From Astropecten irregularis (Eukaryota > Echinodermata > Asteroidea > Paxillosida > Astropectinidae): a stretch of DNA of 64,000 nt. Position 1 is the first letter of the stretch. Every line of letters starts with the position of its first letter. A program made the position numbers and the translations under genes. Below are positions 1-64,000 of the stretch, piece by piece. The DNA is taken from contig OZ020250.1 in assembly GCA_963971285.1 (NCBI GenBank), positions 12,818,499-12,882,498 on the forward strand. The letters run 5' to 3'. The notes beneath the pieces are model-generated. The model was not told where the DNA came from. It was given only the letters and a program-made list of their open reading frames with translations, and did no database searches.

Positions 1-70
1 CCGTCTCCCTCTACACTGAGGTTAAAGGTGAAAATCGGACAGTTCAAATTATCGTGGCATAACCCTACTC

Positions 71-600
71 TCCAAAGCAGGCAAAACCCTGGCCCGCCTG
101 CTGCTCAGTAGACTGATTCCCACCGTCGTTTAGGCAAACACACCAGAGAGGCAGCGTGGTTTTCAAGCAAACAGGGATACCACAGATGTGGTCTTCGACA
201 TTTGTGGTATCTAAACACAATTTTGGGGGGCTCAAGCCCCCCTAGCCCAAATCCGCCCCCGTAGAACCGCCACTGCAGCCTTCCCCATGAGAAGTGTACA
301 GCCCACCTAAGATCAACATTGATGGCACATCCCTCAACACAGTGGAGCAGTTCACATAAATACATAGGCAGCGTTATTGCCAAAGACGCAACTGTCAGCA
401 AAGACCTTGACAACAGGCTTGCTCGGGCCAGCAGCGCCTTCGGACGCCTGTCCAAGAAAGTATGGCAGAACCACTGTCTCCGTATCTCTATACAAAGATC
501 CAGGTGTGCAGAGCTGTGGTAGTCCCTACACTGTTGTGTAGAGAGCTATAGGTCCTGTGCCACAAGCAGATCAGGCTGCTGGAGCGTTTTCATCAGGTAA
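71..600 (+). mobile_element. Degraded non-LTR retrotransposon (LINE) reverse transcriptase fragments
   Basis: Two pieces of one reverse transcriptase read on the plus strand. Positions 71-133 give a segment containing GKTLARLLLSRLIP, the usual 'GKILARxLLNRLIP' block of LINE RTs. Positions 311-600 give YIGSVIAKDATVSKDLDNR, then a block with RLSKKVWQNH and, after frameshifts, a tail matching the 'RRLERFHQ' block. Frameshifts and stops make it inactive. The gap between the pieces (134-310) includes a fragment ending in TAGAACCGCC that resembles the hAT-like elements further right. Family assignment rests on these motifs; the clade is not resolved. Confidence 0.75.
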
Positions 601-795
601 GTATAGACACGGGCCTAGCCTATGCAATCTTGTTTGGGAACTAGCACTGAATTGAATTCCACTAGGCATATTTACCATTCTTGGCCACACAGATTGGTTA
701 GTGAAGGTCACAAGAATGAGCTTTAATGTCTTCATTATTTTAGTAATTGTGATACGTTCGATGAATATCTAAATCTCAGCAAGATTAAGTCATAT

Positions 796-1041
796 GGGGC
801 CAATTTCATAGAGCTGCAGCTGATTGACACAATAAATTGCTAAGCACAAAGATAGCTTGCACAATAAAACAAACCACCATTGAAAATTCCATTTGATATT
901 CATGGCCAGCGAACAACAGCCAAAGAACAATTGCAAGTGATACACAGCACACGGAAATGTTGTTGTTTAATCCGGTTTTTTTACTAAGACAAAAATGCCA
1001 TGCTTGGCGAATTGTTGTGCTAAGCAACTCTATGAAATGGG
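796..1041. mobile_element. MITE-like element with GGGGCCAATTTCATAGAG-type inverted ends
   Basis: The left end GGGGCCAATTTCATAGAGCT is matched in reverse complement by the right end (…AACTCTATGAAATGGG), with further inner pairing (GCTTAGCAC). It is about 245 bp and has no coding capacity. A second element with the same ends lies at 17875-18489. This is non-autonomous DNA transposon debris. Confidence 0.6.
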
Positions 1042-1671
1042 AGATTTTTGGAGAGGGCTGTCGATAGAGGGCAGCAAACTACCAGGCTCCTTAAAGCTTT
1101 TTTTACACGCTGCAAGTACGGCGGTTGTCCGAAAACTCACCGGAAAACGCAGGAAAATACTGTAAACATTAAGTTCAGGCCATTTACAATTAATTTTTAT
1201 ATTCACAACAGCCGCCCACCACGATTTCAATGCCCGAAAACACAAAGTTAGGTGAAATTCTGATGTTTGGCGAGGAATAATGTGATAGGCTTTGCTTGCA
1301 AAGTAAAAACTCTGTGCACAAAACTGAATGCCGTTTGCCGTGGGCCACCGTGATCATTTGTAATTCGCCCTTTTAGTGGCCAATCTCCACAAATTCTGCA
1401 TTTGTTTGTTCTTGTTGAACTCATGTCCTCCCATGTCACCACAACCGGACACTGCACAGTATTTACCAGGCATTTTCATTGCGATTATTTACGCCTGTTG
1501 TGTTTACGATGAACATTCGTGCACAAAAGCAATGACAACAAAATCAAGACACTTTTCCCGAGCCTAGTGAAGCGCGCCCTCTTGTGATTAACAATGGTTA
1601 GTCAAAAGTCTCCCATTGGCCCATGGACGATGACTATCGTCATTAACCGTACCGTACTGTATGGAACTTAC

Positions 1672-1857
1672 CTTCACACTTGGCGTATTTTGCGTTCCAA
1701 GTCCCATTCTTCCAACAGTTTCGACGGAAAGAACCGCTCAAGGTGTAGCCTTTGTCACAAGTCGCATTGCAGATGCTATCAATCACACTGTCATGGCCAT
1801 CACGGACGCACGTTATCTTACCGTGAGCGAGCGCCGGTAGTGGTGAGCAGGCAATAA
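1672..1857 (-). CDS. Exon encoding a Sushi/CCP domain of a modular extracellular protein
   Basis: The exon is 186 nt, bounded by an acceptor (…ATGTCACAG) and a donor (GAAG/GTAAGT), and both boundaries are phase 1, typical of shuffled extracellular domains. The translation carries the four-cysteine Sushi pattern: CSPLPALAHGKITC, then C-NATCDKGYTLSG, RNCWKNGTW and a final KCE. Each of the usual Gly, Tyr and Trp landmarks is present. Sushi domains are about 60-residue adhesion or complement-type modules outside the cell. The exon at 4853-5062, also phase 1-1 and on the same strand, is the likely upstream neighbour; the join would code …NCTV-IACSPL. Further exons are probably to the left of the window. 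Domain identity is firm; the parent protein is not recognised. Confidence 0.85.
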
Positions 1858-2156
1858 CTGTGACATGATACAAGTTTAACGACTGTTACTTTAATATGTT
1901 ATTTGCCGATCATAATACACTGATCTTTGCCGCCAAAATAATTAATCGATAATCACACAGCCATCAAATTAATACGTGCGTCTTACATACTGTGCAACTT
2001 TTTGGTAAAAAAACAAACGGTTGGTATGGCAAAACAGACCTTTATACCCTGTCACAGGTTGATACAAAATATTTTATACAAGCCAGACGCAGTCAATAAT
2101 TAATACTTCAAATTTGTATTTGGTTTTCTTAAAATTGTTTTTATGGTTTTAAACTT

Positions 2157-2520
2157 GTGTCGGAAATAGTAACGGCAGGTGACGGTAAAAATGCTCAACA
2201 TTCTCACAAATGTCTGCTGATGCGCTGCCGGAGCAAGCAACGGTATTGCAACGGTATAAATCGGCAGTACACCGGTATGGCTTCGTTAAGATCGGTAGAG
2301 CACCGGAACTGCTCCGTTAATGGATCGGCAGCTCTCCGGTGGCCTCAATGTGTGTCATACTGGTACCAATGTGATACCGTAGTTTTGCCGATGAACCAAC
2401 GATGTACTACCGTTCTTAGCGATGTGAAACCGTAGTGCTACCACACTGATACAGATCTCCGAAAATCGACAAATTTATGCTCCGGTCGGCTCCGGCGAAT
2501 CAGATCGGCTAGGTGTGACA
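2157..2520. mobile_element. Non-autonomous DNA transposon fragment with TGTCACAC-type end
   Basis: The sequence is rich in CGGTA, CCGATC and ACCGTT motifs and ends in AGATCGGCTAGGTGTGACAT. The same blocks (e.g. CTCCGGTGGCC, GGTACCAATGTGATACCGTA) recur in other order and orientation at 5130-5360 and 5720-6085, so these are copies of one dispersed element. No ORF of note. Confidence 0.55.
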
Positions 2521-2734
2521 TGCATTGGGTGCATTCGTTTAGCTCCCCCGGGTCGACACCAGTCAACCTCGTCCCCATTCTCTCGCTTGTTTTGTGCAGT
2601 AAAACACGACCATTCCCAGAAAGGGCTGAACATCTATAGTATCGACGGATAAAGAAAAAATACTGTATTTTTCTATTTTTCTATTGGTATTGACTGACAC
2701 GGCTACCCACTATGGTGTTCCATTTGTGCCGTTA

Positions 2735-2896
2735 ACGCGTCGCATTTTTTTTTGCCGTCGAATTTTTTTTTGCCGTCGCATTTTTTTTTTTGCGGCGCAT
2801 TTTTTTTTTCGTCGCATTTTTTTTTTTGGCGGCGCATTTTTTTTTTGGCGGCGCATTTTTTTTTCCCGTCGCATTTTTTTTGGGGCGGCGCATTTT
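2735..2896. repeat. T-tract minisatellite (about 19-bp units of T8-12 plus GCSGTCGCA)
   Basis: Roughly eight units alternate a run of 8-12 T with a GC-rich spacer of the form GCCGTCGCA or GGCGGCGCA. It ends exactly where the 2897-4847 fold-back element begins. It lies in the presumed intron between the two exons of the left gene. Confidence 0.85.
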
Positions 2897-4847
2897 TACG
2901 GAAGAGTATAAGGGCCACCTGCAAAAAAAAAAATTCGAGTTGCTATCTCGCCACGGCGAGTTACTATCTTGCCGCGGCGAGTTACTATCTCGCCGCGGCG
3001 AGTTACCGTATCTCGCCGCGGCGAGTTACTATCTCGCCGCGGCGAGTTACTGTCCTGAGTATACCATCTGCATGTATCCGGTATTGCGATTGACACAGCA
3101 ATAAATTGTTTGTGTGTAAAAAGGAACAGCAAATTCGTACATGTATAGCCGGCCTGTGGAAAGCAAAACAAGAGAGAGAAGACCCAATCGTCTGACCTTA
3201 AAACAAACAAATGAATAAAGAAAGAGAGAAATCTCAGTTTTTTCTTATTTGTAGCACAGAAAATTAGAATATCCTGGATGCGCTCCAAAAGACTTAAGAA
3301 GCTTTTACCAGTGTAGTGTATAGTGAGGTCAAAAAACTTGAAGATGCATAGTGTATAGTTCTATACCTGAAAGTGGTTTATCAGGTGCTTGGGGTAGGGG
3401 TGGGGTGGGGTGGGGGTTTGTTGAGGAGGAAAGGGGCAGATGAATGATAAGGGAGGGAAAAGAAGAATGGGAGACAGGGATTGATTAAAGAAAGATGGAA
3501 GTAAAGAAGGGACGATGGATACCCAAGGTTTCGACCAAGAAAATTGACACTTTTCATCTTGCTCAGTCGGGATTCTGCTTACCCTTAATCTGTATTTGGC
3601 AGCGTTATCAAGGGTGAAGTGGCGAGATATAAACGCATTTGCAAACACGAAAGGGATTTTGTTACGAAAAGAATTTGCAAAATTCTTGAACTTTTGCAAG
3701 AGCACAGTAAAGTACACCAACCTCCGGGGACTCAATATGAAGTTGAACCAAAGGGATCCTTTCATTTCTTTATTTTAGAAAATAAACCAGGATTACAGTT
3801 TTTTCAATTGGTTGTTATGTGGACTAAAACACAATAAAAAATAACAACCATTATCTGGCATCTATGATTGGTCAAAGCACAACAAAAATGCTAAAAGGTG
3901 ACTGATGAAGTGCGGCATAATAACGGTCAGAAAATATTATTTGAACCCTCCATAAAAAGGAAAAATCCAAGGGATCAGCATAATTATTATCAACGGAAAA
4001 ATTGTTCTTTGAAAGACTTTCTCCTTCCCTTTTCTTGGTTTCCCTCTTGCATGCATTTTGATTTGTTCAACCGATCTTTTTGCAAGACAGCTAAACAGCC
4101 CACAAGTTGGATTTGTCTCTGTCTTTGCAAAATATATTATACTCTTATATAGACGGGTGGTATATCAAATTACCCTACTATTCCACTCTTCCTATTAACA
4201 CAAGTTCCGTTTGCTCTTCTCAGCCTGGACCCACCACAATCATGATGGTTTTGTCTGCCCACTGTTCCATCTGCCTACCTTCCACCTCTTGACCTCAAAC
4301 TAACCAATACCTCCATTTTTCTTTCCCCATCCCTGTCTCCCTTTCTTCTTTCCCCCTTTCTTCATTCATCTTCCCCTTTCCTCCTCAACAAACGCCCACC
4401 CACGCCACCCCTATACCCCAAGCACCTGATAAACCACTTTCAGTTAGAACTATACACTATGCATCTTCAAGTTTTTTGACCTCGCTATACACTACACTGA
4501 TAAAAGCTTCTTAAGTCTTTTGGAGCGCATCCCGGATATTCTAATTGTCTGTGCTACAAATAAGAAAAAACGGAGATGTCTCTCTTTCTTTATTCATTTG
4601 TTTGTTGTAAGGTCAGACGATTGGGTCTTCTCTCTCTTGTTTTGCTGTCCACAGGCCGGCTATACATGTACGAATTTGCTGTTTCTTTTTACACACAAAC
4701 AATTTATTGCTGTGTCAATCGCAATACCGGACACATGCATATGGTATACTCAGGACAGTAACTCGCCGCGGCGAGATAGTAACTCGCCGTGGCGAGATAG
4801 CAACTCGAAAAAAAAAAATTTGCAGGTGGCCCTTATACTCTTCCGTA
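2897..4847. mobile_element. 1.95-kb fold-back element with roughly 0.5-kb inverted arms
   Basis: The element begins TACGGAAGAGTATAAGGGCC and ends with its reverse complement. The arms (about 2897-3480 and 4370-4847) stay complementary through a CTCGCCGCGGCGAG minisatellite, a CGATTGGGTCTTCTCTC block and a G-rich/C-rich tract near CAGGTGCTTGGGGT. The roughly 0.9-kb centre has only short ORFs with no recognisable transposase. No clear target duplication is visible. Its right end is the sixth base of the splice donor at 4852-4847. Confidence 0.8.
2935..3057. repeat. Minisatellite of palindromic CTCGCCGCGGCGAG units (left arm of fold-back)
   Basis: About six spaced copies of a 14-bp palindrome separated by TTACTAT or TTACCGTAT. 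The opposite arm (about 4756-4808) holds only two or three copies, so the two arms have diverged in copy number. Confidence 0.8.
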
Positions 4848-4852
4848 CTTAC

Positions 4853-5062
4853 CTGTGCAATTGAGCCATTTCCGAATCTGTACAGGATCACTGCTGATCA
4901 AGAAGGAATCATAGTAAGTCACATCGTAGGGTCTGTAAGGGATATAGGAGTTCATTCCACCAATGGTGATTTCTGTACATAGACATGGGTCCTCTTTCTC
5001 TATCAACCAGCGAAGATGGTGCATTTTCGGGTCGGGTTCCTGACCAATGATGCAAGGCGTTA
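4853..5062 (-). CDS. Exon of modular extracellular gene, 69-residue domain of unknown family
   Basis: The 210-nt exon has a strong acceptor (a long pyrimidine tract ending CTCCTATCAG) and a donor CACAG/GTAAGT. Both boundaries are phase 1, as for the Sushi exon at 1672-1857. The translation begins TPCIIGQEPDPKMHHLRW, has a CLC motif, a tyrosine-rich centre (YIPYRPYDVTYYD) and ends RKWLNCT; four cysteines and one N-glycosylation sequon (NCT). I do not recognise the family. The open frame extends further 5' through hydrophobic residues, but those are the pyrimidine tract and have no ATG. A transposon fragment begins within about 70 bp upstream. Most likely a domain preceding the Sushi module. 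Confidence 0.65.
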
Positions 5063-5129
5063 CTGATAGGAGAAATGTGAGAAAACAAGACAGAATTGTC
5101 AATATTGTAATCGGCCTACTTCTGAAGGC

Positions 5130-6085
5130 CCTGTCACACACTACCAATGTGGCTCAGCGGAGCTAAACCGGAGGACAAGAACGCTAAGAACGGTTGTAGA
5201 TCGTCGGTACCTCGGCAAAACTACGGTATCACATTGGTACCAGTACGGCACACATTGAGGCCACCGGAGAGCCGCCGATCCAGTAACGGGGCGGGGCGGT
5301 TCCGGTGCTCTATCGATCTTAACGAAGCCATACCGGTGCACTGCCGATCACTGGTGTCGATTTCTTTTCATAATTGGGGGAGGGGTGATAGGTGATTTGG
5401 TGTCCTATGCGAGGGAGCGAAGCAACCGAGCTGGGGGAGGCTGTGGGAGGTGGGATACCCCCTACCAAACCAGGGACTTTTTAATAAAAAAAAATCGCAT
5501 TTAAGAGCATTTAAAAACGATATTCAGAAGAATTCATCATTATATGTGTAGTATAAATTCACTGCGAAAACACACAAAATAACAAGGATCATGTATTATT
5601 TCTATACAATAAACTTGAAGGACACTCAACAACAAAATATTGGGGGGATGATAATGCACGCCATCCCCCCACCTCAAATATTTTTTTTGGGGGGTGTATC
5701 CCCCCCCCCCATTCCCCCCGGGATCGACACCTATGCTGCCGATGTATACCGTTGCAATACCGTTGCTCGCTCCGGCAGCGCATCGGCAGACATTTTTGAG
5801 CGTGTTCAAAAATTGTTTACCGTCGCCTGCCATTGTTAATATTGTCCTACTGATGTCCTACCATGACTGATGTCCTACCAATGTACTACTGTTCTTACCG
5901 ATGTGAAACCGTTCTTACCGAGTGAAACCGTTCTTACCGATGTGAAACCGTTCTTACCGATGTGAAGTTTGTGAACCATAGCACTCCCGTTCTAGTACCG
6001 ATCCCCGGCCCCGAAAATCGACACATTTGTGCTCCGATCCGGTATCGCTCCGGTGAGTCAGATCGGCTAGATGTGACATTGCTTT
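5130..6085. mobile_element. Fragments of the TGTCACAC-ended transposon, interrupted
   Basis: Two pieces of the element also seen at 2157-2520: 5130-5360 (starts GGCCCTGTCACACACTA) and 5720-6085 (ends CAGATCGGCTAGATGTGACA). Between them lies unrelated GC-run sequence with poly-G/C tracts near 5690-5720. At 5880-5965 a 20-bp unit (ACCGATGTGAAACCGTTCTT) repeats about four times. No transposase ORF. Confidence 0.55.
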
Positions 6086-6184
6086 AACATGGTTTACAAT
6101 TCCTATAGCGTTTTATTCTGAGAAATGTTGCAAACCAATAATTCCCTGAATTTGTTCACGGCTGTACATTATACGTGTATTGAC

Positions 6185-6267
6185 GGATAAAGAAAATCTT
6201 ACTGGAGTGGGATTCGAACCTGCGACCCCAGAATACTGTATGCATGCTCTATACCAAGTATCCAGCC
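6185..6267 (-). mobile_element. tRNA-derived SINE fragment (interrupted)
   Basis: The reverse strand has a B-box-like GGTTCGAATCCCACTCCAGT, as in the copies at 15693, 16703, 20880 and 29640. The SINE is cut at ATCCAGCC by the hAT-like element 6268-6593 and resumes with the duplicated ATCCAGCC at 6594. Confidence 0.65.
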
Positions 6268-6593
6268 CAGGCGCGGTTCTAGAGCCAACATTTTTGGGGG
6301 GCTATAAGAGGCATTATTTTTGGAAGGGGCTAGAAGACCCAATATTTTGGGTTATTCTTACACTCGCTTCTGCTATGTGTTATTAGAGGTCGAAGAACAT
6401 GCACATTATAGGCCACACAACGCGTTTGTTATGTAATTGGCGCTTAATAACTGAAAAGATACAGTGTTTTCAAGAATTTTTTTTTCATTTGCATTTTTTT
6501 GGGGGGCTAGACAATTTTTTTTTTTTTTTTTTTTTTGGGGTGGGGCTACAGCCTACAGCCTACCCCCCCCCCCCCCCCGTAGAACCGCGTCTG
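6268..6593. mobile_element. hAT-like non-autonomous element with 8-bp target duplication
   Basis: The ends CAGGCGCGGTTCTA and TAGAACCGCGTCTG are inverted repeats. They are flanked by the direct 8-mer ATCCAGCC at 6260-6267 and 6594-6601, the target-site length of the hAT superfamily. The interior is T- and G-run rich with no transposase. A sister element with its own perfect duplication lies at 33266-33503. Confidence 0.85.
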
Positions 6594-6859
6594 ATCCAGC
6601 CCTATAATATGCCCGTTCACGCAAATACCAATAATCGCGATTTTTTTTTACCGCGATTCAAAAACCGGTGTTTTACGTGTGTGGACAAAATAATTGCGAC
6701 TATTGGTGCCAGTCAAAATGGCGATTTGTGCACCATTGGTATTACATCTATTTTAAATAGTTTGAATTATTTTGCGAGATGGGAACATTACAGCACTAGT
6801 CCCGAGGCTTATTTTGGCGGATGTGACAAGGAAAGTGTTTCTGTCGTCACTCTTGATGA

Positions 6860-7155
6860 ACAGAAACATAGATGGGGGAGTTCATCTTATTTGGGTCTCC
6901 CCAAACAATTATCGAAAGTGCTGGTGACTTATATATTTGTATTGGATGGAGATGCTCGGTCAGGTCCATTGCTGCAGAACTTGGGGTTCATTTTCGATTC
7001 ATTGTTCAACCGAACATCAGCAACACCATTCGCCTTTCCTCGTATTGCATCAGGATTCAAGAACATTGGTCAAATACGCAAGTTTAAGGATAGAAGTCCT
7101 GCCGGAAAAGTCATCTATGTCTCCGTTACTTCTCGTCTTGACAAATCAATTTGAC
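6860..7155 (+). mobile_element. LINE (CR1/L2-type) reverse transcriptase fragment
   Basis: The plus-strand frame carries LLQNLGFIFDS, then after a degenerate stretch NIGQIRKFKDRSPAGKVIY and VTSRLD. This is the order seen in CR1/L2/jockey RTs ('ARNLGVIFD … RIRKYLT … FVTSRLDYCNS'). A short adjacent frame (FILFGSPQ) matches the preceding 'LLIGTPQQ' block, implying a frameshift near 6890. The long open frame covering it is a chance extension into flanking repeats. Inactive 5'- and 3'-truncated copy. Confidence 0.75.
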
Positions 7156-7230
7156 TAAATTGAACAGACGTGAACTGCGCTCTTACTTATTTTATATGAA
7201 GAGAAAACGTATTAATCATAAGTTGTCATA

Positions 7231-7661
7231 CAGGGTGTCCACAAAAACGCATCACTGTGTCGGGAACCATTATGTTAAAATTAAACTGTTTATCACTTCA
7301 AGATTCAGTTATATGATACTACCATGTCTTGACTATCACAATGTAGAATTTAAGCAAAATCGGGCTGAAATTGGCGGAAATAATGACCAATTGAAAGAGT
7401 ACAAATTTGCAGTATTCCAAAATAAGTGGTCAATGCACACATAATGTGTATTAAAAGAAAGATGAAAATCGGGTTTTGAAGTTTGGTAATTCAGTCTTAG
7501 TTTCTTCCCTCAATTTCAGTCCAATTTTGCTCAAATTTGGTCAACACTGTGTAAGTCCAGACATGGTTGTATCATATATCTGAATCTTGAATTGGTAAAC
7601 AGTTTAATTTTTATATAAAAGTTCTCGACACAAAGTGTTGAGTTTTTTGGGGGACACCCTG
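7231..7661. mobile_element. Tc1/mariner-like fold-back MITE (CAGGGTGTC ends)
   Basis: Starts CAGGGTGTCCACAAAAACGC and ends GGGGGACACCCTG, with long inner complementarity (AAGATTCAG…, TCAAATT…). Closely related to 13861-14313. No transposase. Confidence 0.75.
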
Positions 7662-8283
7662 AATAATTATGGGTCATAGAGAATATTCAATTTCAAGATT
7701 CAGCAGAAATATTCATATGTTCACAATGTCAATCATTCACGTGTGAATCGGTTCATGACGTATCAAGAATATTGTTGTTAATGGGATATCAAATCTACAC
7801 GACTGACCGCTGATTTAAGGAGAAAGCCTATCAAAAAGCCTGTACAACGTTGGTAAAGGTGACAGAACAGCACTCAAACTGGCATACATGAACAACTATA
7901 CCCAGATATTTCTGTATAACGTGGGGATTGCTCTCAAAAACTCGGCAAGCTGGTTTTTACCTGTTAATCTGGTCCCCGAGATTGTCCTACACCACAAACT
8001 CTTTGCTCACGAATAGCCCAAATTTGTAATTATTCTATATTCGCTATACCCATGATTTGGTATGTGGTAAGAATTCAACATTAAATTTGTGTTACACCAC
8101 AGTGTTTGCTCGATAGACAGGAACAAAATAATTTTCCATTGAAGAGACTGAAACAAAAATGTGACTGACCGTCACATAAAAACCTTTCATAACGATTGGA
8201 ATCTGATATCAATTTCATAATGCTCATCACAAATGCCATGTGTAACACATCGATCAGACTCAATACCAGTAACTCAATAAACA
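7662..8283. other. Intergenic sequence, nothing recognised
   Basis: AT-rich, no supported exon. A minus-strand frame at 8081-8284 is hydrophobic but lacks splice signals or family resemblance. Confidence 0.4.
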
Positions 8284-8562
8284 TACCGTTAAAATCTTTC
8301 CGCCTGAAATGCTGTATTTATCAAGAAATCAGCATAAAAGCAACGACCGAAAATATTTTTGATCTTTAAATATCAAAAATAACGGTGAAAAGATCATAGA
8401 AATTCCGTGCATATTTTTCACTGTTTTTTTTTTTTTTTAAGTGGGCACCGTATGGGACTGACAATTTCACAGATGACTTTTACTGTATCTTCCTTGATAT
8501 TTTTGCCCATGAATCTGCATTTGTTTGACAAAAACCAAAGTATGACATTACCTTTAATTGTC
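8284..8562 (+). mobile_element. MITE of the AAAGGTAGTATCATAC family, 5'-truncated
   Basis: Shares the family body (ACCGTTAAAAT…CGCCTGAAATG, GTGGGCACCGTATGGGACTG, TTTTGCCCATGAATCTG) and the right end CCAAAGTATGACATTACCTT. The left end is missing. Confidence 0.8.
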
Positions 8563-8658
8563 ATGATCCTTTCACTCATTCTCGTATATACTGCACTTGG
8601 TAAGTTATGTACTCTTAATGATAATCCGATACACCAATTGATTTACAGTAGGCCTACA

Positions 8659-9010
8659 TTAAAGGTAATACATGTATCATACTTTGGTTTTTGTCAAAGA
8701 AATACAGATTAATGGCAAACAAAAACAGTCATCTGTGAAATTCCCAGTCCCATGCGGTGCCCACCTGTTGAGAATAAAGTGAAAACGCCCGCGGTATTTC
8801 TTAATCTGTTCACCGTTGTTTTTATCTTCCGAAGATCAAAATTGTATTTGGTCATTGGTCTTAATCTTTTCTGGATAAAATACAGTATTTCAGGTAGAAA
8901 AACTTAACATTACGTTTCTACTAGCACCACATTTATACCCTGTAAGCATTGTAGGTAAATCTGTGAAGATTTCTGTTTCGGTATGCTACCAAAGTATGAT
9001 AGTACCACTT
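8659..9010 (-). mobile_element. MITE of the AAAGGTAGTATCATAC family, inverted copy
   Basis: Reads ATTAAAGGTAATACATGTATCATACTTTGG at its left and ACCAAAGTATGATAGTACC at its right, with the family body in reverse orientation. It lies about 100 bp from the oppositely oriented copy at 8284-8562. Confidence 0.75.
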
Positions 9011-10201
9011 TGGATTATGGACCGATCTCTATGAAAATTGAAAGTGCCTAAAATATGACAAGATAGAAATGAATATATCCGACTTACTTTTATGTTGGTC
9101 TGTAAGTGGTGCAAGATATAGAAACGTCAGTATATGTAATAACATCATCTTCCTTGAAATCAGGTCCATGATGTCAAACTGAAATCATTCAATCATTGGC
9201 GGACTAACATCGTAAGTAGAAACTCCAGGAGAGCAAGAGAGACTGTACTCATCAAACTGCTGACTCGTGGAATACTGCCTGCAGATCTAGTCAACTCACT
9301 GCTTTTAACCAACACCCAGAGCGCGCCCAGCTGAGCGCTCCCTCTGCGTAGATGTGATATCCATGGCAACGCATCCTCATCTCATATAAATATTATAATT
9401 GAATTACCTAATATAGTTGAAACGGCCGCTCACTCCATCCTAACTACATGTACCAGTATTATGACCTTACAAAGGCCGAGTGTTCACTGCTTGATGAGAA
9501 TCACAAAATTTTAGAATGTATTAAAGATGGAGAATAACGATTGTTAAAAAAATGAAACAAATACAAATCCTCGTTTATAGGGCATATAAGAAATTTCTCA
9601 TAATATACAATGGGGCTGGTTTTTGTTTATTATTTGGTAATATTGGAAGTAAAATTTGATGATAATTGTAAATTCTGAGGACTATTTCATAAGGAAGGCG
9701 AATCCCCTCTTCTACGTCATCAACTTGAGGAAAACATGAATATTCATGCTATGTAAATGAACAAAAAACCGGCAAATTCGGTAGAAAATTGCTTATTCTT
9801 GGCGAATGCGGAACGGTAAAAAGCGGCTTAAAATTTACATCAAGAAACTTCTAATAGTGTGGGTTAATGATGTGTTCACCTTAATTGGAGCTAGGTGAAC
9901 ACAATTTTATGCGAACATCTTATTTTTCGAAATCGTTGGTGTCCAGCTTTAAATCTAAAATAAAGGCACTTTGCGTGCCATAGCCTACTTTGAGTCAGGT
10001 AACCTGGGTCTGTGCAGGGTGTAGAGGGGATCGAGTATGTGAATTCTGCACAAAGTTCAATTTGTCGGTTTGATCTAAGGTGGGGATATAAATTGGGGCA
10101 AATGAATCATCAGTTTGATTTTATTTATTTTCTTTTAATTCATGCAAGTAATAAACTGCTCATCGGCCAAAATAATGACCTGGAACTTAAAATACTTGGA
10201 G
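9011..10201. other. Intergenic sequence, nothing recognised
   Basis: No exon with paired splice signals or family motif on either strand. AT-rich, no clear transposon ends. Confidence 0.4.
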
Positions 10202-10560
10202 TTAAAGGTAGTATCATACTTTGGTAAGACACCAAAACAGAAATGTCCACAGATTCTCCTATAACTTCCAGGGTATGAGGATGATGCTGGTAGAAACATA
10301 CCGTTAATTTTTGTTCGCCTGAAATGGTGTATTTATCCCGAAATTAGTAAAACAACGACCGAAAATCTGTTTGATATTTAAAAAGATAAAAGAGAACTGA
10401 CTTAAGAAATACTGTGGCCGTTTTTCGCTGTTTTCTCAAAAAGTGGGCAACGTATGGGACTGAAATTTTCACAGATGACTGTTACTGTATCTGTCTTGAT
10501 ATTTTTGCCCAGGAATCTGTATTTCTTTGATAAAAACCGAAGTATTATATAACCTTTAAG
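10202..10560 (+). mobile_element. MITE of the AAAGGTAGTATCATAC family
   Basis: Left end TTAAAGGTAGTATCATACTT and degenerate right end AAGTATTATATAACCTTTAA surround the usual body. About 359 bp, no ORF. Confidence 0.85.
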
Positions 10561-10677
10561 AGGGCCTGACGCTTTTCGATCCTAGCAGGATCTTTCTCAA
10601 AGGCTATATGAGATCCTGCTAGGATCAAATAAAGATCCTGCTGGGGTCGAAACGCGTCAGGCCCTCCTAACTCTAAT
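10560..10677. mobile_element. Short fold-back MITE (AGGGCCTGACGC ends)
   Basis: AGGGCCTGACGC at the left pairs with GCGTCAGGCCCT at the right. The interior repeats AGGATCTTT and GATCCTGCTAGGATC in both orientations. It directly abuts the right end of the preceding MITE. Confidence 0.75.
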
Positions 10678-10888
10678 CGTTTTGTTCTATTTGTTACTTT
10701 TGTGATTATTTCGTTGACAAAACATCATATTTATTGTCCCAAGAAAAAAAATTGACAAAGGCTGATGCATTAAGCAAAAAACAACGAAATAAATAATTAA
10801 TTAATTACTTAATCAAATTAGCGTGAATGACTAGAATCAAACAACTACACAGTGCAACAATGGAACCATTAGTTTGATGTAATAGGCT

Positions 10889-11088
10889 NNNNNNNNNNNN
10901 NNNNNNNNNNNNNNNNNNNNNNNNNNNNNNNNNNNNNNNNNNNNNNNNNNNNNNNNNNNNNNNNNNNNNNNNNNNNNNNNNNNNNNNNNNNNNNNNNNNN
11001 NNNNNNNNNNNNNNNNNNNNNNNNNNNNNNNNNNNNNNNNNNNNNNNNNNNNNNNNNNNNNNNNNNNNNNNNNNNNNNNNNNNNNNNN
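10889..11088. other. Assembly gap (200 N)
   Basis: Exactly 200 undetermined bases, probably a fixed-length scaffold gap, so the true distance is unknown. Confidence 0.98.
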
Positions 11089-11816
11089 GAGATCATTCAT
11101 TGAAGAAAATAATGAGCCATGAACTTCGCATCTTCGCAACAAGCTAAATATTTGTCAGTGAAGCACTGTATAGTCGAACGTGCATTGTTGCACGTCAAAC
11201 GAACACGCTTCCACCGCCATAACGCTGGTAAGTTGTAGTGGGCGAGTAAATATTTAAATAGACGTATTTAAAATGAATAATTACTCAGCACAAGTCAAAT
11301 TCAGTCTCTGCAGGTACATGTACATGTACATGTACAGCCACAGCTCCACCATGCAGACTAGTAGATAATTCCCAATGAGCTCCCATGCAAAATGGCCATT
11401 TAAAAAAATATTTAAATACTCAAAAGTTTCACTGCAATCAAGCCATGCATACAGCAAAATAAAACTGAAAACTTAAATGTTCATTTTCTTTTCAATTTTG
11501 TATAGACTAACCCAATGACTTTTTGAGAAAAGTCCATCCGACTGCGTGGTGTAAAACTCAAAAATGTACCCCTCCACCACATGGCAAAAGTAGAGCGATG
11601 ACTTCAAGCTTTAGAACCAGATTTCATCCAAACAGCTCAAAGATGAAAGCCTGAACACTGCAGGTGACCGAGTTCCATCCAGTTTTTAAAACGACTTCCC
11701 CACGCAGGGCTCAGAAGTCAGAAAATGATTTTATATGAAGGATTTTGTTGGTACACAAAATACTAAAAATTGTACTGATGAACTCCGCGGACAGATTTGG
11801 ACCTATACTCTGCAAC
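11089..11816. other. Intergenic sequence with short TACATG repeat
   Basis: No exon found. A (TACATG)n run sits near 11312-11336. Confidence 0.5.
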
Positions 11817-12055
11817 TAAAGCCCACCGCACACTATACGATCCGACACTTCCGACTAGGACCCGACTGGTTTTGGGAAGGATCGCAAAGCATTCTGGGAG
11901 TCTTAACCGTGATTGTTCCCAGTCGCAGACCCACTCTGATGGCCAGTCGGCAAGATTAGACTGTCGAATCACGGTAAAGACTCCCAGAATGCTTTGCGAT
12001 CCTTCCAAAAACCAGTCGGGTCGTAGTCGGATCGTATAGTGTGCGGTGGGCTTTA
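11817..12055. mobile_element. Fold-back MITE, nearly full-length palindrome
   Basis: TAAAGCCCACCGCACACTAT at the left is the reverse complement of the right end. The arms continue to pair for roughly 100 bp (CCGACTGGTTTT, AAGGATCGCAAAGCATTC, GGGAGTCTT). About 239 bp with a short central loop. Confidence 0.9.
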
Positions 12056-12689
12056 ACCATAGACTACGTCAAAAGGCCTGTGCACTAACCATGCCTTTAG
12101 CTTGATAATATAATTTGATCCCAATTCATGTACATGTATTCATAGAATCGCAATAGTTGTAATGGGACTAGGAAAGGTCTGTACACATTTCTTTAAAAAT
12201 AGTGCTTATATTCATTTTTCTATGAGAAATTCATTCCATGAATGGGACTGGGAAATTAAAAAACCCGGTTAATCCAGGTGCGGTTAGAGCCAATGTTTTT
12301 GCGAGGCGTTAGAAGAGCCATTAATTGTTTTAATTTTGGGGGAGGGGGGGGGAGCTAGACGCACTTTTGGGGTGTTAAATCTGCCCCCACTCCCTCTAAA
12401 TGTTGTTATTCAAAGATAACCAAATGCATCTCACTTTGATCATGGATTGACCAACCTATAAGCTGCCCCCTGAATTTGGGAATGTTCACGTCAATTTATA
12501 GATTATAGGCCTACATGACTTGTTTGTATCATGTAAATATAGCCTGCTTTAAAATAAAAAGCTGATATGCCTACATGTACCACAATATACCCTATAACTA
12601 CCGATACACCAAGAGGGTCTATAGTGCCAGGCAAACCCGTGGGTGTCGTGCCAGTTGAACGGGCTTTGTAGTCCGCCGTGCATGCCAGC
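12056..12689. other. Intergenic, with a partial hAT-like fragment near 12275-12395
   Basis: A CAGGTGCGGTTAGAGCC start and a G-run resemble the 6268-6593 family, but no right end is present. No coding signal. Confidence 0.4.
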
Positions 12690-13197
12690 TAGGGGCCGTC
12701 CATAAAGTGCGTTTGCACGAAATGCCAACTTTTTGGACTCCCCCCCCCCCCCCCCTCTGTACGCATGGCGTACGCAAGAGTCCCTCCCCCCTCCCCCTGT
12801 ACTGTACGCATTTCACAAATTAGGTTTTTCACTTCTCGTGGTACCTTGCTTTATGTCACAATAATCCGGGCCGGTACTGTTATTGGGACGTCACTTTCAA
12901 ATTTTGAAATGAATTACTAAAGTGTAACAGGTTTTTATATTTACAGATGTATATTTTACTATTTTGTATCATGTTGAATAAGAAAAAAAGGAAAAAACAA
13001 ATCAATCCCGGTGCTTTTTCTCGTTTTCCCCTCTCTTTTCGCGCGAAAAGATTATGCAATTTTTCCGTACGCATTGGCCTGAACCCCCCCCCCCCAAACT
13101 CCCCCTGTACGCATGGCGTACGTATCGGTAACAACTCTCCCACCCCCCCCCGCACCCCCCACCCTCCGTGCGTACGTACTTTATGGACGGCCCCCTA
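12690..13197. mobile_element. DNA transposon remnant with GGGGCCGTCCATAAAGT ends
   Basis: Left TAGGGGCCGTCCATAAAGTG and right ACTTTATGGACGGCCCCC are inverted. Inside are repeated GTACGCATGGCGTACG palindromes and poly-C runs. A CTA occurs outside each end, compatible with a 3-bp target duplication. No transposase ORF survives. Confidence 0.8.
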
Positions 13198-13531
13198 CCT
13201 CAAATTTGCATATTGTCTTCCTAATTTATTAGGCGAGAAATTCGAAGGGCCGAGGCATTGGAGTGAAATTAATTTCATCAGGCCGTGTTCATTGTTATGA
13301 CTTGTAGCACGCGCTGGGGCCGGTATGTATTGTTTGGAGCTATAAAGGATTTCCGTTCTGAACCGTTCTCGGTGGGGTCAAAAAATAGCTTCATTTATAA
13401 GGCTAGTTTTTAATATAATTGACCGCTCGGTCAAGGACGATATTTCTTTTCGAAGGTGAAGGTCTGTGCAACACATCAGTATTGGAATTGAGATAACTGC
13501 AAATGGGAGATCTTTTTTCATATTTTCTTCT

Positions 13532-13720
13532 TTTTTTTTGGGGGGGGGGGGGGTGGGGTGGGTGGGGGGGGGGGGGTGGTGGTGGGGGTTAGGGGTTGGG
13601 GTGGCACGGTGGGGGTAGAACAGCCAATATTCTTTCTTTTGTGGGGGGGGGGGCTAGAAGAGCAATTTGGTTGTGGGTTTGTTTTTTTTTTGTGGGGGGG
13701 GGGGGGTGGTTCCAAAAAGA
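13532..13720. repeat. Long G-run tracts
   Basis: Several interrupted runs of 8-14 G on the plus strand within debris that also contains hAT-like motifs (GCTAGAAGAGC, AGAGCCAATA). Four or more G-runs are close enough to form a quadruplex in principle. Run lengths are assembly-sensitive. Confidence 0.6.
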
Positions 13721-13860
13721 GCCAATACTTTGATGGGCAATAATTGACCCTTCGCGCGTGACGTCATTTTCTAATACTCGTTTCTGCTATGTCTTAGAAT
13801 TGGGACTGTAGAAAAGCAGTCCAGCGCGTTTTTTCAAAGTAATTGGCGCGTAGGCCTATA

Positions 13861-14313
13861 CAGGGTGTCCCTGAAAAAAACACAACACCGTGTCGGGACC
13901 CAATATGTCAAAAAATAAACTGTTTATCACTTCAAGATTCAGATATGTGATACAGCTATGTCTTGGCTATCACCATGTAGAATTTGAGCATATTAGGGCT
14001 GAAATTGGCGAAAATATGATCAATTGAAAGAGTACTCTTTAAAAACAAATTTGCAGTATTCCAGAATACGATTTGCATTATCAAGATGAGGATAACACGC
14101 ATTATAATGTGTATAAAAGAAAGATGAAAATCGGGTTTTGAGGTTGGGTAATTCTGTCTTAGTTTTTTCACTCAATTTCAGTCCAATTGTGCTCAAATTC
14201 TACATGGTGATAGCCAAGACATGGCCATATCTGAATCATGAAATGATAAACAATCTAATTTTAATATAATGGTCCTCGACACAAAGTGTTGCGTTTTTTA
14301 GGGGGGCACGCTG
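13861..14313. mobile_element. Tc1/mariner-like fold-back MITE with TA duplication
   Basis: Begins CAGGGTGTCCCTGAAAAA and ends GGGGGGCACGCTG, with TA on both sides. The arms pair over about 100 bp (CACCGTGTCGGGACC with the CCTCGACACAAAGTG side). Homologous to 7231-7661. Confidence 0.8.
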
Positions 14314-14689
14314 TATAACTGAAAAGATCCAGTATTTTCCACAATGGTTTGTTTCTTCAATTGCATTTTTTTTTGAGGGGCAGACACATAAAATATATAT
14401 CATCAAACATTTTCCCAGTTTCACTTTTTCCAAGTTAATACAATTTATTTCCACACCTTGCCAAAGTACAATAATAACGACGACTAAACCTGGCGATAGA
14501 AGCAGTTGTATGATCGTCCAAGATGTCACATTAGTACAGAAAACAATTATCATGATAATGACAGAAATGCATACGAAAATGGCATAAGAGTCTACGTGTA
14601 CTTCCTAAAGGAAGCTTAAGTCTTGACAATGCCCAACACCGTTTATAAAGGAATGTATACGGAGATGAAAAAAAAAATGTTGGGTTTAT
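14314..14689. other. Intergenic sequence, nothing recognised
   Basis: A hydrophobic minus-strand frame (14440-14553) lacks convincing exon borders. No transposon ends. Confidence 0.35.
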
Positions 14690-15085
14690 GGATCGGTTCG
14701 CGGAAACACCGAATCGTTCGTCCTTTCGCACTTCTCGTAAGGTCTCAACGTTTCAACTAGCCTGCTCTAGTCATCACGAGGAGACCAGTTGAGACGGGGA
14801 GACCTTAATTGCGAGAAGTGCGAACGAAATAGAACTGCGAAAGTACGAACCATGGGCGTAGATCCCGGGGGGGGGGGGGGGGGCTAGGGGGGTTGCAACC
14901 CCCCCCCCCCCCCCCCCCCCAGGTTTTCACTTTATATACATGTATATATAAAAAATTATTTTGTGCACAACGTATATGGAAGTACGACCCAGCTACACGA
15001 TCAACCCCCCAGGTCTGAGGACGTGTCTACACTACTGGTACGAACGATTCTTACATGGTGTTTCCGCAAACCGATCCACATACCA
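14690..15085. mobile_element. Fold-back debris with nested palindrome and poly-G/C core
   Basis: ATGGATCGGTTCGCGGAAAC near 14693 is inverted at about 15058-15080. Inside, TTCGCACTTCTCG (14724) and CGAGAAGTGCGAA (14813) form a second inverted pair. A 14865-14922 core has long G and C runs. The exact limits are uncertain. Confidence 0.6.
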
Positions 15086-15692
15086 ATTGTCACCATGCAA
15101 AGCCTCAAATCTTTCTTGAAATGTTGGGTTGTTTACATGCATGCATGGGGCAGAAATGTGTATGGTGCCACTGCCCATGTTACATCAACGAACTTGCACC
15201 ATTCCTTAAGAAAATGCTGAGGTTAAAGATGCATATACCGGTAGACGTATTTCATACCAATCTGAGGAACAACTACATGTATGAATATCTACATATAAAG
15301 ATGAAGTTAAAAAATGGTACAGGTTCGCTGATGTAACAAGGACACTACGGTGTACATCACACAATCGTTGCCCCAACAAGTGCAACAGCCCACATCTTCA
15401 ATTATAAAGGTTCAACCGAATAAAGCAGTGTACACTCCCAACACAATTTCAATTATCCATACGATGTGAAATGATACAGGGATGCAAGTGGCCACAAAAA
15501 AAATCTGAAAACACCTAGGAAAAAGATTAAATTTAAAAGTTTCTATACTTTTGTACCAGAGCAGGTGTACAAAAAAGCAGAAATTCTGAGTTAATCTAAA
15601 CAAATCTGAAATCTCACATCCCTGATGATAACTATATCGCTCGGCAGCTGGCCCCTTCTTAGACGTTTTTAATATGTAATTTGTTTAAAAGA
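15086..15692. other. Intergenic sequence, nothing recognised
   Basis: Short frames only, without splice pairing or family similarity. Confidence 0.35.
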
Positions 15693-15800
15693 TCATTGAA
15701 AAGTGAACATAGACAAAAATTGACTGGAGCGGGATTCGAACCAGCGACCTCCGAAATACCGTACCACAGCGACCATTCAGTCATCTAAGTACATGACTTA
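15693..15800 (-). mobile_element. tRNA-derived SINE fragment
   Basis: The reverse strand gives GGTCGCTGGTTCGAATCCCG (B box) followed by CTCCAGTCAATTTTTGTC and the TTCACTTTTCAATGA tail. The tRNA A-box part is degraded. Confidence 0.7.
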
Positions 15801-16136
15801 ATACAATTCTGAGAAAACTCTGCCGTTTTTTCAAATGAGATAATACACGCCAACCCGTGGGTGAAATTTCATCTGGAAATGGAAACACAATAAGATACTA
15901 GCCTACAGAGGAAAAAATGCTGATGTATTTTTTTTTTTTCATCTTACAAAATTGAGATAAGTTCACGATTTGAGGCACATAATTCTCAAAACCAAATCTT
16001 CCAGAAAATTACTGTTACGCTGACAAGTAAAGACACTACAGTACACCCACTAAAGATAACTTCCTACGAGAAAACGTACAGTATTACGACATTTGCATAG
16101 CCATAGACCGGGAAATAATAAGCGGCTATGTAGATT

Positions 16137-16500
16137 TAAAGGTAGTATCATACTTTGGTAAGAGACCAAAACAGAAATGTTCACAGATTTACGTATAACT
16201 TTCAGGGTATGAAGATGATGCTGGTAGAAACATACCGTTAAAATATTCCCGCCTGAAGTGCTGTATTTATCCAGAAATTAGTAAACAACGATCGAAAATC
16301 TTTTTGATCTTTTAAAAGATCAAAAATAAAAGAGAAAAGACTTAAGAAATACCGTGGCCGTTTTTCACTGTTTTCTCAAAAAGTGGGCACCGTATGAAAC
16401 TGAAATTTTCACAGATGACTGTTACTATATCTGTCTTGATATTTTTGCCCATGAATCTGTATTTCTTTGATAAAAACCAAAGTATGATATTACCTTTAAT
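16137..16500 (+). mobile_element. MITE of the AAAGGTAGTATCATAC family, well preserved
   Basis: Ends TTAAAGGTAGTATCATACTT and AAGTATGATATTACCTTTAA are near-perfect inverted repeats. The internal palindrome TTTTTGATCTTTTAAAAGAT is intact. About 364 bp; a good family reference copy. Confidence 0.9.
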
Positions 16501-16702
16501 GATCTGTGATCACCGGGAGACTACATCTAAACTAGAAGACAAAGGAAGAAATTAAATCCTAAATATTTAATACATACATAATTCACTAAGGATGCTTTCC
16601 ATATTAAAATATGAACCATAATTGTTGCACTCGACATGGGTTTGACCCACCGTGTCGAGCATGGCTCGATGTTCGGCTCTGATAAAGTAGACATCGAAAT
16701 AG

Positions 16703-16860
16703 TCATTGGAATTGGAAGCGAACAAAGATAAATTGACTGGATTGGGATTCGAACCAGCGACCATCTGACTACCGTACCAGCACTCTACCAACTGAGTTAT
16801 CCTGCCCTCTGTTGGTGGCGTCCCTAATAGTCATCGGTTTGTTCGTTTGGTGGTCAGAAA
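16703..16860 (-). mobile_element. tRNA-derived SINE copy
   Basis: The reverse strand reads AACTCAGTTGGTAGAGTGC (A box) and CGCTGGTTCGAATCCCAATC (B box), then CAGTCAATTTATC. The flanking CCAAACGAACAAA and CACCAACAGAGGGC are shared with 20880 and 29640. This is a SINE head, not a working tRNA. Confidence 0.8.
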
Positions 16861-17874
16861 ACAAAATTAAACTGCAATTTTAATTGAACAGAAATGTGGA
16901 CACACAAAAATTGTTAAACCTTTTGTTTTAACATGTGATGGTCGAAAAACTCATACAGGATCAGTTACGAGGGTCATTCCACCAGGTTGGGCAATGATTT
17001 GTGACGGTGTCAAATGTTGTGTCTGACCATTCGTTAATGGACATTATCCTTTGATGATTAATAAATGTACACTTGATCGTCAAATTCGAATGAAATAGAA
17101 GAATACATCAATGCTAATCATTACAAGTCGTAATATGGACGTGCATGTTTACAGACATAACATTTGACACTGTTTACAAACCCTGCCCCATTCTGGCGGA
17201 AGGAACTATACATGTCATATCCTAAAATACATCTGCATTTGTGACCAATTCCATTTACATGTAGTTTTGTAAGCAGTTATACTGTCATTGAAAAATTACA
17301 TTGAGATTATTTCAAGCGTAGAGAAAACTGTGCATCCAGTCAACCACCTTGTGCTTAACCAATGACTGACTCGCTAGTGACTTTGTTAGGACCAAGTTTG
17401 GTTGAGATCGACAGTTTAAAAGTGATCAAAGTGGGGTCTAGAATGTCCCTGTGCATTGTCTATGGGAATTTTGGCGACAAGAAGAGGAAGAGGAAGAGGA
17501 AGAAGAAAGAAAAAAAAAGAACAAAAACGAAGGCTTTTCTACTTATGTAGTTAGGTACAGTACATGTATTGAGTAATCTGAACAACCTTTCAACAAACTG
17601 ATTGTGTAAAGTTCCACAAGAACGTACCATTTTATCTCTAACATGATGGCAAATATTTGATTTTGTAGTACTTTGTGGCCATCCCTAATAGGAACTTCGT
17701 TCTCAGATTAAAATGTAAATGACCCTTCTCCAAAGGACTAACAAAGAAAACAATAAATAAATGAGGTACAACAAAACCAAAAATTTGCAATAAATCGAAT
17801 GAAACCGAGAACGGTTGATCAGCAGAAACTCTAGCATGAGAAAAGACAGCAGGTGTCTGGTGGGCCAATTGAAA
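16861..17874. other. Intergenic, with a purine-rich simple repeat at 17476-17531
   Basis: No exon supported. AAGAGG/AAGAAA-type repeats make a lysine/arginine-rich frame at 17362-17550 that is a low-complexity artefact. Confidence 0.5.
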
Positions 17875-18489
17875 TTGGGCCAATTTCATAGAGCTGCTTA
17901 AACTGTTAAAGGGAGCATATAGGATTTGCAAGGCCTCAAAAAAAATTTATTGAGTTTGAGACAGAAAATGGACTCAACAGTTCGTAAACAGTGCAAACAG
18001 TCACCATGGGAAATCTTGGTTCACCAGATGCTGGGTTTTTCAAGGAAATCAAGATTTAGTGTCTTTTCCAAAGATCGTTCGTCCAAACGATTTTTGGAAC
18101 AAACATAAAGTAAACTATTCTTCATGTTTAATGATACAAATCTAGTCAGGTTTTCGCTATTTTTTCATGACTCAGATGTCCGATTGAGCTCAAATTTTCA
18201 CAGGTTTATTATTTCATGTACATGTTTGATCAGACAAAGTATGAGTGCTGTCCTGTGACCTTTACCAATCATGTATTATACCTTTAAGCACCAAAAACCT
18301 TGGTACATAAAATCAGTATGCCCGCCCGAAACTCCTTGTGAATGTTATGCTCAGCAAACAATGGCCGAATACAAGTCAAAAGCAGTAAAACATCACATGA
18401 AAATTTGGTTCGGAATTCTGTGTGAACGACAAAGACTTTTCATGCTTAAGCAATTTTTGTGCTTAAGCAGCTGTATGATATTAGCCCCA
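17875..18489. mobile_element. DNA element with GGGCCAATTTCATAGAGCTG ends
   Basis: Left GGGCCAATTTCATAGAGCTG and right CAGCTGTATGATATTAGCCC are inverted; same end family as 796-1041. It contains a repeat block (18146-18265: GGTTTTCGCTATTTT…GATGTCCGATTGAGCTC) that recurs at 36303-36425. No transposase. Confidence 0.65.
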
Positions 18490-18699
18490 TATCACAAGCT
18501 GTCTCTGATACCCAAGGTCAGAGGAACGTGTTATCTCATTCACCATTCAACAATTCAAAATCAACAGCCTCATTATTATGCATAAAACTGTTTAACAGAT
18601 TTTAAAAGTCAAAACAGGAAATGTTGTTGGTGACAGTTGTAACCGGTCACATAACATCTATCCCAGCTGGTGCAGGTAAACTGATGCAAAGGATAAATA

Positions 18700-19195
18700 T
18701 ACAATGTAAAAAAGAATTATGAAATTAAATTGTATATTTTCAGCTTTTTGATTTTTATTCTATTGCATTCACTATCTCACTGGGTAAATTCTAATCTAGT
18801 TTCAATGCAATCCATTCATGCATCACCTAGCAATTACTGATTGTCTTGAAAAGTCCATTTTGCTACCATTACAAATGAGTGACAGTTGTGGTCATCTTAG
18901 TGGTGATCTGTGCGTAGTGAATGTGGGAAGCCACTTCGAGGGGAGATTTACAGATCACAACTAAGAATGTTAAGATGACCACCATTGGCACTCAATTGTA
19001 ATGGTAGCAAAATGGACTTTTCCAGACAATTAGTAATTGCTCGGTGATGCAATTAATGGATTGCATTGACATTTCATCAGAACATGGCCTGGGAGATACT
19101 GAATGCAATAGATTAAATACCAAATAGCTGAAAATATAAAATTTCTTTTAATATTTTTTTGAAAATGGGTATAATTTTTGGGGGGACACACTGTA
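18700..19195. mobile_element. Mariner-like fold-back, left end degraded
   Basis: Inverted arms: TTGCTACCATTACAA/TTGTAATGGTAGCAA, GTCATCTTAG/CTAAGAATGTTAAGATGAC and ATTGCATTCAC/GAATGCAATAG. The right end GGGGGGACACACTG TATA recalls the CAGGGTGTC family. The matching left terminus is not evident. Confidence 0.65.
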
Positions 19196-19327
19196 TATAT
19201 CCTTTTATTTTGTCCGGTGAATGAATATCTTCCGTTGTGTCATGGCGGATGGAGTCAGGTCACTTCACATTCTTTGAAGGGTTTATAATTATTAATACTA
19301 AGACGGCAGAGGCAACTTGTGGCGCTG

Positions 19328-19378
19328 TCATTCTCGATGGATCAAGACAAACAAACCAAGCCCAGCTAGAACAATATA
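19328..19378 (-). CDS. SEC11A: SEC11 exon 5 (last coding exon)
   Basis: Acceptor TTTTGTTCACAG, then 16 codons ending FVLIHRE and TGA. It starts in phase 0, matching the exon 4 donor. Too short to stand out as an ORF; identified by the conserved C-terminus. Confidence 0.93.
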   Translation of the reverse strand, partial: YIVLAGLGLFVLIHRE

Positions 19379-22300
19379 CTGTGAACAAAAGAATACAAAC
19401 AAACAAAAACAGAGAAAAAATTCATGAGATTTTTTAATCAGTTACAACATTCGCATGAAATGAAACGACACTTAAAAATATATGGCTGGGTTTCAGGGGC
19501 AGGATTTTAAACGTCCAAGGAATGTGGTACTTTGAAGGACACACAAATGCAGAGCACAAACACTGTAACTTTAAAATAAATGGGGTTCGATAGCCCGAAT
19601 AGGTCCAGGTCAATATGGGATACAATGTATTTGCAGTGAGACCATGCTTCATGTGTATTGGACCCTTTTGAGACTGAGTGGGGCTTACATGTAATGTGTT
19701 GAGCAGTGTTTTCAATTTAAGGTGGTGCTTTGTTATGTGTCTAAGCCTTGTGGTGTGCTGTAGCTTGGTGCACATCCAAAGAATGAATCAAAGGGATACT
19801 GCACAGTGTTGGATTTTGAAGGAAACAGGACTGTAGAGCCCAGACACCATAACATTACATGAGGCTTGATGAACCTGCTTGGTCCAAGGCCAAAGAATGC
19901 ACCACTGCACCATACAGCACAGTGTTGGATTTTGAAGGAAACAGGACTGTACCCATGTACAGTAACATTACGTCAGGCTTGATTGCCTGAAGAATAGGGC
20001 ACAGTGTAAACATGGTTAAGAAGGCTTTTAAAGGGTACCTGAAGTAAAAACTCATATGAAGTTAAATACATCTGTATTGTCATAAAACTCAATATGTTTA
20101 TCATTGTTTGCTAAAAAAATATTGTACGTGAAAAAAGGTATTTTACACCCATAATTTAGCACCCGACTTTTCGCAACGAAAAACCTTGCTACGTCACCGG
20201 CAGAACGCCACACAGTATACCAGTCGCAAAACTACCGATCCCGCGTTTTTGTTCAAATCGAAGAGCAAAATCCTACATACAATGTGTACGAGCCAGCAAG
20301 AGCTACTGCAGTGCGAGCCTACTTGTTCTGCCAATGACGTCACAAGCATTGTTGCGTGGATCAGTTCCGAGGCTGGTTTTTGGGGGCGGGGCATACATGT
20401 ACTGATTTTTTAACTTTGGGACCAAAATGAAGCACTTACATACAAATTAGAATTTATATAGTCATTAATTATGCATTAAGCAATAATCTGAAAGCACTTT
20501 CATCCCTATTTCAGGTAACCTTTAAAGAGAAGGCTTTGTGCACAGGGTTATTGTCATGCCTCAGTGGAAGTTCCAACTGACAAAAAATGAAACAATACTG
20601 GCGATTCACAAAAGTGCGCAATCATGAGTTTGCAACGCGTTGGTCAATTTGTTGATAAACTGCGCATCTTTCCACATGCGCAGTTTGTTGACAAAATTAA
20701 TTCCGCGCATTGTGATTGGCCAACGCATTGCAAACTCAAGGTGGCGCACTATTGTGAATCGCCTGTATTGATCCTGATCAATGACTGTGCGCCATCAAGC
20801 CAAATGTTCACAATATTGCTTGTGTGCACACTGTCATATGTACATGTAATTCTCCAAAAGATTAACATGTTATTGAAAATTGAACAAAAATAATTTACTA
20901 GAGCGGGGTTCGAACCTGCGACCCTCCAGAATATTACACCAGTGCCCTACCAACTGAGCTATCCAGCCCTACGTTGGTGGTGTTCCAAATAGCCAATTAC
21001 ATGTATCTTTGTTCGTTTGGCAGTCAGAATCCATCAAACCACACACATACCGCTACATGTATATCCCAAGGATCATTTTAGACATGCACATATCAGCAAG
21101 ATCGAACCTGAGAAACAATTAACATAGTAACACAGTACACACATATTGAAACCTCATGCTTACCTTAAATTTAGGATAGTCATTCATTAGAATCGTTACT
21201 ATGCCAACGTAAGGTACAAAGCCCCTGGCTCGACCAATCACGTCCTTGCGCTGTAGCCACAGCTGGCCTGGTGCATAGAGACCACGATCGTCAACCATGT
21301 TATTGTCACCTTTCGTTAGAAACTTCATGTCGCCATTTTCCCTATATAAACACACACAAAAAAATTCCATAACCTTTACAAATAATATGGTGTACAGTTA
21401 TGATGATTGAGTTGCTGGGATCAGTTAAATTACTTTGATGTAATAGGGGCCGATTTCACTAACGCTTTGCGATCATCGCAAAAGCCCAAATCCATCTCTA
21501 AACGGAGAATTAATCGCAAAGTAGCTATCTCATATCATGTGTGATAACGATGATCGCAAAATACGACTTTAGTGAAATCGGCCCCTGGTCTCTGTAAATT
21601 AGAGGATATTTGTATTTGAGAAATATTGTAATTGCTAGGCATCTCTGATAAACAGCGGTGACAATGAGATGTTACCCCATGGTAAATAAGTAATAAATGA
21701 TTAAATACATAAATAACCAAACAATCATCGATAACCACAAGGGAAACTGACTGAACTTTTAAGTCGTTAAAGGGGAAAAAAAATTGACTGGAGCGCCGGT
21801 CAATTCTTTGTTTTTCATTTTTCAAATCGTACAAACAAGATCAATAGAAAAACCTAAACTACTGACATGGAAAGTTAACATACTGAAAAGTTACAAATGC
21901 AGACCATGCTGTGAGATGATCTTTTGAATAATCAGTTCCTGATTTAACTGATTCAATATTCAAAGATGCATGGCACACAGTGAACATAGATAAACAGATA
22001 CAGCAGTACATGGACTAATTGGAAAGTACATCAGCACATTAACCCCTTCCGCTGAGGGAGCATCTACATGTATAGCAGTTCACATCATAACATGAGAATA
22101 TTCATGATTGCTTTGTTATTTCCACTGAAATACATTGAATGGGGGTAACTGTCTGGAACAAGAGGTTCAATGAACCATTAGGCCTATTGTCCCCAAAACA
22201 TTTGCCCATTGTGGTGCATTTACCCCTTTGATTTGCATATAGATCAGCATTTTCGTGCAGACCGCAATCTGTGAGTTCCGAACACAGGTGTGTGCATGGA

Positions 22301-25300
22301 TTACAGTCCTCCTGGAATTTGGGATATTGTGTGTGGATATTGTTTACGGCAAGCTCCCTGCACCCATAGCCCAGCCAGATGAACTATAATTGACCGGTGG
22401 CTGATATATGAGTTTCAAGCAAAGCAAAACTAAACCTGAGCTGAAGGGGTTCATGACAGCACGGAAAAATGAACACCGAAAAATAAGCATTCCCGTGCCA
22501 TGTCACGTGATTGGCTATCTGCTCGACCAATCAAAACTTCACAATCTCATATAATGACGGTTTACGAATAACGAATTGACCACTCACTGTTCGTGAAGTC
22601 TAAGCACCCTGTGGACTATAGGAATATCTCGTCCCTCGATCTTAAAGACAACAATCTCTCCAACTCGGATGGGATCTTCTTGGTAATTGGTCAGGAAAAG
22701 CAGGTCACCACGATGGAATGCTGGCTCCATGCTTCCACTGTGCGGAGAAAATAGCCAAATTGCAATACCGAAATTGAAATTTCAAAACTGAAATTGAGAG
22801 GTTAAAACAGCACACAATTATGGGAACCATTTGGTCAACTTCGTCAAATGTATCTAGACCAACTTACTTCCATAGTTCCTTTCACCTTGACGTTAATGGT
22901 CAAGATGGAGGCAGCCATAGCTGGTCCATCACATTCCAACCTACCTATGTAGGAAAACCTTCACACCAATCTGACCTCTAATGGTCCAGATGGAGGCAGC
23001 CATAGCTAAGGAACGTCAAATAATATGGAGGATACGCTAAAATGGGATCCGGATCAGCACGATCCCTGATCTCGTGCGTGAAACAAACAGGTCCCTATTC
23101 ACCAATCATGTCTCTAATGGTCCACCTGGAGGCATCCATAGTTGGTACATGTATATTCCATACATTTATGGTCAACCTGTAGTCCTGTATAGAGTATAGA
23201 CTTGGCCACATGAAAGAATCCAGGAACCATTACTTGTCCATGCCTTTGACCATGCTTACATGTTTGTAAATTGTACACCATGGCCGTACAGTATGTCCCC
23301 TATACAGCTATAATGGCCATCTGGATCATTACACCATTAGGCCTACACCAACCACACCATTAGAAATTGAGTTAATTGATTGTTGACCAGCAAGGTAACC
23401 GAGGACAAGGCTTTGTCTTCTCTATTGTCCCTGTATTTTATTACATGCCCAAAGACTAAGCACATATTTGTAGGTCCGAGAATGATTTTGAATAAAAGAA
23501 GTTCATTTGAGGACAAGAATGGTTTCATTGTAATTTTCCTTTAACCTCCTCTCCTGGAGAGCCCATAACTTACCTCAAGACGACAACGATAGGACTCTCA
23601 CTGCCTGTGACCACCATCAATCCCTTCCAGATCATCAAGGCTGACGATACTATCATTCCAAAATTCAGTACTTGATAGAACAGCTGTTGAAAGCAGGACA
23701 AACAAAAAGGACAGTTGAGTGAATAGCATACTGCAAAATGTAATTATGTCAATCCAAACTAGAGCTTAAATTCATAGATGAAATGGTGGTGAAACATTGC
23801 AGCACCTACCGCGACTCCGAGATCATGAATTCGCCTGAATTTGTTTTTCTGATCCTCATACATCTGTTATGCTTATAAATTTTCATAAATTGACTCACAA
23901 CGTTTTTATGAAAAAAATCGACCCTCTGTGCCACCCTGCTCGAGGAAAGATGTCCGTTACTAGTTCATTCATAAATTTTGAGCATTGACCAAACCATTGT
24001 TGTATCACAATCTAGCTGCAGTAGAGGTACTGTATGTGCTGCAATGTTTCACCAAAATTTCATCTATAAATTGTTGTTTTCAAAACCCATAGAAGACTTT
24101 TTTTCCTGGCTAGCCAATCAGGCCAGCTTACTTCAGATTTAACTAGCCTGTTTAGATCTTTACTAGCCTGTACATTATGTTGATCCATACCTTAACATGT
24201 AGGTTCTTAATTTTGTTTACTAGCCCAACGGGCAACCAAGTGAGTCTAGTGCGGTTTTTACTAGACATTGTACGCCAGGCTAGTACTATTTCGAGCCCTG
24301 CATAGCGTTACGACACCCCTAAAAGTGACAGTGCTAAAACTTGTAGTAGGCTCGAGGAGGATCATTCTAAATACATGTAGGGACGTTCATGAACATTAGT
24401 CCAGTCTGCCCCTTTGGTTAGTCTGGCACCAAGCTTCTAAAGTAACTCACCCAAATGACTTTTCATCTGTTGGGTCCGAGTACTAGACTAATCCAGAGTG
24501 GACTAATGAGTAATGTACACGAACGGTGAAGTATGGTTAACATACATGTAGACCGTATTGCAAATATAGCGACCGCGGGGACTTGTGGGATGCACAAGGG
24601 TCGAAATGCCAGCACTTGCTTACTTTTGGTCAGTTCTCTTTGTACATCAATTGTGTCACATGAACATGCAGATCGACCAAAATGTATCCAACAATGTAGA
24701 CACAGTAACTGGGGCACTGAACTCCCTTTTTGGGGTTGACGGTTGGTCTAGCGCCCCAGAGAATCCCATAGCCTTAAATGTGTTGTACACAGAAAAAAAA
24801 TTGTACTTCATGGTACTTGCACCAAAAATGTCCCTAAATGATATCAAAGACATCACAGCTTTCGGTTTGGAAATCGCTCAAACTCTTCTTGGGGCCGATT
24901 TCATAAAGCTCTGCGACGCGTCGCAACTCGATTTGCGACGCGTCCTAGCTGCGACGCGTCGCATCTATGCGATGAGTCCATAGAGAAAGGATGCCTCTTA
25001 ACTCTGCGACGCGTCGTAAGTTTTATGAAACCGGCCCTTGGAATGTCAAGGATGAAATGCAGAGCGGTGCTCACAATCTTTCCCTTGTGATAAAAGTCTA
25101 TGCTTTCCAATGGAAATCCAGACGATAGTTTCAGGCTTTTTTGGATCGTCCGCCATCTTGTGTGGTTCTCTGCCACACACACGTGAATTTATGCTTGTTT
25201 CTAATTTGCAGAAACCAAGATGTTGGATGATCTGAAACGATCGTCAGGATTTCCATCGGAAAACATTGATTTTTGATTTTGATTTTTAGACCGACAGTCA

Positions 25301-28223
25301 ACCCCAATATTAGAAAAAGGAGTTCAGTGCCCCAGTTACTGGGTCTACCAACAATGCCTTGCGGAAGCTTGTCTTGGTAACTAAAAATGCTAGGCCTATT
25401 TTTGCGATATACAGGGTGTCGCAGAAAAAACGAAACCGAGATTTGTCAGTGTTTAATCCTATTTTAATTTTACTTTTGAATAATAAATGACACATGTCTG
25501 GAAACTGGAAAGCTTATTTCCTCAGCTTTCATTTGATACCATTCACATGATCCATACTTCACGCATGAGTGAGTAAAGACAATATGAAACAAGGCTATCA
25601 AAAAGTAATTTGCACAACGATATATTTATTTGAAAGAATCAATCACATTTCAAGAAACTACATTTCCTAGCCTTTCAGATGATGCCTCAGTCAAGTAAAA
25701 TGAGCAAGGGATGACAGAGATATCTGCCTTTAAATATGGATTGAATTTTCATTGTTGTGTTTTTTTGTTTTTTTCAAATCCTTTTTCACACCTGACTGAT
25801 TTTTCCCATGAAAGGATGCGGATATGAAATAAACTTGTTATGGATTAATCACACAATCTTGAGTAATAAATGATACATCTAGAAATCTTAGTTCCCCCTC
25901 TTCACACTTGTGTGAATAAAAAGAATAGAAAAGAAAGACTAAGTGACTAAATCCGGACGGGAAAGAAGGAATGGAAGGATGGCAGGGGTTTTAACACGCA
26001 CGTTCTTAATGGACATAATGGATCCGCATCCATTCATACAAAAAATCGGTCAGGTATAAACGAAGGATTTGAAAAACATGAATGTTCAATCCATATTTAA
26101 AGGCAGATATCTCTGTCATCCCTAGCTCATTTTTTTTTTACTGAGGCATAATTTGAAAGGCCAGGAAATGTAGTTTCTAGAAATGTGATTGATTCTTTAA
26201 AATAAAAATATCGTTGTGCAAATTACTTTTTGATAGTCTTGCTTCATATTGTCTTTACTCACTCATGCGTGAAGTATGGATCATATGAATGGTATCAAAT
26301 GAAAGCTGAGGAAATTCCAGATATGTGTCATTTATTATTCAAAAGTGAAATTAAAATAGGATTAAACACTGACAAATCTCGGTTTCGTTTTTTCTGGGAC
26401 ACCCTGTATACCTTATTGAGCTGCGAAAGGTAAACGCTGCAGGTGTTACAGTAAAATATTTTGTAAAATAGTCACCTGGGGTGCGTTCCACTCCAGCTAA
26501 CTACGCGCACAGCACACAATGTGCGCCACCGTTTTCAAACCGGAACGCGCTGTTCACCAAACACGCACACAACGTTCGCCTAACATAGCTAACGGTAGAC
26601 TTGGGGCCAAGTCTTTCTTAGTCCGCGCGGTGATTGTCTCTTTTTTTTTCCCGCAACTCTCACGAAACCGCGCGAGACTCATGGCTACGGCGAGAGTTCA
26701 GCTCTCGGCCCGGGACCGCTCAAAAAGAAAGACTTGGGAAACCTGTTTTCACTTTGTACACGGCCTATGGGCTCTTTAGCCGAAATCGTACGGACGCTTC
26801 TGATTGGCCAATCTTTATTAAATATATGAATATTCTTTATGTAGGCCTACACTAGCTACATCCTGCACGTGTACACTAGGGCTGATTCACGTTGAATACA
26901 TACAACCACAGCCGTCGCACGTATATATCTAGCTACAGTATATAGCTGCAGTATGACCTTGATAATGAGACTTTTAACTCGTGGGTCGTGAAATTAATAT
27001 GTGCATGTTTGTTTTTATCTTCTTTGTGCATATTAGGAATATCTTATCCGTCTTACTAACTGTAGCTATAGTGTAGACCTACGTACATCAGGTACATGTT
27101 AACCTACACACTTGCTTAAACAAATTATTGACATTTACCGTAGGTATTATTCATTTCCATGAACAATGCACGTATGTTAAACTAATAGATTAAGTTCCAG
27201 CTTAATACAAAATTATTTATTAAATCATTCAACTTATGAAGTAATTGAGCAACAACCATAATTTGAAAATGCTGTCCAATGTAAGTAGTAAGTACACCAC
27301 TGCTGCCTTATTTGAAATTGTATACACCCTCAAATAAAATGGACTCGTCTTAACGGCCGTCTCTACGGCAACCGTAATGCAAAGCACGCCCATACGTGAA
27401 TAAATGAATGTGTGTCTAAAACGGGTTTCCCAAGTCTTTCTTTTTGAGCGGTCCCGGGCCGAGAGCTGAACTCTCGCCGTAGCCATGAGTCTCGCGCGGT
27501 TTCGCGGGAGTTGCGGGGAAAAAAGAGACAATCACCGCACGGACTAAGAAAGACTTAGCCCCAAGTCTAAGCTAACGGTGTAGAGGAGGTGTTTGCTGAA
27601 GTTGGCTAACTACTTTGAATGAAAGATGGACGCAGTACGCAACACATGTTCGCAGTTTGTTGCGTGTGCATTCCACTACAAAATCCAAGCGTAACGCAAA
27701 CAGCGCGAACATGTTCGCGTATGTTCGCGCAAGCGGAACGTACCCCTGGTCACTGGGCCCAGTGAATAACTGTAACTTGTAAGTAACGTTTGTGAACCAT
27801 TCAAATATGGCAGATTTGTGTACATAAATTCAACCGTATGGATGACAAGGTCAATGAATTATGGGGAAATGGTCCTTATTTTGTTTAACATTTTGCCATT
27901 TTTGGTTTTTGAAGAAAGTCATTTGGAATGGTAAAATTAACAATTCAATAGCTAAGGGCTACTGTAGTGAACCTTTACCATCATAATTGACCGGGCACTG
28001 TTACTGAATTGAAGTGAAGGACCGTCTATGATGAATGGATTCTTTCATACACGTAAAGTAATGGGAAACCCTAACCACCCAACACAATGCATGATTTTAT
28101 ATTCCGCTAACACAAAATCATCTTCAACAAACCCGATTAACAAATAAATAATTACACTTAAATAGTACAAACCTGGCGCTTGTTCATTCGCCGAACCTCG
28201 TCTAAAAACTCAAAGTCAAACAT
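19328..28223 (-). CDS. SEC11A: Signal peptidase complex catalytic subunit SEC11 (five exons, complete)
   Basis: Serine protease subunit of the endoplasmic reticulum signal peptidase complex, which cuts signal peptides from secretory and membrane proteins. Joining 28173-28223, 23574-23683, 22588-22737, 21164-21341 and 19328-19378 (phases 0, 2, 2, 0) gives 179 codons, the length of vertebrate SEC11A. A short cytosolic N-terminus ([17 protein letters not shown]) leads into one membrane segment (about 19-47). The catalytic Ser56 lies in SGSMEP, His96 in IVHRV, and the acidic residue in KGDNNMVDD (about 121-122). The C-terminus [10 protein letters not shown] is conserved. All donors are GT and acceptors AG. 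The introns (1.2, 0.8, 1.8 and 4.5 kb in 3'-to-5' genomic order) are full of MITEs. The A versus C paralogue call is by overall similarity; an invertebrate may have a single gene. Confidence 0.95.
19379..20026. other. SEC11 intron 4, tandemly duplicated segment
   Basis: The block ACAGTGTTGGATTTTGAAGG…ACAGGACTGTA occurs at about 19804 and 19919, in direct orientation about 115 bp apart. A weaker relative lies near 19500. No coding signal. Confidence 0.6.
20027..20526. mobile_element. MITE with TTTAAAGGGTACCTGAA ends in SEC11 intron
   Basis: Left TTTAAAGGGTACCTGAAGTA matches the reverse complement of the right end TATTTCAGGTAACCTTTAAA. About 500 bp; internal frames on both strands are uninformative. 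Confidence 0.75.
20599..20764. mobile_element. Fold-back MITE in SEC11 intron
   Basis: GGCGATTCACAA…GTGCGC at the left pairs with GCGCACTATTGTGAATCGCC at the right. Inner pairs GAGTTTGCAACGCGTTGG/CCAACGCATTGCAAACTC and CTGCGCAT/ATGCGCAG make a long hairpin. Confidence 0.85.
20880..21030 (-). mobile_element. tRNA-derived SINE, best A and B boxes in the window
   Basis: The reverse strand contains GGATAGCTCAGTTGGTAGGG and GTCGCAGGTTCGAACCCCGC, spaced as in a tRNA. It is followed by TAGTAAATTATT and flanked by the family's CCAACGTAGGG motif. The tRNA fold is incomplete, so this is a SINE head. Confidence 0.8.
21164..21341 (-). CDS. SEC11A: SEC11 exon 4
   Basis: 178 nt from acceptor …TTATATAG to donor TTTAAG/GTAAGC. 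It encodes the luminal segment with [37 protein letters not shown] and YPKFK. The split first codon completes a glutamine. Confidence 0.95.
21446..21586. mobile_element. Fold-back MITE, GGGGCCGATTTCACTAACG family
   Basis: Left GGGGCCGATTTCACTAACGC and right TTTAGTGAAATCGGCCCC, with inner GCGATCATCGC pairing. The closest relative is at 38783-38907; a more distant one lies at 24892-25038. Confidence 0.85.
21587..22587. other. SEC11 intron 3
   Basis: It contains a SINE-tail fragment near 21715-21810 (AACCACAAGGGAAACTGACT, ATTGACTGGAGCG) and otherwise unrecognised sequence. Confidence 0.5.
22588..22737 (-). CDS. SEC11A: SEC11 exon 3 (catalytic Ser and His)
   Basis: 150 nt, acceptor TCTCCGCACAG and donor GAACA/GTGAGT. 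It encodes [17 protein letters not shown], the [13 protein letters not shown] strand and [12 protein letters not shown], so both catalytic motifs lie in this exon. Confidence 0.96.
22738..23573. other. SEC11 intron 2 with diverged direct repeats
   Basis: A unit containing AATGGTCNNNNTGGAGGCA(G/T)CCATAG appears at about 22895, 22979 and 23113, each followed by TWGGTNC/AAGGA variants. This looks like a decayed minisatellite. No exon. Confidence 0.55.
23574..23683 (-). CDS. SEC11A: SEC11 exon 2 (transmembrane segment)
   Basis: 110 nt, acceptor GCTTTCAACAG and donor TTGAG/GTAAGT. It encodes [20 protein letters not shown] and [16 protein letters not shown], ending two bases into the serine codon of SGSMEP. 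Confidence 0.96.
23684..24689. other. SEC11 intron 1, proximal part
   Basis: Includes an inverted pair (AAATTCATAGATGAAAT at 23768 against ATTTCATCTATAAATT near 24057) flanking CTGCAATGTTTCACCA-type repeats, suggesting an eroded MITE at about 23764-24075. No coding signal. Confidence 0.45.
24690..25355. mobile_element. Fold-back element in SEC11 intron 1
   Basis: GTAGACACAGTAACTGGGGC… at 24694-24748 is inverted at 25287-25351 (…GCCCCAGTTACTGGGTCTAC). A further MITE is nested inside at 24892-25038. The plus-strand frame at 24585-24983 crosses these repeats and is not a gene. Confidence 0.65.
24892..25038. mobile_element. Nested MITE with repeated GCGACGCGTCGC palindromes
   Basis: Ends GGGGCCGATTTCATAAAGCT and TTTTATGAAACCGGCCC are inverted. 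The interior carries about four copies of GCGACGCGTCG or near variants. Confidence 0.8.
25412..26406. mobile_element. Tc1/mariner-like fold-back, about 1 kb, TA duplication
   Basis: CAGGGTGTCGCAGAAAAAAC at the left and GGACACCCTG at the right, each bordered by TA. Arms of about 330 bp are complementary with few differences (e.g. CGAGATTTGTCAGTGTTTAA, CACGCATGAGTGAGTAAAGA). The roughly 300-bp centre lacks a transposase. Confidence 0.9.
26476..27748. mobile_element. 1.27-kb DNA element with GGGGTGCGTTCC ends and inner inverted repeats
   Basis: Outer ends GGGGTGCGTTCCACT and GGAACGTACCCC are imperfectly inverted. Inside, 26599-26747 is inverted at 27425-27567 with high identity (CTCTCGGCCCGGGACCGCTC, CTCATGGCTACGGCGAGAG). 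The inner pair may be a second fold-back. ORFs inside these arms mirror each other and are not genes. Confidence 0.7.
28173..28223 (-). CDS. SEC11A: SEC11 exon 1 with start codon
   Basis: ATG at 28223-28221 with sequence context GCCCAAAATG, then 17 codons ([17 protein letters not shown]) to donor CGCCAG/GTTTGT in phase 0. The [10 protein letters not shown] motif is typical of SEC11 N-termini and fixes the start. Confidence 0.93.
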
Positions 28224-29639
28224 TTTGGGCGTAAATCCTTGCAAAGTCTAAACGGAAAAATCAGAAAATACGGCAAATGATGTGCTGCCCTACAACAACA
28301 CCGTATGTGACATCTTTGTACATGTGGTTTTCGATCATTGGAGCATTTTCAACGAGCGCCCTCTGTCGCCACGATATGATATGTGTGCGATCGACCAGTG
28401 CATACAGTCACTGTGAGATCGGGGGGCACATTTTTTCCCCCTGGTGGATTTACAGAATATTTCACTAATAAAGCGAGCCATCTTGAATAAAAGTCTTATC
28501 TTTACAAATGGAAGGGACATAAGTGTCATCTGGATGGGAGTCTTATGTTTATTATATTCAAATCTTCATTCTGAAATTCCATCGGCCGTTTTCGGAGTCC
28601 ATAAAATGAATCATTGTCTTTGAGGTTAGGCCAGTTTACTAACAATACAATCGCCACCGAAACTCGATTTTAACATGAAGTCGCGCAATTTCTGACTGAT
28701 TAAGTAATTTGTTTCATATAAAATTGCCGACATCTCTGTACTGCAATTATTAATGCCCCAGTCCATTTCACATTCAATTGCAGAATGTTCTAACAAAACA
28801 GCCGTCTGTCGTTATTCTGAACTGAAAATATTTTTTTTTTTTTGGTTTTAGATTAGACCCCATGCATTAGCCCTCACTTCTCCAAATTTCAACACGAGTC
28901 AATGGTCTGCGTTCACACAACACAGCTTATAACCCATCTAACGAGCCCTTTTCACACTGCAGTCCTTGCGAGTCGTGATCCAAATCCGGCCCTCAAGTGA
29001 GGGACGGACATGCATTAATTGCTTCGCCAAAGATTTCTTGAATACTTATTGTCAGTAAAAAACATGTGAATGTTTAGCCCTGACACCAGTGCAAGTTGGC
29101 CACATGCCATTTTCAATTTGTCTATTTTGGTGTTTTTTTTAAAGAAGATTTTAGGGCGTGAGGGACGGACATTAATAAAAAGGACTACCTTCACCTCAGT
29201 CTACAGATCTTTTTTCATTATTATTACTTGGAAACATTTTCAACTTTGGTTAATTAAATAGTGTAAGAAATATCTTTTATATTAAAAAAATATTGTTCTT
29301 TCTTAGTGAAAAGAAGTTATCTTTAAGGGTGTTGAAGGAAATTTATTTCATGTTTTTGGATGTTACCTAATTTGGATCACGCTCAAAACGTCGGGTCCAT
29401 CCCGTGTAAATTCTTCCACTATATAAACGTTCGCGTAATACTGCAACACAAAATGCGCTTCAAGATAATCAAACCACCAATTTGATTTACACCGAGTAAG
29501 ATTTACTGCCACTACATCAGCCAACTTCAATACGCAGAGTAACACTGTGAACAGTTTATGGTAAAGATTCCAAACTTTATATTCCCGTGTTCAAACATAT
29601 TGTTCTATAATCACAAACAAACATTATTTTGTGAAATAA
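28224..29639. other. Upstream region of SEC11, nothing coding recognised
   Basis: Expected to hold the SEC11 promoter on the minus strand, but no TATA box or initiator can be assigned with confidence. GAGCGCCCTCTGTCG at 28354-28368 resembles the CTCF core. Otherwise AT-rich unique-looking sequence. Confidence 0.4.
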
Positions 29640-29875
29640 CCACAAGGGAAACTGACTGAGTTTAAAGTCATTGAAAAGTGAACAAAGAAAAATTTACTGA
29701 AGCGGGATTCGCACCGGCGACCTCCTGAATACCGTAGAGGCGCTCTACCAATTGAGCAATCCAGCCCTACGTTGGTGGTGACCCCAATAGTCAACTATCT
29801 TTGTTCGTTTGGCAGTCATGTCAGAAGCCAGGTTCGAATCCCGCTCCAGTCAATTTTTCTTTGTTCACTTTTCAA
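29640..29875 (-). mobile_element. tRNA-derived SINE copy with partial second head
   Basis: The reverse strand has GATTGCTCAATTGGTAGAGC (A box), GTCGCCGGTGCGAATCCCGC (B box), then the tail TTTTTCTTTGTTCACTTTTC and CAGTTTCCCTTGTGGTTA. On the plus strand 29822-29875 repeats a B-box-plus-tail piece (AGGTTCGAATCCCGCTCCAG), so two SINE parts face each other. Confidence 0.75.
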
Positions 29876-30572
29876 AAATTATTTTGATTAAAGTAGAAGA
29901 CACTTCACATTCTCTGTGGGTTATCTGTTTATTGCTCAATCTCGTGTCACGCAATCATTTTACAGCATTGCAATCTTATTGTTTAGTCTATTGTTTATAA
30001 TAGGATCTGTCTGTAGAGAAACATAACATTACTCCAACCTGTTGATAATAATTTTTCATCTTTCCGGTCATTTTGTCAGAAGAATCACAGATTTTTTTTA
30101 TGTATCTAATTTCACTTTGCATTAATTTTAAGATATTTAATTTACAAAAATCAATAAAAAAAAAAAAATCTATTATTAATCATGCAGTAAATAGCGAAAG
30201 GGGACTGAGAACTGTGAAATTTGACATTGTCGAGAAAATAAATTCCTTTTTAAAGTGTCCGTCCTTTTTATATACAAATATTTTACTGTGGGGCAAGTGA
30301 TATGACCTGACAAATCAAGACATTGTCATTTTCCGGTATTGTCAAGTGCACAGTATGATAAGCAGACTTCGCACAGTGACACAACTGATCTTCTACCTGA
30401 CTATTATAATTACCATCAAACGATTTGAGAACAACATTAAAAAGGGTAATTAATTACTGTCTTAAACACTTACACATTGGCAGCTTTCTGTATATAATGT
30501 TCTATAGGACGAGTATTTTTAATTACATGTGCTTGCTCGCTTAATTATTTCGTAAGTAATTATTTCAACAAT
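29876..30572. other. Intergenic sequence, nothing recognised
   Basis: AT-rich, with a poly-A run near 30154. No exon or transposon ends. Confidence 0.4.
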
Positions 30573-31184
30573 TAAAGGTAGTATCATACTCATTGGCGCA
30601 CCCAGCTCAGGGAGGGGGCCTCAGGAGGCTTGAGACCCCCCCCCCCCCCCCAAGAGGGTCCCTGAAAAAAAATGTGGGAAAAATGTGGGAGAGGGAAAGG
30701 GAGAGGAGGGGGGGGGGGAGGGGGGGGAGTCACAAAATGTTTGTTGGGCGTTTTGTTGGAGAACAATTTTCTTTGAGCCCCCCCCCCCCCCCCCCACCCC
30801 CAAGAAAAAATCCTGGGTGCGCCGGTGATCATACTTTGGTAAGAAACCAAAACAGAAATGTTCACAGATTTACGTATTATTTTCAGGGTATAAAGATGGT
30901 GGTGGTAGAAACATACCATTAAAATGTTTCCATCTGAGTTCTGAAATGATGTATTTATCCAGAAATTAGTTAAACAACGCCCGAAAATCTTTTTGATCTT
31001 TTAAAAGATCAAAAATAAAAGAGACTTAAGAAATACTGTGGCTGTTTTTCACTGTTTTCTCCAAACGTGGGCACCTTATGGGACTGAAATTTTCACAGAT
31101 GATTGTTACTGTACCTGTCTTGATATTTTTGCTCATGAATCTGTATTTCTTTGATAAAAACCAAAGTATGATACTACCTTTCAT
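30573..31184 (+). mobile_element. MITE of the AAAGGTAGTATCATAC family, split by a hAT-like insertion
   Basis: The left end ATTAAAGGTAGTATCATACT (30571-30590) is interrupted by 30591-30827 and resumes at ATCATACTTTGGTAAG (30828). The right end CCAAAGTATGATACTACCTT is intact. The body matches 16137-16500. Confidence 0.9.
30591..30827. mobile_element. hAT-like MITE with perfect 8-bp target duplication
   Basis: 237 bp with ends CATTGGCGCACCCAG and CTGGGTGCGCCGGTG. The 8-mer ATCATACT lies on both sides (30583-30590, 30828-30835). The interior is mostly poly-C/poly-G and AG-rich, with no transposase. Confidence 0.92.
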
Positions 31185-31397
31185 AAATTAACTAATTTAA
31201 CATCGCAAAAAAAGTTTCCGCAGACTGCAACTAGACGATCTATTAAAGGCTTAAAATCACCACCAACACTCAATAACATGATTATATAATACGTCGACAA
31301 AGCCTATTGGTTTTAACTTAACAATTAAAATAATTAATGATCAGTGCAAAAACTCCTTTATGGGGAAAACATAATCATAATGTTCATTGGGTCACTC

Positions 31398-32005
31398 ATT
31401 AGGGAGACTTTCACATAGGGTCGTTCACAAACTTAATTGTAAACATCATCCAAACCAATGAACTTCAATTTGACATATTGAACGAATTCTCTGTCTTAAA
31501 GTATGGACAGTAAAAATATGCCTTTAAAGGCATTGCATACGTTTGGTAATGACTCTCAAAATTTATGGCAATAAAAACTTACTTGGTGAGAAGTACAGCT
31601 GCTTTGGATAGTATAATGCATATTGAGAAACGTTCAATTCTAAGTACCGCGGTTATGGGAAAATATGTCACTTTTTATCTCCAAAAATTATGAATCTGAG
31701 AAGCGTTATGGCCGTAATGCTTCTCAGCTATTGACTAACTGTTCTCTGGCGTGAAATAACCGCTCTAGTTTGTCGCCAAAATCTCAAAAACGCTACCACC
31801 TTTTGAATTGAAACTTTCACAGGTTAGTTTTATGGTATATATATACAATTATATTGGTTTGAAACAAACAGTATTCTCAAATTACCAAACGTATGCAATC
31901 CCTTTAAAGGGTAGCTGGTATAATAGGGAGACACCGAAAAGTCTCCCTATTTGCAGATGTCTCCCAAATGTTCACTTTTAGACGCCAAAGTGTCTCCCTA
32001 ATATG
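31398..32005. mobile_element. Outer element with ATTAGGGAGAC ends containing a nested MITE
   Basis: ATTAGGGAGACTTTCACA at the left and AAGTGTCTCCCTAAT at the right are inverted. AGTCTCCCTA and GATGTCTCCC also recur near the right end. The element 31521-31910 sits inside. Limits moderately certain. Confidence 0.5.
31521..31910. mobile_element. MITE with CCTTTAAAGGCATTGCATAC ends
   Basis: 390 bp, left CCTTTAAAGGCATTGCATAC and right GTATGCAATCCCTTTAAAGG, continuing as GTTTGGTAAT/ATTACCAAAC. No ORF. Confidence 0.88.
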
Positions 32006-32376
32006 TAATTTACGAATTGTAATGATAAAATGCAAATCAACAAAACAGTCTTGTAAGAGTTAACCACTATTCATCGCGATGGACCGGAGATCCAGTGACA
32101 ATAATTGATTTTTGTACCGAGGTGGATATGTATCCCACAATCTGTATTATACGCTTGTGTCTGTTTGACTCAGCTTGCTTTGCAATTGGTTCGTCGGGAA
32201 AAAGCAAAGATATACACTGAAATACACTGACTTAGATCTTTCATCAGTGCTTCATCAGAAATATTGTAGATCATGTCCCATGACATTACATGTTGATATG
32301 AAAGTTAATGCCATTTTTAAAGTTTTTTTTCTTTTTCAGTAGTCAAATGTTTACCTAAGTTTGAAATGCGCCGTGT

Positions 32377-32940
32377 TTAAAGGGTTCCTGCAGTGCTTTT
32401 TTCAGTCAGGTTATTTTATTGCCTTCATACAGAGAATATACTGACAAATAATGAATGGCAACCCCCATTTTGGTTTCAAACCAGCGTTTTGTTTTCCTTT
32501 GAATGGCTTTGTAAAACGGGGGATTTTCACGCATACTCATGTAGGGAACCAACAGCAAAAATATAACTTGAAAAAACATAAATAAAGGAAGAGGCAAACT
32601 TGACCTACAGAAATGGTTTGGTAAAAAAATTACACCACCAGTTGAGTGAAAGGAACATATTGGGCAAAATAAAACCCATTAAGGAGGAAAAGGTCTGCCA
32701 GAAAACCTTTAAAACAACTGCAACTTTTTGTGTACAAATCAATTGGGTTACTGCTCTCAGTTCCCCAGATGACATCACAGTTTTGCTCATGAATATTGAA
32801 ATGCTAATCAGCATACAAACTCAAAAACCTGTTTTTAACCCTGAATCAGTGTGAGGAAGTGGGTAAAATCACAATCCCCATGTACAGTTTTTTATTGGCA
32901 CATGTTCAAACCCAATATTTCCATTGCAGAGACCCTTTAA
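32377..32940. mobile_element. MITE with TTAAAGGGTTCCTGCAGTG ends
   Basis: The left TTAAAGGGTTCCTGCAGTG is mirrored by CATTGCAGAGACCCTTTAA at the right. About 564 bp; the overlapping short frames on both strands (32600-32854) are not genes. Confidence 0.75.
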
Positions 32941-33265
32941 TTTACAAAATTGACAAACAAACAATTATTTTCTATAATATTCCAAGGTGCAAGTATCAAT
33001 GTTGGTCTCCGAATACTAGGCTATATTCACAGTTAAATTTATAATAATACACACTATATTTTATCTATTTTTATGACGCCACTATACTTACATGTAGTTA
33101 TATTTACATAATTATTAATATTGTAGATTTGCAAACAGAAACCTAAATTAAAACCTTGCCGGAATGGTAACTGCAAAACATTCATCGTGATATTAACTAC
33201 AAAAATAGCTTCATATTCCAGTTTTTTATATCATTTAAGATTGGCAGTTAGTTAAAGTTTTAAGT

Positions 33266-33503
33266 CAGGCGCGGTTATACTGTGGGCCCCCCCCCCCCCG
33301 AAAATACAATTCAAAAAAATAAATCTTGAAAATACTGGATTTTTTCAGTTATTAATCGGCAATTACATAAAAAAACATAGCAGAAGCGAGTGTTAGAAGA
33401 ACCCATTTTGGTCTTCTAGCTCCCCCCCCAAAAAAAAATAAAAATAGTGGCTCTTCTAACCCCCCCCCCCGCCCAATTTCTTTTGGCAGTAGAACCGCGC
33501 CTG
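33266..33503. mobile_element. hAT-like non-autonomous element, 8-bp duplication, downstream of gene 3
   Basis: 238 bp, ends CAGGCGCGGTTATACTG and CAGTAGAACCGCGCCTG, flanked by TTTTAAGT at 33258-33265 and 33504-33511. Same family as 6268-6593. It lies 67 bp past the stop codon of the FAMeT-like gene. Confidence 0.93.
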
Positions 33504-33570
33504 TTTTAAGTTCTGTCGTTTTGTATTGTTTTAGTTTGTTTTGTTTAGTTTTCTTTCATTCAATATCGGA

Positions 33571-33848
33571 TTAATCGCATGGGGAGTAGATTTTTAATTC
33601 TGCAGAACCGGCGTGAAAATAGAATTCGATGCTCCAGATGTCAGTGAAGACGCTCACATTGAACATACGCATCACGGCTCCAGTACGGCCCCCTAATCCT
33701 ACCTGGATCTCGTTGTCGGTGTGCGTTATCCAGATGTGATCGGTACCTGCAAAGGCTCCGGCGAAGGCCCCTAGCTCGTCTCCTGTGGAGTCACTAAGGG
33801 TTGGCATATGCCGAATCAACCCTCTATTATTCAAAGTCGGGTACAACA
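33571..33848 (-). CDS. FAMeT-like gene exon 5 with stop codon
   Basis: Acceptor TTCATGGTAACAG after a pyrimidine-rich tract, 92 codons and TAA at 33571-33573. It carries GDELGAFAGAFAGTDHIWIT, NEIQVGLGG, two NxS/T-like sites (NVS) and ends YSPCD. No AATAAA between the stop and the hAT-like element. Confidence 0.75.
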
Positions 33849-36749
33849 CTGTTACCATGAAGAAGAAAATTTGAATCAATATTAATTTACAAACAAAACG
33901 ACTTTCATCTTATTCAATATACGAGGGTCACATGTATACTCAGAATTTAATGTCAAAATGTTTTGGGTTTCTTTCTTTCTTTTTGAATTATTTGAATTAT
34001 GTTTGTTATACCAAATCTCTGGCTTGTGTGGGAATTGCTGTCTAATTTTTCATATTTCCAAGATCAAAAGTGTTTTGGTGTTTGCTTTATTCTTGTCTGG
34101 ATAAATACAGCATTTCAGGCAGATACATTTTGTACCGTGTGTTTCTACCATTGCCGTCTTTATACCCTGTATGCGCATGTTGCATAAAAATTTATTTCGA
34201 CATAAATATTGGTAACTAACCATAACAGAAATGTTCACAGATTTACGTAATTTTTTATATACGATGTATGTAAATCTGTGAACATTTCTGTTAGTTACCA
34301 ATGTTTATGTCGAAATAGATTTTTGTGCAACATGCGCATTGAGTGCCATTATTGGCCCCCCGCTGCCATGGTAACTGGTAACAGACGTTTCGGGATCCCT
34401 CGCTATGTTGTCACGTATTCTATGACCTCTATAATCATTATTATCATAATTATAATTATATTTAAGACACGTGATCAATTCGTTGGTTAACTTTCCCTAG
34501 TTTAACACTGTGAAAGTAAACCTTACCCTAAATTAGAACAATCACTTTTTTTTAGTTCATGCACTCGGCCAATTTGGTATGATCCATTCCAGAGCGGAAA
34601 CAATTCAGACCCGTGTCCTATTATGTGTCATCTAAATGTATAGAAATGTTAGGTCTATAATGCTTACTTATGTAGTAGATCACGGTGCCGGCGACATCAC
34701 GAAGACCCATTCTTACGTACTCAGTTGTCCGAACAGTGAACTCCAGGTACTTAAGGGCCGACTTGAATTGCCCATTCTCGGGATAATCATTGTACAACGC
34801 CGTAACAGCCAATGCGTAGCAGGGTACTGGAGTGAAAGACACACAAAATATACATAGGCCTACATAATACATCATACGGAGCCACCTAAGGGGACAGGGG
34901 GGGAGTTGGAGAGAGGTAAACAAAAAGTTAGAATTACTTCGTTCCCTCAAAATAATATTTAGAGGTTATTGAAATGATATTTCGAGGTAACGAAATCATT
35001 TCGAGGGTACACGAGAAATAGTTTGTATTTCGTTACCTTGAATTAATATTTCGAGGGAACGAAATGATTTCGAGGGAATGAAATAGTATTCCAGGGAATG
35101 AAAAAGTATTTCGAGGGAACGAAATAATTCGAACTTTTTGTTGATCCCTCTCGGACTTTTTTTGTTGCCCAACCCCTTTGGGGCTCCGTACATATATGTA
35201 GTTTGTCGATCGATATAAATACCGAATCGTGCAACTACAAGATTCAAAATCAACTGCTGAGCCGGTGAACTTAGTGGTCTGTATGGAAGGATAGTTCCAG
35301 CATTCTCGTCCACTTCATTGAGTGTGCCAGTGATGAATGATGATGCAAGTGGTATTGGGGAGTTTTCCTATGGGTATCCTGCACAAGCGTGTGTCTGTTA
35401 CTAACCATAATAGATCTGATGTTAAATTGCAACGGAATGATATCATTTTTTTCACACCTTTGTGGTAAACTGATTCCAAAGACTGTGTATCAGCTTCTTG
35501 CCTAATGTCATTCAGGCCGTCCTAACTCCTAAGGCTGTTTTACCTTTGCATCGATCCTTTGGTGCTGGTATGGCTGATTTCAACCAGTGGCCCATATTGA
35601 ACTTCGCACCCTCACCAGGCGGTTGCACGGGACCTTTATAAAGTGTCCGCATCTGGCTCTCCACGTAGCGCAAGTTACCTAAAAATTATTTTGAAATATG
35701 TATTATACCTAACTTAAAGGACATGTACAACATTGGTAACAAACCTCAACAGAAATGTTCCCATGAATATCTAATGGTTTTGGTTGGGAAATAGATATGC
35801 AAACTAGGCTTGATTTACTGCGGTACCCGCCGCGATATTTGATTCGATTCATCCCGCTGACCCCAGCTAGCTCGGTGGCCTAGCAGTATATGGCATCTGC
35901 ACTAGTAAGCAGGAGGTCGTGGGTTCGAACCCCACCTGACCCAGCACGTGATTTTTTCACGTGCACTCACAAGCACTGAGTATACAGTGCTCATCGAAGT
36001 TGGTAAAGGGCAAGCCTAGTTTGCAAAATTTTCACAGATTTACGTATAACTTTCAGGGTATGAAGATGATACCGGTAGAAACATAATATCGTTAAAATAA
36101 TTATTTCCCCTCTAAAACCAAACACCAAATCATTTTCGACCTGCTGTGGGCACCGTTTGGAACTGAAATTTTCACAGATGACTGTTACTGTATCTGTCTT
36201 GATATTTTTACCCATGAATCTGTATTTCTTTGATACAAGCCAAAGTATGATGGTACCTTTAATTGGCAAGATCAAAAATCCTTCCTTATGTTTTATAAGC
36301 ATAATTAAGTCGGGTTTTCGCTATTTTCTCGTGACTCAGATGTCCGATTGAGCTCCAATTTTCACAGGCTTAGTATGTCATGTACATCATTTACACAAAG
36401 TGTGAGTACTGTTCTACCTTTACCAAAGTTATACACGCCGTTTAAATCGAACCGTCGGTCGCTCGATAGATCAATCAATCAATCAATCAATAAATCGGGG
36501 AGTTATTGAGAATAATGAAATACGTCCAAGAAGGCACGTTCACACAAACACACCAAAAAGCGCGACTATTTGGGTCGCGATTCGGAGCGCGACCCAAATA
36601 GTCGCGCTTTTTGGTGTGTGTGAACCACAGAGCAATATTAAAATTAATTTTAATATAATTATAGCCCTATGGTGTGAACGTGCCTAGAGTGATGTTTACT
36701 TACAATGTGCAGTGATGAGCAGAATCACAAAGACTGAATATGGAGGCAT
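33571..36749 (-). CDS. Secreted protein with FAMeT-like C-terminal half (five exons, in-frame TAG in exon 3)
   Basis: Exons 36704-36749, 35544-35678, 35223-35378, 34668-34826 and 33571-33848 join in phase 1 throughout and total about 258 codons. Exon 1 is a signal peptide (MPPYSVFVILLITAHC). Exon 2 encodes a proline/lysine-rich stretch with HWLKSAIPAPKDRCK. From LKYLEFTVRTTEYVRMGL on, the order of elements (F-x-V-R core, hydrophobic strand, HIWITHTDNEIQVGLGG, SIEFYFHAGSAELKIY) resembles the FAMeT domain, a sugar-binding-like module often found with secreted proteins despite its enzyme name. Codon 64 in exon 3 is TAG, so the copy is either a pseudogene, an assembly or allele error, or uses other exon borders. 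The family call is tentative. Confidence 0.6.
34060..34340. mobile_element. MITE remnant plus 170-bp hairpin in intron 4
   Basis: 34171-34340 is a hairpin: ATGCGCATGTTGCA pairs with TGCAACATGCGCAT, and CAGAAATGTTCACAGATTTAC with its complement around a short AT loop. 34060-34170 is an inverted piece of the AAAGGTAGTATCATAC family (GGATAAATACAGCATTTCAGG). Confidence 0.75.
34668..34826 (-). CDS. FAMeT-like gene exon 4
   Basis: 159 nt, acceptor TCTTTCACTCCAG and donor ACATAA/GTAAGC, phase 1-1. It encodes PCYALAVTALYNDYPENGQF and LEFTVRTTEYVRMGLRDVAG. Confidence 0.78.
34936..35135. repeat. Imperfect repeats of ATTTCGAGGGAACGAAAT in intron 3
   Basis: About nine diverged copies of an 18-bp near-palindrome spaced 18-25 bp. 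Similar to locally amplified hairpin repeats; non-coding. Confidence 0.8.
35223..35378 (-). CDS. FAMeT-like gene exon 3, carries in-frame TAG
   Basis: Acceptor CGCTTGTGCAG at 35379, phase 1. The frame reads GYP, then TAG (35370-35368), then ENSPIPLASSFITGTLNEVD through SSPAQQLILNLVVARF to a weak donor TTCG/GTATTT. Phase fits both neighbours, and the frame after the stop is open and protein-like. An alternative acceptor just past the TAG is phase 0 and would break the join. Confidence 0.6.
35544..35678 (-). CDS. FAMeT-like gene exon 2
   Basis: 135 nt, acceptor AATTTTTAG and donor GCAAAG/GTAAAA, phase 1-1. It encodes NLRYVESQMRTLYKGPVQPP, FNMGHWLKSAIPAPKDRCK. The first split codon gives the cysteine that ends the signal peptide. 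Confidence 0.75.
35866..35963 (+). repeat. tRNA-like sequence with adjacent hairpin in intron 1
   Basis: Has an A-box-like TAGCTCGGTGGCCTAGCAGT and a perfect T-arm GTGGGTTCGAACCCCAC (35919-35935), but no 5' acceptor strand pairs with the 3' sequence and the anticodon loop is 8 nt. It is followed by CACGTGATTTTTTCACGTG (hairpin and T-run). More likely a SINE head of a second family than a working tRNA. Confidence 0.5.
36030..36425 (+). mobile_element. Partial AAAGGTAGTATCATAC-family MITE plus second repeat fragment
   Basis: 36030-36262 has the family's TTCACAGATTTACGTATAACTT start and CAAAGTATGATGGTACCTTT end with an internal deletion. 36303-36425 repeats the block also seen at 18146-18265. 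Confidence 0.75.
36469..36492. repeat. (TCAA)n simple repeat
   Basis: About six tandem TCAA units. Confidence 0.9.
36532..36685. mobile_element. Palindromic MITE 18 bp inside intron 1 of the FAMeT-like gene
   Basis: Ends AGGCACGTTCACAC and GTGTGAACGTGCCT. An inner hairpin of about 36 bp arms (CACACCAAAAAGCGCGACTA with its complement) surrounds GATTCGGAGC. The right end is close to the exon 1 donor at 36703. Confidence 0.88.
36704..36749 (-). CDS. FAMeT-like gene exon 1, signal peptide
   Basis: ATG at 36749-36747, hydrophobic core SVFVILLITA, donor CACATT/GTAAGT in phase 1. The split codon completes a cysteine with exon 2. Confidence 0.75.
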
Positions 36750-37878
36750 TATCTACCCTTGTTCTTATGTGTTCCGCTCAACCAGTGGACGTCAGCAAAA
36801 CGGAGCAAAATAAGTGTAGAGTCGCTGAAGGAATTAAGATTCTTGATGATGTACTTTCGGGAAATTACTTCAAACCAAATCGCGTTCGTACTGTGAAGGA
36901 TTCTCATGAGATGACTGAATGCAGCTCAAAGATATACCTCACGTCCTCTCCTTACCGAAGCCTCAAGTAGAGTGATGCTTTATAGCTGGTGTTCTCCAGG
37001 CCTCCCAAACAACACCCATGTTACCATGGTAACTTTGTTTACCACAGCAGTTAATCAAGTCTCAAACCAAATAATCCTTGGTTTTTTCTTAATGGTTCCT
37101 TGCACATCAATACTGCCTAACAAATAAACACAAAAACCATAATAAAACAAAACAAAATACTTATATACAGCCTTGCGCGGTATATTTAAGGTCATTAATT
37201 ATACGGCCCACGCAGTTTTCTTTTAGGCCACGTCCACTCATAGACAGCAAGGATTTTAAAAATTAATTTCACCGATTTTTTCCCCAGGGATTCTCAGCAT
37301 TCGACCAGGAATAATTGCAGTCTAGGTCAACTGACTTTTGCCGTAATATGTTTATAATCGATTTGTTTGTATGAACAGGCCTGAGATTGATCCTAATTGC
37401 CTTCAACAAAAACAAAACCTTTTTGAATTGATTTCAGTGATTTTTTATACCCAAGGAAAGCCAACTAATGATCAGAACGAGATGGCCTACCTTGCAGCTC
37501 AGAGTTTGCGTCGCTTTGTCTAATTGGCGCAGTTGACTAGTATGGCCTAAATGGGACTAATTGGTCTTGGTAATTTGACAAACTACGTATAATCAAGACA
37601 ACCTCGTCCATTAGCGCGCCTGCCTACACGTACCACACTACACGTTCTCATACGATTGCAGGACAATATTTATTGTAGGACAACCACTGCGTGTGTATAC
37701 ATCTCAGATGAAGAGTATAACGGCGGTTTAGGGTAGGCCCCCATATGACATCTTATTGGTCCCCGAGTAAGAGGTAGACCATCGTTTTCGGCTGTATCCT
37801 GGAGGAGGAAGCCGAGGCTGGTGCTGGTAAAAAGACCATTTTGCAAGAGAATGCAAAACATCCTGTAAATAATACTTA
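36750..37878. other. Upstream region of the FAMeT-like gene, nothing recognised
   Basis: No paired exon signals. A minus-strand frame at 37670-37871 follows an acceptor-like TTATTTACAG and ends just before AATAAA, but no family is recognised. Confidence 0.35.
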
Positions 37879-38200
37879 AAGGTAGTATCATATTTTGGTA
37901 AGAAACCAAAACAGAGATATTAACATATTTACGTATAATTTACAGGGTAAGAAGATGGTGGTGGTAGAAACATACCGTTACAATTATCCAAAAATTATTC
38001 AAACAACGACCGAAAATGTTTTTGATCTTTTAAAAGATCAAAAATAAAAGAGAAAAGACTTACTGTGGCAGTTTTCACTGTATTTTCAAAAAGTGGGCGC
38101 CGTAAATTTTCACAGATTACTTTAAGATATTATCTTAATTTATATTTTTGCCCATGAATCTGTTTTCTATATCAAAAACAAAGTATGATATTACCTTTAA
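37879..38200 (+). mobile_element. MITE of the AAAGGTAGTATCATAC family
   Basis: Left TTAAAGGTAGTATCATATTT and right AAAGTATGATATTACCTTTA; the body has several short deletions relative to 16137-16500. Confidence 0.88.
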
Positions 38201-38782
38201 AAGGTAATAAAATAATAAACTACAAGAAATAAGCATAATAAATGTTGCTTGCGTCATGCTCAATAGACTGAATGTTCGCATTTTCTCAAGTCTTCCTTGT
38301 TTGCAGCGATATATTTTATGTTTACATGGTGTATTAAGGAATATTCAGTAGGCATAAATGGGAGAGTTTCCATCTTTGTTGGCATTCCTTTTTGCACTCA
38401 TTAGTTTCTAAGCACTGGCAAGTTTAGCTGAGCAAAGTAAGAGTGGAAAGTGGCTGGAAAAAAAACCACAGCAACAAACTCCTCAAAAGTGCATACAGAA
38501 AAAGTGGTATGTTGTACATGCTCGATTTTGGCCGAATATATAGCAAGGGATTAAACATAATTTACATGACATGTCTTTTCCAGTATGCATGACCTCGGGT
38601 GACCTGTTGGAAATAGCCGACAGTCAACGTGGTTATCCGAAGTTGGACGAAAACGAGTTCGTAATGTTTCGGATATTCCCGGAACAGGCCCAAAATATAT
38701 TGTTTGTGCTTTGAGCGCATTGTGAGAGGGGAGACACCGGTCTCGTCTATCGAGCCCATGCAACACTATTTGAACAGATCTG

Positions 38783-38907
38783 GGGCTGATTTCACTAACA
38801 TTTACGATCATCGCTAAAGCCCAAATCCAAAGTAGCGATCGATTTTCCATTTAGCGATGGATTTGGGCTTTAGCGATGATTGCAAACGTTAGTGAAATCG
38901 GCCCCAG
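38783..38907. mobile_element. Fold-back MITE, GGGGCYGATTTCACTAAC family
   Basis: TGGGGCTGATTTCACTAACA and TTAGTGAAATCGGCCCCA are inverted. The arms continue with CGATCATCGCTAAAGCCCAA. Sister of 21446-21586. Confidence 0.9.
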
Positions 38908-38954
38908 GACTACAAAATTTCCCATCGCCAGGCCGACTCTTTGCATGTAGAATT

Positions 38955-39193
38955 TATTGTTAAATTAAAAAAAAATGTTTGCGCCGACAATAAGTTCCAC
39001 TGCAATAAAGTTCCGTAGATTTTGAGGATGTTTCCTTGTAGGTTTGGGTATGGTGTATAGTCTCGGATTAGCCTGTTCCAATGCATCACAAACTGAAGTA
39101 ATTGCCTCCTCTTTTGGACAGTTTGTGTACTTGGAGACAATGTCCGAGAGCAATAAGGAAAATATCCTGTCCCACAGTCAAATTGTTCACTTT
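38955..39193 (-). other. Open frame with AATAAA at the array boundary, unidentified
   Basis: A minus-strand frame of about 67 codons reads from an acceptor-like GGGACAG near 39168 through KYTNCPKEEAITSVCDALEQ and NPRLYTIPKPTRKHPQNLRN to a TAA, then AATAAA about 10 bases later. There is no pyrimidine tract. It could be a terminal exon truncated by the array, or chance. Family not recognised. Confidence 0.35.
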
Positions 39194-40374
39194 ACGGTAC
39201 AGAGCACGTGAATCTCGTGCCCATATACTCCTTCAAATCTCTGCTACTCCTGATCCAGTTTACTTACGTGCTTACTGTGAAAAAAGAAACATTGAAACTT
39301 TGACCAAAGATTTCAAAATGTTCTACTCACGGACACCGACTTATTGACTTGCTGACTCATGATCTCAACGGGTCCGAAAGTCATCTGAAGTCATCTGAAG
39401 TTTTTGTTCAACGATCCAACACGCAGGAAACTTCTTCAAAATAAAGAAAGAAAAGTAAGGACTCGGAAGCTCAATCCACATTCGGTTAATTTCCTATCTA
39501 AGAAACGGGTTGTACAAGGGTCACCCTAAAGGGTCCAAACCGAATTAAGCTGGAGAAGAAGTAGCAGAGAGAGGAGTTAAAGCAACGCACACCGTCATAG
39601 TCTTAACCAGTCAGGCCTACTGGCCGTAGGGGGTCCCCTTGTCCCTACAATGTCCGAGTGTAGCTTACCCACGTGGCCACTGCCTTTAGGACCCACCTTT
39701 GACATTTGGGTAGAATTCCTCCGTCAAAGACAGAAGAATTCATGTTTGGTTTTACAATTATGCTGTATGTTGAGTGAAGAGTCATTTGAGATCAATATTG
39801 CACCATTTCTGTCTTGATATTTAGTGAATGTTATAGGTAAAACAAAGGATCGAGTGTCCGACGGTCAGACGGTTGACCTGGGTCCCTCCAGCTTTCTACG
39901 GCTCTGGGGTTTCAACGCCAGACACTTGGCGAAACTTCACCTACCCCGGACACTAGAGCAGGTATAGCGGCAATATTGTCAATGGCCGAGCACTTTTCAA
40001 AAGGTATGTTCCTTAAGCTTAACAAAAATTCGCTATATAGTTTTGGCTGTTAAAAAATCCCCCAAAATAGAAGTTGGCCCTAAATGAAATAAAAGTAAAA
40101 TTGATATGGCCGAATTATTTTCAAACAAAGGTTGTTAACGTTTCTATTGATATGTTGATATAAATGTTTGATTTTACCCGTAAGTGCCAGACCAACAACT
40201 GCCTAACGTCACCTGATCAGGGGACCTTCCGCCTACACGACACAGGTGTACGCAGCACAAAACACAACACAAACGAACCCAAAAACGTTTTTGTAAAAAA
40301 AAAAAAATTGGTTTCAGGTCTATGTCCAATTAATTTGAAATTGAAGTAAATTTGATGTGGAAAAATGAAAAACT

Positions 40375-40932
40375 ACAGAGCACGTGAATCTAGTGCCCAT
40401 ATACTCCTTCAAGGATCGAGTGTCCGACGGTCAGACGGTTGACCTGGGTCCCTCCAGCTTTCTACGGCTCTGGGGTTTCAACGCCAGACACTTGGCGAAA
40501 CTTCACTTACCCAGGACACTAGAGCAGGTATAGCGGCAATATTGTCATTGGACCAGCACTTTTCAAAAGGTATGTTCCTTAAGCTTAACAAAAATTCGCT
40601 AGTTTTGGCTGTTAAAAAATCCCCCAAAATAGAAGTTGGCCCTAAATGAAATAAAAGTAAAATTGATATGGCCGAATTATTTTCAAAGGTTGTTAACGTT
40701 TCTATTGATATGTTGATATAAATGTTTGATTTTACCCGTAAGTGCCAGACCAACAACTGCCTAACGTCACCTGATCAGGGGACCTTCCGCCTACACGACA
40801 CAGGTGTACGCAGCACAAAACACAACACAAACGAACCCAAACACGTTTTTTGTAAAAAACAAACTTTGGTTTCAGGTCTATGTCCAATTAATTTGAAATT
40901 GAAGTAAATTTGATGTGGAAAAATGAAAAACT
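40375..40932. repeat. 558-bp deleted monomer
   Basis: Starts as a normal unit, but CTCCTTCAA is fused directly to AGGATCGAGTGTCCGACGG, removing about 0.6 kb of the monomer. The next unit begins with a further loss (CTATATCTAGTGCCC lacks ACAGAGCACGTG). Confidence 0.85.
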
Positions 40933-43900
40933 ATATCTAGTGCCCATATACTCCTTCAAATCTCTGCTACTCCTGATCCAGTTTACTTACGTGCTTACTG
41001 TGAAAAAAGAAACGTGGAAACTTTGACCAAAGATTTCAAAATGTTCTACTCACGGACACCGACTTATTGACTTGCTGACTCAAGATCTCACCGGGTCCGA
41101 AAGTCATCTGAAGTCATCTTAAGTTTTTGTTCAACGAACCAACACCGTTGCAGGAAACTTCTTCAAAATAAAGAAAGAAAAGTAAGGACTCGGAAGCTCA
41201 ATCCACATTCGGTTAATTTCCTATCTAAGAAACGGGTTGTACAAGGGTCACCCTAAAGGGTCCAAACCCAATTAAGCTGGAAAAGAAGTAGCAGAGAGAG
41301 GAGTTAAAGCAACGCACACCGTCATAGTCTTAACCAGTCAGGCCTACTGGCCGTAGGGGGTCCCCTTGTCCCTACAATGTCCGAGTGTAGCTTACCCACG
41401 TGGCCACTGCCTTTAGGACCCACCTTTGACATTTTGGGTAGAATTCCTCCGTCAAAGACAGAAGAATTCATGTTTGGTTTTTCAATGCTGTATGTTGAGT
41501 GAAGAGTCATTTGAGATCAATATTGCACCATTTCTGTCTTGATATAGTGAATGTTATAGGTAAAACAAAGGATCGAGTGTCCGACGGTCAGACGGTTGAC
41601 TTGGGTCCCTCCAGCTTTCTACGGCTCTGGGGTTTCAACGCCAGACACTTGGCGAAACTTCACCTACCCCGGACACTAGAGCAGGTATAGCGGCAATATT
41701 GTCATTGGCCCAGCACTTTTCAAAAGGTATGTTCCTTAAGCTTAACAAAAATTCGCTAGTTTTGGCTGTTAAAAAATCCCCCAAAATAGAAGTTGGCCCT
41801 AAATGAAATAAAAGTAAAATTGATATGGCCGAATTATTTTCAAAGGTTGTTAACGTTTCTATTGTTATGTTGATATAAATGTTTGATTTTACCCGTAAGT
41901 GCCAGACCAATTAACAACTGCCTAACGTCACCTGATCAGGGGACCTTCCGCCTACACGACACAGGTGTACGCAGCACAAAACACAACACAAACGAACCCA
42001 AAAACGTTTTTGTAAAAAACAAACTTTGGTTTCAGGTCTATGTCCAATTAATTTGAAATTGAAGTAAATTTGATGTGGACGAATGAAAAACTACAGAGCA
42101 CGTGAATCTAGTGCCCATATACTCCTTAAATCTCTGCTACTCCTGATCCAGTTTACTTACGTGCTTACTGTGAAAAAAGAAACGGGGAAACTTTGACCAA
42201 AGATTTCAAAATGTTCTACTCACGGACACCGACTTATTGACTTGCTGACTCAAGATCTCAACGGGTCCGAAAGTCATCTGAAGTCATCTTAAGTTTTTGT
42301 TCAACGAACCAACACCGTTGCAGGAAACTTCTTCAAAATAAAGAAAGAAAAGTAAGGACTCGGAAGCTCAATTCACATTCGATTAATTATCTATCTAAGA
42401 AACGGGTTGTGCAAGGTTCCCCCCACTAGGGTCCAAACCCAATTAAGCTGGAGAAGAAGTAGCAGAGAGAGGAGTTAAAGCAACGCACACCGTCATAGTC
42501 TTAACCAGTCAGGCCTACTGGTCGTAGGGGGTCCCCTTGTCCCTACAATGTCCGAGTGTAGCTTACCCACGTGGCCACTGCCTTTAGGACCCACCTTTGA
42601 CATTTTGGTAGAATTCCTCCGTCAAAGACAGAAGAATTCATGTTTGGTTTTTCAATTATGCTGTATGTTGAGTGAAGAGTCATTTGAGATCAATATTGCA
42701 CCATTTCTGTCTTGATATTTAGTGAATGTTATAGGTAAAACAAAGGATCGAGTGTCCGACGGTCAGACGGTTGACCTGGGTCCCTCCAGCTTTCTACGGC
42801 TCTGGGGTTTCAACGCCAGACACTTGGCGAAACTTCACCTACCCCGGACACTAGAGAAGGTATAGCGGCAATATTGTCATTGGCCCAGCACTTTTCAAAA
42901 GGTATGTTCCTTAAGCTTAACAAAAATTCGCTAGTTTTGGCTGTTAAAAAATCCCCCAAAATAGAAGTTGGCCCTAAATGAAATAAAAGTAAAATTGATA
43001 TGGCCGAATTATTTTCAAAGGTTGTTAACGTTTCTATTGTTATGTTGATATAAATGTTTGATTTTACCCGTAAGTGCCAGACCAACAACTGCCTAACGTC
43101 ACCTGATCAGGGGACCTTCCGCCTACACGACACAGGTGTACGCAGCACAAAACACAACACAAACGAACCCAAAAACGTTTTTGTAAAAAACAAACTTTGG
43201 TTTCAGGTCTATGTCCAATTAATTTGAAATTGAAGTAAATTTGATGTGGACGAATGAAAAACTACAGAGCACGTGAATCTAGTGCCCATATACTCCTTCA
43301 AATCTCTGCTACTCCTGATCCAGTTTACTTACGTGCTTACTGTGAAAAAAGAAACGTGGAAACTTTGACCAAAGATTTCAAAATGTTCTACTCACGGACA
43401 CCGACTTATTGACTTGCTGACTCAAGATCTCACCGGGTCCGAAAGTCATCTGAAGTCATCTTAAGTTTTTGTTCAACGAACCAACACCGTTGCAGGAAAC
43501 TTCTTCAAAATAAAGAAAGAAAAGTAAGGACTCGGAAGCTCAATCCACATTCGATTAATTTCCTATCTAAGAAACGGGTTGTGCAAGGTTCCCCCTACTA
43601 GGGTCCAAACCCAATTAAGCTGGAGTAGAAGTAGCAGAGAGAGGAGTTAAAGCAACGCACACCGTCATAGTCTTAACCAGTCAGGCCTACTGGCCGTAGG
43701 GGGTCCCCTTGTCCCTACAATGTCCGAGTGTAGCTTACCCACGTGGCCACTGCCTTTAGGACCCACCTTTGACATTTTGGTAGAATTCCTCCGTCAAAGA
43801 CAGAAGAATTCATGTTTGGTTTTCCAATTATGCTGTATGTTGAGTGAAGAGTCATTTGAGATCAATATTGCACCATTTCTGTCTTGATATAGTGAATGTT

Positions 43901-46900
43901 ATAGGTAAAACAAAGGATCGAGTGTCCGACGGTCAGACGGTTGACCTGGGTCCCTCCAGCTTTCTACGGCTCTGGGGTTTCAACGCCAGACACTTGGCGA
44001 AACTTCACCTACCCCGGACACTAGAGCAGGTATATAGCGGCAATATTGTCATTGGCCGAGCACTTTTCAAAAGGTATGTTCCTTAAGCTTAACAAAAATT
44101 CGCTATATAGTTTTGGCTGTTAAAAAATCCCCCAAAATAGAAGTTGGCCCTAAATGAAATAAAAGTAAAATTGATATGGCCGAATTATTTTCAAACAAAG
44201 GTTGTTAACGTTTCTATTGATATGTTGATATAAATGTTTGATTTTCCCCATAAGTGCCAGACCAACAACTGCCTAACGTCACCTGATCAGGGGACCTTCC
44301 GCCTACACGACACAGGTGTACGCAGCACAAAACACAACACAAACGAACCCAAAAACGTTTTTGTAAAAAACAAACTTTGGTTTCAGGTCTATGTCCAATT
44401 AATTTGAAATTAAAGTAAATTTGATGTGGAAACATGAAAAAATACAGAGCACGTGAATCTCGTGCCCATATACTCCTTCAAATCTCTGGTTCTCCTGATC
44501 CAGTTTACTTACGTGCTTACTGTGAAAAAAGAAACATGGAAACTTTGACCAAATATTTCAAAATGTTCTACTCACGGACACCGACTTATTGACTTGCTGA
44601 CTCAAGATCTCAACGGGTCCGAAAGTCATCTGAAGTCATCTGAAGTTTTTGTTCAACGATCAAACACCATTGCAGGAAACTTCTTCAAAATAAAGAAAGA
44701 AAAAGTAAGGACTCGGAAGCTCAATCCACATTCGGTTAATTTCCTATCTAAGAAACGGGTTGTACAAGGCTCACCCTAAAGGGTCCAAACCCAATTAAGC
44801 TGGAAAAGAAGTAGCAGAGAGAGGAGTTAAAGCAACGCACACCGTAATAGTCTTAACCAGTCAGGCCTACTGGCCGTAGGGGGTCCCCTTGTCCCTACAA
44901 TGTCCGAGTGTAGCTTACCCACGTGGCCACTGCCTTTAGGACCCACCTTTGACATTTTGGTAGAATTCCTCCGTCAAAGACAGAAGAATTCATGTTTGGT
45001 TTTTCAATTATGCTGTATGTTGAGTGAAGAGTCATTTGAGATCAATATTGCACCATTTCTGTCTTGATATTTAGTGAATGTTATAGGTAAAACAAAGGAT
45101 CGAGTGTCCGACGGTCAGACGGTTGACCTGGGTCCCTCCAGCTTTCTACGGCTCTGGGGTTTCAACGCCAGACACTTGGCGAAACTTCACCTACCCCGGA
45201 CACTAGAGAAGGTATAGCGGCAATATTGTCATTGGCCCAGCACTTTTCAAAAGGTATGTTCCTTAAGCTTAACAAAAATTCGCTAGTTTTGGCTGTTAAA
45301 AAATCCCCCAAAATAGAAGTTGGCCCTAAATGAAATAAAAGTAAAATTGATATGGCCGAATTATTTTCAAAGGTTGTTAACGTTTCTATTGTTATGTTGA
45401 TATAAATGTTTGATTTTACCCGTAAGTGCCAGACCAACAACTGCCTAACGTCACCTGATCAGGGGACCTTCCGCCTACACGACACAGGTGTACGCAGCAC
45501 AAAACACAACACAAACGAACCCAAAAACGTTTTTGTAAAAAACAAACTTTGGTTTCAGGTCTATGTCCAATTAATTTGAAATTGAAGTAAATTTGATGTG
45601 GACGAATGAAAATCTACAGAGCACGTGAATCTAGTGCCCATATACTCCTTCAAATCTCTGCTACTCCTGATCCAGTTTACTTACGTGCTTACTGTGAAAA
45701 AAGAAACGTAGAAACTTTGACCAAAGATTTCAAAATGTTCTACTCACGGACACCGACTTATTGACTTGCTGACTCAAGATCTCACCGGGTCCGAAAGTCA
45801 TCTGAAGTCATCTTAAGTTTTTGTTCAACGAACCAACACCGTTGCAGGAAACTTCTTCAAAATAAAGAAAGAAAAGTAAGGACTCGGAAGCTCAATCCAC
45901 ATTCGGTTAATTTCCTATCTAAGAAACGGGTTGTGCAAGGTTCCCCCTACTAGGGTCCAAACCCAATTAAGCTGGAGAAGAAGTAGCAGAGAGAGGAGTT
46001 AAAGCAACGCACACCGTCATAGTCTTAACCAGTCAGGCCTACTGGCCGTAGGGGGTCCCCTTGTCCCTACAATGTCCGAGTGTAGCTTACCCACGTGGCC
46101 ACTGCCTTTAGGACCCACCTTTGACATTTTGGTAGAATTCCTCCGTCAAAGACAGAAGAATTCATGTTTGGTTTTACAATTATGCTGTATGTTGAGTGAA
46201 GAGTCATTTGAGATCAATATTGCACCATTTCTGTCTCGATATTTAGTGAATGTTATAGGTAAAACAAAGGATCGAGTGTCCGACGGTCAGACGGTTGACC
46301 TGGGTCCCTCCAGCTTTCTACGGCTCTGGGGTTTCAACGCCAGACACTTGGCGAAACTTCACTTACCCAGGACACTAGAGCAGGTATAGCGGCAATATTG
46401 TCATTGGCCCAGCACTTTTCAAAAGGTATGTTCCTTAAGCTTAACCAAAATTCGCTAGTTTTGGCTGTTAAAAAATCCCCCAAAATAGAAGTTGGCCCTA
46501 AATGAAATAAAAGTAAAATTGATATGGCCGAATTATTTTCAAACAAAGGTTGTTAACGTTTCTATTGATATGTTGATATAAATGTTTGATTTTACCCGTA
46601 AGTGCCAGACCAACAACTGCCTAACGTCACCTGATCAGGGGACCTTCCGCCTACACGACACAGGTGTACGCAGCACAAAACACAACACAAACGAACCCAA
46701 AAACGTTTTTGTAAAAAACAAACTTTGGTTTCAGGTCTATGCCCAATTAATTTGAAATTGAAGTAAATTTGATGTGGAAACATGAAAAACTACAGAGCAC
46801 GTGAATCTCGTGCCCATATACTCCTTCAAATCTCTGGTTCTCCTGATCCAGTTTACTTACGTGCTTACTGTGAAAAAAGAAACATGGAAACTTTGACCAA

Positions 46901-47729
46901 AGATTTCAAAATGTTCTACTCACGGACACCGACTTATTGACTTGCTGACTCAAGATCTCAACGGGTCCGAAAGTCATCTGAAGTCATCTGAAGTTTTTGT
47001 TCAACGATTCAACACCATTGCAGGAAACTTCTTCAAAATAAAGAAAGAAAAGTAAGGACTCGGAAGCTCAATCCACATTCGGTTAATTTCCTATCTAAGA
47101 AACGGGTTGTACAAGGGTCACCCTAAAGGGTCCAAACCCAATTAAGCTGGAAAAGAAGTAGCAGAGAGAGGAGTTAAAGCAACGCACACCGTCATAGTCT
47201 TAACCAGTCAGGCCTACTGGCCGTAGGGGGTCCCCTTGTCCCTACAATGTCCGAGTGTAGCTTACCCACGTGGCCACTGCCTTTAGGACCCACCTTTGAC
47301 ATTTTGGTAGAATTCCTCCGTCAAAGACAGAAGAATTCATGTTTGGTTTTTCAATTATGCTGTATGTTGAGTGAAGAGTCATTTGAGATCAATATTGCAC
47401 CATTTCTGTCTTGATATTTAGTGAATGTTATAGGTAAAACAAAGGATCGAGTGTCCGACGGTCAGACGGTTGACCTGGGTCCCTCCAGCTTTCTACGGCT
47501 CTGGGGTTTCAACGCCAGACACTTGGCGAAACTTCACCTACCCCGGACACTAGAGCAGGTATAGCGGCAATATTGTCATTGGCCCAGCACTTTTCAAAAG
47601 GTATGTTCCTTAAGCTGAACAAAAATTCGCTAGTTTTGGCTGTTAAAAAATCCCCCAAAATAGAAGTTTGCCCTAAAACATTTTCAAACAAAGGTTGTTA
47701 ACGTTTCTATTGATATGTTGATATAAATG

Positions 47730-50700
47730 TTTGATTTTACCCGTAAGTGCCAGACCAACAACTGCCTAACGTCACCTGATCAGGGGACCTTCCGCCTACA
47801 CGACACAGGTGTACGCAGCACAAAACACAACACAAACGAACCCAAAAACGTTTTTGTAAAAAACAAACTTTGGTTTCAGGTCTATGTCCAATTAATTTGA
47901 AATTGAAGTAAATTTGATGTGGAAACATGAAAAACTACAGAGCACGTGAATCTCGTGCCCATATATACTCCTTCAAATCTCTGCTACTCCTGATCCAGTT
48001 TACTTACGTGCTTACTGTGAAAAAAAAACATGGAAACTTTGACCAAAGATTTCAAAATGTTCTACTCACTGACACCGACTTATTGACTTGCTGACTCAAG
48101 ATCTCACCGGGTCCGAAAGTCATCTGAAGTCATCTGAAGTTTTTGTTCAACGAACCAACACCGTTGCAGGAAACTACTTCAAAATAAAGAAAGAAAAGTA
48201 AGGACTCGGAAGCTCAATCCACATTCGATTAATTTCCTATCTAAGAAACGGGTTGTGCAAGGTTCCCCCTACTAGGGTCCAAACCCAATTAAGCTGGAGA
48301 AGAAGTAGCAGAGAGAGGAGTTAAAGCAACGCACACCGTCATAGTCTTAACCAGTCAGGCCTACTGGCCGTAGGGGGTCCCCTTGTCCCTACAATGTCCG
48401 AGTGTAGCTTACCCACGTGGCCACTGCCTTTAGGACCCACCTTTGACATTTTGGTAGAATTCCTCCGTCAAAGACAGAAGAATTCATGTTTGGTTTTTCA
48501 ATTATGCTGTATGTTGAGTGAAGAGTCATTTGAGATCAATATTGCACCATTTCTGTCTTGATATTTAGTGAATGTTATAGGTAAAACAAAGGATCGAGTG
48601 TCCGACGGTCAGACGGTTGACCTGGGTCCCTCCAGCTTTCTACGGCTCTGGGGTTTCAACGCCAGACACTTGGCGAAACTTCACCTACCCCGGACACTAG
48701 AGCAGGTATAGCGGCAATATTGTCATTGGCCCAGCACTTTTCAAAAGGTATGTTCCTTAAGCTGAACAAAAATTCGCTAGTTTTGGCTGTTAAAAAATCC
48801 CCCAAAATAGAAGTTTGCCCTAAAACATTTTCAAACAAAGGTTGTTAACGTTTCTATTGATATGTTGATATAAATGTTTGATTTTACCCGTAAGTGCCAG
48901 ACCAACAACTGCCTAACGTCACCTGATCAGGGGACCTTCCGCCTACACGACACAGGTGTACGCAGCACAAAACACAACACAAACGAACCCAAAAACGTTT
49001 TTGTAAAAAACAAACTTTGGTTTCAGGTCTATGTCCAATTAATTTGAAATTGAAGTAAATTTGATGTGGAAACATGAAAAACTACAGAGCACGTGAATCT
49101 CGTGCCCATATACTCCTTCAAATCTCTGCTACTCCTGATCCAGTTTACTTACGTGCTTACTGTGAAAAAAAAAACATGGAAACTTTGACCAAAGATTTCA
49201 AAATGTTCTACTCACGGACACCGACTTATTGACTTGCTGACTCAAGATCTCACCGGGTCCGAAAGTCATCTGAAGTCATCTGAAGTTTTTGTTCAACGAA
49301 CCAACACCGTTGCAGGAAACTACTTCAAAATAAAGAAAGAAAAGTAAGGACTCGGAAGCTCAATCCACATTCGATTAATTTCCTATCTAAGAAACGGGTT
49401 GTGCAAGGTTCCCCCTACTAGGGTCCAAACCCAATTAAGCTGGAGAAGAAGTAGCAGAGAGAGGAGTTAAAGCAACGCACACCGTCATAGTCTTAACCAG
49501 TCAGGCCTACTGGCCGTAGGGGGTCCCCTTGTCCCTACAATGTCCGAGTGTAGCTTACCCACGTGGCCACTGCCTTTAGGACCCACCTTTGACATTTTGG
49601 TAGAATTCCTCCGTCAAAGACAGAAGAATTCATGTTTGGTTTTTCAATTATGCTGTATGTTGAGTGAAGAGTCATTTGAGATCAATATTGCACCATTTCT
49701 GTCTTGATATTTAGTGAATGTTATAGGTAAAACAAAGGATCGAGTGTCCGACGGTCAGACGGTTGACCTGGGTCCCTCCAGCTTTCTACGGCTCTGGGGT
49801 TTCAACGCCAGACACTTGGCGAAACTTCACCTACCCCGGACACTAGAGCAGGTATAGCGGCAATATTGTCATTGGCCCAGCACTTTTCAAAAGGTATGTT
49901 CCTTAAGCTGAACAAAAATTCGCTAGTTTTGGCTGTTAAAAAATCCCCCAAAATAGAAGTTTGCCCTAAAACATTTTCAAACAAAGGTTGTTAACGTTTC
50001 TATTGATATGTTGATATAAATGTTTGATTTTACCCGTAAGTGCCAGACCAACAACTGCCTAACGTCACCTGATCAGGGGACCTTCCGCCTACACGACACA
50101 GGTGTACGCAGCACAAAACACAACACAAACGAACCCAAAAACGTTTTTGTAAAAAACAAACTTTGGTTTCAGGTCTATGTCCAATTAATTTGAAATTGAA
50201 GTAAATTTGATGTGGAAACATGAAAAACTACAGAGCACGTGAATCTCGTGCCCATATACTCCTTCAAATCTCTGCTACTCCTGATCCAGTTTACTTACGT
50301 GCTTACTGTGAAAAAAAAAACATGGAAACTTTGACCAAAGATTTCAAAATGTTCTACTCACGGACACCGACTTATTGACTTGCTGACTCAAGATCTCACC
50401 GGGTCCGAAAGTCATCTGAAGTCATCTGAAGTTTTTGTTCAACGAACCAACACCGTTGCAGGAAACTACTTCAAAATAAAGAAAGAAAAGTAAGGACTCG
50501 GAAGCTCAATCCACATTCGATTAATTTCCTATCTAAGAAACGGGTTGTGCAAGGTTCCCCCTACTAGGGTCCAAACCCAATTAAGCTGGAGAAGAAGTAG
50601 CAGAGAGAGGAGTTAAAGCAACGCACACCGTCATAGTCTTAACCAGTCAGGCCTACTGGCCGTAGGGGGTCCCCTTGTCCCTACAATGTCCGAGTGTAGC

Positions 50701-51960
50701 TTACCCACGTGGCCACTGCCTTTAGGACCCACCTTTGACATTTTGGTAGAATTCCTCCATCAAAGACAGAAGAATTCATGTTTGGTTTTTCAATTATGCT
50801 GTATGTTGAGTGAAGAGTCATTTGAGATCAATATTGCACCATTTCTGTCTTGATATTTAGTGAATGTTATAGGTAAAACAAAGGATCGAGTGTCCGACGG
50901 TCAGACGGTTGACCTGGGTCCCTCCAGCTTTCTACGGCTCTGGGGTTTCAACGCCAGACACTTGGCGAAACTTCACCTACCCCGGACACTAGAGCAGGTA
51001 TAGCGGCAATATTGTCATTGGCCCAGCACTTTTCAAAAGGTATGTTCCTTAAGCTGAACAAAAATTCGCTAGTTTTGGCTGTTAAAAAATCCCCCAAAAT
51101 AGAAGTTTGCCCTAAAACATTTTCAAACAAAGGTTGTTAACGTTTCTATTGATATGTTGATATAAATGTTTGATTTTACCCGTAAGTGCCAGACCAACAA
51201 CTGCCTAACGTCACCTGATCAGGGGACCTTCCGCCTACACGACACAGGTGTACGCAGCACAAAACACAACACAAACGAACCCAAAAACGTTTTTGTAAAA
51301 AACAAACTTTGGTTTCAGGTCTATGTCCAATTAATTTGAAATTGAAGTAAATTTGATGTGGAAACATGAAAAACTACAGAGCACGTGAATCTCGTGCCCA
51401 TATACTCCTTCAAATCTCTGCTACTCCTGATCCAGTTTACTTACGTGCTTACTGTGAAAAAAAAAACATGGAAACTTTGACCAAAGATTTCAAAATGTTC
51501 TACTCACGGACACCGACTTATTGACTTGCTGACTCAAGATCTCACCGGGTCCGAAAGTCATCTGAAGTCATCTGAAGTTTTTGTTCAACGAACCAACACC
51601 GTTGCAGGAAACTACTTCAAAATAAAGAAAGAAAAGTAAGGACTCGGAAGCTCAATCCACATTCGATTAATTTCCTATCTAAGAAACGGGTTGTGCAAGG
51701 TTCCCCCTACTAGGGTCCAAACCCAATTAAGCTGGAGAAGAAGTAGCAGAGAGAGGAGTTAAAGCAACGCACACCGTCATAGTCTTAACCAGTCAGGCCT
51801 ACTGGCCGTAGGGGGTCCCCTTGTCCCTACAATGTCCGAGTGTAGCTTACCCACGTGGCCACTGCCTTTAGGACCCACCTTTGACATTTTGGTAGAATTC
51901 CTCCGTCAAAGACAGAAGAATTCATGTTTGGTTTTTCAATTATGCTGTATGTTGAGTGAA
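47730..51960. repeat. Block of near-identical 1146-bp monomers
   Basis: Four consecutive periods of 1145-1147 bp differ by only a few bases. They carry AAGTTTGCCCTAAAACATTT in place of the roughly 28-bp longer GTTGGCCCTAAATGAAATAAA version of the left units. Confidence 0.9.
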
Positions 51961-54900
51961 GAGTCATTTGAGATCAATATTGCACCATTTCTGTCTTAAT
52001 AATTTTATAGTGAGTGTTATAGGTAAAACAAAGGATCGAGTGTCCGACGGTCAGACGGTTGACCTGGGTCCCTCCAGCTTTCTACGGCTCTGGGGTTTCA
52101 ACGCCAGACACTTGGCGAAACTTCACCTACCCCGGACACTAGAGCAGGTATAGCGGCAATATTGTCATTGGCCGAGCACTTTTCAAAAGGTATGTTCCTT
52201 AAGCTGAACAAAAATTCGCTAGTTTTGGCTGTTAAAAAATCCCCCAAAATAGAAGTTTGCCCTAAAACATTTTCAAACAAAGGTTGTTAACGTTTCTATT
52301 GATGTGGAAACATGAAAAACTACAGAGCACGTGAATCTCGTGCCCATATACTCCTTCAAATCTCTGCTACTCCTGATCCAGTTTACTTACGTGCTTACTG
52401 TGAAAAAAAAAACATGGAAACTTTGACCAAAGATTTCAAAATGTTCTACTCATGTTTTTTTTTTGAACAAAAATTCGCTAGTTTTGGCTGTTAAAAAATC
52501 CCCCAAAATAGAAGTTTGCCCTAAAACATTTTCAAACAAAGGTTGTTAACGTTTCTATTGATGTGGAAACATCAAATTCGCTAGTTTTGGCTGTTAAAAA
52601 ATCCCCCAAAATAGAAGTTTGCCCTAAAACATTTTCAAACAAAGGTTGTTAACGTTTCTATTGATATGTTGATATAAATGTTTGATTTTACCCGTAAGTG
52701 CCAGACCAACAACTGCCTAACGTCACCTGATCAGGGGACCTTCCGCCTACACGACACAGGTGTACGCAGCACAAAACACAACACAAACGAACCCAAAAAC
52801 GTTTTTGTAAAAAACAAACTTTGGTTTCAGGTCTATGTCCAATTAATTTGAAATTGAAGTAAATTTGATGTGGAAACATGAAAAACTACAGAGCACGTGA
52901 ATCTCGTGCCCATATACTCCTTCAAATCTCTGCTACTCCTGATCCAGTTTACTTACGTGCTTACTGTGAAAAAAAAAACATGGAAACTTTGACCAAAGAT
53001 TTCAAAATGTTCTACTCACGGACACCGACTTATTGACTTGCTGACTCAAGATCTCACCGGGACCGAAAGTCATCTGAAGTCATCTGAAGTTTTTGTTCAA
53101 CGAACCAACACCGTTGCAGGAAACTACTTCAAAATAAAGAAAGAAAAGTAAGGACTCGGAAGCTCAATCCACATTCGATTAATTTCCTATCTAAGAAACG
53201 GGTTGTGCAAGGTTCCCCCTACTAGGGTCCAAACCCAATTAAGCTGGAGAAGAAGTAGCAGAGAGAGGAGTTAAAGCAACGCACACCGTCATAGTCTTAA
53301 CCAGTCAGGCCTACTGGCCGTAGGGGGTCCCCTTGTCCCTACAATGTCCGAGTGTAGCTTACCCACGTGGCCACTGCCTTTAGGACCCACCTTTGACATT
53401 TTGGTAGAATTCCTCCGTCAAAGACAGAAGAATTCATGTTTGGTTTTTCAATTATGCTGTATGTTGAGTGAAGAGTCATTTGAGATCAATATTGCACCAT
53501 TTCTGTCTTAATAATTTTATAGTGAGTGTTATAGGTAAAACAAAGGATCGAGTGTCCGACGGTCAGACGGTTGACCTGGGTCCCTCCAGCTTTCTACGGC
53601 TCTGGGGTTTCAACGCCAGACACTTGGCGAAACTTCACCTACCCCGGACACTAGAGCAGGTATAGCGGCAATATTGTCATTGGCCGAGCACTTTTCAAAA
53701 GGTATGTTCCTTAAGCTGAACAAAAATTCGCTAGTTTTGGCTGTTAAAAAATCCCCCAAAATAGAAGTTTGCCCTAAAACATTTTCAAACAAAGGTTGTT
53801 AACGTTTCTATTGATGTGGAAACATGAAAAACTACAGAGCACGTGAATCTCGTGCCCATATACTCCTTCAAATCTCTGCTACTCCTGATCCAGTTTACTT
53901 ACGTGCTTACTGTGAAAAAAAAAACATGGAAACTTTGACCAAAGATTTCAAAATGTTCTACTCATGTTTTTTTTTTGAACAAAAATTCGCTAGTTTTGGC
54001 TGTTAAAAAATCCCCCAAAATAGAAGTTTGCCCTAAAACATTTTCAAACAAAGGTTGTTAACGTTTCTATTGATGTGGAAACATCAAATTCGCTAGTTTT
54101 GGCTGTTAAAAAATCCCCCAAAATAGAAGTTTGCCCTAAAACATTTTCAAACAAAGGTTGTTAACGTTTCTATTGATATGTTGATATAAATGTTTGATTT
54201 TACCCGTAAGTGCCAGACCAACAACTGCCTAACGTCACCTGATCAGGGGACCTTCCGCCTACACGACACAGGTGTACGCAGCACAAAACACAACACAAAC
54301 GAACCCAAAAACGTTTTTGTAAAAAACAAACTTTGGTTTCAGGTCTATGTCCAATTAATTTGAAATTGAAGTAAATTTGATGTGGAAACATGAAAAAATA
54401 CAGAGCACGTGAATCTCGTGCCCATATACTCCTTCAAATCTCTGTACTCCTGATCCAGTTTACTTACGTGCTTACTGTGAAAAAAAAAACATGGAAACTT
54501 TGACCAAAGATTTCAAAATGTTCTACTCACGGACACCGACTTATTGACTTGCTGACTCAAGATCTCACCGGGTCCGAAAGTCATCTGAAGTCATCTGAAG
54601 TTTTTGTTCAACGAACCAACACCGTTGCAGGAAACTACTTCAAAATAAAGAAAGAAAAGTAAGGACTCGGAAGCTCAATCCACATTCGATTAATTTCCTA
54701 TCTAAGAAACGGGTTGTGCAAGGTTCCCCCTACTAGGGTCCAAACCCAATTAAGCTGGAGAAGAAGTAGCAGAGAGAGGAGTTAAAGCAACGCACACCGT
54801 CATAGTCTTAACCAGTCAGGCCTACTGGCCGTAGGGGGTCCCCTTGTCCCTACAATGTCCGAGTGTAGCTTACCCACGTGGCCACTGCCTTTAGGACCCA

Positions 54901-57112
54901 CCTTTGACATTTTGGTAGAATTCCTCCGTCAAAGACAGAAGAATTCATGTTTGGTTTTTCAATTATGCTGTATGTTGAGTGAAGAGTCATTTGAGATCAA
55001 TATTGCACCATTTCTGTCTTAATAATTTTATAGTGAGTGTTATAGGTAAAACAAAGGATCGAGTGTCCGACGGTCAGACGGTTGACCTGGGTCCCTCCAG
55101 CTTTCTACGGCTCTGGGGTTTCAACGCCAGACACTTGGCGAAACTTCACCTACCCCGGACACTAGAGCAGGTATAGCGGCAATATTGTCATTGGCCGAGC
55201 ACTTTTCAAAAGGTATGTTCCTTAAGCTGAACAAAAATTCGCTAGTTTTGGCTGTTAAAAAATCCCCCAAAATAGAAGTTTGCCCTAAAACATTTTCAAA
55301 CAAAGGTTGTTAACGTTTCTATTGATGTGGAAACATGAAAAACTACAGAGCACGTGAATCTCGTGCCCATATACTCCTTCAAATCTCTGCTACTCCTGAT
55401 CCAGTTTACTTACGTGCTTACTGTGAAAAAAAAAACATGGAAACTTTGACCAAAGATTTCAAAATGTTCTACTCATGTTTTTTTTTTGAACAAAAATTCG
55501 CTAGTTTTGGCTGTTAAAAAATCCCCCAAAATAGAAGTTTGCCCTAAAACATTTTCAAACAAAGGTTGTTAACGTTTCTATTGATATGTTGATATAAATG
55601 TTTGATTTTACCCGTAAGTGCCAGACCAACAACTGCCTAACGTCACCTGATCAGGGGACCTTCCGCCTACACGACACAGGTGTACGCAGCACAAAACACA
55701 ACACAAACGAACCCAAAAACGTTTTTGTAAAAAACAAACTTTGGTTTCAGGTCTATGTCCAATTAATTTGAAATTGAAGTAAATTTGATGTGGAAACATG
55801 AAAAAATACAGAGCACGTCAATCTCGTGCCCATATACTCCTTCAAATCTCTGTACTCCTGATCCAGTTTACTTACGTGCTTACTGTGAAAAAAAAAACAT
55901 GGAAACTTTGACCAAAGATTTCAAAATGTTCTACTCACGGACACCGACTTATTGACTTGCTGACTCAAGATCTCACCGGGTCCGAAAGTCATCTGAAGTC
56001 ATCTGAAGTTTTTGTTCAACGAACCAACACCGTTGCAGGAAACTACTTCAAAATAAAGAAAGAAAAGTAAGGACTCGGAAGCTCAATCCACATTCGATTA
56101 ATTTCCTATCTAAGAAACGGGTTGTGCAAGGTTCCCCCTACTAGGGTCCAAACCCAATTAAGCTGGAGAAGAAGTAGCAGAGAGAGGAGTTAAAGCAACG
56201 CACACCGTCATAGTCTTAACCAGTCAGGCCTACTGGTCGTAGGGGGTCCCCTTGTCCCTACAATGTCCGAGTGTAGCTTACCCACGTGGCCACTGCCTTT
56301 AGGACCCACCTTTGACATTTTGGTAGAATTCCTCCGTCAAAGACAGAAGAATTCATGTTTGGTTTCTCAATTATGCTGTATGTTGAGTGAAGAGTCATTT
56401 GAGATCAATATTGCACCATTTCTGTCTTAATAATTTTATAGTGAGTGTTATAGGTAAAACAAAGGATCGAGTGTCCGACGGTCAGACGGTTGACCTGGGT
56501 CCCTCCAGCTTTCTACGGCTCTGGGGTTTCAACGCCAGACACTTGGCGAAACTTCACCTACCCCGGACACTAGAGCAGGTATAGCGGCAATATTGTCATT
56601 GGCCGAGCACTTTTCAAAAGGTATGTTCCTTAAGCTGAACAAAAATTCGCTAGTTTTGGCTGTTAAAAAATCCCCCAAAATAGAAGTTTGCCCTAAAACA
56701 TTTTCAAACAAAGGTTGTTAACGTTTCTATTGATGTGGAAACATGAAAAACTACAGAGCACGTGAATCTCGTGCCCATATACTCCTTCAAATCTCTGCTA
56801 CTCCTGATCCAGTTTACTTACGTGCTTACTGTGAAAAAAAAAACATGGAAACTTTGACCAAAGATTTCAAAATGTTCTACTCATGTTTTTTTTTTGAACA
56901 AAAATTCGCTAGTTTTGGCTGTTAAAAAATCCCCCAAAATAGAAGTTTGCCCTAAAACATTTTCAAACAAAGGTTGTTAACGTTTCTATTGATGTGGAAA
57001 CATCAAATTCGCTAGTTTTGGCTGTTAAAAAATCCCCCAAAATAGAAGTTTGCCCTAAAACATTTTCAAACAAAGGTTGTTAACGTTTCTATTGATATGT
57101 TGATATAAATGT
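51956..57112. repeat. 1512/1408-bp rearranged higher-order units
   Basis: Each unit is the 1146-bp monomer plus about 366 bp: a partial second copy running from GATGTGGAAACATGAAAAAC to TTCTACTCA, joined through a T-run to GAACAAAAATTCGCTAG, plus a roughly 106-bp duplicate ending GATGTGGAAACATCAAATTC. The 1408-bp unit (54193-55601) lacks one 106-bp duplicate. Confidence 0.88.
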
Positions 57113-58258
57113 TTGATTTTACCCGTAAGTGCCAGACCAACAACTGCCTAACGTCACCTGATCAGGGGACCTTCCGCCTACACGACACAGGTGTACGCAG
57201 CACAAAACACAACACAAACGAACCCAAAAACGTTTTTGTAAAAAACAAACTTTGGTTTCAGGTCTATGTCCAATTAATTTGAAATTGAAGTAAATTTGAT
57301 GTGGAAACATGAAAAAATACAGAGCACGTGAATCTCGTGCACATATATACTCCTTCAAATCTCTGCTACTCCTGATCCAGTTTACTTACGTGCTTACTGT
57401 GAAAAAAAAACATGGAAACTTTGACCAAAGATTTCAAAATGTTCTACTCACGGACACCGACTTATTGACTTGCTGACTCAAGATCTCACCGGGTCCGAAA
57501 GTCATCTGAAGTCATCTGAAGTTTTTGTTCAACGAACCAACACCGTTGCAGGAAACTACTTCAAAATAAAGAAAGAAAAGTAAGGACTCGGAAGCTCAAT
57601 CCACATTCGATTAATTTCCTATCTAAGAAACGGGTTGTGCAAGGTTCCCCCTACTAGGGTCCAAACCCAATTAAGCTGGAGAAGAAGTAGCAGAGAGAGG
57701 AGTTAAAGCAACGCACACCGTCATAGTCTTAACCAGTCAGGCCTACTGGCCGTAGGGGGTCCCCTTGTCCCTACAATGTCCGAGTGTAGCTTACCCACGT
57801 GGCCACTGCCTTTAGGACCCACCTTTGACATTTTGGTAGAATTCCTCCGTCAAAGACAGAAGAATTCATGTTTGGTTTTTCAATTATGCTGTATGTTGAG
57901 TGAAGAGTCATTTGAGATCAATATTGCACCATTTCTGTCTTGATATTTAGTGAATGTTATAGGTAAAACAAAGGATCGAGTGTCCGACGGTCAGACGGTT
58001 GACCTGGGTCCCTCCAGCTTTCTACGGCTCTGGGGTTTCAACGCCAGACACTTGGCGAAACTTCACCTACCCCGGACACTAGAGCAGGTATAGCGGCAAT
58101 ATTGTCATTGGCCCAGCACTTTTCAAAAGGTATGTTCCTTAAGCTGAACAAAAATTCGCTAGTTTTGGCTGTTAAAAAATCCCCCAAAATAGAAGTTTGC
58201 CCTAAAACATTTTCAAACAAAGGTTGTTAACGTTTCTATTGATATGTTGATATAAATG

Positions 58259-61200
58259 TTTGATTTTAACCGTAAGTGCCAGACCAACAACTGCCTAACG
58301 TCACCTGATCAGGGGACCTTCCGCCTACACGACACAGGTGTACGCAGCACAAAACACAACACAAACGAACCCAAAAACGTTTTTGTAAAAAACAAACTTT
58401 GGTTTCAGGTCTATGTCCAATTAATTTGAAATTGAAGTAAATTTGATGTGGAAACATGAAAAACTACAGAGCACGTGAATTTCGTGCCCATATACTCCTT
58501 CAAATCTCTGCTACTCCTGATCCAGTTTACTTACGTGCTTACTGTGAAAAAAAAAACATGGAAACTTTGACCAAAGATTTCAAAATGTTCTACTCATGTT
58601 TTTTTTTTTGAACAAAAATTCGCTAGTTTTGGCTGTTAAAAAATCCCCAAAAATAGAAGTTTGCCCTAAAACATTTTCAAACAAAGGTTGTTAACGTTTC
58701 TATTGATGTGGAAACATCAAATTCGCTAGTTTTGGCTGTTAAAAAATCCCCCAAAATAGAAGTTTGCCCTAAAACATTTTCAAACAAAGGTTGTTAACGT
58801 TTCTATTGATATGTTGATATAAATGTTTGATTTTACCCGTAAGTGCCAGACCAACAACTGCCTAACGTCACCTGATCAGGGGACCTTCCGCCTACACGAC
58901 ACAGGTGTACGCAGCACAAAACACAACACAAACGAACCCAAAAACGTTTTTGTAAAAAACAAACTTTGGTTTCAGGTCTATGTCCAATTAATTTGAAATT
59001 GAAGTAAATTTGATGTGGAAACATGAAAAAATACAGAGCACGTGAATCTCGTGCCCATATACTCCTTCAAATCTCTGTACTCCTGATCCAGTTTACTTAC
59101 GTGCTTACTGTGAAAAAAAAAACATGGAAACTTTGACCAAAGATTTCAAAATGTTCTACTCACGGACACCGACTTATTGACTTGCTGACTCAAGATCTCA
59201 CCGGGTCCGAAAGTCATCTGAAGTCATCTGAAGTTTTTGTTCAACGAACCAACACCGTTGCAGGAAACTACTTCAAAATAAAGAAAGAAAAGTAAGGACT
59301 CGGAAGCTCAATCCACATTCGATTAATTTCCTATCTAAGAAACGGGTTGTGCAAGGTTCCCCCTACTAGGGTCCAAACCCAATTAAGCTGGAGAAGAAGT
59401 AGCAGAGAGAGGAGTTAAAGCAACGCACACCGTCATAGTCTTAACCAGTCAGGCCTACTGGCCGTAGGGGGTCCCCTTGTCCCTACAATGTCCGAGTGTA
59501 GCTTACCCACGTGGCCACTGCCTTTAGGACCCACCTTTGACATTTTGGTAGAATTCCTCCGTCAAAGACAGAAGAATTCATGTTTGGTTTTTCAATTATG
59601 CTGTATGTTGAGTGAAGAGTCATTTGAGATCAATATTGCACCATTTCTGTCTTAATAATTTTATAGTGAGTGTTATAGGTAAAACAAAGGATCGAGTGTC
59701 CGACGGTCAGACGGTTGACCTGGGTCCCTCCAGCTTTCTACGGCTCTGGGGTTTCAACGCCAGACACTTGGCGAAACTTCACCTACCCCGGACACTAGAG
59801 CAGGTATAGCGGCAATATTGTCATTGGCCGAGCACTTTTCAAAAGGTATGTTCCTTAAGCTGAACAAAAATTCGCTAGTTTTGGCTGTTAAAAAATCCCC
59901 CAAAATAGAAGTTTGCCCTAAAACATTTTCAAACAAAGGTTGTTAACGTTTCTATTGATATGTTGATATAAATGTTTGATTTTAACCGTAAGTGCCAGAC
60001 CAACAACTGCCTAACGTCACCTGATCAGGGGACCTTCCGCCTACACGACACAGGTGTACGCAGCACAAAACACAACACAAACGAACCCAAAAACGATTTT
60101 GTATAAAACAAACTTTGGTTTCAGGTCTATGTCCAATTAATTTGAAATTGAAGTAAATTTGATGTGGAAACATGAAAAACTACAGAGCACGTGAATTTCG
60201 TGCCCATATACTCCTTCAAATCTCTGCTACTCCTGATCCAGTTTACTTACGTGCTTACTGTGAAAAAAAAAACATGGAAACTTTGACCAAAGATTTCAAA
60301 ATGTTCTACTCATGTTTTTTTTTTTGAACAAAAATTCGCTAGTTTTGGCTGTTAAAAAATCCCCAAAAATAGAAGTTTGCCCTAAAACATTTTCAAACAA
60401 AGGTTGTTAACGTTTCTATTGATGTGGAAACATCAAATTCGCTAGTTTTGGCTGTTAAAAAATCCCCCAAAATAGAAGTTTGCCCTAAAACATTTTCAAA
60501 CAAAGGTTGTTAACGTTTCTATTGATATGTTGATATAAATGTTTGATTTTACCCGTAAGTGCCAGACCAACAACTGCCTAACGTCACCTGATCAGGGGAC
60601 CTTCCGCCTACACGACACAGGTGTACGCAGCACAAAACACAACACAAACGAACCCAAAAACGTTTTTGTAAAAAACAAACTTTGGTTTCAGGTCTATGTC
60701 CAATTAATTTGAAATTGAAGTAAATTTGATGTGGAAACATGAAAAAATACAGAGCACGTGAATCTCGTGCCCATATACTCCTTCAAATCTCTGTACTCCT
60801 GATCCAGTTTACTTACGTGCTTACTGTGAAAAAAAAAACATGGAAACTTTGACCAAAGATTTCAAAATGTTCTACTCACGGACACCGACTTATTGACTTG
60901 CTGACTCAAGATCTCACCGGGTCCGAAAGTCATCTGAAGTCATCTGAAGTTTTTGTTCAACGAACCAACACCGTTGCAGGAAACTACTTCAAAATAAAGA
61001 AAGAAAAGTAAGGACTCGGAAGCTCAATCCACATTCGATTAATTTCCTATCTAAGAAACGGGTTGTGCAAGGTTCCCCCTACTAGGGTCCAAACCCAATT
61101 AAGCTGGAGAAGAAGTAGCAGAGAGAGGAGTTAAAGCAACGCACACCGTCATAGTCTTAACCAGTCAGGCCTACTGGCCGTAGGGGGTCCCCTTGTCCCT

Positions 61201-61794
61201 ACAATGTCCGAGTGTAGCTTACCCACGTGGCCACTGCCTTTAGGACCCACCTTTGACATTTTGGTAGAATTCCTCCGTCAAAGACAGAAGAATTCATGTT
61301 TGGTTTTTCAATTATGCTGTATGTTGAGTGAAGAGTCATTTGAGATCAATATTGCACCATTTCTGTCTTAATAATTTTATAGTGAGTGTTATAGGTAAAA
61401 CAAAGGATCGAGTGTCCGACGGTCAGACGGTTGACCTGGGTCCCTCCAGCTTTCTACGGCTCTGGGGTTTCAACGCCAGACACTTGGCGAAACTTCACCT
61501 ACCCCGGACACTAGAGCAGGTATAGCGGCAATATTGTCATTGGCCGAGCACTTTTCAAAAGGTATGTTCCTTAAGCTGAACAAAAATTCGCTAGTTTTGG
61601 CTGTTAAAAAATCCCCCAAAATAGAAGTTTGCCCTAAAACATTTTCAAACAAAGGTTGTTAACGTTTCTATTGATGTGGAAACATCAAATTCGCTAGTTT
61701 TGGCTGTTAAAAAATCCCCCAAAATAGAAGTTTGCCCTAAAACATTTTCAAACAAAGGTTGTTAACGTTTCTATTGATATGTTGATATAAATGT
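58259..61794. repeat. Alternating 567-bp and 1149-bp units
   Basis: Anchors at 58259, 58826, 59975, 60542 and 61794 give spacings 567, 1149, 567 and 1252. The 567-bp unit lacks about 0.7 kb of the monomer between TTCTACTCA and GAACAAAAATT, bridged by a T10 run. The repeated 567+1149 pair is itself a duplicated unit. Confidence 0.85.
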
Positions 61795-64000
61795 TTGATT
61801 TTACCCGTAAGTGCCAGACCAACAACTGCCTAACGTCACCTGATCAGGGGACCTTCCGCCTACACGACACAGGTGTACGCAGCACAAAACACAACACAAA
61901 CGAACCCAAAAACGTTTTTGTAAAAAACAAACTTTGGTTTCAGGTCTATGTCCAATTAATTTGAAATTGAAGTAAATTTGATGTGGAAACATGAAAAACT
62001 ACAGAGCACGTGAATCTCGTGCCCATATACTCCTTCAAATCTCTGCTACTCCTGATCCAGTTTACTTACGTGCTTACTGTGAAAAAAAAAACATGGAAAC
62101 TTTGACCAAAGATTTCAAAATGTTCTACTCACGGACACCGACTTATTGACTTGCTGACTCAAGATCTCACCGGGTCCGAAAGTCATCTGAAGTCATCTGA
62201 AGTTTTTGTTCAACGAACCAACACCGTTGCAGGAAACTACTTCAAAATAAAGAAAGAAAAGTAAGGACTCGGAAGCTCAATCCACATTCGATTAATTTCC
62301 TATCTAAGAAACGGGTTGTGCAAGGTTCCCCCTACTAGGGTCCAAACCCAATTAAGCTGGAAAAGAAGTAGCAGAGAGAGGAGTTAAAGCAACGCACACC
62401 GTCATAGTCTTAACCAGTCAGGCCTACTGGTCGTAGGGGGTCCCCTTGTCCCTACAATGTCCGAGTGTAGCTTACCCACGTGGCCACTGCCTTTAGGACC
62501 CACCTTTGACATTTTGGTAGAATTCCTCCGTCAAAGACAGAAGAATTCATGTTTGGTTTTTCAATTATGCTGTATGTTGAGTGAAGAGTCATTTGAGATC
62601 AATATTGCACCATTTCTGTCTTAATAATTTTATAGTGAGTGTTATAGGTAAAACAAAGGATCGAGTGTCCGACGGTCAGACGGTTGACCTGGGTCCCTCC
62701 AGCTTTCTACGGCTCTGGGGTTTCAACGCCAGACACTTGGCGAAACTTCACCTACCCCGGACACTAGAGCAGGTATAGCGGCAATATTGTCATTGGCCGA
62801 GCACTTTTCAAAAGGTATGTTCCTTAAGCTGAACAAAAATTCGCTAGTTTTGGCTGTTAAAAAATCCCCCAAAATAGAAGTTTGCCCTAAAACATTTTCA
62901 AACAAAGGTTGTTAACGTTTCTATTGATGTGGAAACATGAAAAACTACAGAGCACGTGAATCTCGTGCCCATATACTCCTTCAAATCTCTGCTACTCCTG
63001 ATCCAGTTTACTTACGTGCTTACTGTGAAAAAAAAAACATGGAAACTTTGACCAAAGATTTCAAAATGTTCTACTCATGTTTTTTTTTTGAACAAAAATT
63101 CGCTAGTTTTGGCTGTTAAAAAATCCCCCAAAATAGAAGTTTGCCCTAAAACATTTTCAAACAAAGGTTGTTAACGTTTCTATTGATGTGGAAACATCAA
63201 ATTCGCTAGTTTTGGCTGTTAAAAAATCCCCCAAAATAGAAGTTTGCCCTAAAACATTTTCAAACAAAGGTTGTTAACGTTTCTATTGATATGTTGATAT
63301 AAATGTTTGATTTTACCCGTAAGTGCCAGACCAACAACTGCCTAACGTCACCTGATCAGGGGACCTTCCGCCTACACGACACAGGTGTACGCAGCACAAA
63401 ACACAACACAAACGAACCCAAAAACGTTTTTGTAAAAAACAAACTTTGGTTTCAGGTCTATGTCCAATTAATTTGAAATTGAAGTAAATTTGATGTGGAA
63501 ACATGAAAAACTACAGAGCACGTGAATCTCGTGCCCATATATACTCCTTCAAATCTCTGCTACTCCTGATCCAGTTTACTTACGTGCTTACTGTGAAAAA
63601 AAAACATGGAAACTTTGACCAAAGATTTCAAAATGTTCTACTCACGGACACCGACTTATTGACTTGCTGACTCAAGATCTCAACGGGTCCGAAAGTCATC
63701 TGAAGTCATCTGAAGTTTTTGTTCAACGATCCAACACCATTGCAGGAAACTTCTTCAAAAAAAAGAAAGAAAAGTAAGGACTCGGAAGCTCAATCCACAT
63801 TCGGTTAATTTCCTATCTAAGAAACGGGTTGTACAAGGGTCACCCTAAAGGGTCCAAACCCAATTAAGCTGGAAAAGAAGTAGCAGAGAGAGGAGTTAAA
63901 GCAACGCACACCGTCATAGTCTTAACCAGTCAGGCCTACTGGCCGTAGGGGGTCCCCTTGTCCCTACAATGTCCGAGTGTAGCTTACCCACGTGGCCACT

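What the first reader, a model, noticed from the sequence alone, without database searches (positions are those of the whole stretch)
39199..64000. Large satellite array of a roughly 1.15-1.18 kb monomer, still running at the window edge
At least 21 anchor copies fill 24.8 kb. The monomer is long for a satellite, has no recognisable gene, and is not matched by any repeat I can name. Its size and homogeneity fit a centromeric, subtelomeric or heterochromatic satellite, or an amplified fragment of an unknown gene. The location in the chromosome cannot be told from here.
Basis: seen in the sequence. Interest (0 to 1): 0.7.

Follow-up and report, generated by a model that had tools for sequence, protein, structure and literature searches.

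The report
Two-locus tandem array with conserved islands
A 31-kb head-to-tail array of roughly 1.2-kb units without a recognisable gene sits among genes on one chromosome of a eukaryote, probably an animal, with a smaller inverted relative on the same chromosome; parts of each unit change much less than the rest, so it looks more like a macrosatellite than like centromere DNA.

Summary
The array is real. In the window 20 units run head to tail from 39199 to the edge. The 1.15-1.18 kb length holds only to about 52.0 kb; beyond, units are 1.25-1.72 kb through internal duplications. The array ends 6.5 kb past the window, about 31.3 kb in all.

It does not look like a genome-wide satellite. In the 475.7 Mb own genome a 35-nt core (up to 3 mismatches) was listed at 30 places, all on contig C14: 25 here, 5 in an inverted array 7.5 Mb away whose full units are 84-89% identical to this array's consensus. 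Both arrays end in a homologous 0.8-kb cap, and each has a PF03407 glycosyltransferase gene within 20 kb.

Monomer ORFs match no Pfam family and change neutrally. Four GC-richer islands per unit vary much less than the rest, between and within arrays; this suggests constraint, though one early test was not significant and one island has a marginal coding-like signal.

Best reading: a macrosatellite-like, locus-restricted array with non-coding functional islands; what they do is inferred, not shown.

The parts
39199..47443 (+). A-type block: a 648-bp partial unit, a 566-bp partial unit and six units of 1157-1182 bp; U04/U06 (6 mismatches) and U05/U07 (14) resemble each other more than their neighbours, as in a two-unit higher-order pattern
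47444..52032 (+). B-type block: four units of 1146-1150 bp, 99.7-99.9% identical to each other
52033..64000 (+). C-type block: eight units, seven of 1253-1716 bp and a last one cut by the window edge (1508 bp in full), made of the B-type monomer with internal duplications; a 103-bp tandem piece occurs in seven places; the last unit returns to A-type sequence
45097..46268 (+). reference unit U06 (1172 bp), used to place the islands
45097..45236 (.). island I1 (monomer 1-140), GC 0.56; 0 fixed differences between the two arrays
45418..45498 (.). island I2 (monomer 322-402), GC 0.58; 0 fixed differences between the arrays
45732..45818 (.). island I3 (monomer 636-722); 1 fixed difference; its counterparts in the two caps differ at 2 of about 80 bases inside a 74%-identical block
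46001..46156 (.). island I4 (monomer 905-1060), GC 0.53; 4 of 156 sites variable among 25 array-1 units, 1 fixed difference

Best explanation
This is a macrosatellite-like, locus-restricted array: a long-unit tandem array found at two places on one chromosome. Shown: two arrays in opposite orientation, a shared divergent cap at the same end, higher identity inside array 1 than between the arrays, mosaic units, and islands of reduced variation. Inferred: an ancestral array with its cap, probably with a neighbouring glycosyltransferase gene, was duplicated on the chromosome; unequal exchange and gene conversion then homogenised each array separately and made the partial and internally duplicated units. 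The islands are most likely held by selection on non-coding function, either protein-binding sites (boundary or promoter elements) or parts of a non-coding transcript, perhaps driven from the cap. Which of these it is was not shown.
For: Whole-genome pattern search: 30 matches listed, 25 + and 5 -, all on C14 in two arrays; the reversed control pattern gave 0. Cap search: 31 matches, one full-length self match, one partner at 74% beside array 2, and 29 partial ones, all on C14 inside or beside the two arrays. On a midpoint-rooted tree 23 array-1 units form one clade (support 0.983) with the 4 full array-2 units outside. Mosaic units and the A/B/C haplotype switch. Islands against the rest, variable sites: 25 array-1 units 33/464 vs 189/708, p=1.5e-18; the 19 that start in the window 15/464 vs 68/708, p=2.1e-5; six A-type units 11/464 vs 36/708, p=0.022; 5 array-2 units 29/464 vs 168/708, p=1.9e-16. 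Between arrays, substitutions only, the quietest 60-bp window has permutation p=0.0008; 100- and 150-bp windows 0 of 5000. ORF changes at neutral ratio: 24 of 93 synonymous over 13 overlapping ORFs, expected 0.24-0.28. The far end of the cap has 14 CpG in 150 bp, the most of the 14 windows listed on that side.
Against: The first test, inside array 1 alone (10 units, scanning windows), was not significant (p 0.06-0.17). The islands were chosen by me from the between-array profile and are richer in GC than the spacers, so part of the contrast may be mutational; against the moderate segments M3-M5 only it weakens (p 5.4e-7, 0.0017, 0.0061 and 0.0041 for the four sets). Sites in related copies are not independent. 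No CTCF, YY1 or CENP-B match beats shuffles. No marked RNA structure: 0 of 118 windows below z -3. CpG observed/expected is noisy: windows outside the cap's end also exceed 1.4. Transcription and protein binding were not testable. Units of 1.15-1.7 kb are shorter than the 'several kilobases' of human macrosatellites.
Confidence: 0.62

Rival explanations
1. A tandemly amplified short-exon gene, coding or non-coding, whose exons are the islands.
For: GC-richer islands separated by AT-rich spacers. Island 1 has 9 synonymous of 15 changes in one + frame (35 codons, then a stop) and 9 of 14 in one - frame (which contains stops); the best-of-six-frames excess has p=0.033. A GTGAGT at the edge of island 3 on the minus strand, seen by eye.
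Against: The other three islands show no synonymous excess (best-of-six p 0.92, 0.95, 0.76). Indels of 1, 2 or 4 bp fall inside islands 2 and 3 and at the end of island 1 in some copies. Longest ORF 98 aa in the consensus, 128 aa in a single unit; no Pfam match. A simple splice-site scan with a recalled matrix passed only two donors per strand, not the GTGAGT.
Confidence: 0.2
2. An ordinary neutral satellite array that happens to be confined to two loci; the islands reflect mutation bias, with AT-rich spacers changing fast.
For: Divergence is highest in the AT-rich segments 141-320 and 401-520; the within-array scan was not significant; neutral ORF pattern.
Against: Islands stay less variable than the moderate segments M3-M5. 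Island 3 in the caps differs at 2 of about 80 bases while the cap as a whole is 74% identical.
Confidence: 0.15
3. A tandemly multiplied fragment of a transposable element.
For: Tandem repeats inside mobile elements are known: an oyster Helentron paper, PMC7492417, was seen in a search listing only.
Against: No copy of the island-1 core listed outside the two arrays, no Pfam match in the monomer ORFs, only short weak inverted matches in the monomer.
Confidence: 0.03

Closest known systems
Human SST1 macrosatellites on chromosome 19 (PMC3018141; abstract and search passages seen)
   Same: Two arrays on one chromosome in opposite orientation, more alike within than between arrays, in a gene-bearing region, ORFs without known protein match.
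   Different: SST1 units are 2.4-2.5 kb, 97-98% identical between the two chromosome 19 arrays, with a further array on chromosome 4; here 1.15-1.72 kb, 84-89% for full array-2 units against the array-1 consensus, no third array listed. Sequence relation was not tested.
DXZ4 macrosatellite (PMC3218863; abstract seen)
   Same: Array on a single chromosome, not obviously coding, whose old conservation is limited to parts of the unit (promoter and CTCF site).
   Different: 3-kb GC-rich units; here about 40% GC and no CTCF-like site beyond shuffles.
Long centromeric satellite AfCen1K of Allium fistulosum, 1.2 kb (PMC7644871; abstract seen)
   Same: Monomer length.
   Different: AfCen1K lies at all centromeres of its species; this repeat was listed at two places on one contig.
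Bufonid BamHI-800 long satellite, 807 bp (PMC9385698; abstract seen)
   Same: Long monomer evolving in concert.
   Different: Pericentromeric on some chromosome pairs; this array lies among genes in mid-contig.

Membership tests
[quoted passage not shown]
   30 core matches listed, all on C14 in two arrays; 31 cap matches only there; island 2-4 searches unanswered
macrosatellite | repeat units of several kilobases (wording of PMC3018141) | tested here: not met
   1.15-1.72 kb; so it is called macrosatellite-like, not filed as a member
macrosatellite | uninterrupted head-to-tail array | tested here: met
macrosatellite | copy number varies between individuals | not testable with these tools
   one assembly only
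centromeric satellite | present at many or all centromeres, in long arrays (recalled) | tested here: not met
   two arrays of about 31 and 6 kb on one contig
centromeric satellite | CENP-B box or CENP-A binding | tested here: inconclusive
   no CENP-B box (motif recalled); CENP-A not testable, and many species lack the box (recalled)
subtelomeric satellite | lies near a chromosome end | tested here: not met
   12.86 and 5.37 of 22.99 Mb, taking C14 as a chromosome; no run of TTAGGG or TTAGG in the window
tandem protein-coding gene array | reading frame under purifying selection | tested here: inconclusive
   24 of 93 changes synonymous over 13 ORFs; three islands neutral, island 1 marginal at p=0.033
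known structured RNA gene array | match to an Rfam family | tested here: not met
   no match in the array at gathering score; over 2561 bases at E up to 5, three weak matches (E 1.9-2.6, far under gathering score)

The most novel reading that the evidence does not exclude
A counterpart, probably outside vertebrates, of DXZ4/SST1: a chromosome-specific array whose islands act as repeated boundary or promoter elements, or as exons of a long non-coding RNA driven from the cap, duplicated together with a glycosyltransferase gene and kept as a pair of inverted arrays on one chromosome, where they could pair, loop or invert the 7.5 Mb between them.
Probability: 0.25. Interest if true: 0.6.

Novelty: new member of a known kind. 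Interest (0 to 1): 0.4.

Why it matters
If the islands are functional, this is a clean case for asking why some non-coding sequences are kept in many tandem copies: two separately homogenised arrays in one genome, a shared cap, and fast-changing spacers for comparison. It also shows that a long homogeneous array need not be centromere DNA.

Tried and rejected
Centromeric, subtelomeric and genome-wide satellite: set aside on genome distribution. Known RNA genes: Rfam at gathering score over the window and at E up to 5 over 2561 bases. Protein-coding: ORFs, Pfam, PDB with one monomer ORF, substitution tests. Motifs: CENP-B, G-quadruplex, palindromes and telomere repeats, CTCF, CENP-B, YY1 and E-box against 60 shuffles; none stood out (motif strings recalled). 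RNA structure: 3 of 40 windows of 160 nt below z -2; 3 of 118 of 90 nt below -2, none below -3. Phage and plasmid collections, distant blastn with one unit: no match. Exact patterns: 0 matches in viral contigs and genome contigs. Left flanks: only short scattered matches, no collinear block (about 20 kb each side, plus strand). The species was not identified. Macrosatellites outside vertebrates: one search (macrosatellite + invertebrate) gave 11 papers, 10 listed; I looked inside the two coral papers among them, where the word stands only in a cited human title; the others were seen as listings, so this is weak evidence of absence.

Rows dropped: one search used 10 of 20 in-window units (U02-U11) for the consensus; one search used 4 of 6 array-2 units (full-length only); one search dropped matches covering under 80% of an island; one search's distance table left out U00, U01 and U19; one search left out the partial units U00 and the first of array 2, so 25 and 5 rows were counted there and, and its tree used 23 of 25 and 4 of 5 of these.

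Full report
What is there. From 39199 to the window edge the sequence is a head-to-tail array on one strand. Cut at a fixed anchor it gives 20 units. The first eight are A-type (648- and 566-bp partial units, then 1157-1182 bp), the next four B-type (1146-1150 bp, 99.7-99.9% identical), and from 52033 C-type (1512, 1511, 1408, 1509, 1716, 1716, 1253 bp and a last one cut by the edge). C-type units are B-type monomers with parts copied inside them, including a 103-bp piece in tandem. The last unit switches from C-type to A-type haplotype part-way. The longest exact repeats are 1571 and 1542 bp.

Beyond the window. The window is C14:12818499-12882498 of a 475.7 Mb genome in 168 contigs; C14 is 22.99 Mb. 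After the unit cut by the edge (1508 bp in full) come five full units of 1168-1179 bp and a partial one; the array ends 6509 bases past the window, so it is about 31.3 kb with 25 units that carry island 1. Three of the five right-hand full units are the most divergent of array 1 on the tree.

How widespread. A 35-nt core of island 1, up to 3 mismatches, was listed at 30 places in the genome: 25 on the + strand in this array and 5 on the - strand at C14:5368148-5372836; the reversed control gave 0. The monomer search, which skips common words and did not list the window's own array, found 7 matches, all in that second array and its flank, full units at 83-88% identity (84-89% against the consensus, partial edge units 78-80%). 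The tool warns that counts of repeats can be lower bounds. Patterns for the other islands did not complete, so the claim of two loci rests on the island-1 core, the monomer and the cap.

The shared cap. Beyond the right end both arrays carry a homologous block (array 1: C14:12889348-12890158; array 2: 5366555-5367352, 74%), which holds a diverged piece of monomer with island 3 and ends in a CpG-rich stretch (14 CpG in 150 bp at 71550-71699 in window-extended coordinates; o/e 1.54, but o/e over 150 bp is noisy here). The left flanks share only short scattered matches. Each array also has a PF03407 glycosyltransferase on the cap side: about 16 kb from the end of array 1 and 3.5 kb from that of array 2, in opposite orientation relative to the array, the two proteins 42% identical. 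The genome holds at least 46 matches to that family, in clusters on several contigs. My rough arithmetic (46 x 40 kb over 475.7 Mb, squared) puts both arrays being this close by chance near 1.5e-5; it is post hoc and treats the genes as evenly spread. It suggests that array, cap and gene were duplicated as one segment; the low protein identity means the copy is old or the genes are only family members.

Islands. Between the arrays, differences are very uneven: monomer 1-140, 322-402, parts of 555-720 and 860-1080 are nearly unchanged, while 141-320 and 401-520 are highly diverged (4 of 6 array-2 units). With substitutions alone the quietest 60-bp window has p=0.0008 and the 100- and 150-bp windows 0 of 5000 permutations. 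I then fixed four islands and counted variable sites within arrays: 33/464 in islands vs 189/708 elsewhere (25 array-1 units), 15/464 vs 68/708 (the 19 that start in the window), 11/464 vs 36/708 (six A-type units, p=0.022), 29/464 vs 168/708 (5 of 6 array-2 units). Against the moderate segments M3-M5 alone the contrast stays but weakens (75/409, 34/409, 25/409 and 49/409; p 5.4e-7, 0.0017, 0.0061, 0.0041). Against my reading: the first, unguided scan inside array 1 was not significant, island choice was mine, the spacers are AT-rich, and related copies are not independent.

What the islands are not, so far. None of the 13 consensus ORFs of 40 aa or more matches Pfam, the one tried ORF has no PDB match, and no Rfam family matches the array. 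The longest consensus ORF is 98 aa; one unit holds 128 aa. Over the 13 overlapping ORFs 24 of 93 distinct changes are synonymous, 66 are not and 3 make stops, as expected without selection on protein. By island, three show no coding pattern; island 1 has a marginal one (best-of-six-frames p=0.033), so a small coding exon there is not excluded. Some copies carry 1-, 2- or 4-bp indels inside islands 2 and 3 and at the end of island 1. No 90-nt RNA window is below z -3, and no CENP-B, CTCF or YY1 match beats shuffles.

Setting. The window holds a SEC11 signal-peptidase exon on the minus strand (22587-22781; Pfam and PDB); the ORF at 21122-21397 reads like the next exon by eye but has no Pfam match. 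The right side holds Fic, glycosyltransferase and sulfotransferase ORFs. This is gene-bearing DNA in mid-contig. The host is a eukaryote, probably an animal (inference); the species was not identified.

Interpretation. Shown: two inverted arrays on one contig, array-1 units one clade (support 0.983, midpoint-rooted), mosaic units, a shared cap, and uneven variation. Inferred: segmental duplication, separate homogenisation by unequal exchange and conversion, and constraint on non-coding islands. The human SST1 arrays on chromosome 19 (two inverted arrays; passages) and DXZ4 (old conservation limited to promoter and CTCF site; abstract) are the nearest parallels in behaviour. It fails the 'several kilobases' wording for macrosatellites, so I call it macrosatellite-like; as a long-unit tandem array without a recognised gene it is a new member of a known kind.

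Noticed in passing
10889-11088: A run of exactly 200 N, a scaffolding gap away from the array; 200 N is a default of some Hi-C scaffolders (recalled).
   Followed up: no
22587-22781 (-), perhaps also 21122-21397 (-): An exon of a SEC11 signal peptidase catalytic subunit (Peptidase_S26 match, PDB SEC11A/C); the second ORF looks like SEC11 by eye only.
   Followed up: partly
38781-38911, also 21445-21529 and copies right of the window: A foldback element of the MITE type, matched on both strands at several places and also in the array-2 flank.
   Followed up: partly
26501-26776 (+) and 27232-27531 (-): Two inverted copies of an unnamed repeat whose ORFs share the stretch [24 protein letters not shown].
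   Followed up: no
35869-35943 (+) and 20895-20968 (-): Two low-scoring Rfam tRNA matches, the second also called by ARAGORN; possibly tRNA-derived SINEs.
   Followed up: no
2737-2897, 2936-3051, 13539-13604: Short tandem repeats of 18-21 bp and a G-rich tract.
   Followed up: no
L011:7028-7737: A likely minisatellite whose frames read as repeated peptides such as HTEITVSPQCD.
   Followed up: no
G000 contigs C1, C9, C14, C15, C19, C25 and others: PF03407 glycosyltransferases form an expanded family, at least 46 matches, many in clusters.
   Followed up: partly
L009:147-1331 (+): A 395-aa Fic-domain ORF 3.6 kb beyond the right end of the array.
   Followed up: partly
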